A DNA stretch of 64,000 nt from Fragilaria crotonensis. Taxonomy: Eukaryota > Bacillariophyta > Fragilariophyceae > Fragilariales > Fragilariaceae. Shown here one piece after another: positions 1 through 64,000 of the stretch. The stretch lies in assembly GCA_022925895.1 (NCBI GenBank), contig JAKSYS010000321.1:1-64000 (forward strand), read 5' to 3'. Within the stretch, counting starts at the first letter, position 1. Every line of letters starts with the position of its first letter. The position numbers and the translations under genes are program-made. The notes below the pieces were generated by a model. The model did not search any database. It had not been told where the DNA came from and was given only the letters and a program-made list of their open reading frames with translations.

Positions 1-13
1 GGGTGACGGTTCT

Positions 14-29
14 CGGGACGGTGACAACG
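14..29. repeat. Left target-site duplication of LINE A copy 1
   Basis: Sixteen bases starting CGGGACGG are repeated exactly at 8885-8900, on either side of the LINE. This is the expected product of target-primed reverse transcription and fixes the element's limits. Confidence 0.9.
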
Positions 30-122
30 ACACATTTCTAGTACTTTAGTTTTCGAAACACCCTTCTGTCCGTCAACCGTTCCTAGTACCCTCTCTACGG
101 AATCTTCTCGTGATTAGCCACC

Positions 123-3056
123 ATGATGAGAGGATCCGCCGCTCTCCTTACCTCTGCTCCTGTTTCTCTTCCCTTGGACGACGATCCTGTCTTCGGTTTC
201 TCCACCTCAAAGTGGATTGAACCTCCCGACTTTGATCCGAATCCACCGGAAACTCAGAGAGATCGATACAACCGTTTGCATAGCGAGACCGACTTTCGCA
301 ACAGTCATACTCCTACTGCCTGGTACAGATACTCTGTCCTCGGACACTACGCTGTTTCTGGAGAATTGTTCGAAATGATGTGGACTGAGTTTGAAACAGA
401 CCCCATCAGGTTGCACAGTGTCATCTGGTACAATTACATGTATCAGATTGAAAGAAAGAAGTTGATTCCGGACAAACTCCAGGCATGGGCCACCAAGATA
501 TCTCAACCTTTCCTCGCTGTCAGGACCCATCGGTTTTGACTATTGATACTCTGGAAACCACGTGGTACTCTATGGCAGCAATCAAAGGTTTTCGATTACT
601 CCATGGAAGAAAGTAGGACCTCAGAAAGCACGATCGCAGAATTCAAGACAAGTAAATCGATGGATTTGCACAGCCTAGGTTTCACACGATCCTTTCGTGA
701 AACCGCTTCTCGCTCCTCCCGAAAACAATTCAGGAAGAACCAGAACCTACTCCCGTTGAAACCACTCCTGTTGTTGAAAGTATCAATGTCGAAACAAACG
801 ATCCTCCTCCGGAAACTGCGGCAACATTTGTCCAAGCCAAAGTATCCGATACAAACAACGATGGATTATCCACAGAATCACAGGATGGCAAAGTATCGGC
901 AATCATTCCTAATCTAAATGTTCCAGTTAACGATGGTACTTACCGTATCACAATCCGCTGGAAGACAAAGATTGATCAAACAGCACCTCCGACAGTCATC
1001 CTCTCTGTCAACATCAATCTACTCTCTTAAATGAACTATTCAGTGATGACGACGGTCTTTGTATCACTGGGGAACGGAAGGACTCGAGAAGTACAACTCG
1101 ATTTCACACATGACACCGCAGGAAGTCAGATCTTTCATCTGTCCATCGATCACTCTGATGCCTTCTCAATCAATGATGATAATTCCACTCCTTTGGATTC
1201 ACGAGCAAAACACCGTCCGCATGGAGGAATCTTGAAACTACAAAGGCAACTCTCGAAAAGTACAACGCAACAGTGTCATTCTCGAATTCTAAAAGCACAA
1301 GCGGGAAACTGGTGATTGCGGGCTACATACTTCTCAAAGCTCCAATGACTACTCACCGTTTGCGATACCTGCAGTTTCTTCGAAGCACACTTCCAGATTC
1401 TACTCCTGGCTTTGACATACTCTTACACCGCCGTACTCCTTTGGATCAAGCAATCAACCATCTGGTCATTCAATGTGGTGAAAAGCATGTTCACCCTATC
1501 AGTCAAGTTCTTATTGCTCATCTGACTGGCGATAGATCACCGGTTTACATCCCACGTTTCGCTTTCGCCGACATGACCAAGGAACAAGTTGGAAAACTCT
1601 TTGAAACTCACGACAAGTATATCAAGTCTCTCAAAGGTATTCCCCTATTTCCCATGTTCGCAAACCTTGACACTCTTCGTACTGAGTACCAGGAAGACGG
1701 AAAAACAGTCGAACGCACTCTTCGTGAATGGTCCAAGACAATCAAGTCGTTGGATGGAAAAACATACATTCAATGTGACGTAGTCAACGGTGGTCTCGAC
1801 CAAAAGCATATCTTTGGTCCCACCACAACACGAACATGCAGCGAACCATGCTCTTGAAGTATATCGGAGGCAGGTATTTCCATTTACACAGCGAGAGGCT
1901 CGATTTCGTGAAGTCATCGGTCCACCGTCAGTCATACATGAACCCAAAATTGAAAGCAAACCTGTGTTTCTTGGAAAACTTATCTGTGTCACCCGAATAT
2001 CAGGCCATCTCCACGAAAGAAAAGGTTTCTGAGTCATCCAGTGTGTCCTCCGAAAAGCAGAATTCTGTAGAATCTGACGTCTCTATGGTGAGCCATGAGT
2101 CTGACGACAGCCAAGACGATGGAAAAGCAAAACTTCCACCAACGCCTCTCGAATCTCTCCGAAATCAGTACCGGAACAGATCTGTTGATAATGCAACCGT
2201 CTCTACATCGTCGAACAGTCTCTCCGGCAAGTCTCGTCAATCAATGCTTTCCACCTCAAGTGCAAGGTTTATCGAACTCGAGGCACGAATCACACGTCAA
2301 CAGTCTGAATTTGATCGCAAGGAAAAGATATCCTCCGATAGATTATCCCAAATTGAGCGACAATTGCATCGTTTCGACGAGGTCGAGTCAAAAATCGACT
2401 CTCTAAAGAATGACATCGATTCAAAACTGGATGAATCCCAACAGGTTCAGAGGGCTGACATTCAAAATATGAATGGTCAGATTCTGGTAGTAATGGAAAA
2501 TCAAGAGGGATTTGGCGCCTCAATAAATATTTTGAGCGACAAAATAAGTCTCCTTATGGGTCTGATGGCAACGAATCACTCGACGATAAAGAGCAGTCAA
2601 TGAAAATTCGTCGCCCATCCCCAAACGTATCTCCTGGTGTGCCTACAAATGCAAACGTTCAAATCGCTGGAGGTGAGATAGTAGGAGAGACCCTCATTGC
2701 GTTGATGCCAAATGAGCGAGGAAAAGCTAAATGACGACAAAGCATCCCACGAAGATGGAAGCGTCTCTCATAATTCTTCGGCATCGAAATCATCATCTTC
2801 AACAGAATCGGGCAAATTTCGATCACCAGATAAAAAGAAGCAACGACCAGGGATACAGACAATGGGACAAAATGAAGAATTGGACTTTGACGAGCATTCG
2901 GAGGACACGAATACCGAAGCAGATCTAAACACCGCGATGGCATCAAGTGATGGACATGAGGACTCATCAACTAATCGATCCCTTGAGGATATTACCACCG
3001 ACCTAGAGAGTCGATACAATACCCAAAACTCTCTTGGCGGAGGGTCTCCACTATGA
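123..3056 (+). pseudogene. LINE A ORF1 (copy 1), frameshifted
   Basis: The start is the MMRGSAALL reading frame just after a CCACC context, shared exactly with copy 2. The N-terminal 130 residues are a conserved block of unknown fold (FGFSTSKWIEPP, WYRYSVLGHYAVSGELFEMMW). A second conserved block lies around 1320-1750 (GYILLKAPMTTHRLRYLQFL, then HPISQVLIAHLTGDRSPVYIPRF). A predicted coiled coil rich in E, K and L heptads follows at about 2260-2570, and a Ser/Asp-rich tail ends at 3056. By analogy with other LINEs it would bind the element RNA. The frame changes several times (for example after 539, near 1030, near 1270, near 1840 and near 2600), so no single product is possible. It ends on a TGA that overlaps the ORF2 ATG. 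Confidence 0.8.
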
Positions 3057-6000
3057 TTTCCCAGCGGCGATCAACCTCTTCCTTGCAGGAGACGCGAGTT
3101 TCCTGCAAACCCCAGCGATCTTTCCACTCCATTGATGAGTCCGCTTCATCCCTTCCAATGTCTTCTATTCTTCTGCTACCATCCCACCGCCCTGGTCGTA
3201 AAAGGTGGGCATCCCCTCTCGACCCAAATCCAGACAAGTCATTCGGTGATACTATTCTTCAAAAACAAAACGGCTCCATCCGATTGTTTTTCAGAACGTA
3301 AAAGGATTGACGTATTCGACAGCAGGGAAGATTATCGATATTATCTCTCATGCCTCAAATCATATGAGGTAGACATTGCTGGACTCGCGGAGACAAATAC
3401 TTGTTGGACACACCCGCATATATGCTCTGACTTTCGTCACATTCTTCGTCGGCAATACAGTCAAAGTAAAGTCATATTTGGGTCGCCAACTAAGGATCTA
3501 GATCTGTGTCTTCCAACTGAGACCTTTCAATCTGGAGGCAATCTCACTCTCGCTACTGATCGTGTGGTGTCATGTGTCAATGGCGACATTGATCTCTCCG
3601 ATATAACAGGTCTCGGTCGGTGGAGTGGCATATCTCTGATGGGCCGCGACAATACATATCTCTCGATTATAACAGCGTATAGGGTGTGTTCTGGATCAGC
3701 AAGAACAGCACCTCTGGGAAGCGCATTTCTTCGCGAGAATGATTACTTTCGCTCCCAACATAAGCGTCACAACAACCCGCGCCAGGAATTCTTGAATGAC
3801 ATGGCAAAACTAATTCATCGACTTCAGGATATGGGACATATGATAATACTCATGCTCGACGCGAATGCGACAGTCGACACAGATTCCAAATTGGCATCTT
3901 TTCTCCAGGAATGTAATCTTTTTGATCTCCATCACCAGAATCCTGCTCCTTCCACATACATTGGATCAGCATCGAGGCGAATTGATTTCATTTTTGGCTG
4001 CGAATCGGTGAAGCAGTCTATGTCTCGGTCAGGCACTCTCTCTTACTGGGAAGGTCCTCAGTCTGACCATCGTGGTCTATACGTTGACATACAGCTGACA
4101 ACGATTTTCAGAAGAATTCTCCTACGGCAATACCCTTCCATCACCGCTCTCTACATACTGGCAACCCTGAACACGTGTTACAATACCAGCAGTCAATGAT
4201 GAAATATTATTCACAACATAATATGGTGGACCGTATCGACCGATTATTTTCTACACCACACCAAAAGTCGGAAGAAGTTCGAGCTCTCTTGATAAAATGG
4301 GACAATGACCAGGGACGAGCAATGGAGATTTCTGAATCCCTTCTTCGCATTTCCCACAAGTATCGATGGTCTCCGGCTCTGCGAAACTCAGCAATACTGC
4401 GTCGGTACTGGAAGCTACGTCTTCGTGAGGCAAAGACTCGTCGCTTGATTATACTGACTGCTTCTACAGATGGCAAGCAAAAGTTCAGACCCATGAGCCG
4501 TCCTTTGTACTGCCTCACCTGGGAACTCTACTTTGGTTACAACAATACGCGAGTATCTAAATCGGGCGACAAGAGAGTTTAGACGATGCCAGAAAAATTC
4601 GGTACCGCTACGCATGAAGTGCTATCAGGAGCTGCTCGAAACATACGAGGATGATAGCAATCCAGCCACGTGTAAGGAATCAAAGCGGAAAGCAAAGATC
4701 GTCAAGCAGACGATAACGAGTGAAGTCTGCCGCGGAACGTTTCGGGAACTTCGTAAAGTGGTAAACCCCTCCGAGCGCGCTGGAATCACGAAGATTATGA
4801 TTCCACGAATAGTACCACACGAGCCTGAGGATGATTCACAAATATATGAACTTCTTCAACAAACTGACCCGGAAGACCTCTTATGGGAGACTGTGATCAA
4901 TAGGGATGATATTGAGCGTCATCTCTTGACCTACAATCGCAACTCATTTCGAGCAGCGTCAGAGTCCCCATGTGGACATGGAGTGATTCATGATGCACTT
5001 AGCTTCTCTAGTTTATCACAAGCCTCAAAGAGGCTTTTGAAGGTGAAATTCCGGGCGAATGGAGTGACGATGACGAGGCGCTACAAGAATTCCTGGCATC
5101 ATTTGCAGTACCCGAACGCGTAGTTAATAGCCCACTGATAGCTGTCGAGATATCTGAAGATGACTTGCATAAGGGATTCAAACAGTGGCCGGAATCAACA
5201 TCGACGTCACCATCTGGTCGACATCTTGGCCACTATAAGGCAATAATACAGCACCCTGTACTCTTGAAATGCATGGTCCAATTTATGAATATTGCTATTG
5301 CCCGAGGTATTGCAATACCACGCTGGAGTAAAGCTACCAACGTTCTCATCGAAAAAGATCAAGGACAACCTCGGATCAACCGCCTCAGGATAATTCACTT
5401 GTTTGAAGCCGACTTCAACTTCTTTCTCAAGTTGCAATGGGGACACCGTTTGGTTCGTAAGGCCTGCGAATTGGATATTCTACATCCCGGTCAGCACGGC
5501 TCGGTTCCTACTCGCACTGCAATCGACCCAGTCATGCTTACTGAGCTTACTACCGACTTGTGCCGGGTTCTCAAACATGATCTAGCACGTTTTGACAATG
5601 ACGCGTCAGCATGCTATGATCGAATTATAGTGGCCCTTGGGATGCTCGCAGCGAGAAGATGCGGTATGCCAGAGAATGCAATCCGGGTACATGCGGAGGC
5701 ACTGGAACTCATGCAATACACAGTCAAAACAGTCTACGGTGTGTCAGAGGACAATTATCATGGCACATCATTCGAACCTCTTTTTGGCACTGGTCAAGGT
5801 AGCGGCGCGTCTCCGGCTGTCTGGCTTACCCTGGTAGTGGTACTGCTCAATACTCTGGATCGACTCGTACCTGACAGAATCAACTTTGTGCCACTCATTG
5901 GAGATAAAAAACACAAGCGTTTGGTGGATGCGTTTGTGGATGACACATCTCTTGGATTCACATCTGCTGGCCAACACAATTATGAGGAGATAATAGAACG

Positions 6001-8739
6001 ACTTCAAAAGTGGCACAGACTTGGGAGCACCTTCTATATCTTTCGGTGGTAAATTAAATCTGTCCAAATGCTCATGGTACGTGATGTATTGGCAATGGGA
6101 AAAAGGTCGCCCAAAGTTACGAGAAATCACTCCGACGGATCCGACGATTCGGCTTAAACAAGGATCAACATCATCAACTACAACCATAAGGAGAACACGA
6201 TTAGACGAATCGACGCGCATGCTGGGGTCCATCTCAACCCGATGGGCGACTTTGGACACCACATCGAGGTTCTACGGAAGAAGGCGGATGGGTATGCAAC
6301 ACGAATTTCATCGTCCAAATTAACTGCACGGGATATCCGTATCTTTCATCGGTCTATCTATATTCCGGCAATGCGATATAGTCTTGCTCGATTGCGGTCG
6401 ACGAAGAGGTATTGGCAGGTGTTCAACACAGGATCATCAAGGTGATGTTACAAAAATGCACGTCAACAGTAACTTACCAACATCCATCAGACATGGTCCT
6501 CTGGAAATGGGCGGTCTCGGCATTTATGATCTACGAACGGAAGCGGGAATTGAAGCAATCAAATTCCTTCGCAACTCCATTTTTCTGGCTCCGAACCTGG
6601 AAATCTTATCCGAATCAATCTACAATATTCCCAACTGGAATCAGGCGTCGGAACTCCTTTGCTCGAATATCCGTCCCTACATATTCCTTATCTCACTCCG
6701 ACATGGGTTCTATCGGTTCGACAATTTCTATCGTGTCATGATATGTCTATCACATTAACCGAGTCCTACGTTCCAACCCTTCGATCGACATCAGATGCAT
6801 TTATTATGCAACCGATGCACTTAGCAAGATACTCTGTCAGCCAACAACGCGACATCAATCTGGTCCGGCTCTATCTACAAGCGACGACACTCGCAGACTT
6901 AGCTCATCCCGAGAATCCATCCTCCATATCTCTCTCTGCTCTTGACGGCAAGCGTCAGGAACACTGGGTTAATAATCCCCTTTGGCCTCGACAAGACACT
7001 CCCAGCTCCTCTCAACGTCGGTTATGGAAGCGCTTCCTTCGCTCCTCGTATCTTCGATACGTACCTTACTGGAAGTCTCCTCCGCTACCTCGATCGTTGC
7101 CATCCGAACCGGTCGGAGTTTCACGCCCGCCTCCTCTCGAGTCAATCCATGATTACGTTCGAACTTTGCCGACAACCCAACGTCGACTGTTGGCAGATCT
7201 TCACCAACAAGCATCTGATGTTCACGTCTGGCGTGCTTTTAGATCAAAAGCCCGGCTGTATATTGCCTCCGATGGTGGGCTGCATGGGAACAAAGGGACG
7301 CACGGTTGGGTTCTATCATCAAAGACGCAGGTTTTGTTTCATTGTTCTGGACCAGTAGACGGATTTGTCTCTACGGAGTCCTCTACAAGGAGCGAATTAG
7401 CTGGTTGTGCATCCTCCTTGTTATTAGTGGTAGCCATTTCCAAGTTGTGGGGGCTCCGACATCGAAGTTCATTTCGTTGGATAACAGACAGCAAGTCGGC
7501 AATATCTCGCGTACAAAAATATGCGTTAAGAGACCGCCACAATCGTACGATGCCTGATGATGCAGATCTTCTCTCACTAATATCAGCATCTATTCGGGAA
7601 CCGACGACCATTCCGGCTGGCGTGGGTGAAAGGGCATCAAGATTCTTTGAAGTCGTATGCAACGCTGCCACTAAAGGCCCGATTAAATATCGATGCGGAT
7701 TTTTTGGCAACCAGGTATCGACTTCGAGGACGACTCAAATCATCATCTCGAGTGGATCATCAACCAGGACAAGGTGTTTCAATCCTCATAAACGGCAAGC
7801 GATTGACTAGTAAGTATGACTCCTGCATTCGATATCATATTAACGGATATCATCTACGAAGATATATGCAGGACAAACACTCGTGGTCAGACCACACTTG
7901 GGGTGAGGTTGATTTTTGTCTCTTTGGTCAGCACTTCCGACGCCTCCGACCCCATCACCAGGTTACACACATGAAACGAGTACACGGACAGTTGCCTATT
8001 GGGAAACGCAGATATGATCAGGCGCGGCTTCAGGATCCAGGCTTGAAATTGTGTCCATGTTGTAAAACAACCGACGAGACCTCGGAGCATTTACTCCGAT
8101 GCGATGCAAATCCGGCCTTTCTCTCTAGCTTGCGGCAACTCCGACGAGATCTGATTACTGGCGATACATCCGATTCGTTACTTGCTGGCGGACGGGATCG
8201 AGCATTGGACCAAATCATCTGGGGAGTTCTCACCTGTTCTGTCTCAATATCCATCTCATCTCAGAGGAAAAATTGAGGAGGCCTTGGAATCCCAACACCG
8301 AATAGGATGGTATGAGGCCACATCGGGCTTGTTGAGCTGTCATTGGTCCTCCTTATCATGCTGTGCGATGCATGATTCCGGAAAAACGGAAGTGAACGTT
8401 GGAGTACAAAGGATGCGAACCTGCATTTCAGCTATCTACGATCACGTCACGAGGATTTGGACCGCTCGGAACGAAGTTCTTCACTCTGCAGACGATGATG
8501 ACCAAATAAATATCCGGTCTACAGAAATTGCGGAAATCAAGGCGCTGTACCGACAACCTCACTTACTTCGAGTATGTGATCGTCACTACTGCGAAAGGCC
8601 CATGGATAGTATCATTAATGGATCTTCTTCCATTCGTCGTCGATGGTTACGAAGAGTTCGGAACTCGATCACGGAGAATGAACAGGATGGCGGACGACAA
8701 GCTCTGATTACAACTTACTTTGCACCAAAAATGGGGTAA
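3053..8739 (+). pseudogene. LINE A ORF2 (copy 1): endonuclease, reverse transcriptase, RNase H; many frameshifts
   Basis: The full form would be about 1,900 residues. The endonuclease/exonuclease/phosphatase domain lies at about 3330-4090 (IAGLAETNTCW, MIILMLDANAT, RRIDFIFG, SDHRGLYVD). The RT lies at about 5165-6060: SPSGRHLGHYK in the fingers, DNDASACYDRI as motif A, GTGQGSGASP as motif B and AFVDDTS as the catalytic DD motif. RNase H lies at about 7240-7720 (IASDGG, SELAG, WITDSKSA, GHQDS...NIDADF). A CPCC...HLLRC zinc-knuckle-like motif is at 8051-8102. The correct frame jumps at least eight times (near 3300, 4180, 4550, 5120, 6030, 6240, 6400, 6660, 7620 and 8180), so the copy is dead although every domain can be read. 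Confidence 0.88.
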
Positions 8740-8884
8740 CGATGCGGCTACATGCATACGGTGAAATTTACATATCTAGATAAAACTCTCGCGGGTAAAA
8801 CCGCCGGGGTGGGGTACGCATTCTGGGCCTAACGGTTTGGACGCGGCGATAACCCAATAATTAGTTTACGTTTTGTTTTGTTTT
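8740..8884 (+). other. LINE A copy 1 3' UTR with conserved hairpin and TTTTG tail
   Basis: The segment from CCGGGGTGGGGTACGCATT to the tail is shared with copy 2. A stem-loop at 8823-8840 (CTGGGCC, loop TAAC, GGTTTGG) pairs through several G:U wobbles, while copy 2 has the Watson-Crick version. The end is a short run of TTTTG units, not poly(A). It is probably the RNA end recognised by the LINE RT (inferred). Confidence 0.7.
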
Positions 8885-8900
8885 CGGGACGGTGACAACG
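8885..8900. repeat. Right target-site duplication of LINE A copy 1
   Basis: Exact match to 14-29, directly after the TTTTG-type tail. Confidence 0.9.
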
Positions 8901-9148
8901 TTAACGAAACCCTTGCAGGTCCGGTTGTCCGGATGGAAAGGAACTGTGGGGCGTTGTTGTCACCGAGGAATGGTTGTGACGAGAACGGAATGGTGTCTCT
9001 TGAAAATAGGATACCAAGAAAGAAGCCACGCTCGAGGTAATTCAATGCATGATACTAGTACTACGTTATGGATGTCGTTGCTTGATGACGAGCTATGTGT
9101 GCCGCCGCTTCTTCTTCTTCTTCTTCTGCGTGCTCTTCTTCGTGGCTG
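8901..9148. other. Unassigned stretch next to the transposase 3' end
   Basis: No convincing reading frame. It contains a short (TTC)n microsatellite near 9107-9127. It is probably 3' flank of the minus-strand transposase gene. Confidence 0.4.
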
Positions 9149-9641
9149 TCAGCATTTCTCCTTTGACCACGTTTGGGGCGAGCACGTTCTGCTTTCTTTC
9201 GTATCGATGCTCAACGGAGGCTTCGTCGCGAGAGAGTCGTAGCAACTTTGGATCATTGAATCCCATGCCTTTGGCCAGTCCACTTTGCGACGGATGAGGA
9301 ACAAATAATGCTGGTCACTATTTGAGCAGCCGATGTCAGGAATTCCTATTGTTGGTGAGTTGATGCTCTCAACATCCACAAGATACAATGTTGGAGCACT
9401 GCTGTTGGGCAAATGTCGATAGATGGTGTATCGACCGATCATGGAGTTTGGGATGTCCATCTCGTCATCGTCAACTGCAGCAAAGGAATGAACAAGAGCA
9501 TACACTCCTGCCTCTATGGGTGGCTGGTCTGAGGACGGAATCCCTGATTCTCATTCCAGCGGCAAGCCACCTGAGATCAACAAAGGTGTGAATAAGTGCG
9601 GGAATTGGATTGTCAAAGCCATGCCACTTCACCATGGCATG
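9149..9641 (-). pseudogene. C-terminal part of a Plavaka/CACTA-like transposase, cut off by the DIRS-like insertion
   Basis: Read on the minus strand, this piece starts HAMVKWHGFDNPIPALIH, repeating the last residues of the main piece at 16415-19182. It continues with a conserved tail (SFAAVDDDEMDIPNSMIG, then PTLYLVDVESI) to a stop at 9149. It is the natural 3' end of the gene, displaced by 6.8 kb. There is one frame change near 9556, so it carries its own damage besides the insertion. The segment gives about 160 residues of coding sequence. The link to the main piece rests on the shared 32-bp junction and the continuous direction of reading. Confidence 0.75.
9610..9641. repeat. Left copy of the 32-bp duplicated target of the DIRS-like element
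   Basis: These 32 bases occur again at 16415-16446 without a mismatch. They code for HAMVKWHGFD of the transposase on the minus strand. Inside lies a symmetrical site: CATGCCA (9620-9626), an 8-base spacer, then TGGCATG (9635-9641). Confidence 0.85.
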
Positions 9642-9790
9642 GCATGTCCGAAGTTCGGGAAAGGGAGAGCAGTCGCCGTCAGACAGACGAACACGAGACA
9701 CAGACAGACGAACACCCGGACACAACACAAGATGCGAATTGCTCACAATCCGGACGAACTCGAATCAACAAAGACACTACTCTAGTTAAT
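9640..9790 (+). repeat. Split direct repeat A1 of the DIRS-like element
   Basis: These 151 bases begin TGGCATGTCCGAAG and end CTCTAGTTAAT. They are repeated at 16050-16200 with no mismatch seen. Confidence 0.92.
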
Positions 9791-9854
9791 TTAATCTGGC
9801 CTCTTCCCTCAAACCACCAACCGACCGACGACTCGAACGACGAACGCAGATAGG

Positions 9855-11740
9855 ATGGCCGACATGTCGTCCCCTATGACGATGACGTCTACGTGGGAAG
9901 ACGTCTTCCGTGCCCTTGACCAGTGGGAAGTGGTCCCGAAGCTCAACAGATTACACACGAAATCGAATTCGATTAATACGGAGTCTACAGGGTTTGTACA
10001 CCTGTGTTCGCCGGACATCGCACACCTGATGGTAAACACGCACGGGACGATCCGTCTGTTCCACCACTTTCACCACGACGCCGACGACGGACTAAACGAC
10101 GGAACGAACGCCCTATGGGCACTTCTCGGCGGCGGTGGATTCGCAGCCGCCATGGCGGTCGACACGAAACAGATCGTCAGAAGCCACGTTGGAACGCCTT
10201 ACGATTGGTCCAAAATGCTCACGTGGAATTCTACGTCCGACGTACGAAGAGCGATTGAAGAATTGGTGACGACGAGATCTTCGGTGTCAGGCGTCAGCGA
10301 GAGCGCCGGACAGGCATCGGCGCCGGCGCGGGAGCCACCTCCTGTGGCAGCGACGAGAGGACGCCCCAAGAAAGGCAGTGCCCCAAGAGGCAGATCCAAG
10401 TCGAGCAAACATACTAACGAGACTAACGACCAAGACAAGACGAACGACGCGGACGCGGACGACACAGAAGACGTCACGGTCGTCGGTTTCACCATGAAAC
10501 CGACAGTACCAGTTCCGGCGTTCATCGCAGCAGCCATCATGGAATCATACGTCACCGACCCTGAGGAATTGGCCCTGATGATAGTCAGGACCATCAAACA
10601 GAGGGCGAGTGAGGACCCGGACCCCGACCGGGCGTCGAGGTTGGCCGAAGCAGCGTCCTACGTACCTCGATGGGTTCTCTGCGTTGCAGCGAGCACCAGA
10701 ACCACTCACGGTCCAACAAAGTGGGGAGTGGCGGCTTCGTCAGCTTACTCTAGGCGAGCGGACGACTGGGCGAAAGTCCTACACATGAAGTACCTGGCCG
10801 TGAAGGCTAAAAGCCTCATCCAATCGGACGATCAGTCAGAAACGCCAGGACGAGAGAACGACGCCATCAGAAACTTGTCGAGCCTCCTCGAAAGACAGGT
10901 CGCTAGCGCAGTCGCGTCATCTCCTCAAATCCCGAAGACAGGATTCGACTCGTTCCCCCCCGTCGACAAAGCGGATGATCCTGTTCGTTTCGGAGAAGGA
11001 CGCCTTGGGGAGGACCCCAACTCGCCCCGTCCAGACCTTCGCAGACATCCTAGCGCTCAGCAACGTGGCGTACGTCCAAAACCACATACACCATTTCTTG
11101 CGCAACACGAAAGGGAGGGATGCATTCATCCCAATGGGTTTCTGCGCAGCCATTCGGACCGCATCCTTCCTAGCCGACGCTTCGGACAGACCAGGAGCCT
11201 TCAGCCTTTTTTGCTGCGGGCCCCAGACGCTCGCACGATCGAACGCGACGGGCAGGGATGCTCTCGACCACGCAAGCACCCTTGTTCAAATGCAACTTAA
11301 GACGACAGACACGACAACTGGATTCTCGGACAAAGACATCAAGAGCATGACGAAGCTCAATTTCACTATCCCGCGTGATTTTCACGAGCTCGCGCGACTA
11401 CTCGAGAACATGGCGGGGTGGCCGAGCTCCTCTTCGGCCCGCGGTCCCCGTTGACGCATATGTTGGACGAGTGGTGTCGTTTCCTGACGCGAGCAGTCGG
11501 ATCGACCTTAGCGACGTTACGACAGCTAGCTCACGAAGACAACTCGGCCGCCTGTCGCCTCGGTTGGTTCATCGAGAAACGCACGCAACAATACTTGGTG
11601 TTGTGCGCAGGAGTGGAACACGAGGACGATATCAACCTGAATCTGCTAGACTTCCGTTCGACGCGTCAGCAACTGGAGGACGGAGCCTTCGTCTTCCCGC
11701 CTGCGACTTCTTGAAAGACAGGATGGGGTCCGGGGCAGCG
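9855..11740 (+). pseudogene. DIRS-like element: gag-like region with AT-hook
   Basis: This region encodes the putative structural protein of the element. The first part (MADMSSPMTMTSTWEDVF) precedes a globular segment. A basic, Ser/Asp-rich linker at about 10330-10480 holds the AT-hook-like motif RGRPKKGSAPRGRSK, which may bind DNA or the element's nucleic acid. A second helical segment follows (PVPAFIAAAIMESYV, then RASRLAEAASYVPRWVLCV). I do not recognise it as a named Gag family. Position before the RT and conservation of style with other diatom YR elements support the role. Fossil, not intact. Confidence 0.6.
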
Positions 11741-11888
11741 CTGCCGCGAAGGCGGAAGCCCCAGCGCATCAGGAGGAGGCGGCGCACGATCTGGACGAAA
11801 GGGACAACCAGCAGACGCTGTCACGAACCCGCAGCAGGACCTGTTCACGAAGGACGCCAACGACGTCTGGCAGGTCTTCCTCGATCAC

Positions 11889-13058
11889 GTGCGGAGCGGG
11901 CCGCTCCCGAACATGTGCTGCCGCTGGCACTTGAACGGCAAGTGTGTCCGGAGCTGCTTCCTGAGCGCTTCGCACGTCGCCCTTACGACCGAACAAACCG
12001 CGAGCGTTAGGGCATGGATCGAACAATGCAGGGCGCGCATGCGCCGACCCTCGTCCGACTCGACGCCGCCCAGCAAGAAAACGAAATTAGGACCCTCTGC
12101 ATCTGCTTACACTACAACTTTTTTCGTCGCTCAGCCTTCCCGGTGGTCCTTTGATCACGAGGCAGCCCATCGCGAATTTCACAATCGACGAACGACAGGG
12201 GACGCACCGCCTTTCCGCGACTCGCGCCAGCCGACCGATGGACCCATAGCGGGTCCGTCCATAGCAATCCCGGCTGCACAACCACGCCCGACGGCAACGA
12301 TCGCCACGCATGAGACATCGCTCGCGGCCGCGACACCGCCTCGCCCCGCCCGACCGCCCACGACCGTCCGCCGCGGAGCTGACCGCCCCGGCACTGCGAA
12401 CGAGGACGTTCGTCTCACGTCACGACTCCTGGACACCCCCTCTGGGGGTCCTAGGACCAACGGTAAGTCACTCGCCCTGGTTCCACTTCCGACGATACCG
12501 CTTCCGAATGTCGACTCGCCTTTCCCGCGCCTTCCCGAACCTCGACTCGCCGATGCTCTGGCCAGCATCCTCGACGCCCCAGCCGACGACGCACCCGACC
12601 GAATTCCGCTTCGAATGGACTCACGAGGCGGCCGCTCACAACCTGGCAGTCCTCCGGCGCTACGCGCTGGACCTCGGGCAGCCGTGGACGCCCAACCGTT
12701 CAGCGCGGTGACACCCGGATCCGAATTTCGATCCGCCGCGCTCCTGGCGCCGCTCCTCTCCGCACACCCGCTCTGGTCGCGCTTCCAAGAGCGCATTTCA
12801 GACGGCGCGGATTTTCCCCTCGAGATTTCCGACGCCGACCGCCTCGCCGACGTCCGCGACAACCTCGCCCGTGGCAATCACAAATCGGCCCGAGGCCACG
12901 AAGCGAAGTTGATATCAATGCTAAAAGAAGAAGTGGAAAGGGGCTGGCAACTGCCCCTACCGAGAGGCCGCTCTGGAATTAGAAGGCTGCGAGGTGGCGC
13001 CTTTGGGCATGGTGGCACAGACATCGATCGACGAAGGGACAGACCATCGAGAAGCTAA
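11889..13058 (+). pseudogene. DIRS-like element: zinc-knuckle region and Pro/Arg-rich linker
   Basis: Near the start is CCRWHLNGKCVRSCFLSASH, a compact Cys/His cluster typical of nucleic-acid-binding knuckles. It is followed by a long Pro/Arg/Asp-rich low-complexity linker leading to the RT. I assign it as the end of the gag-like region or the start of pol, from position and the Cys/His spacing only. Strong GC richness here differs from the AT-rich sequence to the right of the element. Confidence 0.5.
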
Positions 13059-13059
13059 G

Positions 13060-14560
13060 GCTCACACGACCAGTCATTCAACCCCAGCGGGATCCCAGGA
13101 CGAAGCGTAAACGACAGAGTGGACACGTCACAACTGACGACCGCACGATTTGGCAGGGCTTTCAGTCGACTGATGTACCACATCTCGTACCTCAGACAAT
13201 TGTGGCCGAAAGAACCCATCCTCCTCACAAAGGTGGACTGCAAATCCGCCTACAGACGAATACACTTAAAGGCACGAACCGCCCTGAAGTCTTGCACTAG
13301 CATTGACGACCTGCTCCTCGTGGCACTCAGGATGACTTTCGGAGGAGCACCAAACCCGTCCCAGTGGAGCGACGTGTCCGAAGTAATCACGGACCTTGCG
13401 AATGACCTCGTCAGGAGATCAGACTGGGACCCGAAGGTATTCCACTCGCCGCATCAACACTTGCTTGATTCTGACGAAGCCGTAGATAACGACGATGGAA
13501 TGATCGACGGGTCGAGCGAATTCGGAGAAGCCGATTTCTTCGCTGTGAACTACCCGATCGCAAACGACGACGATCTACCCAGATTCGACTGTTACCTGGA
13601 CGACATTTTTGGGGCTTTCAACCCAAGAGACGCAGAAAAGAGCTCGGCAGCGATTCCCCTTGCATTGCACATAGTGGGAAGACCCCACAACGCAGAGGGA
13701 CGAATCCTTTCCCAGAGACGACATCCTTGCCATCCCGAAGTTCCTGGCCGAGGCGAAACCATCTGAGCGGAAGATGATCTTGGGATGGCTGGTAGACACA
13801 CGCCGCTTCACGGTCGCTCTGCCTGAGGACAAATACCACGCATGGACGAAAGTGATCGACAAGATCCTAGCGAACAGGCATGCGCACGTAACGACGAACG
13901 ATCTGGAGAAGACCCTCGGACGACTCAGCCACGCCGCATACGTCGTCCCGTACTCCAGGCATTTCATGGGGCGACTCTACAAGGCATGCGAGAGATCGAA
14001 ACGAAGTGGAAAGACGAGACTGACGAATCCCCAACGCGATGACCTGAGCCTTTGGAGGAGCTTCCTGCGAAGAGCGGCGCAAGGGATCTCCATCAACAGA
14101 TTGGTCTGCAGGTGGCCGACGCGAATCGTTCGGGTGGACGCTTGCCCGCAAGGGATAGGAGGATATGGTCTCCAAAGCGGGATTGCTTGGCGATACCAAC
14201 TGCCCGAAGATCTAGCGGGACGAGCGACACTTAATACGTTGGAGTTTCTAGCAGCCTTCGTGGGAATGGTAGTCGAATTCCGCGAAGGAAAAAAGTGGTC
14301 GCCAGTCTCGGACGTCCTGCTAAGCCAAGGGGATAGCACCTCGGCCGCAGGGTGGCTGGCAAAGTCCAGCTTCGACGACAACTGTCCGCTTCACCTCACC
14401 ATCGCGAGGAGTTTCGCTGATTTCTGTCTGACGCACGAGATCGACCACTACACTCAATGGTTCCCGGGGCGAGAGAACAAGGTGGCGGACATTTTATCGC
14501 GAGACTTCGCGCTCGACGACGACGAGGTCACCTCGCTCATCAGGAAACATGGCTCACCCT
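13060..14560 (+). pseudogene. DIRS-like element: reverse transcriptase and RNase H
   Basis: The RT part shows LLTKVDCKSAYRRIHL (motif A), LRMTFGGAPNPSQWSD (motif B) and CYLDDIFGAF (catalytic YLDD box). It is followed by GWLVDTRRFTVALP, the connection typical of DIRS/Gypsy-like RTs. RNase H follows at about 14110-14510: VRVDACPQGIGGYG, LNTLEFLAAF, QGDSTSAAGWL, and FPGRENKVADILSRD at its end. The RT groups with DIRS rather than Copia or LINE types on these motifs (by eye). Fossil, not intact. Confidence 0.82.
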
Positions 14561-14964
14561 TTGTCCCACAGAACTTCAGGATCATCCCCTTGCAGCCAGC
14601 CCTCATTTCGCAGATTGGAGACTGGCTGCGTCTGCCCAAAACGCAGCTCTTGCCGACTCAACCCGCGCCAAGCGCAGCAGCAGCTGGAACTGCTACGCAC
14701 GATTCCTCGAGCGAGTCGGAGTCGACCTCGACCCTTTTCTCCGCCGGTTCGGACGAAACGAAAGGACGGAAATCTTCGCGTGTTTCGCTGCCGCCCTTCG
14801 GGACGGACGGCTTCGCTCAGACAGCCTGCGACAGATGGCAATGGAGCCATGTCCGGTACCATTCGTGCCACCCTCGACGGTGTGGCTCAGACCTTCAGGC
14901 TTAACAAACTTGAGAGCCCAATCCACGACTCCGCCGGACGCCTCGACCCCTTCTGGCTTTACAA

Positions 14965-15800
14965 TTGAAGAAGTACGCGGACGACGACCCGGGAGTCGCA
15001 CAACAACAAGCCATTCCTCTTGAAGTGATCAGGAAGGTGAGATCCTGGTCCAGGAACGAGTTGGACGTGGCAGTCGGACAACTGGTGGTCACGGCCTTTT
15101 TCTTCGCCATGAGGTCTTGCGAATACTCCGACGTGGGAGGCGGCAGACGAACATCGGTAGTCAGAGTAGACGACGTTCGATTCAGGAAACAGGACGAAAC
15201 GCTGACGACTTTCTCCTACGAACAAACCCGAAATGCAGACGCCGTAACGATCACCTATCGACAACAAAGAACGGAGACAAAGGAGCGAAGGTGACGCAGC
15301 ACAGGAACAACAACCCCGGTCAGGCAGACATATGTCCGGTACGGACACTTGCGGAATTGATTCACAGAATTAGAGGCTACGAACGACTTGGTCGGACGAA
15401 CCCGAAGATAAACGCTTTCGTATCGACAACATCGAACGAGCTCGAACACGTCTCTTCGAAAACGATCCTCGAACAGCTGAGGGCCGCGACAATACTATCA
15501 GAGGAGAGGCTGGGACTCCAGGCCGATCGAATCGGTACGCACTCGATTAGGTCGGGCGCGGCCATGGCAATGCACTTGGCAGGTGTGCCAAGCGAAACGA
15601 TACAGATGGTGGGCCGTTGGCGGAGCAGGACGTTCATGAGATACCTACGCATCCAAGTGCCAGACACCACGATCGGGGTCGCCACGCGCATGACGAATCG
15701 ACAAACTTTCTTCACAGTCGCCCATGATCCTGCGGACGAACGACAACCGGAAAATGGCGGAAACCAGGTCGACTCACAACGACGCGACGGACCCCGCTAG
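14965..15800 (+). pseudogene. DIRS-like element: tyrosine recombinase
   Basis: The catalytic signature of phage-type integrases is visible. There is an arginine in FFFAMRSCEYSDV, then an HxxR box in GTHSIRSGAAMAMHLAGV, a GRW motif (MVGRWRSRTFMRYLR) and the nucleophile tyrosine in that last segment. This enzyme replaces the DDE integrase of LTR elements and would insert a circular DNA form by strand exchange at short matching sites. That fits the inverted-arm site found at the element's ends. Fossil, not intact. Confidence 0.85.
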
Positions 15801-15872
15801 ATGAATATCACGGGACCGACCCCGCGAGACGAACCAGGAGAGAGACAAAACTATTAGGACCAGATTCCGATG
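15756..15872 (+). repeat. Split direct repeat B1 of the DIRS-like element
   Basis: These 117 bases start GGCGGAAACCAGGTCG. They match B2 (16290-16409) apart from a C-run and an AG-run of different length. The recombinase reading frame ends inside it. Confidence 0.88.
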
Positions 15873-16049
15873 CCATCTATTTAGTTCCACTAGCCTCGTG
15901 AACATGAAGGAGAATCCAGAAAACCACACACAGCAACACGAATCGACGCGACAGTACGCGAGACAGCGGTACGACGAAACCACTAGGCGGCCGACTCATC
16001 CGACTAAACGGACTTAGAGAAATGCGGACAAGACTCGGAATTTATTTCG

Positions 16050-16200
16050 TGGCATGTCCGAAGTTCGGGAAAGGGAGAGCAGTCGCCGTCAGACAGACGA
16101 ACACGAGACACAGACAGACGAACACCCGGACACAACACAAGATGCGAATTGCTCACAATCCGGACGAACTCGAATCAACAAAGACACTACTCTAGTTAAT
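16050..16200 (+). repeat. Split direct repeat A2 of the DIRS-like element
   Basis: Second copy of the 151-bp A repeat, separated from B1 by about 177 bp and from B2 by about 89 bp. Confidence 0.92.
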
Positions 16201-16289
16201 CCCACCCACCCACACCTCCTCTCCTGGCCCGATGCCTAGGTTCATCGGCGCCTCCGGCGCCGGTTACCTCCTGGCCATGCACTGCATGG

Positions 16290-16409
16290 GGCGGAAACCA
16301 GGTCGACTCACAACGACGCGACGGACCCCCGCTAGATGAATATCACGGGACCGACCCCGCGAGACGAACCAGGAGAGAGAGACAAAACTATTAGGACCAG
16401 ATTCCGATG
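16290..16409 (+). repeat. Split direct repeat B2 of the DIRS-like element
   Basis: Second copy of B (120 bp), placed five bases before the right-hand 32-bp target copy. It forms the right terminus of the element. Confidence 0.88.
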
Positions 16410-16414
16410 TTGGC

Positions 16415-16446
16415 TTGTCAAAGCCATGCCACTTCACCATGGCATG
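16415..16446. repeat. Right copy of the 32-bp duplicated target of the DIRS-like element
   Basis: Identical to 9610-9641. Its inverted arms lie at 16425-16431 and 16440-16446. Confidence 0.85.
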
Positions 16447-19182
16447 ATCGTTCCATGGTTTGCCGTCATAAATGTTGGGATGGGCACGGTACCGGTAACC
16501 CTTCTTGCAAATGAACTCCGTGGCACATGACAGCTTACCATCTGGTGCGTGCGGTAGGAAATGGTCGGCGAGGTGCTGTGTGATGTGTGATGGTAGGCGG
16601 TCCTTTTCCACATCGTCCGATGGACCATTGCGTTTCCACTGGAAAGTGGCACTTCCGTCACCGATTGGCCACGTGATGTGGAATTGGCGCCCAGCCAATT
16701 TGCCACGAGGGGGGTGGGTTTCACTTCTTGGAAGGTCCTGTACTCTGTGGCTATTTTGGGTTTGCGTGTCGCGTGACATGTCCGCTGATGCGAGGGACAC
16801 AACAAGGTTTTCAATGTAGCGGTGAGCTGCTTGCCTTGTGAAGGAGACGGCACGTTTCTGTGTGTTGCGTGTGGTTGACTTTGCAAGGGGAATGTGTGCA
16901 GACTCCGCGTACGCACTGTTGACGTTCTCCGGAACACCGTGATCCAGGATGTCTTCACAGAGATGGAGGACCAGGTGGAACTTGATCGTGTTGTTACCCA
17001 TGCCAGTTTCTCGTGGTGACACTTGGGCAAACTGGCGCACCAGCCACTGCACAGCAAAATGTGATTTTCGTACTTGGGCTTTCGCGATGGCGGGTTGTTT
17101 CATCCATTGATGCCATTGTAAGAGCGACGACACTAATAGCCTCCAATCTGCAACGTGTTTGTCACTGCTTAAGGGTGGAACTTCCGGAAGGTCCTCGTCA
17201 TCGGAACTGGAACATTCCAGAACGGGTTGCTTTCTTTTCTTGCATTTCTTTTCCTTTTTTCCCATCTGGAAGATGAGACCGAAGCACGTGGTGTGAAGTG
17301 CGAACAACTTCACCAGGAGGCACCCAGCTATCTCATGTCCCACCAGATTTGAAGCGGACGAGAATCCTTTTGGGAAGTTGGTTCGTGGGATGTCCCGATC
17401 ACTCTGTCGGGACAATTGTTGTCCGATCATGGAACAGAGCCTATCATACTGTTTCAGAGCAATGGAACCAGAACCACCTGCTTGTGACGAGAATGCCTCA
17501 AGGCAGTACTTGAACCAACCGAGGGAGATCAAGTGGAGCATCTCGCCTGGGCATGCCCCAAAAATACCCCTGTCATTGTGCTGACCAAATCGAACCTGGT
17601 TGAAGCCATTCTTTAGATAGTTCTGAGACATGGACTTGAGTGTTTCCAGATCACCACGTTCGACAAGTTTATTGATGGAAGCTGCTTTGCGGTGGGGAAA
17701 CTTGGATTTTGAGTACCCGCTCAGGTTCGTGGGACATTCACAGGTTCTACAGAGTTGTTTCACCGCAGCAAATCGTGCAGTATAGTGACCGCAGAGACGA
17801 TCGTGACCCTCGGTGTCACCGATGATAAACGGAACGTACGGGTGCAACACAACTGGATAGATTCTCTCATTGTAGTGCAAATTCCATTTGAACCCATGCT
17901 CTTGTAACCGTAAAAAACCGGATTGTTCAAGGATGAACTCGATCTGCATGTGCATCTCATTCTGTAAATACGTTGGCCAACTGACATTTTTGAGGCGCTT
18001 CAATGGGGCTTCGGCAATGACAGTCCCAGGTGGAAGTGTGACGTCTGGCACATTGAAATTGGTGGCGGTGTCATTGGCACTTGGTTGCGGGACGTGTGCG
18101 GGGGTGCTGTGGTTTATGTAACCAAGGATACGCATTGCAATTGGTTTGGAGCGCATGCTGTGCTTTAAGAGACCATGGGATATTGTTATTGGCTCCATCT
18201 GCAAATGGCCTGCGAGATCGATATGTGTCTTGTCCATGGCCAATATAGAAGGTAGGATCATGTCGCGGTCTCTTTTCTTCACGAGTGCGTTGTATGTTTT
18301 TTGGTAACAACGACCAGTATTAATATCACCGATGTCTCCGGACTTGGACGGCTCCGCAAATGGATCCTTCTGATCATCGAATAGGAAATATTCATCCCGA
18401 TTTAATGTTGGACATGAGAGCAGTGATGCAAAAACTTCAGCTGCATCAAAATATACCATGGACACTGTCCGCTTGGAGTAGGGAAGGTACAGTTGCTTCT
18501 CTATCGGAATCAGTCCGTTCATGTTGTACCGTTGATACAATTTCCTAATGACCTTCTCGCGTGAAGGTTGACAACCGACCTTGAAGAAATGGCCACTCTC
18601 ATTTGATTTTGCGGCCCAATTGAGAATGAGGGAAAAACTTTTGAGGGGTGCCTTCAGATCCGTAAGAAGCTGCAAAAGCTCAATTTGGACTTTCTCCTCT
18701 CGAGTAAATCGATCAAGGCCAAGTGGATTTGATCGCAGTAAAGAAAGCTCTTCATAAAGGTGCAACACACTTTCATCAGGTTGTACTTCGTCATCACGTA
18801 TCTCTGAACAGTCGTGTAAAATGTCAGATGCTCCATCGTCGAATGAAGGAATTGCTCCATCGTTAATGCTGTCGGCATCTTCAATTGAGTTGCTCTCCTC
18901 AGGAGAGTGCGTCATTTTGTTTCTTTCCCTTGACGAAGAGAAATTCCGATCAACTGCTTGGACAGATGATGAAAACCTGCTTGTTGTTGGGACGTTTGAA
19001 GTGACAGAGCCATTTAGACAAGTGTTATGTATTGTTGCAAGGGGTGGCGTATTGTGTGCCGTGTCATTGGTGGTATAATGCATTGCACATGCGGCATTCT
19101 GAGTAATGTGAGTAGAAAGCCTCTTGTATGATTTGTGACACCCAGCACAAACAACTAATCCAGGGCCGGATTGACGCCGCAT
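16415..19182 (-). pseudogene. Plavaka/CACTA-like DDE transposase, N-terminal nine tenths, interrupted by the DIRS-like element
   Basis: One open frame of about 920 residues starts at MRRQSGPGLVVC (19182) and would continue at 9641. Residues near the start form a Cys/His finger (VCAGCHKSYKRLSTH). The core shows the Plavaka-type order: FDAAEVFASLLSCP, DINTGRCYQKTYNALV, then SILAMDKTHIDLAGHLQMEP and IGDTEGHDRLCGHYTARF with a following CRTCECP cluster. GACPGEMLHLISLGWFKY and NNTIKFHLVLHLCEDILDHG follow. These make a cut-and-paste transposase of the CACTA superfamily the best call; Plavaka membership is from recalled motifs. A run of Lys and Asp/Ser (KKEKKCKKRKQPVLECSSSDDE) is probably a nuclear-targeting linker. 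Apart from the insertion the frame is open, so the gene died recently. No TIRs were located. Confidence 0.78.
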
Positions 19183-19739
19183 TGTTGACAACGTTCTCGC
19201 AAAGGAATGACGTTCTTGCAAAGGAATGACAACAGGATGGTAACTCGACACGATAGATGCAACAAATAAACTAAGCAAAATGAGCAAAAGCCCAAGGTGC
19301 TTACCAAAGTTGGAGTATAAAACAAAAATGATGACCGAGAATATACATGAAGCAGTGGTTGACAAAGAAACAAGGAAGGTTGAACGAACAACTTTTGGAT
19401 GTTGAAAGAATGAACGAATGAAGTGGAAAGCAAACCACTCATATCACAAGTAAAATAAACAATGGGAAAACAGAACAATGCCGATGAACCAAGCACTGAG
19501 ATGTTATATGCAACATTACAATTGTGAACAACCATATAAAATGTTGAACACAACGGCATCAAAATCGTAGACATGGCTAGAAGAATCATTTCCTAATTGA
19601 GTATTGGACATATCAAATTATATTATAACAATTAAGGTTTAGAATTGACAAAATATAAGTAAATATAGGCCAGAAACATTCAGAATATAAACAAATTTGT
19701 TGAGAATCTAACGAAATCTTCAACAAATTATGACCATAT
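19183..19739. other. AT-rich region between two Plavaka-like genes
   Basis: Read on the minus strand it gives only hydrophobic, cysteine-rich noise. On the minus strand a GTGTGT donor-like site sits at about 19752 at the end of the second transposase fragment, so part of this may be an intron of that gene. No terminal repeat was found here. Confidence 0.4.
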
Positions 19740-20739
19740 GAACAAAACACACCTTCTGATGACTGTCTCTGCGGACTTTCTCCGTGAACAAAGAAGTTGT
19801 GAACGACACCGGACATATTTCGATGTGACCTTTGCTGTCAATGGCGGTTCCATCAAGGTACAGAATGATCGGAACTAGGAGCTGATTTCTTCCTGGAGTG
19901 ATCAATTGATTGTATAGGTCACGATAGCGCTGACCGCTGTTTGCCTCCCCAAGTTTGCCATCCAATGGATGATACATCGAAGTTGGATCGTCCCGATTGA
20001 TCACAAGGTTTTGCGGCAACATAAGTTCATCATCTTGCAGCATTGACAAAAGAGAAACACCAAAGTCAAAACACACAATGTCTTGAGCTGCCTCTTGGTC
20101 CTCGAGAGTTGTCGAGATCACATGAGGCAATCGTTGATGTGACTGTTCCAGACACCAGTACATCCACCCAATATTTGCCTTCCTTGTTGTAGCTTTGGGG
20201 TTGAAGTCAAAGCCATCTAATTTTGCAATGTACGCCCATTGCAAAATTTTCTGTAACATGTAGTCGGACATTGGGCATCCTCCAGAATCTTAAGTAGTTC
20301 CACAATATTTCTGTGTTCACATCATGTTGCAAATTCAGGATGCTTTGGCGATCGCTGGCTTTCATGCGTTCCATGATTCCATGTAAAACAGAGGGAGAGA
20401 CATTTTCTAGACCAGAAATCGATGAGGCAAAGCCATCTAAATGGCCGTACATGTCATCGAGTGCCGATGTGTCGTCACCATCAAAGTCATCGGATGGTGC
20501 ATCATACTGAAATTCTTCATATGGAGCATACAATGGAAATTCGGCATTCATTTCATAGTTCAGGCGTGTGCATTGAACTCCATATGCTTGACGCCGTGTA
20601 TTAATGGCCTCGATACCGGCATCAGTATCCCTTTGTTCAACATGTAATCCTTGCAGGCAGAACTGTGCCACAAATGCTGTTGTAAACCGCGTTCAGTTCG
20701 GAACTGCGAGTAGCAGTTCATGTTGTAGCAAACAAACAT
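19740..20739 (-). pseudogene. 5' part of a second Plavaka-like transposase
   Basis: The start is MFVCYNMNCYSQFRTERGL at 20739, a C2H2-like N-terminal finger comparable in place to that of the neighbour. The body continues with CTRLNYEMNAEFPLYAPYEE, then LHVTENFAMG, CFDFGVSLLSMLQDDELM, a GEANSGQRYRDLYNQLI block and LLVPIILYLDGTAIDSKGHI. These align in order with the neighbour's DINTGRCYQKTYNALV and AMDKTHIDLAGHL segments, but identity is low, so it is a different family member. The frame changes near 20640 and near 20270. The match stops at 19750 at a possible splice donor (QK followed by GTGTGT). The 3' half was not found in this window. Confidence 0.6.
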
Positions 20740-22640
20740 TCTCTTAACAAGGAAATGCAGAAGGGATGATGTTGGAATCAATGAATATAAAGCATACAAC
20801 AGATGACAACGTGAAAAAATGAGGAGAATGATGCCTCGTCCTTGTAGTCGTAATACTAGCATTTGACGCTCATCACACAAAGGAAAAATTGGCGTGAGTA
20901 TAATGAGAAGACGGTGAGTATGTAGTATCGCAGTATAGGACTCACTGCACAAGTCACGATTATGGAAGGAAGAGCGATGGAGAAGAAGAGGAATGGAACT
21001 GAAACTGCCAAAGTAATATGTGCAACATGCAGTATTTAGGGAACAAATGATGTTAAACTCAAATATTTATGTGAAACAGAATGTCCGAGAATTTGGATCT
21101 TCAACGCACGATATGCATTTGCATAATGATGTAGAATATACATATTTTCTATAAAAACTCTGGTCACTACATTATTATGTTATGAAATATTACATTAAAA
21201 TGGATAAACCAGAGATTTGCGTTCCCTGATGTATAAGCAACAACGAACCATTGCGCTAGTACGACGGTAGTATCCCAGCTGACAGCACTGTAAAAACCGC
21301 TGTATACTGTACACTGTACGGCACAACCAATAGTCCACCCACGATACACCATGCTACTCCAGTATTTCGTACAAAACACGTACAGTACTCGGTGTTTTAT
21401 GTGCATCGAAATAATGAAGAAAAAAGCTCAGGAATAATACTGCAGTAGTTCAGGAGCAAAAAAAAATCTTCATAAAAATGAGGAAACAGCAAATGTCGGA
21501 ATCCTGAACTAAATAAATAAACCAGAAAAAAACTTCAGGAATCCTGAACTAAATATGGGAATCCTGAAATTTTTCCAATAAATATGATAAAAAATTCTTG
21601 TATCAACTATGGTACTTAGTTTTGGCACCCTTAGATGTGGGCCTCCACCCGGTAGAAACCATGGTCCTATAGTCAAAATCGAGGAGAGACAGGCTAGTTA
21701 GTAGGTTGTATATGGTATAAGTACCCAGCACCTCAAACAGTCCACACATTAGAACATTGAAGCCCAAGCAAGGAGTAAAACAAACAGGGAATGACCGGGG
21801 ATACACCATGCTGGTGAGAGGAGGAATTGTTGATAGTTACCAGGTGTGCTGGAAAAAAATGCGGCATCCCGTGCAAAATTGTGAACTCCATGCCCAAAAA
21901 TGCACTCTTGGCAAGGTACGTGGAACTCGGTATGTTCCTTACGCGGAAACGCACTACCATTCATCAGTCTTGCCGTGAAACTCGGTATGTTTTATACGCT
22001 GTCGCGTTACCAATCGTTCGTTCCACCCTTCCAAAATTTTATCCGTGAATGCCGAGGCCAAACCGCCTAAGTAATACTTCAACCTCAACGTGTTCCTCGC
22101 TGGCACGATCGTCATTCAATTTTCGACTTAGATGACACACAGACCAATCGTGGTTCGAGTACGTCAGCGCAGAAATCTCGTTTTCACACGACCGCTTACT
22201 TAAGGAATCTTCAGACCAATCGTGCGTATGGTCACACGTCGGTCGTACATCATCCGCACATTTTGGTCACACGTAGGCGACTTCGGATCAATTGAAATTG
22301 ACCTGTCTGTGTGAGTGCGAACGTGTACATGTTGAAGTAACACGAACGTCCGGTACATACGTGGCGGATTCTGTGACATTCGTCACCAGTACCGCGTAAG
22401 TAAAACCAAACGAGCTCACAACGACCATCGTTGTGCTCGTACGGTTCTCACGTTCACACGTGCACCCTTTGCACACGTCAGTGGGCATTGTCCATACGTG
22501 TACGGCCATCGTACATATATCCAAATGAGCCAAAGAGCATAGTAAAATAGCACACTTTGCTAATGTGTTCGGTATACACTAGTCCCATAGGGACAATACC
22601 AAACCTGACCACCTAAGTAGGCTCAATAAAGCAATTGTAC
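20740..22640. other. AT-rich region without a supported gene
   Basis: Only short frames on both strands. Visible structure: a cluster of AATCCTGAACTAAAT-type repeats at 21487-21560, a diverged pair of AACTCGGTATGTT...TACGC segments at about 21927 and 21976, and an imperfect hairpin at about 22410-22440. It may be transposon relics, but no family was recognised. Confidence 0.4.
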
Positions 22641-23677
22641 TTAGGGCATCGCGTACCCATGACGCGCCACATCATGCATGACTAATTTTAGGAAACTTTC
22701 CACGGAATTTTGCCTTGATGAAGTTGGTCCTTGTGCTTTCCTGTCAACATTGACAAGCACATCCCCACCATGGGGATTCTGGCCTCCTGCGCTTCTGGTT
22801 TGAACCATAGCGCCTATGGTGTCGTCACCATCATTGTCAATTGCCGCCGCGCCAAGTTGTGTGACCAACACAACAATGGTCGCATTTGCACAGAATCAGC
22901 AATCATGCTCGGATTGATCAAGTCCTCGCATCACTCACCAATGCAGCTCATCTGCAAAGCATGTGGGTCTGATAAACTCAGTGAAATCTCCCGCAAGTGC
23001 GGCGAATCCGCCATTGCCGGAGATTGACCCTTAAAAATATAACAATCGACAAGAAGCGGCATGCAACTTGATCAATTAAAAAAAGAGTGAGCAGATCTAG
23101 AATCTAGTTCCAAAACCGGTCCCACCATATGGACCAACAGGTTATCCGTGCGTGCGTGTCAGCAGTCCTCCACGTCATCGTGGGACACGCGCCTTGTATG
23201 CTTGTCCGAATATCCCCCACTCATGACAGGATTCATTCAAAACCGTGATACTTATCGGCAAATCACAACGTAGTAACTACAAGTGATATGGTCAAACTGA
23301 CAGTTTTGTCAAATTCGAATCCTCCTCACGACGTGACCCGTTTTCGGCATCTCTTTGTGTGAGTAAATGTTGTCAATCTCCCCATCAGCACCATGGAGAT
23401 CGAGACTTTGTTGTCTGTCATGAGGTCCCCGCATCCGTGGGACACTCTTAGCAACGGCTGCCTAACGGTGATGCTGGTTAGTAGGCATAAGCGGTTGGTA
23501 TCCCGAAATACTCGTAAGTATCGACCTTCTTGCAGGTCTGGGATGACAAAACCACATACGGAGTACTGTATAACTACCTATGCGCTCATAGCGCAGCTCA
23601 AGCATACTGGGTCTGATAATCTGATTACATATCACCGATAGCACCAATAATCAACATTAGTAGTACAAAAGGGATCA
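22641..23677. other. Unassigned region 3' of the OTU gene
   Basis: A minus-strand frame at 22641-22871 (ending VMHDVARHGYAMP) has a protein-like composition but no recognised relative and no clear ATG. The rest shows no feature. The 11-mer TGGGTCTGATA occurs at about 22965 and 23609 and again beside the Copia C LTR at about 58880. Confidence 0.3.
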
Positions 23678-25294
23678 TCATTCACTTGTCTTCTCCTTTT
23701 TGGAGCCTTCCCCTTCCTCCGCCCACTTATCAACGGGTAAGGGTTGTGTATTGAGACTTTTCAAAAACGAGCAGAAGGATTTGGCCGGAGTAATATTGTC
23801 GTGTAACTTCTTGATTTGCCGTATGTGTTCCCTTGTGAAGGCAAGGTTTTCAGAATAGTCGTTTTTTTCCAGTTCCCGCAATGTGAGGTTGTTGTATGGG
23901 TCGATCAAAACGGCCTCAACCCTCTTCGATACATCGCTCATTTTGTCAATGAAGATAAAGTTAAAACCATTCTCGGCCAGGCTAGTTGACACTACTACTT
24001 TGAGAAACATTCGCACATTCTGCACCTTTCTGATATCGGCCTTTTTCACCCTGAGTGCCATAGTAAATTCGTCAAACGACTTACTGGGACAACAACCCTG
24101 AAACACGCCGACGTCGGAGATGCTTCCGAATGTGCGATTAACAACCTCCATCGTAAGGTCTTCGACTCTCTCATACAGGTGGTCGGTTTTCCCATCCTTA
24201 TCAAGAGATATGCCTTTAGCTGCGGCGAGAATTCCGGTAATGATTCCAAGAACATTACTGGCAGTATTCCATGACGGAGCATTCGGGCTGGCGGCTGAAA
24301 CGGCTGAAACGGCAGCCCCCAAAAACCCAGTGATTAAAGTGATCCACCCTTGAATCCTGGCTAACAGCAATAGCCCCATCAAGATGGTCATCACTGGAAG
24401 GTACACAAAATAAGCAAAAATGTGCAGGACAATCACGCCCGGAGACTTCCACCTTCGAAATATGTTTTCTTCTGGTTCACCTAGTACATCCAGGGGTTGT
24501 AAATCGCACAATACGTCATAGATAAGCATCGTGGCATTTAAGTCATCAAACCAGTTTTCCTGTCGGGCAATCTCAGCAATGGATTCGAGTACAACCTTGA
24601 CTTCACCAAGGTTAACAACACTCTCGTCCATGATGTCTTTTTTCAAAAAGCTGGTTTGAAGTCGCTCTGATAATTCTTTCTGTCTATCGCATAATCGTTG
24701 TTCTTGCTCCTTAAGCTTCTCAATCAACGATGTCAATACCGGGCCAGCCTTTGTTTTCTTCACGAGCAAGTCGTAGTGACCGGCTTTCTCGTCTGTCCCA
24801 CCGTTATCTGTAAATAATAAGTATATGATTGCTCTGCCTTCCTCAACATCCACGCTAGGCCTTCGAACGATACTGTATTCCAATTGGTCATTGTTCTTTT
24901 GGCCTTTAAAAACCTTGACTTGATGTCGAGTTTGGATTTCCAATGCTCTGATCTCCCTCTCTCCTCCCCACATATTGGTACGTAGAGAACTAATATATTT
25001 CTCCAGTGACTCGTTCTCTGTAAAACTTGCTTGCAGATCAGGACTTTTCTCAAGGTAGTTTGCGGCCATGTCGCGGTAGTATTGAAAATTCCCCTCATCG
25101 CCATCAATGCTCTTTGCAAAGGCTCGAAACAAGCAATGCCCGTCTCCTGCTATCCTTTTCACCTCCAAATCAAATTCAGATTCAGGGATACCCGCTCCCA
25201 TCCTGTTGGTGTTGTGTTCCGTGGCCACAGAATAAGCACTGTCAATCAACTTCCGATCTTTCCCACTCAACAGGACGCTGAAGTACTTGAACAT
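23678..25294 (-). CDS. Predicted membrane-anchored OTU-family cysteine protease (deubiquitinase-like)
   Basis: This is an uninterrupted frame of 538 residues from the first ATG (25294). The OTU domain spans about residues 45-180. AGDGHCLFRAF carries the catalytic Asp51 and Cys54, MWGGEREIRALE matches the conserved WGG helix, and GHYDLL supplies catalytic His173. OTU enzymes cut ubiquitin or related chains. A Glu/Lys/Gln-rich coiled-coil-like stretch follows (residues 185-215). Two strong hydrophobic segments come next (about 286-311 and 317-336), with a weaker one near 347-360, then a roughly 180-residue charged C-terminal domain I do not recognise. This suggests an enzyme held at a membrane with both globular ends on one side (inference). 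It is the only plainly intact host gene here. No intron is needed. The frame stays open upstream of the ATG, so a start a little further up cannot be excluded. Confidence 0.82.
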   Translation of the reverse strand: MFKYFSVLLSGKDRKLIDSAYSVATEHNTNRMGAGIPESEFDLEVKRIAGDGHCLFRAFAKSIDGDEGNFQYYRDMAANYLEKSPDLQASFTENESLEKYISSLRTNMWGGEREIRALEIQTRHQVKVFKGQKNNDQLEYSIVRRPSVDVEEGRAIIYLLFTDNGGTDEKAGHYDLLVKKTKAGPVLTSLIEKLKEQEQRLCDRQKELSERLQTSFLKKDIMDESVVNLGEVKVVLESIAEIARQENWFDDLNATMLIYDVLCDLQPLDVLGEPEENIFRRWKSPGVIVLHIFAYFVYLPVMTILMGLLLLARIQGWITLITGFLGAAVSAVSAASPNAPSWNTASNVLGIITGILAAAKGISLDKDGKTDHLYERVEDLTMEVVNRTFGSISDVGVFQGCCPSKSFDEFTMALRVKKADIRKVQNVRMFLKVVVSTSLAENGFNFIFIDKMSDVSKRVEAVLIDPYNNLTLRELEKNDYSENLAFTREHIRQIKKLHDNITPAKSFCSFLKSLNTQPLPVDKWAEEGEGSKKEKTSE

Positions 25295-25517
25295 CCTGTG
25301 AAGATACCATACCAGTTTAGCGTCGAAATGCAAGTGATTTCTACTGCGATAATTCTAGCCTGACGTGGCGACATTTCAACGCACGCTTTCGAGCAGATGA
25401 TTCTAAAGTACGAATATTCTGCTGACGTGTACTTCCGGCAGTTTACTGGGACATGCGGAAATCCTTCTTAGTGGGGTTAGAGATAACCGTTTTCACCGTT
25501 AAATATATTTAAACTCA

Positions 25518-25895
25518 CTATAAACGACGATTACTTTTATTAAAGAGAATTCGGAGAAAGTCTGACTCGCGCGCATGAGCTTGGCCTGCGCGTTTCCAAA
25601 ACCTTCTTAGAAACGAAGATGGTAAAGGAAAACCATCTTCGCTCGAAGACGCTTGCTTCCGAACTTCTTCGTGTGTAGCGTTTGCACATTTTCTTCTTCG
25701 TTCGTCGTCGTTTTCCAAGAAACACTTCACATAAAAATCTGTACTATTTTGTCTCACATTGTTTATGCTCTCCTCTTGCGACGGTGTATGCGTTGTGTCG
25801 CCATGTTCAGTAATGTTTGTTATCTGATTCAAGACTTGATTCTTTAAACAGCGATGTCGTTGGTCGACAGCATTTCTTTTTGATCGAAGATGCAT
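25518..25895 (-). CDS. Hypothetical small charged protein
   Basis: A 125-residue frame starts MHLRSKRNAVDQRHRC at an ATG (25895). It is rich in Arg, Lys, Glu and Asn, without a signal peptide, membrane segment or known motif. It lies about 220 bp upstream of the OTU gene on the same strand, so it could be its own gene, an upstream exon, or chance. The opposite strand gives shorter, cysteine-rich frames. I see no family and give it low weight. Confidence 0.25.
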   Translation of the reverse strand: MHLRSKRNAVDQRHRCLKNQVLNQITNITEHGDTTHTPSQEESINNVRQNSTDFYVKCFLENDDERRRKCANATHEEVRKQASSSEDGFPLPSSFLRRFWKRAGQAHARESDFLRILFNKSNRRL

Positions 25896-26803
25896 GCCGT
25901 TTGGCTTACAGCACGACCGGCTCTATAGTAGCTCTAGTGGTGTGCCAACTACGGACGACTAAGAGCTCAATCGACAAATTGCCTCCTGCAAAGCAAAATG
26001 TAAGCGCTCTTCCTCTATGAAAACAAACAACTTACCACCGAGTTACAATTCTCCGAGGACGAATCGAAAAATACAGGCACCATGCCGTTGATCTGCAATG
26101 AGGCGCGCGGGATTGCCAATCAGAAAAATCTTTCATCTAAAAGAATTCAATTGCACACCAACGAGAAATTATGACCATGAAGGAGTGCCTTTGGAACATT
26201 TCAAGTCAAATGTCTACGATGAGGTCGTCAAGTAGAAGGTATGGGAAAGTAAGCTAAATCCACTTGAACGAACGGTCGAGCAGCGTCGAGGGAATTTCAC
26301 TGCACCGCAAGCTGAGTGCTATCACGATGAGTCCGCAGGAGTAGACGAGTTGGTAAGGTAGCAGGCCGACATCGAAAGCAAGGACATTCGCTCGACACCC
26401 AGATTGCATATTTGTATATGAGCTCCCAAACATGATAGAGTGAAAGGCGTCAATGTCACTGCGCGGGTGCACCGAATGTCGAGGTTGAGAGAGCGCTGGA
26501 GCAGTCCACAGGGTGCAATTAGCAAGCTTGTCATTGCCACGCATAATGCCAGGATTTCGGCTCACGCTTCACCTTCCTGTTCGTTAGAGAGCTAGCCATA
26601 CAGAATAAGCAAAAACGGTAAAAACTTACTTTTCCTGAACTTTCAATTTGTTCTTCCTCGCCTAACTCAAAGTTAAATTATGACTTACAAAATCTCAAAC
26701 CGAATTGGCAACCGAAGGCTGATATCCCTTTGTCAGTGCCAAAGCTGCCGATCAAATACATCCATCGTCGTCGTATGCAAGAAACGGTGCTAGACCTCAC
26801 GAC
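25896..26803. other. Region without a supported gene
   Basis: Short frames only. No repeats, tRNA-like folds or transposon ends were seen. Confidence 0.35.
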
Positions 26804-27031
26804 ATGGACGACGAGGTGACGAGCAACACTCTATCATTACATTGCTCACATCTCGCCACTCACATACCAGGAAACGGGAAGACAACCTCGGCTGTTGCAA
26901 CCATTCAGCAGACAGTTGAGACACGTGAGCAATTCTGCGAAGGCATTGCCTGGATCCAACAAGTTACAAAATGTTACGATGACCCGGCAGCGGACAATGC
27001 AACTGAAGATGGTAGCGCTAATGGTGACTGA
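26804..27031 (+). pseudogene. Possible fragment of an NB-ARC/STAND-type P-loop ATPase
   Basis: A 75-residue frame contains GNGKTTSAVA, which fits a Walker A loop. REQFCEGIAWIQ follows at the distance where NB-ARC proteins have the strand ending in W-[VI]. The usual first glycines of the loop are altered and nothing downstream matches Walker B, so at best it is a relic. It could also be chance, since only about 35 residues are informative. Confidence 0.35.
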
Positions 27032-27434
27032 GTAAATGGTTGTGATTGTCTAGCATCAAGCGTTTCTAATCCTGGAGGTGTTCATGGCATTGTTGTAGAC
27101 AAAAACGCCATTCGTCTTGCACAGTGCAACTGCGGAGGAGCGTTGGAGGAACACCGTCGAAAGTAAGGTCTTGCTAACACCCTCACAACAAGGGTCGCAA
27201 TCTTCACAAGGCTTCCATTGACCTTAAGGCAATTACCATGTCGAAACCTTCCAACAACACTAGACGCCACGTCCGTACTTCCCAACTGTATTATGGTCGG
27301 ATATCACCTGCTCTGTTTCCCAAGCTGCCTCGACGCCCTCGTCGACCTCGAGCCATTCAGAAGTATGTTGAAAACGCTCATCGTGTCTTGTTCCAGTCGA
27401 AATACACTCGCTCGAGACACGCTGTTCGCCCTGT
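27032..27434. other. Upstream region of the beta-galactosidase, with a small basic frame
   Basis: A frame at 27238-27438 (MSKPSNNTRRHVRT, ending RSRHAVRPV) starts at an ATG in good context and is very basic. It stops right where the membrane-anchored beta-galactosidase frame begins. It may be the true cytosolic N-terminus of that protein, shifted by one frame, or a separate small frame. Confidence 0.3.
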
Positions 27435-28266
<832 letters not shown>

Positions 28267-28289
28267 CGCTTCCTCTGCGCTAAGCTAGA

Positions 28290-29586
28290 ATGGCTGCTAA
28301 CTTCGCTTTGGCTCCGGCTCAAGCCGTCGATGGCCCCCCTCGACTACTCAAGGGCGGAACATCACAAGATCTATCGATCGGGAATTCGCGCGGTCACCGA
28401 CGACCCATTCCCATGTGATGCCGACAGACTCTTCCAGTTCCTACGCGAAGTCCAAGACCGCGCTATGGAAATGGGATGGATGGATGGCATCCTAAATGTC
28501 ACCACGAATCCAGGAGAAGAAGTCCCCGACGAGGAAAACATGCTCGAGAACTACGGAACCATCACGTTGGAGCAAGTCATCGAGTCTGAGAGGACGTACA
28601 TTGGATCTCAAGTACGCAAGGCACAAGACACCTACATGTTGTACCAATGCCTCATGGCCTCCCTAACGAGCGAGGCGAAGAAGAAGGTCATGATCTGGGC
28701 AGATCAGTACCAGGTCGAGATCGATGGCGCCAGGTACAACAGTGGAGTGGCTCTCTTGAAGATTGTGATTCGCGAGAGTCACTTGGACACGAACGCGACA
28801 ACGAATCAAATCCGAACCAAGTTGTCGACGTTGGACACATACATCATCACCATCGACAGCGATATCGGAAAGTTCAACCAATACGTCAAGCTCCTCATCC
28901 AGTCATTGTCGGCGAGAAACCAGACAACCTCCGACCTTCTCATCAACCTCTTCAAGGGTTATGGTGCAGTGAGCGACGAGACGTTCAGAGCTTGGCTCAC
29001 TCGCAAGCAGGACGACCACGAGGAGGGGAACGAAATATCCCCTGACGACTTGATGATATCGGCGAAGAACAAGTACGACGCCATGGTCGAGAAAGGTACC
29101 TGGAACGCCCCACAGCGGAGGAAAGATCGTCGCTCTCGAAGCGAAGCTCACCTCCACAATGAAGAACCTGAACAAAAGGTCTCCATCGAGATGGGAAAGA
29201 AAAGTGCGTCCACAGGGAAAAGCAAGACCGGAGAGCGGACCAAACAATCGGGCAAGGATGGTGGAAAGGCTGAACACCCTAAGAACTGGCCTCCACCAAA
29301 GCCCGGTGAGAAGAAGGTAGCCAAATTCAAGGAATTCACCTACTACTGGTGTGGCAAGGACACCGGCGGCACCTGTGAAAAATGGAGGGCACACAAGCCC
29401 AAGGACTGCCGCGGAGGTGCACCACCACCCAACTCGGAAACACATGCGACGAAGAGAACCGCAAGCTCCGACAACAAAGACAACAAGAAAGGAATTGTCA
29501 AGAAGTTGAAGATTGCGAAGGCCTATGTTGCAAAGATGGAGCAGAAGGTCGCTGAGCATGAAGTATCCGACGAAAACAGTGATTGA
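28290..29586 (+). pseudogene. Copia A gag region
   Basis: This is the Gag-type structural part. It shows a helical capsid-like stretch (YLDYSRAEHH-like start, then LTSEAKKKVMIWADQYQ, NQTTSDLLINLFKGYG). A Lys-rich linker and a Cys/His cluster follow (YWCGKDTGGTCEKWRAH) that stands in for a zinc knuckle. Its position after the LTR and its resemblance to other diatom Copia Gags support the call. Confidence 0.75.
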
Positions 29587-29599
29587 CGGGGAGGGTGGG

Positions 29600-32500
29600 C
29601 CGCGACTTTGGCAACGACGTTATTAACGATAACGTTACTAGTGCTGACGATAACTATGCAATGGCCTCAACCCACCCTACTACTCACAACAATTAAGCGA
29701 ATCGGACACACGATCCGAGAGCGTGTCGAACCAGCCCTCTGCGACCTAACAACTAAAGCGTTGCGAACCGCGAGGATTCCGATCCAACTGCTCATCGTAT
29801 TGATCGCGTCGATCCTCAAATCACCAACGATCAGAAGGAGGAAACGCAAGCCTCCAGGTTGGTGGATGAGAGGATCGAAAGAGGCGACACGGTTGGCAAA
29901 CGTGGTAGGCGAATGGATTGAACGCATCGCTGCCACGCCGAGAGGAACGAGACGACGCCGGATACGAGGCGCAGTGCATCGACACTGTCGCACCACGTGC
30001 AAGGTGATGGCGATGTCCGCCGTCTTGGCAATGCAGGCGAACGCGACCATATCGACCGAGAGGGAGGTACGTTTCGATACGGACTCCGAACTCGTTGGAA
30101 TAGATAATCGATGCTCTGCGTGCATATCCCACGACCCAAATGATTTCGACGGACCACTCGAACCAAGCAATCGAATTGTTAAAGGTTTTGGGGATCCAGA
30201 ACAACGAACATCAAGGTCACGTTAAAATGGAGTTGGGAGGACGACCAGGGAATTGTCACAACGTTCAAAATCCCGAATTCGTACTACGTTCCAGATGGCA
30301 GAGTGCGATTGCTCAGCCCACAACATTGGGCCCAGACGCAAGCACGCCACAAGCGACACCAGCGCGAGTGCGGAGAGCGCACCGATGGCAACGAGTGTGT
30401 CATGTTTTGGGACGGTGGACGACACCAGAAAACAATTCAACTGGGAAAACGGGACAACGTTGCGACGTTCACGTTGGCTCCAGGGTACCGGAACTTCAAG
30501 GCGTTCTGTTGTGAGGCCGATCTGAACGAACCAATGTCAGATCCAATCGCCTTGCCAAGTGGGATCATCTCCGACGACGAAGATGAGCAAGCGGACGCGT
30601 ACGATGTGGAGGAACGACCGTCTGACGAGGCAACTCCATGGCAACAAACATGGACGCCCCCTCCGACAACGACCGAAACCGATGAATCCGCTAGAGCGAC
30701 GCCCGTCGACTTCTCCTTAAATGGCCCCTTCACAACGGCCTCAGAGGGAGGAAACACAACGGAGCCCACGTCAGAAATAAACGTCATAACCGACGAGGAA
30801 GACCGACAACCGAGCGACCTGGCCGAGCTGTTGATGCTACACCATCAATACGGCCACATCTCGATGCGCAAGCTACAAGAGATGGCCAAGCAAGGCATAC
30901 TCCCGAAACGACTCGCAACCTGCAGGATACCAACATGTTCGGCGTGCCTATACTCGAAGGCAACACGGCGACCATGGCGAGGCAAGACATCCAAACTAGG
31001 GAAGGAGGGTGAAACGGCCCAACGACCCGGACACGTCGTATCCGTCGACCAACTAGTCTCTCCGACACCAGGTTTAATCGCGCAGATGACGGGATTCCTG
31101 ACGACGAAGAGATACAAATATGCGACAGTGTTTGTCGATCAATTCAGTCGACTCGGTTTTGTCTACCTACAAAAGACAGCCTCGGCCGAAGAGACGATAG
31201 AAGGCAAGAAGGCATTCAAGCATTCGCACAACGACATGGCGTCCGGATCTCGAACTACCACGCCGACAACGGCATATTCAAAGCCCACCAATGGATGGAG
31301 GCGTGCAGAAAGGACCAACAAGGAATGTCCTTTGCAGGGGTAAACGCCCACCACCAAAACGGCCATGCCGAAAGGCGAATAAGGGAGCTACAGGAATTGG
31401 CGAGGTCGATGCTAATCCACGCGAGTTCGCGATGGAAGGACAGCGTCACCGCCAACCTATGGCCCTACGCGATACGAAACGCGAACGAAGCGGTGAATAA
31501 CACACCGAGCTTCCAGGATCGAGACAGGAGGACTCCAATCGACATATTCGCAGGAACCAAAGTCTCGAGCAACCCCAAACACTGGAAACCTTTCGGGTCG
31601 CCAACGTACGTCCTGGAAAACGAACTCCAAGGACAGAGACCGTTCCACAAATGGAGACATCGATCAAAACCAGGCATCTACCTGGGCAAATCCCCACAAC
31701 ATGGGAGAAGTGTATCGCTTGTGTTGAGTCGAGAGACTGGACTTGTTAGCCCACAGTTTCATGTCGCTTTTGACCCAACGTTCGATACCGTCAAAGACGT
31801 CACCACGAAATCCATGTGGCAGATCCGAGCAGGCTTTGTTGCTCAGAGGGAGTCGGACTCCCAGGAGCGCAGGTCGAGACCTGCGAAGGATATGACGACG
31901 ATCACCGGTGCCGCGATGCGTGAGCAACGACCGGGATCAAACAAACGAAAGAGGAGTCAGGGAAAGTCAAAGGAGCAGGCACAAACAACGGACCCGCGAC
32001 ATGCAAGGGAACGAGCTGCAGCGAACGTCGGGGGCGACGGCCCACCGATACTCCGTTACGAAGAAGGAGCTTCAACGGAGATTGACAACACAATGGTCGA
32101 GACAACGACCAGGTCAGGCCGAAAGGCCAGGCCTGCACCGCGGTTGATCGAAGCGATGACGACGGAGATTTCAGATCTCACGTCGCACGATGTTGAAGGT
32201 GAGATCTTTTGCTACGTGGCAATGTTCCCCGACAACGACGAGATCAACTGGGACGAACCCCTACTTGCACTCAAAGCTGTGTCAGACCCAGACACAATGT
32301 ACTATCACCAAGCGATGCGAGAAAAGGACAGCGAAGAGTTCCAATCGAGTATGCTGAAAGAGGTGACGGACCAGTTCGAAAATGGCAATTTTACCGTCGT
32401 ACACAAGTCCGAGGTCCCCAGTGACCAAACCGTTTTACCGGCAGTCTGGCAGATGCGACGGAAGAGAGATGCGAAAACAGGCGAGATTAAGAAATACAAA

Positions 32501-33904
32501 GCGCGACTCAATATCGATGGCTCCAGGATGCGAAAAGGTGAACACTACGACATGACTTATTCACCCGTTGCATCATGGAACTCGGTGCGCATGCTCTTGA
32601 CCCTCACCGCTCTCCACGGATGGCATACGAAGCAGATTGACTTCGTGCAGGCATTCGCTCAGGCGCCGATTGAAAAGACGCTTTATATGAAGATACCGAA
32701 AGGTATCGACCTTGAATGCGACTCAGACCCGAAGGAATACGTTCTGAAGCTGCATCGAAACATCTACGGCCAAAAACAAGCAGGCCGAGTTTGGAACCAA
32801 TTCCTCGTTTCGAAGCTCGTGAATGAACTCAACTTTAAACAATCCAGGGTCGACGAATGTGTGTTCTATCGAGGGAAGACGCTATATGTCTTATACACGG
32901 ACGATAGCCTACTGGCCGGACCGGACAAAAGGGAGATCGAAAAGATCATCGAAGAATTGCAAACGAAAGCGAATCTTCAGATTACTGTTGAGGGCGACCT
33001 AGCGGATTTCCTGGGAGTCAACATCGACAGGAGGAAAGATGGGACAATACACTTAACGCAACCACACCTCATCGATCAGATTCTTAAGGACCTACGTTTG
33101 GACGACGAGAAGATCAACATCCGATCGACACCGGCAGCATCGTCGAAACTACTCGCGCGACACTCCAAAACGCCGTCGTTCGATGACTCGTTCAACTATC
33201 GTTCTGTCATAGGAAAATTAAACTACCTCGAAAAGGCAACGCGAAGCGATATCTCTTATGCAGTCCACCAATGCGCACGATTCGTATCGGACCCAAAGAT
33301 CGAGCACGGCGAAGCCGTGAGATGGTTGGGACGGTACTTGAAAGGTACGCGAAGTATGGGGACCATAATGAGGCCGTTAGCGGACAAAGAACTCGAGGTA
33401 TATGTCGACGCCAGTTTCTGCGGCGATTGGGACCCAGCGGAGGCAGCTAATGACCGCGATACGGCGAGGTCGCGACATGGTTACATAATCAACTACGCAG
33501 GCTGCCCTCTTCTGTGGAAGTCACAATTGCAAACGGAAGTGGCGTTATCATCCACCGAGAGCGAATACACGGGATTGAGTTATGCACTACGAGATGCAAT
33601 ACCGATCATGCAACTCTTAAAGGAAATGAAACAAAGAGGTTTTCCAATAAGTGCACCACAAGCGAGGGTACACTGCCACGTTTTCGAGGATAACAGTGGG
33701 GCGCTAGAAATGGCGAGAATCCACAAGTACAGGCCACGGACGAAACATCTGAACGTGCGACTACATCATTTCCGAGATTACGTGGAGCGAAAGGAAATAA
33801 GTATTCATCCGATAAGTACTCAGGAACAACCAGCTGATTTTCTTACGAAGGCGCTGAACGAAGAAACCTTGCAACGACATCGTCGCACGGTACTTGGTTG
33901 GTGA
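29600..33904 (+). pseudogene. Copia A pol region: protease, integrase, RT, RNase H
   Basis: The protease region is marked by VGIDNRCSACISHDP. The integrase has the HHCC zinc domain (LHHQYGHIS with CRIPTCSAC) and core motifs (VVSVDQLVSP, TVFVDQFSRLGFVYLQ). The RT has KQIDFVQAFAQAPIEKTLYM and the catalytic VLYTDDSLLAG. RNase H shows YVDASFCGDW, LSSTESEYTGLS and HVFEDNSGALEM. The order protease-integrase-RT-RNase H is diagnostic of Copia. Fossil. Confidence 0.88.
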
Positions 33905-33935
33905 CCTCCCCCATCCCGACGGGCGCGAGAGGGAG

Positions 33936-34134
33936 TGTGACGTAATCGAGGCTGAGTCAGGGTAATAGCGCTGACCCATCGGGAAAGTCATCGGTCATCG
34001 GAATTTCATTGTGAAATTCTGATCGTGCAATACATACCGGATACGAGCGAACCACTACTCGTGTTCGGAATTTGAAGAATAGATTTATCTTTATAATTTT
34101 ACTTTTTCACCGAAGTGAATCAACTTTAATTTCA
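33936..34134 (+). repeat. 3' LTR of Copia A
   Basis: Identical to 28068-28266 as far as I can read. Confidence 0.95.
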
Positions 34135-34339
34135 TATGACACAAAGCTGGAGAAGTGAGGAAGGCGCATCCTATTCCTTCCTGCTCCACGGTGTTGAATC
34201 AGCCTGTTTTATCTACCTCAATCGTGAGCTCCTCGGATTCAGCAAAGACTCTCGACTCCCCTGTGAGGTTAACGCAACTCGACACCTGAAAGACGAACAC
34301 AATGTTCTCGAAATCGTCGTCATTCGCTGGTCCGACGGT
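34135..34339 (+). pseudogene. GH2 beta-galactosidase, middle piece between two Copia insertions
   Basis: The piece reads ...TQSWRSEEGASYSFLLHGVESACFIYLNRELLGFSK... and ends EIVVIRWSDG. In LacZ-type enzymes this is the end of the N-terminal jelly-roll: the LHF.GV.SA.Y.W.NG..VGYSKDSR.P segment and the RWSDGSYLEDQD box whose Asp helps bind Na+. The first codons follow directly on the piece that ends at 28067, and the phase is kept across Copia A. It is cut at GGT of the Asp-Gly codons by Copia B and resumes at 49422. Confidence 0.88.
34334..34339. repeat. Left target duplication of Copia B (GACGGT)
   Basis: Same six bases at 49422-49427, coding for Asp-Gly of the beta-galactosidase on both sides. 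Confidence 0.85.
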
Positions 34340-34627
34340 TGTGATAAACCCCGGTATCGGCCTCAATAAACTAGTATTGAAACGAATAACGGGTGGGCTT
34401 GAAAGATAAGTTTTTAATTTTTAGTTGTTGTGAGATTGATCTTGACTATCGGCTCGGTCACGAGTTGAGAAGGGCTATTTGCGTCCAATGGAATTCAATG
34501 TCCCGGGACCATGTTCAATCGTGTAGAGACAATAGAGTCCACTGTGACTTGTTCACGAATCATCGCTCACGATACATTTAGGGTAGCGTTCATGATAATA
34601 CTGTACCAGCAGTCTCGTATCGTCACA
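34340..34627 (-). repeat. Left LTR of Copia B
   Basis: 288 bp from TGTGATAAACCCC to GTATCGTCACA. It matches the two halves of the right LTR without a difference I can see. Confidence 0.93.
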
Positions 34628-36600
34628 CTCCCTCACGCGACCTAGATGATCGTATGGGGACTTGGGAACCCACTCCAGCGCAGCGATGCTTCACCTGAAG
34701 ATCTTTGTTCAGGGCTGTGGTAAATTTTCCATCTCTGTCTGGAGCGGAGACTTCCTGTGCAAAGGACGGCCGGCATAGGATGTCACGTGTCCATTTCAGG
34801 ACCTGGATGGCAGTATCGTGATCAATTTTCGCCAACTTGGTGTCTCAAGAACACTTGTACTTGTACCCTCAGATATTGTTTCAACCATGGAACCGCTTCT
34901 CCGTGTTCGCGTATCTGACGTCGCTCCTCGTTGCCGAATGCTTGAAAATCTTGGTGCCGTAAAAGAGCTTTGACGATGCTTCTTCGACAATGCTTCTTGA
35001 CTCCCTTTTGTCAAATTCAAAGCAAAGGACTTCAAGGATTTGATCAGCCGAATGGAGTTGGTGTTTCAAGTGGATGGTTCTGTTCGACTTCCATTCGATT
35101 TCAACGCCAAAGACAGACGTCCTCTCAGTCACCTCCAATTGCGACTGCCAATCGAGCTTTTGTCTGGAAGTCTGAGTCCTCGATCACCTTTCAATCTCTT
35201 CTATATTATCCATCCAGCAAGCAAGCTGTGACCCATTTGCAGAACAAATAAATCAAGGGTTTGTTCCGCACACTTGACCTGCTTGCTTCCGTCTGGTCTG
35301 TATATGTTGGGATGTTTCTTAAGCACATAGTCACGAGGATTGCATTCATCTTTGAGTTTGACACCGGTGGGCTCTTTAGGTATAGCATTGCTTTGCTGGT
35401 GCGTGCGCGGAAGGATGTTTGGAGTCAAGTTGTTTGGTGTTCCAAGAACAATGGCTTGCATTCAGCGTCAGGGTCACACGACGCAAACAGGAAATTCTCT
35501 TTACTGAAGTGCACACCATGTTTCATACTTGTCCCATTGATGTTCAGACGGGCTTCGTTTTTTTTTTTCCCAGCTCGAGTCTTGACATCTCACCTTCGTT
35601 GCATCCACCATATTGCTAGCCGGTTAGCATGGTAGCATTTCCCTCGGCTTGCTACACAAACCTCAATATCGCGGTGACAAACTTCCGTTTGCGAATCGGT
35701 CATTGATCTCTTTGTTGTGCTTCTTGAAGATCATCTTGGTTATCTTTCTCTCTCATTGCCTCATGAAGGTATGAAGTGTCTGGGTCTGACACTTGTTGGT
35801 ATACGAGTAATGGATCATCGAATTCAAAATTGTCGTCAGGGAACGTGGCTTCTTGGTGGCACGTAAATCTCCCTCGACGTTGGACGATGTTAATGGCGCC
35901 ATTTCTGCCATCATCGCTCTCAACACTTTGTTCAGGTTAGGCTTTGCCTTTCGGCCGGACCGTCTCTATATTTGTTGGCCCTTCACTTTGTCGACGACTG
36001 TATCGGCGCTCTTAAGTGTTGGTGGATTGCTATCCCCAAATGCTGCAGCTGGCTCACCTTGTGCTGTTGTAGCCGATGGTGACTCCGGAGAAACCGCCTT
36101 TCCATATGATGTCTCATCTTCTCGTTTATATTACTTGCGACCTTCTTGCCTCCCTCTGGGGTCGTCGCCGGTTGAGGTTTTGCACTCACCACATCCATAC
36201 AAAAGGGTGGTATCATTGAGTTTCCTTGTCGTATCCACCTTCAACCTGTCAGGATTCCTCGGCCTCCCTCTGGCCGATGAACCTGCTCTGTTCTTCCAAT
36301 TTGTGTTTTATTGGGCCAGTCTCTCTGTCCAATTGCAATACAACATTTTGACCATTTTGCGGGGATAAGCTGACATATACACCTATCCTTGATCTCTTCT
36401 TCCATTTGTAGAATGGTTGCTATCCTTGCAAGTTGTTATCGAGTACCCAAACTAGATAGCCTAATGACTTCCAGTGTTTCTGGGCTCAATCCAACCTTGG
36501 ACTTCGAAGACATCTTGGGCGGGGTTCGTCTCTTGTTCCACCTCTTCTTTTTTGTTTGTTTGTTTGTATTGTTGTTTGGTTCATGCTGTTAGAACGGAGT
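34628..36600 (-). pseudogene. Copia B pol remnants (integrase end, RT)
   Basis: Recognisable Copia segments are found in the expected minus-strand order, from about 36520 (integrase C-terminal part) through 35950-35650 (linker similar to the VSDPDT.Y..AMREKD segment of Copia A) to 35450-34880 (RT). They are short and diverged. No RNase H was recognised between the RT remnant and the left LTR. Fossil. Confidence 0.7.
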
Positions 36601-37140
36601 ATGCCCGTAAACAAATTGGCTATCAGTCACGCCGTCAGACTATCTCGTAGAACGCGTCTATCGATCGGACCATTTTCTGGATCTACTTGATGCGACGTTC
36701 TGCGCTTCCGTTTCAACGATGCTGGGCGGTTACGTTGTTAGCATTGCAGATTGGGTTGCACGCTGTTTCATTTTGCAACTTGTTTGACGACACGTTTGAT
36801 TTCTACGGCTCCTTTGGCAGTTGCGTGCAGTGCACTGGTCCGTATCAGATACACCGTGGCAAATCCGTACCGCTCGGGTGTCGGGTGTCGGGTGTCGGCC
36901 GGGTGTCAAGTGTGTCCTGGGCAATAAATAAAGCCAGGTGTTAGCAACCCCAATCAATGTACACGATACACTACCCCTTGTCCGGGTTATGTTGGCCGTA
37001 TCATCGTGGTGGTCCTTGTCGTTGTTCACCCATACCAGGTACCACGCAACCGTTTCTGTGTTGTGCTTTGGCGTTTGGTGCGTAAGTCCAAAGTACTGGT
37101 ACTACTAGTACTCTATACTTTGCGAGTCGTTATAGCGGAT

Positions 37141-37179
37141 CGGAGTCCGCGGCATGCATTTCGCGTCATCATGACGTCA
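37141..37179 (+). repeat. Left terminal inverted repeat of the TIR element
   Basis: 39 bp, pairing with 38041-38079 with about two mismatches. Confidence 0.85.
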
Positions 37180-38040
37180 CAGTAATGATGCTTAGTACAT
37201 CGAACCTGTGGACAAGCTTGGACACGTGGAGGCCAGACAAAAGACGGAATCTTTAGTGTTTCATTGTTTCAAGAATCCCCAACGCGCATGCCAAGCCCGT
37301 TTTAATGATACACAATTATATACATACATGAGAAAGCCACATAGTAGACTGGCATAAAATATGTATAGATGTTTAACATGTATGAACACCTTTCGAGATC
37401 CTTCATAAATGAAACTGCCATGTGATGGTGGTACTGCAGCTCCGATTTCCTCGAAGACGAACCTACTACCAAACAATACTGCAATTCTACAGGAAAAATT
37501 GTCGATTGGCGGCTCTACTGTAACTCTCCAGTAGCACTGCCTACCGTAGATTTTCATACTCCGAGTACTGTACTGGAGTACACAGTTTGTACGTCGAACT
37601 CGGTACACCAGTGGTTGTTGTTGTCATGAGGCCCTTTCAAAAAAGGCATTGAATATCAATCAAAAACAAAAAGCTTCACTCCCATTGTCACATCAACTGA
37701 CTACAGTTGCTACATGAACAGAAGACACAGATTGGAAAGTAAAGTCAAGGGTGAACTACAAAGTTATTACAAATAGATTGTGTGCAGTTGAGGGTTGAGG
37801 GTCCATGTGGTCCTACAAATTACGATTGTGGGATGTTTCGTGCACACTGGAATTCAAATTTGTACGAGTACCTTTTCTACGTACAATGTAGATATCGGAA
37901 TTTCCGCAGGCTCAAACGATCACAATTCAAAACCACCTTTGTTATATAACATATTCAAACTTGTAAATGTTGATAAGGTTCCGGAAAAAGAGCTCACTGC
38001 GACAAGAAATTAATCAAGATTCCGCATGAGCAGAATTCTA

Positions 38041-38079
38041 TGATGTCATGCTGACGCGAAATGCATGCCGCGGACTCCG
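38041..38079 (-). repeat. Right terminal inverted repeat of the TIR element
   Basis: Reverse complement of 37141-37179, ending GCGGACTCCG. Confidence 0.85.
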
Positions 38080-38540
38080 TTCTTCTTCTGCCATTGACAA
38101 CTGTATTTTGCATTTGCCAGTGGTATCCTATTACTCGTTGCAAGTCGTTTTGGCAGTTGTATCCGACACTTCGCGACGAGTCGTTAGGACCGCATTATCC
38201 GACACTTCGTGAGTCTCCGACAGTTCGTGACGAGTCGTTCTGGCATTATCCGGCACTTGTTCGTGAGTCGTTTTGGCAGTACTCTTCTTCCGCCATTGAC
38301 CGCACTTTTCGGTTATCCGATGCTTTGCGAGTTATTTTGGCAATCCGACACTTCGCGAGACGTTTCGGCAGTTTACCTTTATTCTGGTATTGACTGCAGT
38401 TTTCGCATGCGCCGTCGGTACCCTACCCGTTGCGAGTCGTTTCGGTCGACACTTTGCGAGTCGTTTCGGTTGACACTTCGCGACGATCTGTTTCGGCATT
38501 ATCCTTGTCTTCTGCTACTGCCATTGACTGCAGTTTTTAC
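38080..38540. repeat. Minisatellite-like array inside Copia B
   Basis: About four irregular units share CCATTGACTGCAGTTTT, GCGAGTCGTTTCGGCAGT and ATCCGACACTTCGCGACG segments, with lengths varying between roughly 90 and 130 bp. There is no coding sense. The array probably expanded inside the defective Copia interior. Confidence 0.7.
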
Positions 38541-38556
38541 ATATTCGCAATCCTTC

Positions 38557-39268
38557 TCACGTTTGGCGTCGAGTTTGCTGTCTCTTTCCCCCGCTGAGGT
38601 TGTAATGGATGGACCATTGACCATTGAGGTGGAAATTGGCTGTGGTCGGTGGATTGTCACGATTATTGGACTGGTGGTGGAGTCCAAGTGTTCATCATCA
38701 GTGGTGATTTTGCTTGGCAACGCCACGCGAGTCTCACTTAGTGCATCCATTCCGGCTTCACAACAGAAGTAGGCAGCAAATTGCTTGGTGTGCCATGGGG
38801 AAGTCAAGGCGTTGTCGCAACGACTGAGCGGAAGGAGTAACCAGTGGTCATTGCTCTTCCAATACAAGGCACATAACCGGACAGGTTGATGTCTTCGCCA
38901 GTGTATCCGGCTGGGCGCTGGTCAGTCATCAATGATCGCGCCATCTCATCCTCCTCACATTTGGCGTGGAGATTGCTGTCCCTTTCCCCCTCTGAGGTCG
39001 TATTGGATTGACCACTGAGGCGGAAATCGGCTGTGGTCGGTGGATTGCTACAATTTCGGACCAGTGGTGTAGTCCAAGTTTCATCATCGGATATGATTTT
39101 GCTTGGCAGCACCACAAGAGCCTCCCACTGTGCATCCATTCCGGTCTCACAACAGACGAAAGCAGCAAATGTCTGCAGCCATTTGGGGAATGTCGCAATG
39201 TGATCACGACGACTGAGCGGGATGCTCTACTGGTTGTCGTTGCCCGTTCGCAACAATGCACATTACCG
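38557..39268. repeat. Diverged tandem duplication (period about 400 bp) inside Copia B
   Basis: The first copy is at about 38557-38880 and the second at about 38957-39268. They share landmarks in the same order: TTTGGCGT, GCTGTC.CTTTCCCCC, GGCTGTGGTCGGTGGATTG, GATTTTGCTTGGCA, GTGCATCCATTCCGG and CGACTGAGCGG. Identity is perhaps 75-80 percent by eye. It lies in the gag-side interior of Copia B. Confidence 0.75.
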
Positions 39269-39419
39269 TTGGCAAGTTCGCCAGTTTTCACGGTTATTTC
39301 TAGTTTTTACTATTCTGGGTTTGCGCCCAGTGTTGAGGGTCGAGCACTTGAACATTGCCCTTGGCGATATGTGATGAGCTTTTGGATGTCAAGGGTATGC
39401 ATGCAACCTTGATCAATCT

Positions 39420-40864
39420 CCCAGCTCCACCTTGGGGTTCCAAATTTTGGGTTGGCTGTTCTTGCGTTTCCATATCCCTCGGCAGTTTGTTTTGCTGGTT
39501 GGCAATTTGCCAGTTAAGTCTTCTTTGACATGGCTGATGCGATCGAATGTCGACGTCGATAAAATCTGAGTAGGTGTCAAACTGAGTTGCCCTGGCTCTT
39601 CGTCGACGTCACTCCCCTCACATGTCTTGTTGCCACCAGCACTGGCGTAGTGAAGTAAATGTAGATCTGGCCCGTCTGCAACGTCGGATGGTTTGCTCGA
39701 TCCCTATCTGACATTGTGTTCAACTTTGGTCGACAGATCAAGTTCAAACCAGTTGTCCTTGTGAATTGTCAGTGGGACGGCATGATTTCCAATAGACATT
39801 AGGAACTCAGTCATCTTGCTCGGTCGCTTCCTGTACTTCACACTTCTTGCTCCCCCAGAGCAGATAGTGCGGGAAAGCGTGAGTAGTAACTAAGACCTGC
39901 ACTTGCAGTAGCCGTATCCCAAATCTTCCACTACGTCCGTTTCAATCTTTCTTTGATTGATTGCAATATTATGTCATCATGGTCCATGCTGTCGTGGGAT
40001 GATACATGAAAATTGTGTTGAATGCCGTTGCTGTGGGTTCAGGTCAAATCAACGCTCGTAGTATGGTTGCCCAAACATAGCGTCCCGTTCCGCCCTATCA
40101 GTCATTTGACATTTTCATTGCTCAATTGTCATTCCCACGATATGGTTCATCATGTGACCATTGTACTTGCCTCTTTTCTACGCTCTGATTTCGGTTGTGC
40201 CCATTTCTTGGGATGGTCACCTGACTTTTGTCATTCTTCTTCTCTGACATGTCAATGCCATTCTTTTCACTCGATATCTTTTCTGAGTTCAAACGAAACC
40301 TTCTCGTTGAGTTTCTTTGCTGTTAGCGATTGGACTTCACATACTGGTTGAAATGTTTGGTCCTAATCCGAGTCGTGGTGGCGTTCGTTCTGCCCAAGTG
40401 ACTCTCTTTTTCTCTGAAAATGACCTTCAGGAGAAGAGCCACACCACTATGACACGGAGTTTATTGTCCATGATCCTGTAGAACTTGCTAAGAGAGATAA
40501 TTTCTTCTTTGCTGTGCTCATTTTGGGATGTCATGCGACACTTGTTGAGTTTTATGTTCCTCCTCCATGTACTGGAGTTCCTTTGTAGTAGCTTGTACAA
40601 GTGTCGATGCCCCATAATTGGCGATTGCGAAGATCTCTTCTCCGTCTCTCTCGGCGGGTTCGTCAGTGTCAATGACAACATCTATCATGGTTGGTGTCCA
40701 GCCTGTCTCGCCTATCTCGCCTTCTTGGAGATCTTTGAGAAACTGAAGTATTCCACAGGCCTAGCAATTGAGGGGCTCGTCGTTGGATACCCCTCGCATG
40801 CCTGCCTTGTTGTAGATCCAGTAGTCCCTCAATCGCGAGTGCCGGAGCCAATGCAAATGCCACT
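39420..40864 (-). other. Copia B 5' interior, decayed
   Basis: No frame of useful length with a recognisable domain. From its place between the integrase remnant and the 5' LTR it should be old gag and protease sequence, now unreadable. Confidence 0.4.
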
Positions 40865-41128
40865 AGAGGCATCCTTCCATGTCCTTTCTTGATTTAGTAC
40901 TTGCGCAGAGGAAGCGTGTGATAAACCCCGGTATCGGCCTCAATAAACTAGTATTGAAACGAATAACGGGTGGGCTTGAAAGATAAGTTTTTAAAAAGAG
41001 GCATCCTTCCATGTCCTTTCTTGATTTAGTACTTGCGCAGAGGAAGCGTGTGATAAACCCCGGTATCGGCCTCAATAAACTAGTATTGAAACGAATAACG
41101 GGTGGGCTTGAAAGATAAGTTTTTAATT
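40865..41128. repeat. 132-bp tandem duplication across the LTR/leader junction of Copia B
   Basis: The unit 40865-40996 (AGAGGCATCCTTCC to AGTTTTTAA) repeats at 40997-41128. Each unit holds the leader next to the LTR (GCGCAGAGGAAGCG) plus the first 80 or so bases of the LTR, so a truncated extra LTR end lies inside the element. Confidence 0.9.
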
Positions 41129-41177
41129 TTTAGTTGTTGTGAGATTGATCTTGACTATCGGCTCGGTCACGAGTTGA
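41049..41177 (-). repeat. Right LTR of Copia B, first part
   Basis: Matches the first 129 bases of the left LTR and ends at the LINE A copy 2 insertion point. The remainder of the LTR is at 49263-49421. Confidence 0.92.
41162..41177. repeat. Target-site duplication of LINE A copy 2 (left)
   Basis: CTCGGTCACGAGTTGA, repeated exactly at 49247-49262; part of the Copia B LTR. Confidence 0.93.
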
Positions 41178-41325
41178 ATAAAATAAAATATAAACTAATT
41201 ATCGGGTTGTCGCCTCGTTTGAGCCGTGAGGCTCAAAATGCGTACCCCACCCCGGCAGATGACTCTGCGAGAGTTAAAGCTATAAATATAAAAATGAGTC
41301 GTCCTGGGAGTCAAGATAACTGCCA
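41178..41325 (-). other. LINE A copy 2 3' UTR with perfect hairpin and TTTTA tail
   Basis: On the plus strand TTGAGCC (41219-41225), a four-base loop and GGCTCAA (41230-41236) form a perfect seven-pair stem. The equivalent stem in copy 1 keeps pairing with different bases. The extreme 3' end is a run of TTTTA units in element sense. Confidence 0.75.
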
Positions 41326-44300
41326 TTATCCAGTCGTGGATGCAAAATAAGTGGTGATGAGGGACTGCCGACCACCGTCAGATTGGTGTTCCGCAATCGA
41401 TTGCCGGACTCGTCGCAGCCATCGTCGACGCATTGAGGAAGAGCCCTGCAGAAGCCGTTCTAGGGAGCGTTCGCAGTAGTGTCTATCTCCTGCACGAAGT
41501 AGATGCGGCTGCTGATGCAAGGAACGTATTTCGGCAGCTTCTGAGGATCGAATGTTCGCTTGCTCGCCATCTTGCGTCGAGTGTAAAACTTCATTCCGGG
41601 CCATCCAGAGACGCGTAGTATGAGCATGTATCGCTGTCATGAAAGACTTCATCCGTTTCATCCCCGCATCAATATTCGTACGATTGGGAGAGTGCATGTC
41701 AAGGCAAGAGAGTACGGACCATTGTTTACTCAGCAATCCAGATGTCGCTTCCTGCCATCCAATGCGCCCTTGCGACTCCAGTGCAGCCGCAATATGATCT
41801 CCGAGATGAGCAGGATATTGATGCACCGTCGGTGAGAATTGTTGAGATGATGTGGTCCAAAACTCTATCCCTTCCATTATCAAATATCGTGCAGGATGTA
41901 TATCGCCTGTAAGCAGATCTCTCCGTAGTTGTTGGAGGCTTGTTGCATGTACAAGATTTTCTATACACCGAAGCAAATGATCGGCCGTCTCTTCGTGTAA
42001 TTTGCAGCACGGACATAGTTTAAGAGTAGGTTCTTTGATGCGAGACTGTTCGTACCGCCGTGTCCCTAGCGGGAGTTGTCCGTGTACTCGTTTCATGTGA
42101 GTCACCTGAAGATGTGGGGGAAGTCGTTTGAAATGTTGACCAAAGAGATGAAAGTCGATGTCTTCCCATGTACAGTCTGACCATGCATGCCTCTCCTGCA
42201 TGTACCGTCGGAGATGGTACCCGTTAATATGGTAGCGAATACAAGAATCAAATTGACTGGTGAGGCGCTTCCCGTTTATGAGTATCGACACCTTCTGACC
42301 AATCTGATGATCCACTAGAGGGGATGATTTGAGACGCCCGCGGAGTCTATACCTGGTGGCCAGGAAATCCGCGTCAATGTTCAGACGAGCCTTGAATGGC
42401 AGATGCTCATATGACTGGAGAGAATCTTGGTGACCCTTCACCCATTCTGGCCGGAACGGACGACGAAGCTCACGATACAGCGTTGCAATCAAAGATATGA
42501 GATCAGCGTCATCTGGCATCTGTTTAATACATCGACCGCCTGGCAAAACGTATCTCGTTATACGTGAAATGGCAGCCCGACTATCAGTGATCCAGCAGAA
42601 AGAACATCGATGTCGAAGACCCCACATCCTGGAAATAATAGTGATCAGGAGAAGAGAAGACGCGCATCCCGCCAGTTCGCTTCTCGTTGAGGACTCGGTT
42701 GATACGAAGCCATCAACGGGACCAGAGCAACGAAAAAGGACGTGCTTCTTAGACGCGAGAACCCATCCATGCGTTCCCCTGTTTCCGTCAAGTCTCCCAT
42801 CGGATGCAATGTATAGTTTGGCCTTAGATCTGAAAGCCCGCCATACTTGCACATCAGATGCCTGTTGTTGGAGATCGGCTAACAATCGACGTTGTGTATT
42901 CGGCAGTGTACGGACATATTCAGTAAGCGAGGCAAATGAGGTTGGAGAGGATTCCGCGGAGGCATCAGTTGAGAGAGAATGGGAAAGAAGTGGGGAAATT
43001 TTCCAAAAGGGAACATAACGAAGATAAGACGAGCAAATAAATCGCTTCCACAATCTTCGTTGAATTGGCGTTGGTGTATCTTGTCGTGGCCAGCGCGGGT
43101 CATTACCCAAGATTGCGATCGAATACCGTCCAATGCCGATAAAGAGATTGCCGAGGCACTATGCGGATCGACAAGGTCCGCAAGCGTTGTGACCTGAAGA
43201 TGGAGCCGTACCAGATTGATGTCGCGTTGTTGTCCTGCAGTGTATCGTTCCAAGTGCTGTCGTTGCATGATAAACCCATCAGAAGTTGTTTGAAGTTTCG
43301 GGGAATATGTCTCGGACAAGGTAATTGTCATGTTATGGCACGACAGAAATTGGCGTACGGACAAAACCCAAGTCGGTGTCAAGTAAGGTACATGGATAGC
43401 TGGATACTCTAACAATGGCTCACCTATCCCTGACTCTAACTGAGAGTATTGAAGATTGATACGAATGAGATTTCCAGCTTCCGAATCGGTGTATACAGAG
43501 TTGCGGAGAAATTTTATTGCTTCAATGCCAGCTTCCGTGCGGAGATCGTACATCCCGAGTCCCCCCATTTCAATTGGGCCGTGTCGAATGGAAGTGGGCA
43601 GATTTCCACTAACATGCATTTTTTGCAGCATCACTTTGAGAATATTTGTTTGAACCCCTGACAGAGCCTCCTCATCCACTGAGAGCGCGGCTAGACTATA
43701 CCGCATAGCGGGAACGTAGATGGATCGATGGAAAATCCGAATGTCTTGTGCTGTAAGCCGGGATGCCGATAGACGAGAAGCGTATCCGTCCGCCTTTTGA
43801 CGTAGTATCTTAATATGATGTCCGAAATCACCCATTGGATTTAGATAAACTCCCAACATTCGTGTCGATTCGTCGACAGAGGTTCTCCGAATGACTGTTG
43901 TTGATTCCTGCGATCCGTGATGAAGGCGAATGGTTGGATCGGCAGGAGTGATCTCGCGCAATTTAGGGCGACCTTTGTCCCATTCCCAATACATAACATA
44001 CCATGAACACTTGGACAGATTTAATTTGCCACCCGATAAATAAAGAAGATGCTCCCATGTCTGTGCCACATTTTGAAGTCGTACTATAAGTTCTTCGTAT
44101 GTGTGGTCGCCCGGTGATGTAAAGCCCATTGACGTATCATCTACAAAAGCATCTACCAGGCGTTGGTGATGTCGATCACCTTGAAAAGGAGCAAAGTTCA
44201 TTCTATCCGGTACCAGTCGATCCAATGTGTGTAGCAAAATCACCACCAAAGTAAGCCATACTGATGGAGAAGCTCCGCTGCCTTGTCCAGTTCCAAATAA

Positions 44301-47036
44301 GGGTTCAAATGCAGTCCCGTGATAATTATTTTCGATATCCCATACACCGTTTTGACTGTGTATTGCATAAATTGCAATGCCTCCGCATGTACCCGAATTG
44401 CATTGTCAGGCATGCCGCACCGTCGTGCTGCTAACATACCGAGAGCCACAATTATCCGATCATAACACGCCGATGCATCGTTATCAAACCTAGCCAAGTC
44501 ATGTTTCAAGACTCGACACAAATCAGTGGTCAATTCTGTAAGCATAACGGGATCCATCGCCGTGCGATTTGGGACAGAACCGTGTTGGCCAGGATGGAGA
44601 ATGTTCAGTTCCCATGCCTTACGGACCAGCCGATGACCCCACTGCAGCTTAAGAAAGAAGTTGAAATCAGCTTCGAACAGATGAATAATCCGAAGACGAT
44701 GGATTCGTGGACGTCCAGGATCCTTTTCGATGAGAACATTTGTTGCCTGGCACCATCGAGGTATGGCGATTCCACGTGAAATGGCGATGTTCAGAAACTG
44801 GACTAGACAACGGAGCAGTTCTCGGTTTTGAATTATAGCCTTATAATGACCAAGATGACGTCCGGACGGTGATGTGGACGTTGATTCAGGCCATTTTCGA
44901 AATCCGTTTACCACGTTGTCCTCTGATATCTCAAACTCGATGGTGGGAGTGCTCCTTACGCATTCCGGAATAGCAAACGATGCCAAAAATTCTTTCAAGG
45001 CTGCGTCATCACCGCACCAATTATTGGGTATTTCCCCATGTAGTAGATCCAGGGATATCGGTGATAAGCTGGAAAAAGTCAGGGCATCGTGGATCACACC
45101 ATGACCACATGGCGACTCCGAGGCCGCTCGGAAAGAACAACGATTGTACGTCAACAGGTGCCGTTCAAGTTCCTCTCTATTAATGACAGTTTCCCAAATA
45201 AGATCGTCTGGATCAGAAGTTTGAAGCAATTGATAAATTTCTTCATCATTGTTGTTTGTTGCCCCTTTGGATCGCGGAATTGTCAACTTTGAGATACCCG
45301 ATCGCTCTGATGGTTTGAGAACGTTACGAATCGTAGTAAATGTCCCACGACAGGTTTCGCTTGAAATCGTTTTCTTCACAATCTTCGCTTTACGTTGGGA
45401 TTCAGCAATCGTTGCGGGATTTGAGTCATCTTCATAGATTTCCAACAGCTCCTGAATACTTTGCATTCTCAAGGATTCCGAAGACTTCTGCCTTTTACGA
45501 AAAGCTCTTGTAGCTCTGTTGAGATGTTCTCGGATAGTCTCCACTGAGAGGCTGTCCTCTAGGTGGGGAAGGTAAAGACGGGTCGTGAGCCTGAACTTGT
45601 TGTTGCCATCTGAGAAAAGATTCAGTATAATTCAATTGCATATTGGTTGCTTCACGTAGTCGTAGCTTCCAATAGCGACGAATAATAGCCGAATTTCGGA
45701 GCTCGGGCGACCATCGATATTTCTTTGGTGGCTTGCGAAGAATGCGTTCTGAGAGTTCCATTGCTCGACCCTGGTCGTTATCCCATTTTGTCAGAAGTTC
45801 TCTTACTTCACTGCGACTTTTACCGTGATGTGTTTGGTACAGTTGAGAAATACGCTGTATCATGTTGTGTTGATTATAGTACCGCAGCATCGAGGCATGA
45901 TATTTAATAACATGTTCGGGATTTCCAGTATGAAGTGATCTTTGGGAGGGAGGGAGGATCTTCGAGGAGTTATGATGGAACAGCTCATTTACGCAAACAT
46001 CGATATACATGCCGCGATGATCAGACTGTGGGCCCTCATAATAAGAAAGAGTTCCAGAGCGGGTAACATATTGTTGTACCGACAAACAACCAAACATAAA
46101 ATCGATCCGTCGCGATGCTGCTCCAATATATGTGGAAGGAGCCGGGGAGTGTTGATGTAGATCCACGAGGTTACAAGTGCGAAGAAATGAGTCGAAGCCC
46201 GAGTCAGTTTCCATTGTGGCATTGGCATCCATCATAAGAATTATCATATGTCCGGACGCTTGGAGCCGTTGAATTTGACTTTGAAGATCGATAAGGAACT
46301 CGCGACGAGGATTGTTGTGGCCCTTGTTCTGAGTGAGAAAATGGTTATATTCTCGGAGAAAAGCACTACCCAGTGGTGCCGTGCGAGGTGATCCTGAACA
46401 TACCCTGTATGCCGTAATGATGGTAAGACGGGTGTTGTCTCGGCCCATAAAGGAAACCCCACTCCACCGCCCGAGTCCTGTGTTATCCACGAGATCGATT
46501 TCGCCGTTAACGCATGAAACCATACTATCGGTCACTAGAGTGAGACTTCCACCCGATTGAAAGGTTTCTGTTGTAGGACATGGATCAATTGTCTTTGACG
46601 GCGACCCGAAAGTGACTTTACTTTGGAGATACTGTCGACGGAGAATACTGCAAAAATCGGACCGAAGATGTGGATGCGACCAACAAGTATTTGTTTCCGC
46701 GAGTCCTGCGATGTCGATCTCATATGCTTTCATACAAGAGAGGTAATATCGATAATCTTCACCGAGTGTCGAAGAAGACAAGCCTTTGACGTTTTGAAAA
46801 AATATCCGAGTGGTCCCTTTTTGTTTTTGAATGATGGCATCCCCGAAGAAAGTGTCTGGATTTGGATCAAGTGGAGATGCCCGAGTTCTTCGTCCCGGAC
46901 GTTGCGAAGGTAGGATGAGGATAGGTGACATTGGAAGAGATGGTGTGGAAGGATCAATTTGATGGGAACTGTAGATGTTACTGTAGGCACGAGTAGTATC
47001 ATGCAACAACGAGGTGTTCTTTCGCTTTGAACTCAT
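41326..47036 (-). pseudogene. LINE A ORF2 (copy 2): endonuclease, RT, RNase H; three frameshifts
   Basis: About 1,900 codons start at MSSKRKNTSLLH (47036), whose ATG overlaps the ORF1 stop. The endonuclease lies at about 46760-45960 (GLAETNTCW, MMDANAT, RRIDFMFG, SDHRGMY). The RT lies at about 44990-44050: SPSGRHLGHYK, ARFDNDASACYDRI, GTGQGSGASP around the second break, and AFVDDTSMGF. RNase H lies at about 42780-42300 (IASDGR, SELAG, WITDSRAAI, GHQDS, NIDADF), and a CPCC...HLLRC knuckle is near 42015. The frame changes near 45580, near 44335 and near 43105; otherwise it is open. The conserved catalytic residues of all three enzymes are present. Confidence 0.92.
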
Positions 47037-49153
47037 AGTGGGGACCCCCCGCCAAGAGAGGTTTGGGTATTGTATCGGCTCTCTAGGTCGGTGGTAACAT
47101 CCTCAAGGGATCGGTTTGTTGATGAATCGTCATGTCCTTCACTGGCAATCGTTGTGGTTGTTTGAGCTACTTCGTCGATGCTCAAGTCCTCCATATTGTC
47201 GGTATCCAATTCCTGATGTCGTCCAGTTGTCTGTGTTACTGGTCGTTGCTTCTTTTTTATCGGGTGATCGAAATTTACCCGAATCGGTTGAAAGGGAAGA
47301 TTTCGATGCCGATGATTGCATGGAAACACTACCATCTTCTTGGGAGACTTTGTCATCGTTTGTCGTTTCCTCAGCCTCGTTTGACGTCAGGGCAAGAGAT
47401 AACTCTCTTGTCTCACGAGCAGGTTGAGTAATTTCAGATGTCCTCACACAGGAAGGTGCATTTGGTGACGGTCGACGGATTTTTATTGACTCCTCGTTCG
47501 TCTTCAAAGTGTTTTCTGCCAATGGACTTAGACCATTCTCGAAGTGATCGTTCGACTGTTTTCCCATCTTCTTGATATTCGGTACGAATAGTATCCAAGT
47601 TTGCGAACATGGGAAATAAGGGTATACCTTTGAGAGATTTGATGTACTTGTCATGAGTTTCGAAGAGTTTTTCAACTTGCTCCTTTGTCATGTCGACAAA
47701 AGCAAAACGTGGAATGTAGACTGGTGATCTATCTCCGGTAAGGTTGGCAATAAGAACTTGGCTGATAGGGTGAACATGCTTTTCCCCGCATTGAATGACA
47801 AGATGATTAATTTCTTGGTCCACAGGAGTTCGACGGTGTAGGAGAATATCAAAACCAGGAGTAGAATCTGGAAGAGTGCTTCGTAGGAACTGCAAGTATC
47901 GCAAACGATGAGTGGTCATTGGAGCTTTAAGGAGTATATAGCCTGCAATCACCAATTTCCCGCTTGTGCTTTTAGAGTTCGAAAAACGACACAGTTGCAT
48001 TGTACTTGTCCAAAGTTGCCTTCGTAGTTTCAAGATTCCTCCATGCAGATGGTGTTTTGCTCGTAAAGCCAAAACGGATTGGAATGATCATCATGGATTG
48101 AGAGGGCATCAAAGTGACCGATGGACTGATGAAAGATCTAACTTCCTGCGGTGTCATATTGGAGATCGAGTTGTAACTCTCGAGTCCTTCCTTTCCCCAG
48201 TGATATAAGAAACCATCGTCATCACTGAATAAGTCATTTAGGAGTGAGTAGATTGAGGATGACAGAGAAGATGTCTGACTTGCGGTACTCATTGGGGCAA
48301 GCTTTGTCTTCCAGCGGATTGTGATGCGATAAGTGCCGTCGTTGACTGGAACATTCAAATTGGGAATAATTGCCGATACTTTGCCGTCAGATGATCCTGT
48401 AGAGATTCCATCATTGTACTTGTTGGTTGCGGTATCCTTTAGAGATGCTGCGGTTACAGGAGGCACCATGTCGTTTGTTTCAACGGGGGTGGTTTCAACA
48501 GGAGTAGTTTCGGCAGGAGCAGATTCTGGCTCTTCCTGGATTGTTGTAGGAGGAGAAGCAAGAAGCGAAGCTTTACGAAAAGATCGGGTAAAGCCGAGGC
48601 TATGCAAGTCCATAGATTTGCTTGGCTTGTTGGCAGTCTGCGAGCGTCCTTTCTGAGAAACTTTCTTCCATGGAGTCAAAGAGAATCCTTTGGTTGTTGC
48701 CATAGAGTGCCACGTGGTTGTCAAAGTATCAATGTTCAGAATCGATGGGTCCTGGACAGCTAGAAAAGGCTGAGATAACTTCGTAGCCCAAATCTGGAGT
48801 TTATCGGGAATCATCTTCTTTCGTTCAATCTGATACATGAAATTGTACCAAATAATGCTATGCAAACGAGTGGGGTCTGTTTCAAACTCATTCCACATCA
48901 TTTCGAACAATTCTCCAGATACTGCGTAGTGTCCAAGAACAGAGTATCTGTACCAAGCGGTGGGAGTGTGACTGTTGCGGAAATCAGTCTCACTGTGCAA
49001 ACGGTTGTATCGATCTTTCTGAGTCTCCGGTGGTCTCGGATCAAACTCAGGAGGTTCAATCCACTTCGAAGTGGAGAAACCGAAGACCGGATCATCATCC
49101 GGAGGGAGGGGAACAGAAGAAGGAGAAAGGAGAGCGGCGGATCCTCTCATCAT
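47033..49153 (-). pseudogene. LINE A ORF1 (copy 2), internally deleted and frameshifted
   Basis: It starts at the MMRGSAALLSPS ATG (49153), in the same context as copy 1. The N-terminal block and the GYILLKAPMTTHRLR/HPISQVLIANLTGDRS block are present, the first in one 393-codon open stretch. The coiled-coil region seen in copy 1 at about 1755-2570 is absent: after REWSKSI (about 47515) the sequence goes straight to the IKIRRPSPN segment. The frame changes near 48000, near 47500 and near 47230. The product, if made, would lack its multimerisation part. Confidence 0.85.
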
Positions 49154-49246
49154 GGTGGCTAATCACGAGAAGGTTCCGTAAAAGGAGTACTAGGGACGGT
49201 TGACGGACGGAAGGGTGTTTCGAAAACTAAATTACTAGAAATGTGT

Positions 49247-49262
49247 CTCGGTCACGAGTTGA
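49247..49262. repeat. Target-site duplication of LINE A copy 2 (right)
   Basis: Exact copy of 41162-41177, next to the LINE 5' end. Confidence 0.93.
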
Positions 49263-49421
49263 GAAGGGCTATTTGCGTCCAATGGAATTCAATGTCCCGG
49301 GACCATGTTCAATCGTGTAGAGACAATAGAGTCCACTGTGACTTGTTCACGAATCATCGCTCACGATACATTTAGGGTAGCGTTCATGATAATACTGTAC
49401 CAGCAGTCTCGTATCGTCACA
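49263..49421 (-). repeat. Right LTR of Copia B, second part
   Basis: 159 bp matching the end of the left LTR (34469-34627) exactly as far as I can read. Confidence 0.92.
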
Positions 49422-49427
49422 GACGGT
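49422..49427. repeat. Right target duplication of Copia B (GACGGT)
   Basis: Matches 34334-34339. Confidence 0.85.
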
Positions 49428-50339
49428 TCATACTGTGAAGATCAAGATCACTGGTGGATGGCAGGCATTCATCGATCTGTTGAAATGATCCAACGCAAAC
49501 GCCATATGATCATTGAGGACTTTTGCGTCCAAGCAGATGCAACAGGTCGTCGGAGCATCGTTGTCGAAACAACTACTCACTCAGCAAACACGCGACTGAT
49601 CTGCAGACTCTATCATGATGAACAGCTTTCACCTGATGGAGGCGTTGAGGAAGGACCGCTCGTCTGGACCGTTATCAACGATTTGGATGATCGGACATTG
49701 ATTCTGTCGAAAATGGTTGACAATGTGAAATTGTAGTCTGCCGAGTTTCCAAAAATCTATACGCTTGTGCTTCTCCTCGTGGATAAGATCGATGAAAGTG
49801 TTATTAATCAGGTTGAATCATCCCGTGTTGGCTTTCGCACTGTCGAGATTGAGGATGGCTGCGTCCTAGTGAATGGAAGGCAAATCACTGTGTGCGGAGT
49901 GAATCGACATGAGCACGATCCCGATCAAGGCAAAGTCGTCAGTCTCCAGCGAACCCAACAGGATATCGAAATTCTCAAGCAAAACAACTTTAACGCAGTC
50001 CGAACTTGTCATTACCCCAACGATTCTACGTTTTATCAACTCTGTGATTATTACGGTATGTATGTGTGTGACGAAGCCAACATTGAGACTCATGGGATGC
50101 TTCTCATGGGAAAGTTAGCGCATGATTGGGAGTGGAAGAACAGCTTCACCTCTCGCGTGACTCGTATGGTGGAACGGGATAGGAACCACCCGTGTATCAT
50201 TTTCTGGTCGCTTGGCAACGAATCTGGTCGTGGTCGTAACCTACGGGCGGCGCGTGAATATCTGTTGGAGCTTGATGATTCCCGTCCCATTATGTACGAG
50301 AGTGGTGGTGGAATGGTAGAAGGAGTTGGAAGTACCGAG

Positions 50340-50414
50340 GTAAGCACCCATCGTTGATTGCAATCATCGAGTCATGATCACTCATCATACCCACCCCACA
50401 TGAATATTTCAAAG
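50340..50414 (+). other. Predicted spliceosomal intron of the beta-galactosidase
   Basis: Begins GTAAGC after the codon GAG and ends TTTCAAAG before TTGACG. It is 75 nt, phase 0, with an in-frame TGA inside. Removing it joins GSTE directly to [10 protein letters not shown], which matches the uninterrupted LacZ family sequence. Confidence 0.8.
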
Positions 50415-50587
50415 TTGACGGACATCATCTGCCCTATGTACCCCGACGTGGCAAAGACAAGCTTAATGGGAGAACGCGGTGACGAGGATCGTCCAGTCAT
50501 TTTGTGCGAGTACAGTCACTCAATGGGAAACTCTAATGGAAATTTACATCTTTACTGGGAACAATTATGGAGTGGTAGTGACGGTGA

Positions 50588-52098
50588 AGATCGAAGCAAC
50601 GCGTCAGCAGCAACGCAGTCTACTGGCGAAGCAAGGAGCCAGACGACGAGAGGTTGGCAGTGAGTGATGAACCTACGCTTGCCGACAAAGCCGTTTTCAC
50701 CCGCAAATCAGAAGACGAGGATGATCGAAGCAAAGTTGACTCGATCATGCTAATTGACAACGACAACGATGATGACGAAGACGACGAGGAAGAAGATGAC
50801 GAAGAGATTATGGAGGAAATTGTAAGAGAATGCTCTCCTGTCAGCGCGTGTCTCACTGAGGTTGGCACAATGGCGGGTGAAATCTACAATAGTGTCGAGG
50901 AGAATCTCAAGCGTCAAGATTCCAACGCTGGGGCTGAAGAAGATAACACAAAAGGCGAGGCTATTCTGACTCAGGAAAACGAAATTTCCTTGGTTCCCAA
51001 ACTCGGATGCTGTTCCACAGTCCGATGAAACAACAGACCCCGACCCACCGGAGGAACTTAATCACGCCTACACAACGCCCTACGACCCTCAGGAAATCCC
51101 GGCGTACCCTTCGGAAGAGGGATCACTTCTGCAGTACCCAACTGAGTACGATGTCACCCACAGTCCGCTGCCTGCAGTTCCGTCTCTTCTTGGCGAAGAC
51201 GTATACGAGGATGAAGACGTTGAAACCGTCGACCGTGAATTGGATTTCAGCAACCAAGACATGGAGCCAGAGACAGCAGATGAGGTGCTCGTTTTGCCCA
51301 ATGTCGTTGCCGGCGACGAATCGGAACCTAATCAGAAGCAGAGGAGGCTGGAGACAAACCGTCCTACGAGGACAAGATGCTGAAAGCTGAGAGGGATGCC
51401 GAGGCTACCAATTCTATTCTGAGCAGCGCTGCAGAGCGCAGCTCTATTGGGCTTGGGCCCAAAGATATCGAATCGTCTTTCCAACGTACCGCAAGATGAG
51501 CGACTGGCTGCTCGAAGGGTAGATCCATTGATATTCCTATCCGAAGAGGCGCGTCGGCGGAGGAAACCATGTCAGTGGGAAGCCTATGTTGTGGGATCCA
51601 TCGATGATTCCTCTCGTGATCCCCAGCATCCCGAAGCTATGGTATGGATTCATAAACACCCCACTAACGAGGATATGAATGCGAGCCATGATTACACGGT
51701 CGGGACTGCTGTGAACGAGAGTCGCGACGACGGGGTCTCAGAAGAAGAACATTTCAATGACGAAGAGCAACTACCTGATAACTCAAAGACCCGCGACGCT
51801 TTCGCACAATCGAAGGATCCTGGAAGTTGGAGTCGAAAGTGCTATATCTTGATCTGCATCGGTCTCGCTGTTCTCGCGATAATTATTGCCATCAGTGTCG
51901 TCTTCGGGACGAAAAGCGCGAGTAGCAATGCGACGGAGGGACCTTCCACAGGCGGCGAGACTCGTGAGACACAATTCAGTCAACATCTTCTTGTGGGAAA
52001 TTCTCTGGCGGATCCTTCGCTACTTTCGGATGAATCATCGTCGGAGTCCAAGGCGATGAATTGGATCATTTACGAAGACCCACTGGCGCTTGATCCTA
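50588..52098 (+). pseudogene. Diatom LRR-receptor-like protein, N-terminal part, frameshifted
   Basis: An acidic, low-complexity cytoplasmic part (DDEDDEEEDDEEIMEEI; PAYPSEEGSLLQYPTEYD) leads to a basic stretch. One predicted membrane helix follows (CYILICIGLAVLAIIIAISVVFG, about 51840-51908), then a Ser/Thr-rich linker and MNWIIYEDPLALDP. In diatom LRR proteins this Q/M-A-[LM]-W-I..DP box opens the extracellular part before the repeats (recalled family pattern). No LRR units are left. Frame changes lie near 51000, 51350 and 51480. The gene is cut at 52098 by Copia C; a few more codons follow at 59088. It abuts the truncated beta-galactosidase, probably by an old rearrangement. Confidence 0.6.
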
Positions 52099-52629
52099 TG
52101 TTTAAGATAAGCCGTCATGTCCAAAGAAACACTTACCACACAAGCAAGAAGATCAATAACAACAGGTTAAAACAATATTATAATATAACTAGTGGGTACC
52201 TCCCAATTGGTCGGACTTTTGGAATACGTGTACGGTATGGGTTGTGCACGGTTGTGTGTACTGTTTGTACAGTTCAGTACTATACGCAAGTAGTGCAGTA
52301 CCCCAGAGTGGTCATACTCCGTAACAGACGCACGCACTGACGCAACTACGTATATGCAAATCTTACCGACATCGCTTACGGAGTACTCCAGTATGCATGT
52401 ATGACATATATGCTCAGAGTATGAGACAGTATTCATTTGATCCAGTACCCCAGAGTGGTCATACTCCGTAACAGACGGACGCACGCACGCACACACGCAC
52501 ACAATTAATTTATAATATAGTAGGATATATAAAGATACACGTTACGTTCACATAATGACTGAATCACGAGTCCGGATCGATATAATGACCCACCGATAGT
52601 ACAGTAGACAGTACGACCAGCATTAAACA
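52099..52629 (-). repeat. Left LTR of Copia C, with inserted block
   Basis: Outer parts (52099-52187 and about 52526-52629) match the right LTR exactly as far as I can read. Confidence 0.88.
52188..52525. mobile_element. Unidentified insert of about 335 bp in the Copia C LTR
   Basis: It is bounded on both sides by TTATAATATA (52178-52187 and 52510-52519), which looks like a duplicated target. Inside, a segment containing GTACCCCAGAGTGGTCATAC occurs twice (about 52298 and 52444), each followed by an ACGCACGC tract. There is no TIR and no coding frame; possibly a small non-autonomous element. Confidence 0.6.
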
Positions 52630-52872
52630 GTCCCCGCGAACCGGACGTCGTGTGTATGCATGATAGCAAGAACCCTCACAAAATAAAACATCGACCTGCA
52701 TGTAGTAGCCCACGAGTCATGCTCGCGCAGGTACCGAACCGAACGAAACAATCGAACGGTGGAAACCTTGGGCATTCAGAAATTGTGCAAAATGGAAGTT
52801 ATCAACTCCTTTCGTCGATCCGCATGAAGTACTTTCGTAAACAAATCCGCCAAGTTTGTCTGCGTATCCTCT

Positions 52873-55800
52873 TTATGCACTTGTAACACTCCAGCTGCTA
52901 CTGCCTCGTACCGCATGGTAATTTATCGCATTGTGTTTCTTTGATAGCACCGACTCTGGGACACTGGTATTCTTGACCACTCCTTGATTATCGCAGTAAA
53001 CTTGAGCCGGACCATCAATTGGCACTCCAAACATTCTCAATTTATACCTCATTGCAATACAGAGATCCCTAGCCGTTCGCATTGCAACAAATTCACTTCA
53101 AACGTTGACGTCTCCACTGTATTCTGTCTCCGACTTAACCATAAAATGGGTGAGTTTTGAATGAACATTAGGATTCCTGTATGTGATCGTCGTGTTACGA
53201 CATTACCAGCATGATTAGCGTCGACAAACACGTGCATAGTCACCGCTTTACCCAGGGTTCCGGCATCTTCGGCGGTAATTCTTCCTCAAGGTTCTCGTAA
53301 AACGCTGACCAATCAGGACGATGGTATGTCGGATCATAGGGTACCTGGTCAGATGAGTCGAAGATAATACGCGATGTCTCGTGTTTCGCCAAGTATGCAA
53401 ACACATGGTACACAGCCTCGAGGTGACCAACCTCGGCAAGGCCAAATGTTGTGACAACAATGCCACCTCAGTGTATACATCAAGGCGTCCCAACTCGACT
53501 GCCCAGCGTAGAACACCAATCAAGTTTTGGAACCGGGTTGCCTGCTCACTATTGCATTCGTCAGTCGTGTCCACCTCCGGCCGATAGGACGAACTCGGAA
53601 ATGGTGTCTTAGCGGTCGACTTAAGTCCTCGTCCTTCTTCTTGTAACAATAATTTCACATTCTTCACCGCGTTCTTGACATATGTTCTGGCAGAAAACGA
53701 CCAGTACTCACGACCAGTTGGATCACCCGGCTTCTGTACCTTCTCCACATCGGCACCCAAATACCGATTCGGAGGTCCTATACTTGCCGGATTCAATTCA
53801 TAATTTGCCTGTATGATTTTTAAATGTTCTTCCGGTGCATGCGAAATAATCAAAACATCATCAACATAGACAAGGATATACTCATAATATTTGTATCCGT
53901 TCGGCTTTGCGAAGGCTCTGAGATACACGTCCGGATCCGCGATGGAAGGCTGGAAACCCATATCTCGAATTGAATTGTTAAACATTGCTCTCCAAGAAGC
54001 CCCGCTCGACTTGAGCCCGTATAGAGCCCTTACGATTCTGATCACTGTCCCTTGTCTCGATCCAAACTCAGGGCCAGCGACAAACCATACCTTTTCTCGG
54101 CATGGCGCATTCAAATAAGCATTCCCGATGTCACATGCCAATACGTCAAGGTCGTTCAATGCTGCTAACATGAAAGCAATTCGCACACTGTCACGACTGA
54201 CAACACTCGAGTACGTAATACTTGCCGGTGGTTCTGTCATATGCCCTCCGGCGACAAAGCGGGCTTTTCGTGTCAAGTCCATTTTTACGTCAAAAATCAT
54301 ATGGCACTTAATCTCCTGAAACCCGACATACTTGCCTTTGGCCAACCCTTCACGAATTTGTTCTGGGGTCACGCTTTCGTCATACTCGAATGCCACCATT
54401 ACTTTCTTGAGTTCCTTTTGAATTGCGTTCCACCAAAAGTCTGTTCCGGTTTCTTTGTCGATTTGTAAAGCTTCCTGAACCGAATGTGGTAATCGGACTC
54501 CATACTTATGACTCGTCTTCCAATACCTACTCTTAACCTTGCCAATAATCCTGTTCCTCATTCGTAGCGTCTCGGAAACCCACCATTTGAATGCAGGCTC
54601 CTCTTGAATACGATTCGCGACAGCATATTCGGCCAGTTCAATTGGGTTTGAATCTTTCACATACCTCATATCTACCCAGTCAGTTGATCCGTCTTTCCAT
54701 TGACATAGGATTTTCCAACCTTTTGTTGTCTTTTTCGGCACGCGTCTCCCTCGTTTTGTCGTTACATATCCATTATCGGTTCTTAACGCTCGCTTGTCAG
54801 CTTTGTGATCAACAATTTCAGCAAGTACAGCATGTCGTCGTCCTTCGTCGTCACATTGCGCAAAAATATTTTCGGCAATCACATTTGCATGGTATCTCAT
54901 CAACGACCCGTCCTCCAGTTCACATTCATACTCACGTGTGTCAAGCAATGGATTCGGATGTCGCTTACCAATCGGGTTGCCGTTGTTATCCCTCGCGCGC
55001 TTCACGACCCTAGCCATAGCTGTCTCGCCGTCATTATTAACCAGGAATTCAGAATTCAAATACTGGTCAAACGAATCGAACTCGATATCGTCCGCGTCTC
55101 GCTTCGCCGGCTGATTCATGTCCCCGTATTCTGCATCGGGCGGAATATCATCGTCAGCGGCGTCAGCCTCAAAGGAACGTCGTCTTGCAAGTAGAACACG
55201 GGGTTAGGATGATCAAGTTGGAAATTTTCATCGTTCATGCGTATCGCAAGATCGTTGTCGAAAGCAGATACTTGGTCGCGAATTGCATCAATCGCCATGT
55301 CAGTTACCGTGATATGTTGAACAGTTGACCTTGCGATTACGTGGCCCGCTCGCGTTAGTATCCAGTACGTCATGTCACTCCCTACACGATGAGCGATACC
55401 GAGCCAACGTCCAATTCGTGCTTGCTCATTATTCATGTCAGTTTTGTGATGGTCCCAATACCAAACGCGATCATAGAAATCAAAATCTAACCATTCAGAG
55501 ATATCAACCGTTTGTCCAAGAATTTTCTCAATCCCCGGTCGCTGATCTGGCCCACGTGCCAGTAACGATTGAATCTCGGAGATGTATACTAAACCATAAT
55601 CCCATAGCCGCGAAGGAACCTGATTCTCGCGCATTCGAGTTTTCCATTTTGTCTTGATCTCACGAATTTCGGTCTCAGCTCGATGGTTCTGTGTCGTTCC
55701 TCGGCCCTTTTCTGCGAGCAATAGCCGAATCTGGTTGCGTCGAACTACCTTCATAACCTCCGTATTCTTACCGGTTTGTTCTGTGGCAAAATCGCAAATT

Positions 55801-58410
55801 AGAGTCCCGGAACACCCACATCATCGATGAATTCAGTTAGTGCTTGTGCGATATCGTGACTCGACTTCGACGCCATGGGGTAAACGAGTAAAGGATCCAT
55901 TTGTTATTAGTTGAGCACATTCCATCCCGTTCAATGACTTTACTTTTGAAAACAAGGTATCCATGTAAAAGGTGTCGGCGAGTCTTCGTCTGTGCAAGTT
56001 CAAGTGATCAACTCTGTAACGTCTGTGTAAAGGGTGAATGGCGTAGCGAACGCCACGCTGGGTTGTCGTCTTCAACGTTTTCTGCGCAGTTTCAATTCCA
56101 CATCTAAACCTCCTCGCCACCGTTTCAGCGTTGACGCGCGAATGTCGATCTTTGCTGCCAATAAACGAAATACTTGCCTCACGATACGAGGTCGCCACTC
56201 GGACGTTGCTTATCATCCGATTCAGGAACGTCGCATCATCATAGGGCATTAGGTCATTGGATGATTCATCAGGCGGAAGTACATTGTCATTGTTTCGGAT
56301 TCTCATTGCTGAAATCTTTCTGCGCTCTGACATCTCGATAATAGGCAAATCCGATGACATAACCGATACGTTTGCAATACTTACACTGGATGGCTCCCAA
56401 ACCGTGTCATCGGTCATTTGGATTGTCTTACAGTTCTCAACTCGTACTGCGTTGGCACTCGTGTCTCGAAATATACCGTCGTACCGTCCATTTTAAACGG
56501 AACATGCACAACGTTCGCAATCGTGATCCCAAAGGGTCGCGTACTGTCAGTTGGATCATCGGAGACCGACACACCATAATATCGTAATTGGTTTGGGTTT
56601 ATTAAGCTCATTCGCATTCGACTTCCATACCATAGCACTTGATTAAACCTCAAGATCACAGTCTCACCACTTGACTCATCGGTAAAGGCCGTTGCTGCGT
56701 TAACCACTGAAACATTCGTAATTGGATCATAATCACTTGTGTACGGCGAAACGTCACATTGCTCTCCGGTATACTCTAGTATTTTGAAATTCGGCCCAGC
56801 AACGCACGTATCTGCATGGGAATCCATTTCACAACGCGCATTATAACCTTCCTCCGTTCTAAACTCGTCGCCACGGTTCACTGCATTGATCGATCGAGTC
56901 CTGCTGCCCGTCTTAATCGTCGCCACAGATCGCCCCAGCACCTCACATTTGCAAGGTGTTGGGGATACAAGTCAATACTCACGTCGGGGCCCGAATCGAG
57001 CACCCGCTTTTCCACGATCACCTCCAGCAGCCGGAGCACGGGCCGGCGCATTCGAGCATCAGCGTCATATTCAACGACCTCTGTTGACGAATTTGCCGCG
57101 GTCGCCGCAATCGCGCGTGGCTGGTCGCTTGTACGGTTGTCGTTTGTGTATCGGCCGCCACCGCGCCCGCCGTACGAGCCACGGTCCGCGTATCCTCGGC
57201 CGCCACCGCGTCCATAACCACCTCCACGGCCGTCGAAGCGACCCGAACCACCGCGATTGGCTAGGTATTCACGACGCTGATGAATATAAGCAATGCCTCC
57301 ACATGTTCTCAATTTCTCCCACTCATCACTTGTAAAGTTTCGATTGATATCGGATACATCAACTCCGTTCATTACAACTTTCAACTTTTGTCCCCCACCG
57401 CCACGGCCGCCACCGCGATTACCGGAGCGTCCACTCCCACGACTGCCGCCTCCACGAGACTTGGTCGACGTTGTGGCACCAATCGATCGTTTGTTGTTCT
57501 TACCTGGTTCGGATAGTGCGAATCGACTCGAGACCGTTCGGGAAAGTGTGATACACGCGGCATCAAAATCAGCCAAGTACTTATCACGTACAATTCCATA
57601 GTCGTCTGAACCTGAATATCGTCACAACGTATGCTGCGAAGAAGGAACTGTACCTTTGTTGCTCATACATGGGCTGCCCTGCATCTTCCAATTCTTTGAA
57701 CGCCTCATTCATCCGGGTTAAATATTTCTCGAATGGAAATGCAGCTTCACTTTTCAGAAAAGCGCTTCCAATTTCGCATTTGCCGAAGCTGCACGCCTCA
57801 TATCGTGCGCCTCTCCAATATAATGTTCGCGTAAGAGCAAATGCGCGGCACGTCCATCACCATCGCTTACCTTTTCAAACCAGGTTGCACCGTCTGTCTT
57901 TGTCAATAAGTCTTTGAACAAGTGATAAACCTCACGATTGTCTTCAATGTATTGCGGGGTGTCGAACGATACCGCCCATAACGTGCGAGTATACTCATCT
58001 GGCGCATCATTAGGATCGGCATCAGCAGGGCGAATAACATAGCTCAAGGGCACACCAGCTTTACCCTTCCTCGAGTCAAGATAATTTGTCACTTTCTTTA
58101 TCCAATTCTTATAATCACTTGCGTTAAACGCGTCAGGATAATACAGCTTTGAGTCAGACTCCTTGCCTTCCTTAACCAAGGACATTTCACGAATGAGTTG
58201 GGCAATCTTGGCATCATTCAACTCCGTTAGATCACATGGAGCATCCTCGCGGAGTTTCTTGTTAACCCAGAACTTGACTGCCTTCAACTTCTTTGTGCGA
58301 GCTAAACCCATCAAAACTCTAGTAGCCGCAGGGGAACGTTTAGAATTGCGGTCCGCCATGGAGTCCAACTCAGAATCCGTATAGTTGGCTAGCTCCTCAA
58401 CAGACTCCAA
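52873..58410 (-). pseudogene. Copia C gag-pol region
   Basis: The gag part (about 58410 downwards) shows YYPDAFNASDYKNWIKKVTN and DGATWFEKVSDGDGRAAHLL. An Arg/Gly-rich low-complexity stretch (GGGGRGGG type) replaces a simple knuckle. The protease signature is EMDSHADTCVAG. The integrase part shows ETEIREIKTKWKTRMRE and WDYGLVYISEI. The RT has DVLACDIGNAYLNAPCREKVW and the YVDDVLIIS catalytic box. RNase H shows VYCDNQGVVKNTS. The order and the protease motif identify a CoDi-type Copia. Fossil. Confidence 0.85.
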
Positions 58411-58893
58411 CCCTTCATACTCAATAAGTCGAGTTTGGGAGGATATCCCTCAATCCACACACGTGAAGAATAAAACGCATCGGCTGATGTTCCAACCCAG
58501 GAACATCGCTTCAAGATCAACGACGATGGGAATTTCTGCCATGATGTCTGTGTCAATTTACGAGAGGGTGTCAATACCACTCCTACGTGCGTGCGAATAC
58601 CAGCGATTTCGGACAACATATTGTGACCGCCGTGACCATGGGAGTCAACATCGCGCCAAGAGATGATCCGTCTCTGGCTTGTACGTACAAACGCAAAGGC
58701 TGGAACCCAGACCAATGCTCTATGACCGGCTGAGCGACCCCATGACGGTGGCCTACCTTAATCGCTCATACAATGCCATGTCATAGCATCACCTCGTCCG
58801 TTTATCCGAGGGGATGGCAACACATGGGTGTCGTCTTTTCAAAACGCAACTCCTCGTTCTCATATCTTTCTCAATTCACTGGGTCTGATAAAC

Positions 58894-59087
58894 TGTTTAA
58901 GATAAGCCGTCATGTCCAAAGAAACACTTACCACACAAGCAAGAAGATCAATAACAACAGGTTAAAACAATATTATAATATAATATATAAAGATACACGT
59001 TACGTTCACATAATGACTGAATCACGAGTCCGGATCGATATAATGACCCACCGATAGTACAGTAGACAGTACGACCAGCATTAAACA
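58894..59087 (-). repeat. Right LTR of Copia C (5' LTR in element sense)
   Basis: 194 bp, TGTTTAAGATAAGCC to CAGCATTAAACA on the plus strand; intact. Confidence 0.93.
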
Positions 59088-59132
59088 CCTACCAACGCCA
59101 CGGCTGAGAACGAATTGCGTAGAATTTTCACT
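59088..59132 (+). pseudogene. Continuation of the LRR-receptor-like pseudogene between Copia C and LINE B
   Basis: The first codons (CC AAC GCC ACG GCT GAG AAC) keep phase with the piece ending at 52098, giving DPTNATAENELRRIFT and then a stop or the LINE junction. The right boundary is uncertain by about 10 bp. Confidence 0.5.
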
Positions 59133-59207
59133 TAGGAGAAAATAGTAAGTCTACTAGGTTTTTCTACGTGAATCTCAAGTAGGTTCTGGTACCTACGTCG
59201 ACCGACG

Positions 59208-61248
59208 ATGATGGACCCTTCCGTTCAACCTTCCACCACTGGCAAGCAACTTCCATCAGCCTTCTCTAGAGAAGATGATGATACGGAAGCTACCCCACCC
59301 AAAGGTGAACGAAACAGAAACCGCGGACATGCAATCCAAGAGAAAACCCTCAAGTTCCGATTCCCTCCACCAAAGAGCAACGACAGCAATGTGAATCCTC
59401 TAATCCTTCACGTTCATTGGATGCATGAAGTCAAAACAGCGTTTGGCGATGGCGTCGTCTTTTTGGACAACAACAACCGTAAAGATTGACAAGCTGGATC
59501 CGTTGAGATCGTCGTCTGAATCCCTGGCACATCATCTCGCAGTCCATAGCCAGTCCAATGCCAATATCGGAAAAACCACGGGATCTAATAGCACTATCAC
59601 TCGATTCATCACCCACCGCATTCAATCCAAGCATTCCTTAAGCGAGATCAAAGGCGCACCAAATGTTGCGGACCTTATGCAGAAGTATGATTTCTATGTC
59701 AACGAACACCGCTGGTGCGAAACCGACTGGGACACAACACAGTTAGGATTTTTCTACGACATTGATCCACAGTTCTACGATCTTGACCAGGCCACGTGCA
59801 AAGTCCAAGAGGTTTTCAAACAGAACGTTCCCCGGATGAAAGTCCCAAAGTTTCGACTTGTATATTGTTCCCCCAGAGTCCGCACATCAAACAGAAACAA
59901 TCGCGTTATTCGAACGAAAGCGTATGCAATTGAAACACTTCGTAAGGACAGAGACGATATGACCCGCCTTCTCAAGCAAGCATATAAGGATAATGGAACT
60001 TTCGTCCCCTTCCAAATGCGAGCTCGTCACCCAGAAGCATTCGAGAAAATGATACGCGCCCAAACACATCGACTAGCAAACAACTTTGTCATAATCTTGA
60101 ACTACGTCGGGCCGGATGTTATGCATTATATCTCAGAAAGAATTCTCACAATGAAAGGAGTGCAAGCGTTGTTGCCCTGTAAATCGGTTAATGAGGATGG
60201 GAAGTATAAGATATCCGTGCGCAAGGAACAGTATCATACTACAAGATCAGCTCTCATGGCGGAATTAACGCAGTGGATCAATGAAGCAGCACCAGCAGAT
60301 GCGAAAGCAACTCTTGCGAAATATCCAAGTTCTCCAGAAGTTGCTCCGATCAATTCCGATGGTTTTTCCAGTGGCGAATACTCATACATGAATATCAGCA
60401 TCAATACCGCCTTCTCAGTCGGTTCGGCAATTTCTGACACGAGTCCGCCTGCCTTTATTTATCAAGATGCTACCAAATCGTTTTCGTCTGCAAAAGACTC
60501 TACGCTCGGAGACAGCCAATCAAACTCTTCCAACCGTGTACATTCATGGGCGAACGTTACTGCCGGTCGCGACGCGCCAACAAATGAACATTCAGAGACA
60601 GGCCAAACCAGCATTGATCAATCAACAATCATTAGCGATCTCGAGAGCAGTCGTGCAGAAGTCGAGACCCTGAAGTCAAAAGTTGCCCACTTGGAAGCAG
60701 AGAGAGCTGAGCAACAAAAACTACTGGCGGAGACTGTCAAGGAACAAGTATCGAAAGCCGTCCAAGATCAAATGTCCATGTTTACAGTTCAAATGACCCA
60801 GTTGTTCGCAAATCTTGTTACAACGATGCATCAAGCACCAGGAACCACACCTAAACGCACTGTTCAGGACATGGAAGAAGAAACCTCCCCCGATCAGTGT
60901 ACAGGCGAGAATAAAAGTGACAAACTCCTTAAGAAATGGGACAACAAAAACACACCAGTCAAAATATCGACAATAAAGGAGAACAACAAAGCTCGAGACG
61001 CGTGGGATACTCCGGATTATCTTGAGCACATCGCATCGCAACCAGATACGAGCGATTTCTCAACACCACCACAAAGGAAAAAATTCATGGAAAACATGAC
61101 CTCCAAAGGCGAGGAAAATCGTGGCAGAACGTCGGAGTCAGAAGACGACGACAGTACGAAGACCGGCTCTGGTAATAAGAGCATTCATAAGTCCTTGGCC
61201 AACATTTTGGAAGTCGAGGCACGCGCGCAGGAAAATGAGCGAGACTAG
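59208..61248 (+). pseudogene. LINE B ORF1, one frameshift
   Basis: The start is the ATG of MMDPSVQPSTTGKQ. The frame shifts once near 59480, between FLDNNN and TVKIDKLDPL, and is then open for about 590 codons. The centre (IDPQFYDLDQATCKVQEVF, then VRTKAYAIETLRKDRDD) resembles in style the HPISQVL/SPVYIPRF block of family A and is probably the same domain. A coiled coil lies at about 60625-60840 (SSRAEVETLKSKVAHLEAE). A Lys/Ser/Asp-rich tail follows. It ends at a TAG that lies 14 bp inside the start of ORF2. Likely role: RNA-binding partner of the RT protein (family inference). Confidence 0.8.
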
Positions 61249-64000
61249 AGGAAATTCGAGAATCCCAGCGTCACAGACTTTAGCAGCGCCGAGCGGAACA
61301 ATTCAACAGCGAAACTCTTCATCAACAACAGCAGCAATATCGACACAACAACAAGCACTTTCAGAACAACTTGAGACAGCGAAAACGAAATGGCGACAGA
61401 TTTTCTCACGGACTAATGACAGTACGGATGCGCAGCGGAACACCCGACAACCAATATTATCAGTAGAAAACCAAAGAACAAATACGTATTGGGGCGACGA
61501 ACTGAAAGATAAAGAAGACGACACCCTACGAGTATATTCAGGAAATGTCAACGGCTTCACATTGGATAGACGTGGAGGTACATTCGATCAGTATTGTACA
61601 ATGTTGAAAGAGGTCCAGGCAGATATCGCATGCGGGCAAGAACACAACCTAGATACAGTTCAATCCCCAATCCGCAGTATCCTCTATGACACCGCACGAC
61701 AACATTGGCAAAGATCACGGATAAATTTCTCCAATACACCTGTAGCGTTCAAAAATCATTATAAACCTGGAGGCACGTTCATAATGACGATGGGACATGC
61801 TTCAGGACAAGTTAGAACGACTTATCAAGATCAATGGGGACGATGGGTCAGCCATAAACTCCAAGGTCGAGAAGGACGTGTTATAACAATTATATCAGCG
61901 TATCAAGTGGTTACAGATTCTCCGGGAAAAGGACTAACGACTTCGGCCTCTCAACAAAGAAGTCTATTAATCCAAGCTCAAGACAACATCACCGCTCCCA
62001 GAGCAGCATTCCGCAGAGACCTCTGTAGCTGCCTACAACAGTGTCGCGAAAATAACGAAGAAATACTTCTTCTCGGAGACTTCAATGAGAGTATCGGAAT
62101 GGACCCCGACGCGATGCAGAAGATTTTGGACGACAACAACCTTGCGGACATCATGAAACGGAAACACGGGGGACCTTTACCACCTACATACGCGAGAGGC
62201 CACAAGTGTTTAGATTACGCATTCGCGACACCGAATATAATCAATTCAGTGACCAAAGCCGGGTATGAAGCTTTCAACGCCAAGTACTCAACGGACCACC
62301 GCGCGTATTACGTTGATTTTAATACAGATCAACTGTTCGGAACTCAAATCCAACCATTGGCCAAGTTCGAACCCAGAGTTTTGAAATCTAACAACCTCAA
62401 ACAGGTGACTGCGTACATAAGGGCTAAGCACAAGCATCTGGAAGAGCACAACATTTTCGAGCGGATACGGCGATTGGAAATTCCAAGGAATCGACATCAA
62501 CTTGCAGAACGGATCGATAAAGACGTCGTTGCAGCGAGCCTCTCTGCAGAAAAGTCAATTCCACGCTTCGACAAACCACAATGGTCAGTCGGACTCGCAC
62601 AGGCACGCAAAAACCAGGTGTTAGAAAAATGGCTGTCCGCGAAGCGCACAAGCATTCGGAATCACGAGGTCATAACGCAAACATGGTGCGAAATCGGTCT
62701 ATCGTTAGATGATTTATTAACGACAACACGACAATGTACCCAGATGCTACGCGAAGCCAAGGGAGAAGTCAAAGGGATCGTCCAGGAGAGTTACCAACGA
62801 AGGGATCGGGAGCGGCGCAACATAATCGAAACGTTAGAAGCATCAAATGGTAAAGCGGACGCTAACGAAGCAAAACGATTACGGTGCCTACAGAAAGGAG
62901 AAGCCCTACGAAATCTCTTCGACAAGTTACGACGGCTAAGGTTAACTGCGGCGAAAACTGGAGTCACCCGATTAGAGATACCAGTTCAACAAGGCGACGA
63001 TATACTCCAAGGAGAGGTTTGGCAACAGATTGACATTCCATCGGAGATTCTGCATCATCTAAGAGAACGGAACAAGCGTCATTTCGGACAGGCTCACGGG
63101 ACTCCGTTCACAGTTCCTCCATTAAGCGAAGAGTTAGGTTTCACTGGACAACAGCCCGCTGCCGAGGCTATCCTCAAAGGGGAGTATTCAAATAACGATC
63201 TGGACGACAACGTATCTCTTCTCCTCCAATATCTGAAACAAACGGAAAGAATTGCAGCAATGCCCATAAGCCCGACAATAACAGAAGACGAGTTCCGAGG
63301 GAAGTTGCAAGCGTGGAGAGAAACGACAACCACGTCTCCGTCAGGGCTCCATCTAGGTCACTACAAAGCTCTTTTCGCAAAACACTCATTCTCACACATC
63401 CCTGAAGAAGAGGACAAAGAACATAAGAGACAACGAGAAGAGTTAGATCAAATGCAAGCGGAACTGGCCGATATTCATTTGCGGCTGATAAACTATGCTC
63501 TGCAGAGAGGCTACTCATACTCAAGATGGCATAAAGTGGCAAACACGATCATATTCAAAGAGCCAGGAAACATCCGAATTAACCGCCTCGTGTCATTCAT
63601 CTGTACGAAGCTGATTATAACCTGGCCATGGGACTGAAATGGAGATCGGCATTGTATGAAGCGGAAAAGATGAACATACTGAATGAAGGTCAATACGGAT
63701 CAAGACCAAATCGCAACGCCTACGACCCGGTTCTTATCGAAGAACTTCAGTTGGAAATGTCACGTCTGACCCGTAAAACATTGGTGCAAACAAACTACGA
63801 TGCTACAGCGTGCTACGACAGGATAGTTCCGAACCTTGCCATGGTATCAAGTCGAACATTTGGGGTGCCTGCAACAGTTACATCGACAAACGCTTCTACG
63901 TTGTTACAAGCAAAATATCACATCAGGACGGAGTTAGGGTTGGACGAAGAAGGATACAGCCATTGCCACACCCAACCCATCTATGGCACTGGTCAGGGCA
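61235..64000 (+). pseudogene. LINE B ORF2: endonuclease and RT, one frameshift, 3' part outside window
   Basis: I chose the ATG at 61235 (MSETRGNSRIPASQT) because it overlaps the ORF1 stop, like the arrangement in family A. The endonuclease lies at about 61520-62320 (SGNVNGFTLDRR, CGQEHNLDT, LLLGDFNESIG, HKCLDYAFATP, STDHRAYYVDF). A charged helical linker follows. The RT starts at about 63290 (TTTSPSGLHLGHYKALF). The frame shifts near 63590 and the RT goes on as HLYEADYNLAMGLKWR, NEGQYGSRPNRNAYDP, TNYDATACYDRI (motif A) and YGTGQG (motif B) at the window edge. With a single break in 2.7 kb it is the best preserved LINE here. Confidence 0.88.

Follow-up and report, generated by a model that had tools for sequence, protein, structure and literature searches.

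The element described here interrupts a Plavaka transposase gene. It follows the plan A1-[ORFs]-B1-A2-B2, with split direct repeats of the type found in tyrosine-recombinase (YR) retrotransposons, and a long direct repeat flanks it. Coordinates are positions in the window, which is the whole 64,000-nt stretch of DNA that was analysed. The features are as follows:

9149..9604, minus strand: rest of the host gene, presumably its C-terminal end; retaining one target copy puts it in frame with the larger part
9605..9641, no strand: left copy of the putative target duplication, matching 16410-16446 at 36/37 positions; the final 2 bases are also the first two of A1
9620..9641 (left copy) and 16425-16446 (right copy), no strand: inverted arms CATGCCA-N8-TGGCATG
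9640..9790, plus strand: A1 repeat (151 bp), 151/151 identical to A2
9791..15755, plus strand: element body, with gag-like, RT/RNase H-like and tyrosine-recombinase frames broken by frame changes
13059..13766, plus strand: RT-like reading frame, with a YLDD motif by eye and no Pfam match
13675..14904, plus strand: RNase H-like reading frame, with motifs by eye and no Pfam match
15024..15800, plus strand: C-terminal part of the tyrosine recombinase, with HxxR, GRW and Tyr motifs by eye and PF00589 below the curated cut-off
15756..15872, plus strand: B1 repeat (0 substitutions and 3 gap bases against B2)
15873..16049, plus strand: 177-bp B1-A2 spacer, absent from the outer ends of the element
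16050..16200, plus strand: A2 repeat, 151/151 identical to A1
16201..16289, plus strand: 89-bp A2-B2 spacer (68.5% G+C, short hairpins)
16290..16409, plus strand: B2 repeat, the right end of the element, with no substitution against B1
16410..16446, no strand: right copy of the putative target duplication, beginning at the first base past B2
16447..19443, minus strand: larger part of the host gene, Plavaka transposase (reading frame 16264-19443; PF18759)

The larger part of the host gene matches PF18759 over residues 323-447, with E = 8.2e-9 and a score of 35.6 bits (cut-off 26.3). The presumed remainder on the other side of the element has a frame change of its own and no Pfam match.

Within the element, the recombinase gave PF00589 matches at E = 2e-4 and 1.1e-4 in two scans, both under the curated cut-off; the latter spans profile positions 96-167 of 172 and scores 22.4 against a cut-off of 27.1 bits. 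The RT and RNase H are recognizable by their motifs only (YLDD; WFPGRENKVADILSRD). The Pfam scan had no match to either, and the best matches in PDB sequence searches (E = 0.33 and 1.2) were unrelated chains. Single-sequence structure predictions were unusable (mean pLDDT of 41.6 for the recombinase and 39.4 for RT/RNase H). A methyltransferase domain had no Pfam match in the pieces scanned, in a scan that also misses the RT, and the interval from the RNase H-like motifs to the recombinase leaves little room for one.

The split-repeat plan supports the identity of the element as a YR retrotransposon, and it is probably of the Ngaro type. Ngaro elements are written A1-[ORFs]-B1A2B2 in the passage available (PMC8547959). 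As in Ngaro- and VIPER-type elements, A1 stands at the left end and B1-A2-B2 at the right, the internal repeats lie downstream of the recombinase, the repeats are near-identical, and no methyltransferase was found in the pieces scanned. A tyrosine recombinase, also characteristic of the type, is present (PF00589 below cut-off, and HxxR...Y by eye). The stretch exclusive to A2-B2 is short (89 bp), as it is in VIPER/SIRE (~30 bp in the passages available). Inverted terminal repeats of the DIRS1-like kind were not seen: of the 10 inverted pairs of at least 16 nt in 9000-17100, none links the left to the right end. Since A1 and A2 are identical at 151/151 positions and B1 and B2 differ by no substitution, the insertion is recent.

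The element departs from the type in two respects, the B1-A2 spacer and the flanking repeat. The latter is identical over 32/32 bases (9610-9641 and 16415-16446) and extends leftward to 37 bp with one mismatch (9609 / 16414). The duplication exceeds chance by far; self-BLAST of the pair (E = 2.4e-10) rules out chance as the source of the 32-bp match. A sequence-only reading had pointed out the 32-base repeat bracketing the element and had remarked that a target duplication is normally absent in this kind of element. Both points stand, the second in agreement with the literature passages available: VIPER/TATE and DIRS1-like elements are said there to make no target duplication, whereas this copy is flanked by 37 bp. 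The lack of a duplication on insertion, otherwise a mark of Ngaro- and VIPER-type elements, thus fails here as a property of one copy and not necessarily of the family.

The reading frame of the host gene supports the view that insertion of the element produced the 37-bp repeat as a duplication of its target. When the flanks are joined with one target copy, 56 residues can be read in the Plavaka frame from HAMVKWHGFD before a stop is reached; with two tandem copies the number is 21. The 37 bp would thus act as a target duplication, and that the empty site carried a single copy is supported rather than proved. The test is a modest one: at 61/64 open codons, the 46 codons beyond the motif would stay open by chance in about 1 case in 9.

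In the accepted model for split-repeat elements, B1 and A2 are contiguous at the circle junction. Here they are separated by 177 bp, although abutment may not define the Ngaro/VIPER type. Because the model has B1 and A2 abutting, the outer ends of this copy are probably short by up to 177 bp in total. The spacer, on which the sequence-only reading did not remark, thus points to a non-canonical insertion. Its sequence is found at neither outer end, which would follow from a loss of outer A1 and B2 sequence. The spacer could also be normal for the element's family, or have been inserted later. For DIRS1-like elements, the circle model in the passages available brings the internal repeats together at a junction that subsequently serves in recombination, without any duplication (PMC3266345).

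We favor the view, with a probability of about 0.5, that an Ngaro-type element recently entered the Plavaka gene as incomplete linear cDNA that was end-joined at a staggered break, and that the 37-bp repeat came from that insertion. The inserted DNA would most likely have been linear cDNA, neither completed nor circularised, and the copy would have lost the outermost sequence of A1 and B2. The cell would have joined this cDNA into a break with strands cut about 35-37 bases apart, and fill-in of both overhangs would copy the target and so give the flanking duplication. Given the probably shortened ends together with the duplication, such capture fits better than recombinase-mediated insertion. 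For mouse embryonic stem cells, the passages available describe direct repeats of the protruding segment where breaks with overhanging ends are repaired (PMC5730883). Those repeats are in tandem with no inserted element, whereas here the element lies between the copies. End-joining does not predict that the joint should lie beside a perfect inverted-arm site, nor that A should start with the 7-mer of one arm, and the explanation is built on one insertion. The event was probably aberrant and not the work of a new insertion system.

The inverted arms require comment. Perfect 7-bp arms around an 8-bp spacer had been reported inside each copy, and the A repeat had been said to begin with TGGCATG as an arm does. 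Both observations are borne out: CATGCCA-N8-TGGCATG occurs only twice in the whole window, once per duplication copy, and A starts with the heptamer at 16050 (A2) and at 9640 (A1), the first two bases of A1 being shared with the target copy. Once the first A1 bases are counted, the arms of the left copy reach 9 bp (GCCATGCCA / TGGCATGGC). The further suggestion that the arms signify site choice by the recombinase was not supported. Excluding 37-mers that touch the site itself, perfect 7-bp arms at some spacing occur in 250 of 12,760 37-mers from the window (2.0%), and at a spacing of exactly 8 in 26 (0.2%). The arms are mildly unusual and on their own a weak signal, so they were rejected as proof of a recombinase site. 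They also fall within a Plavaka coding stretch (HAMVKWHG), and simple exchange of strands at them would leave no 35-37 duplicated bases; for these reasons we do not take them as evidence of site choice. The heptamer common to arm and A start is a mildly notable, after-the-fact oddity; of the 7-mers at 63,836 positions elsewhere in the window, 185 (0.3%) are also found within the site. A simple crossover at the shared TGGCATG is rejected as well: its product would have CACCATGGCATGTCC on the left and lack the 35-37 bp copy on the right; the sequence observed is CACCATGGCATGGCATGTCC.

A more elaborate recombinase route, which we consider unlikely, is site-selective insertion of a circle that brought the target sequence with it; an element carrying its target had also been suggested in the sequence-only reading. 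An element copy formerly resident at this Plavaka site would have given rise to a circle retaining 35-37 bp of flank, and crossover in the shared stretch would leave one copy on each side. The likeness of the arms to a simple recombinase site and the arm heptamer that opens A speak for this route, as does a partial precedent. Cryptophyte polinton-like viruses, which also encode a YR, have rare, unexpected and often partly symmetric TSD-like flanks in the passages available (10/232 in cluster C1, plus a further two in C2; shorter ones in C5, 5/109, and C6, 1/66, are called likely coincidental; PMC12220804). The C1 and C2 flanks are of 7-23 bp and the elements are DNA viruses with terminal inverted repeats, whereas here the flanks are of 35-37 bp and the element is a retrotransposon; the same passages state that tyrosine recombinases have no TSD-making activity (PMC12220804). 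The target sequence is absent from the internal B1-A2 junction, and arms of at least 5 bp (spacing 2-12), a possible mark of a lost junction, were not found in the spacer. Arms at some spacing are in any case present in about 2% of window 37-mers. Flank carriage by a retrotransposon circle was not found described in the passages of open-access literature searched.

Somewhat less probable is the action of LINE machinery in trans, in which reverse transcription of the element RNA at a nick in the target would duplicate the target and leave ends set by the length of the transcript, short of the outer A1 and B2 sequence. Such ends would account for the B1-A2 spacer, and the machinery exists or existed, since the window has two LINE-like insertions:

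13-29 and 8884-8900: LINE-like insertion with a 17-bp duplication
41162-41177 and 49247-49262: LINE-like insertion with a 16-bp duplication; a single copy of the 16 bp is at 34453-34468

These resemble our element in having a target duplication and differ in its length, 16 and 17 bp against 35-37, so that the duplication studied here is about twice as long. Both also have a T-rich tail at the 3′ end, whereas the B2 end has neither such a tail nor poly(A). A fourth in-window control showed no clear duplication.

More doubtful again is a YR retrotransposon that selects CATGCCA-N8-TGGCATG in Plavaka genes and regularly makes a 35-37 bp duplication, by a target-carrying circle or by two offset strand cuts. 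Least probable is that the duplication predates the element, as a 37-bp tandem in the gene, or is an assembly artefact: an empty allele was not observed, and the frame test has only modest force, but the one-copy join keeps the frame open longer (56 vs. 21 residues), by which a pre-existing tandem was judged unlikely, and the element would have to fall exactly between two copies by coincidence.

Searches for relatives gave no confirmed match for the RNase H-like, Plavaka, recombinase or RT-like proteins in viral_contigs, and in genome_contigs none for the RNase H-like or the recombinase protein. Exact pieces of A, target and B had 0 matches each in viral_contigs, and a recombinase piece had no match in phages. 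No report of a long target duplication for a YR retrotransposon was found in the open-access passages searched, although one may exist in print.

In sum, if the insertion was one aberrant event, it is a legible example of how a recombinase retrotransposon can enter a genome other than by canonical recombination, the missing circle-junction sequence betraying the route taken. If such insertions recur, they would be an exception to the rule that the YR retrotransposon order makes no target duplication, and the insertion step, described as a model in the literature passages available, would become testable by flank counts.

The element carries split direct repeats at both ends, arranged as follows.

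9640-9790 (+), A1 repeat, 151 bp, identical to A2
15756-15872 (+), B1 repeat, no substitution and 3 gap bases relative to B2
16050-16200 (+), A2 repeat, 151 bp, identical to A1
16290-16409 (+), B2 repeat, no substitution and 3 gap bases relative to B1

The B1/B2 gap bases fall within a C tract and a GA tract. The order A1...B1-A2-B2 is that described for Ngaro and VIPER elements in excerpts of PMC4157794 and PMC6681497, where PAT elements, like the present one, also have split direct repeats. A tyrosine recombinase domain is probably present, as supported by a below-threshold PF00589 match in a profile search (E = 1.1e-4) and by HxxR and Tyr motifs spotted by eye; RT and RNase H were recognised by eye from motifs, with no profile match. 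No methyltransferase profile matched in the element, which by the features excerpted from PMC4157794 points to a position nearer Ngaro/VIPER than DIRS1 or PAT, a weak test since the profiles missed the RT too. The A and B repeats are free of substitutions, yet the ORFs (9642-16409) change frame at several points, so sequencing error may account for part of the indels. One gag-like frame change is, by eye, close to a C7 run at 10955.

The 32-bp duplication claimed in the sequence-only reading (9610-9641 and 16415-16446, identical) holds, and extends leftward to 37 bp with a single mismatch (36/37 identical; 9605-9641, TTGGATTGTC..., vs. 16410-16446, TTGGCTTGTC...). Because 16410 directly follows B2, the match stops precisely at the right edge of the element. 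At the left, the terminal TG of the target copy is also the start of A1, as set by identity to A2, and the duplication is therefore 35-37 bp long. This and all readings of mechanism concern one insertion (n = 1).

The insertion splits a minus-strand gene for a Plavaka transposase, whose 1,059-residue frame matches PF18759 over residues 323-447 (E = 8.2e-9 in a profile search). When the flanks are joined in silico with one 37-bp copy, the Plavaka frame runs across the site (...GKPWNDHAMVKWHGFDNPIPALIHTFVDLRW...) and, counted from HAM, is open for 56 residues before a stop; a join with both copies in tandem is open for 21. The join favours an ancestral site that held one copy. The evidence is modest, since 46 further open codons have a chance of about 1 in 9 (our estimate, 61/64 per codon), the sequence past the site matches no Pfam family by itself, and another frame change follows farther on.

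Four other insertions in the window served as controls for duplication length, the LINE-like copies being recognised by eye from reading frames and tails.

13-29 / 8884-8900, LINE-like copy, 17-bp duplication TCGGGACGGTGACAACG
41178-49246, LINE-like copy, 16-bp duplication CTCGGTCACGAGTTGA (41162-41177 / 49247-49262)
28065-34134, copia-like element, 7 bp (ATATGAC) common to both ends, some of it possibly LTR sequence
52099-59087, LTR-like pair, no evident duplication; within 40 bp of the edges the best common word is 6 bp, and it lies off the edges

Thus 3/4 controls have a duplication and none is near 35 bp. The first LINE-like copy has TTTTG repeats at its 3' end and is related to the second. 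The latter sits in a repeat of which an uninterrupted copy (34340-34627) holds the 16-bp site once (34453-34468). Part of a 130-bp direct duplication at 40865-41126, with identical copies 2 bp apart, also matches 34340-34417. The LTR-like direct repeats (52099-52629 / 58894-59087) each have two pieces, which adjoin on the right and are separated by 323 bp on the left, where the repeat looks as though it had taken an insertion; a 49-bp repeat lies within the 323 bp. Elsewhere, 23678-25354 (-) encodes a 558-aa frame whose GDGHCLFRA motif presumably resembles OTU-type cysteine proteases. The set of elements in the window would suit an alga such as a diatom.

Both target copies contain, as had been claimed, perfect 7-bp inverted arms at 8-bp spacing, and the 7-mer opening the A repeat does occur in the site. 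Among window 37-mers taken at every fifth position, excluding those touching the site, perfect 7-bp arms occur in 250/12,760 at any spacing and 26/12,760 at spacing 8 (259/12,793 and 32/12,793 with the site included). In a random sample, 73/4,000 had arms, 11/4,000 at spacings 6-8, and 185/63,836 7-mers from elsewhere in the window occur in the site. The arms and the common 7-mer are mild signals, noticed after the fact. Because the letters of the arms encode Plavaka residues (HAM...WHG), arms can exist without any recombinase.

General background on circle formation places the junction of split-repeat elements equivalent to the DIRS1-like one between B1 and A2. An integrated copy opened there would have A1 and B2 equal in extent to A2 and B1, and hence a zero gap between B1 and A2. 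In DIRS1-like elements, the ends are joined at a 3-bp circular junction, formed where the internal complementary regions overlap, and recombination at it leaves no duplication (excerpt of PMC3266345); VIPER and TATE are likewise said to leave none (excerpt of PMC12278014), and B1 and A2 of split-repeat elements are written together as B1A2 (excerpt of PMC8547959). Here the gap is 177 bp, and its sequence was not found at the element's outer ends. For this spacer the CpG observed/expected ratio is 1.57, which resembles that of the element (1.23-1.36) and not those of the Plavaka parts (0.77, 0.82). The spacer's G+C content (49.7%) does not separate the two. The simplest reading is that up to 177 bp of the true termini are missing from this copy, a loss not expected of a recombinase-made insertion. 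The argument would fall if the spacer were normal for the family or had entered the junction later. The 89-bp A2-B2 spacer (16201-16289; 68.5% G+C, CpG 0.65, CpG-poor relative to the element), which holds short hairpins (CGGCGCC/GGCGCCG, CCATGCACTGCATGG), is less odd, because in SIRE/VIPER the same interval holds about 30 exclusive bases (excerpt of PMC6681497), as against 89.

Recombinase insertion of a circle that already held its target would account both for the duplication and for the likeness of the A start to the arm, and leaves the 177-bp spacer unexplained. Precedent keeps it alive: an excerpt of PMC12220804 describes 7-23 bp TSD-like flanks, frequently partly symmetric, in a small share of the polinton-like viruses that have a tyrosine recombinase (10/232 in one cluster and two in a second), and treats shorter flanks from two other clusters as coincidental. 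LINE-type insertion in trans would also account for the incomplete ends, but explains the duplication length and the missing tail less well. No relative was found in scans of viral contigs, prokaryote genomes or phages, collections poorly suited to finding a eukaryote's transposon; the protein scans among them reach close relatives only.

Since incomplete ends and a target duplication both fit it, we propose as the likeliest route that a linear, unfinished cDNA of the element was joined into a break with long overhangs, whose fill-in would then duplicate the target. In mouse embryonic stem cells, repair of overhang breaks yields direct repeats of the protruding segment (excerpt of PMC5730883); those repeats are tandem and without an inserted element.
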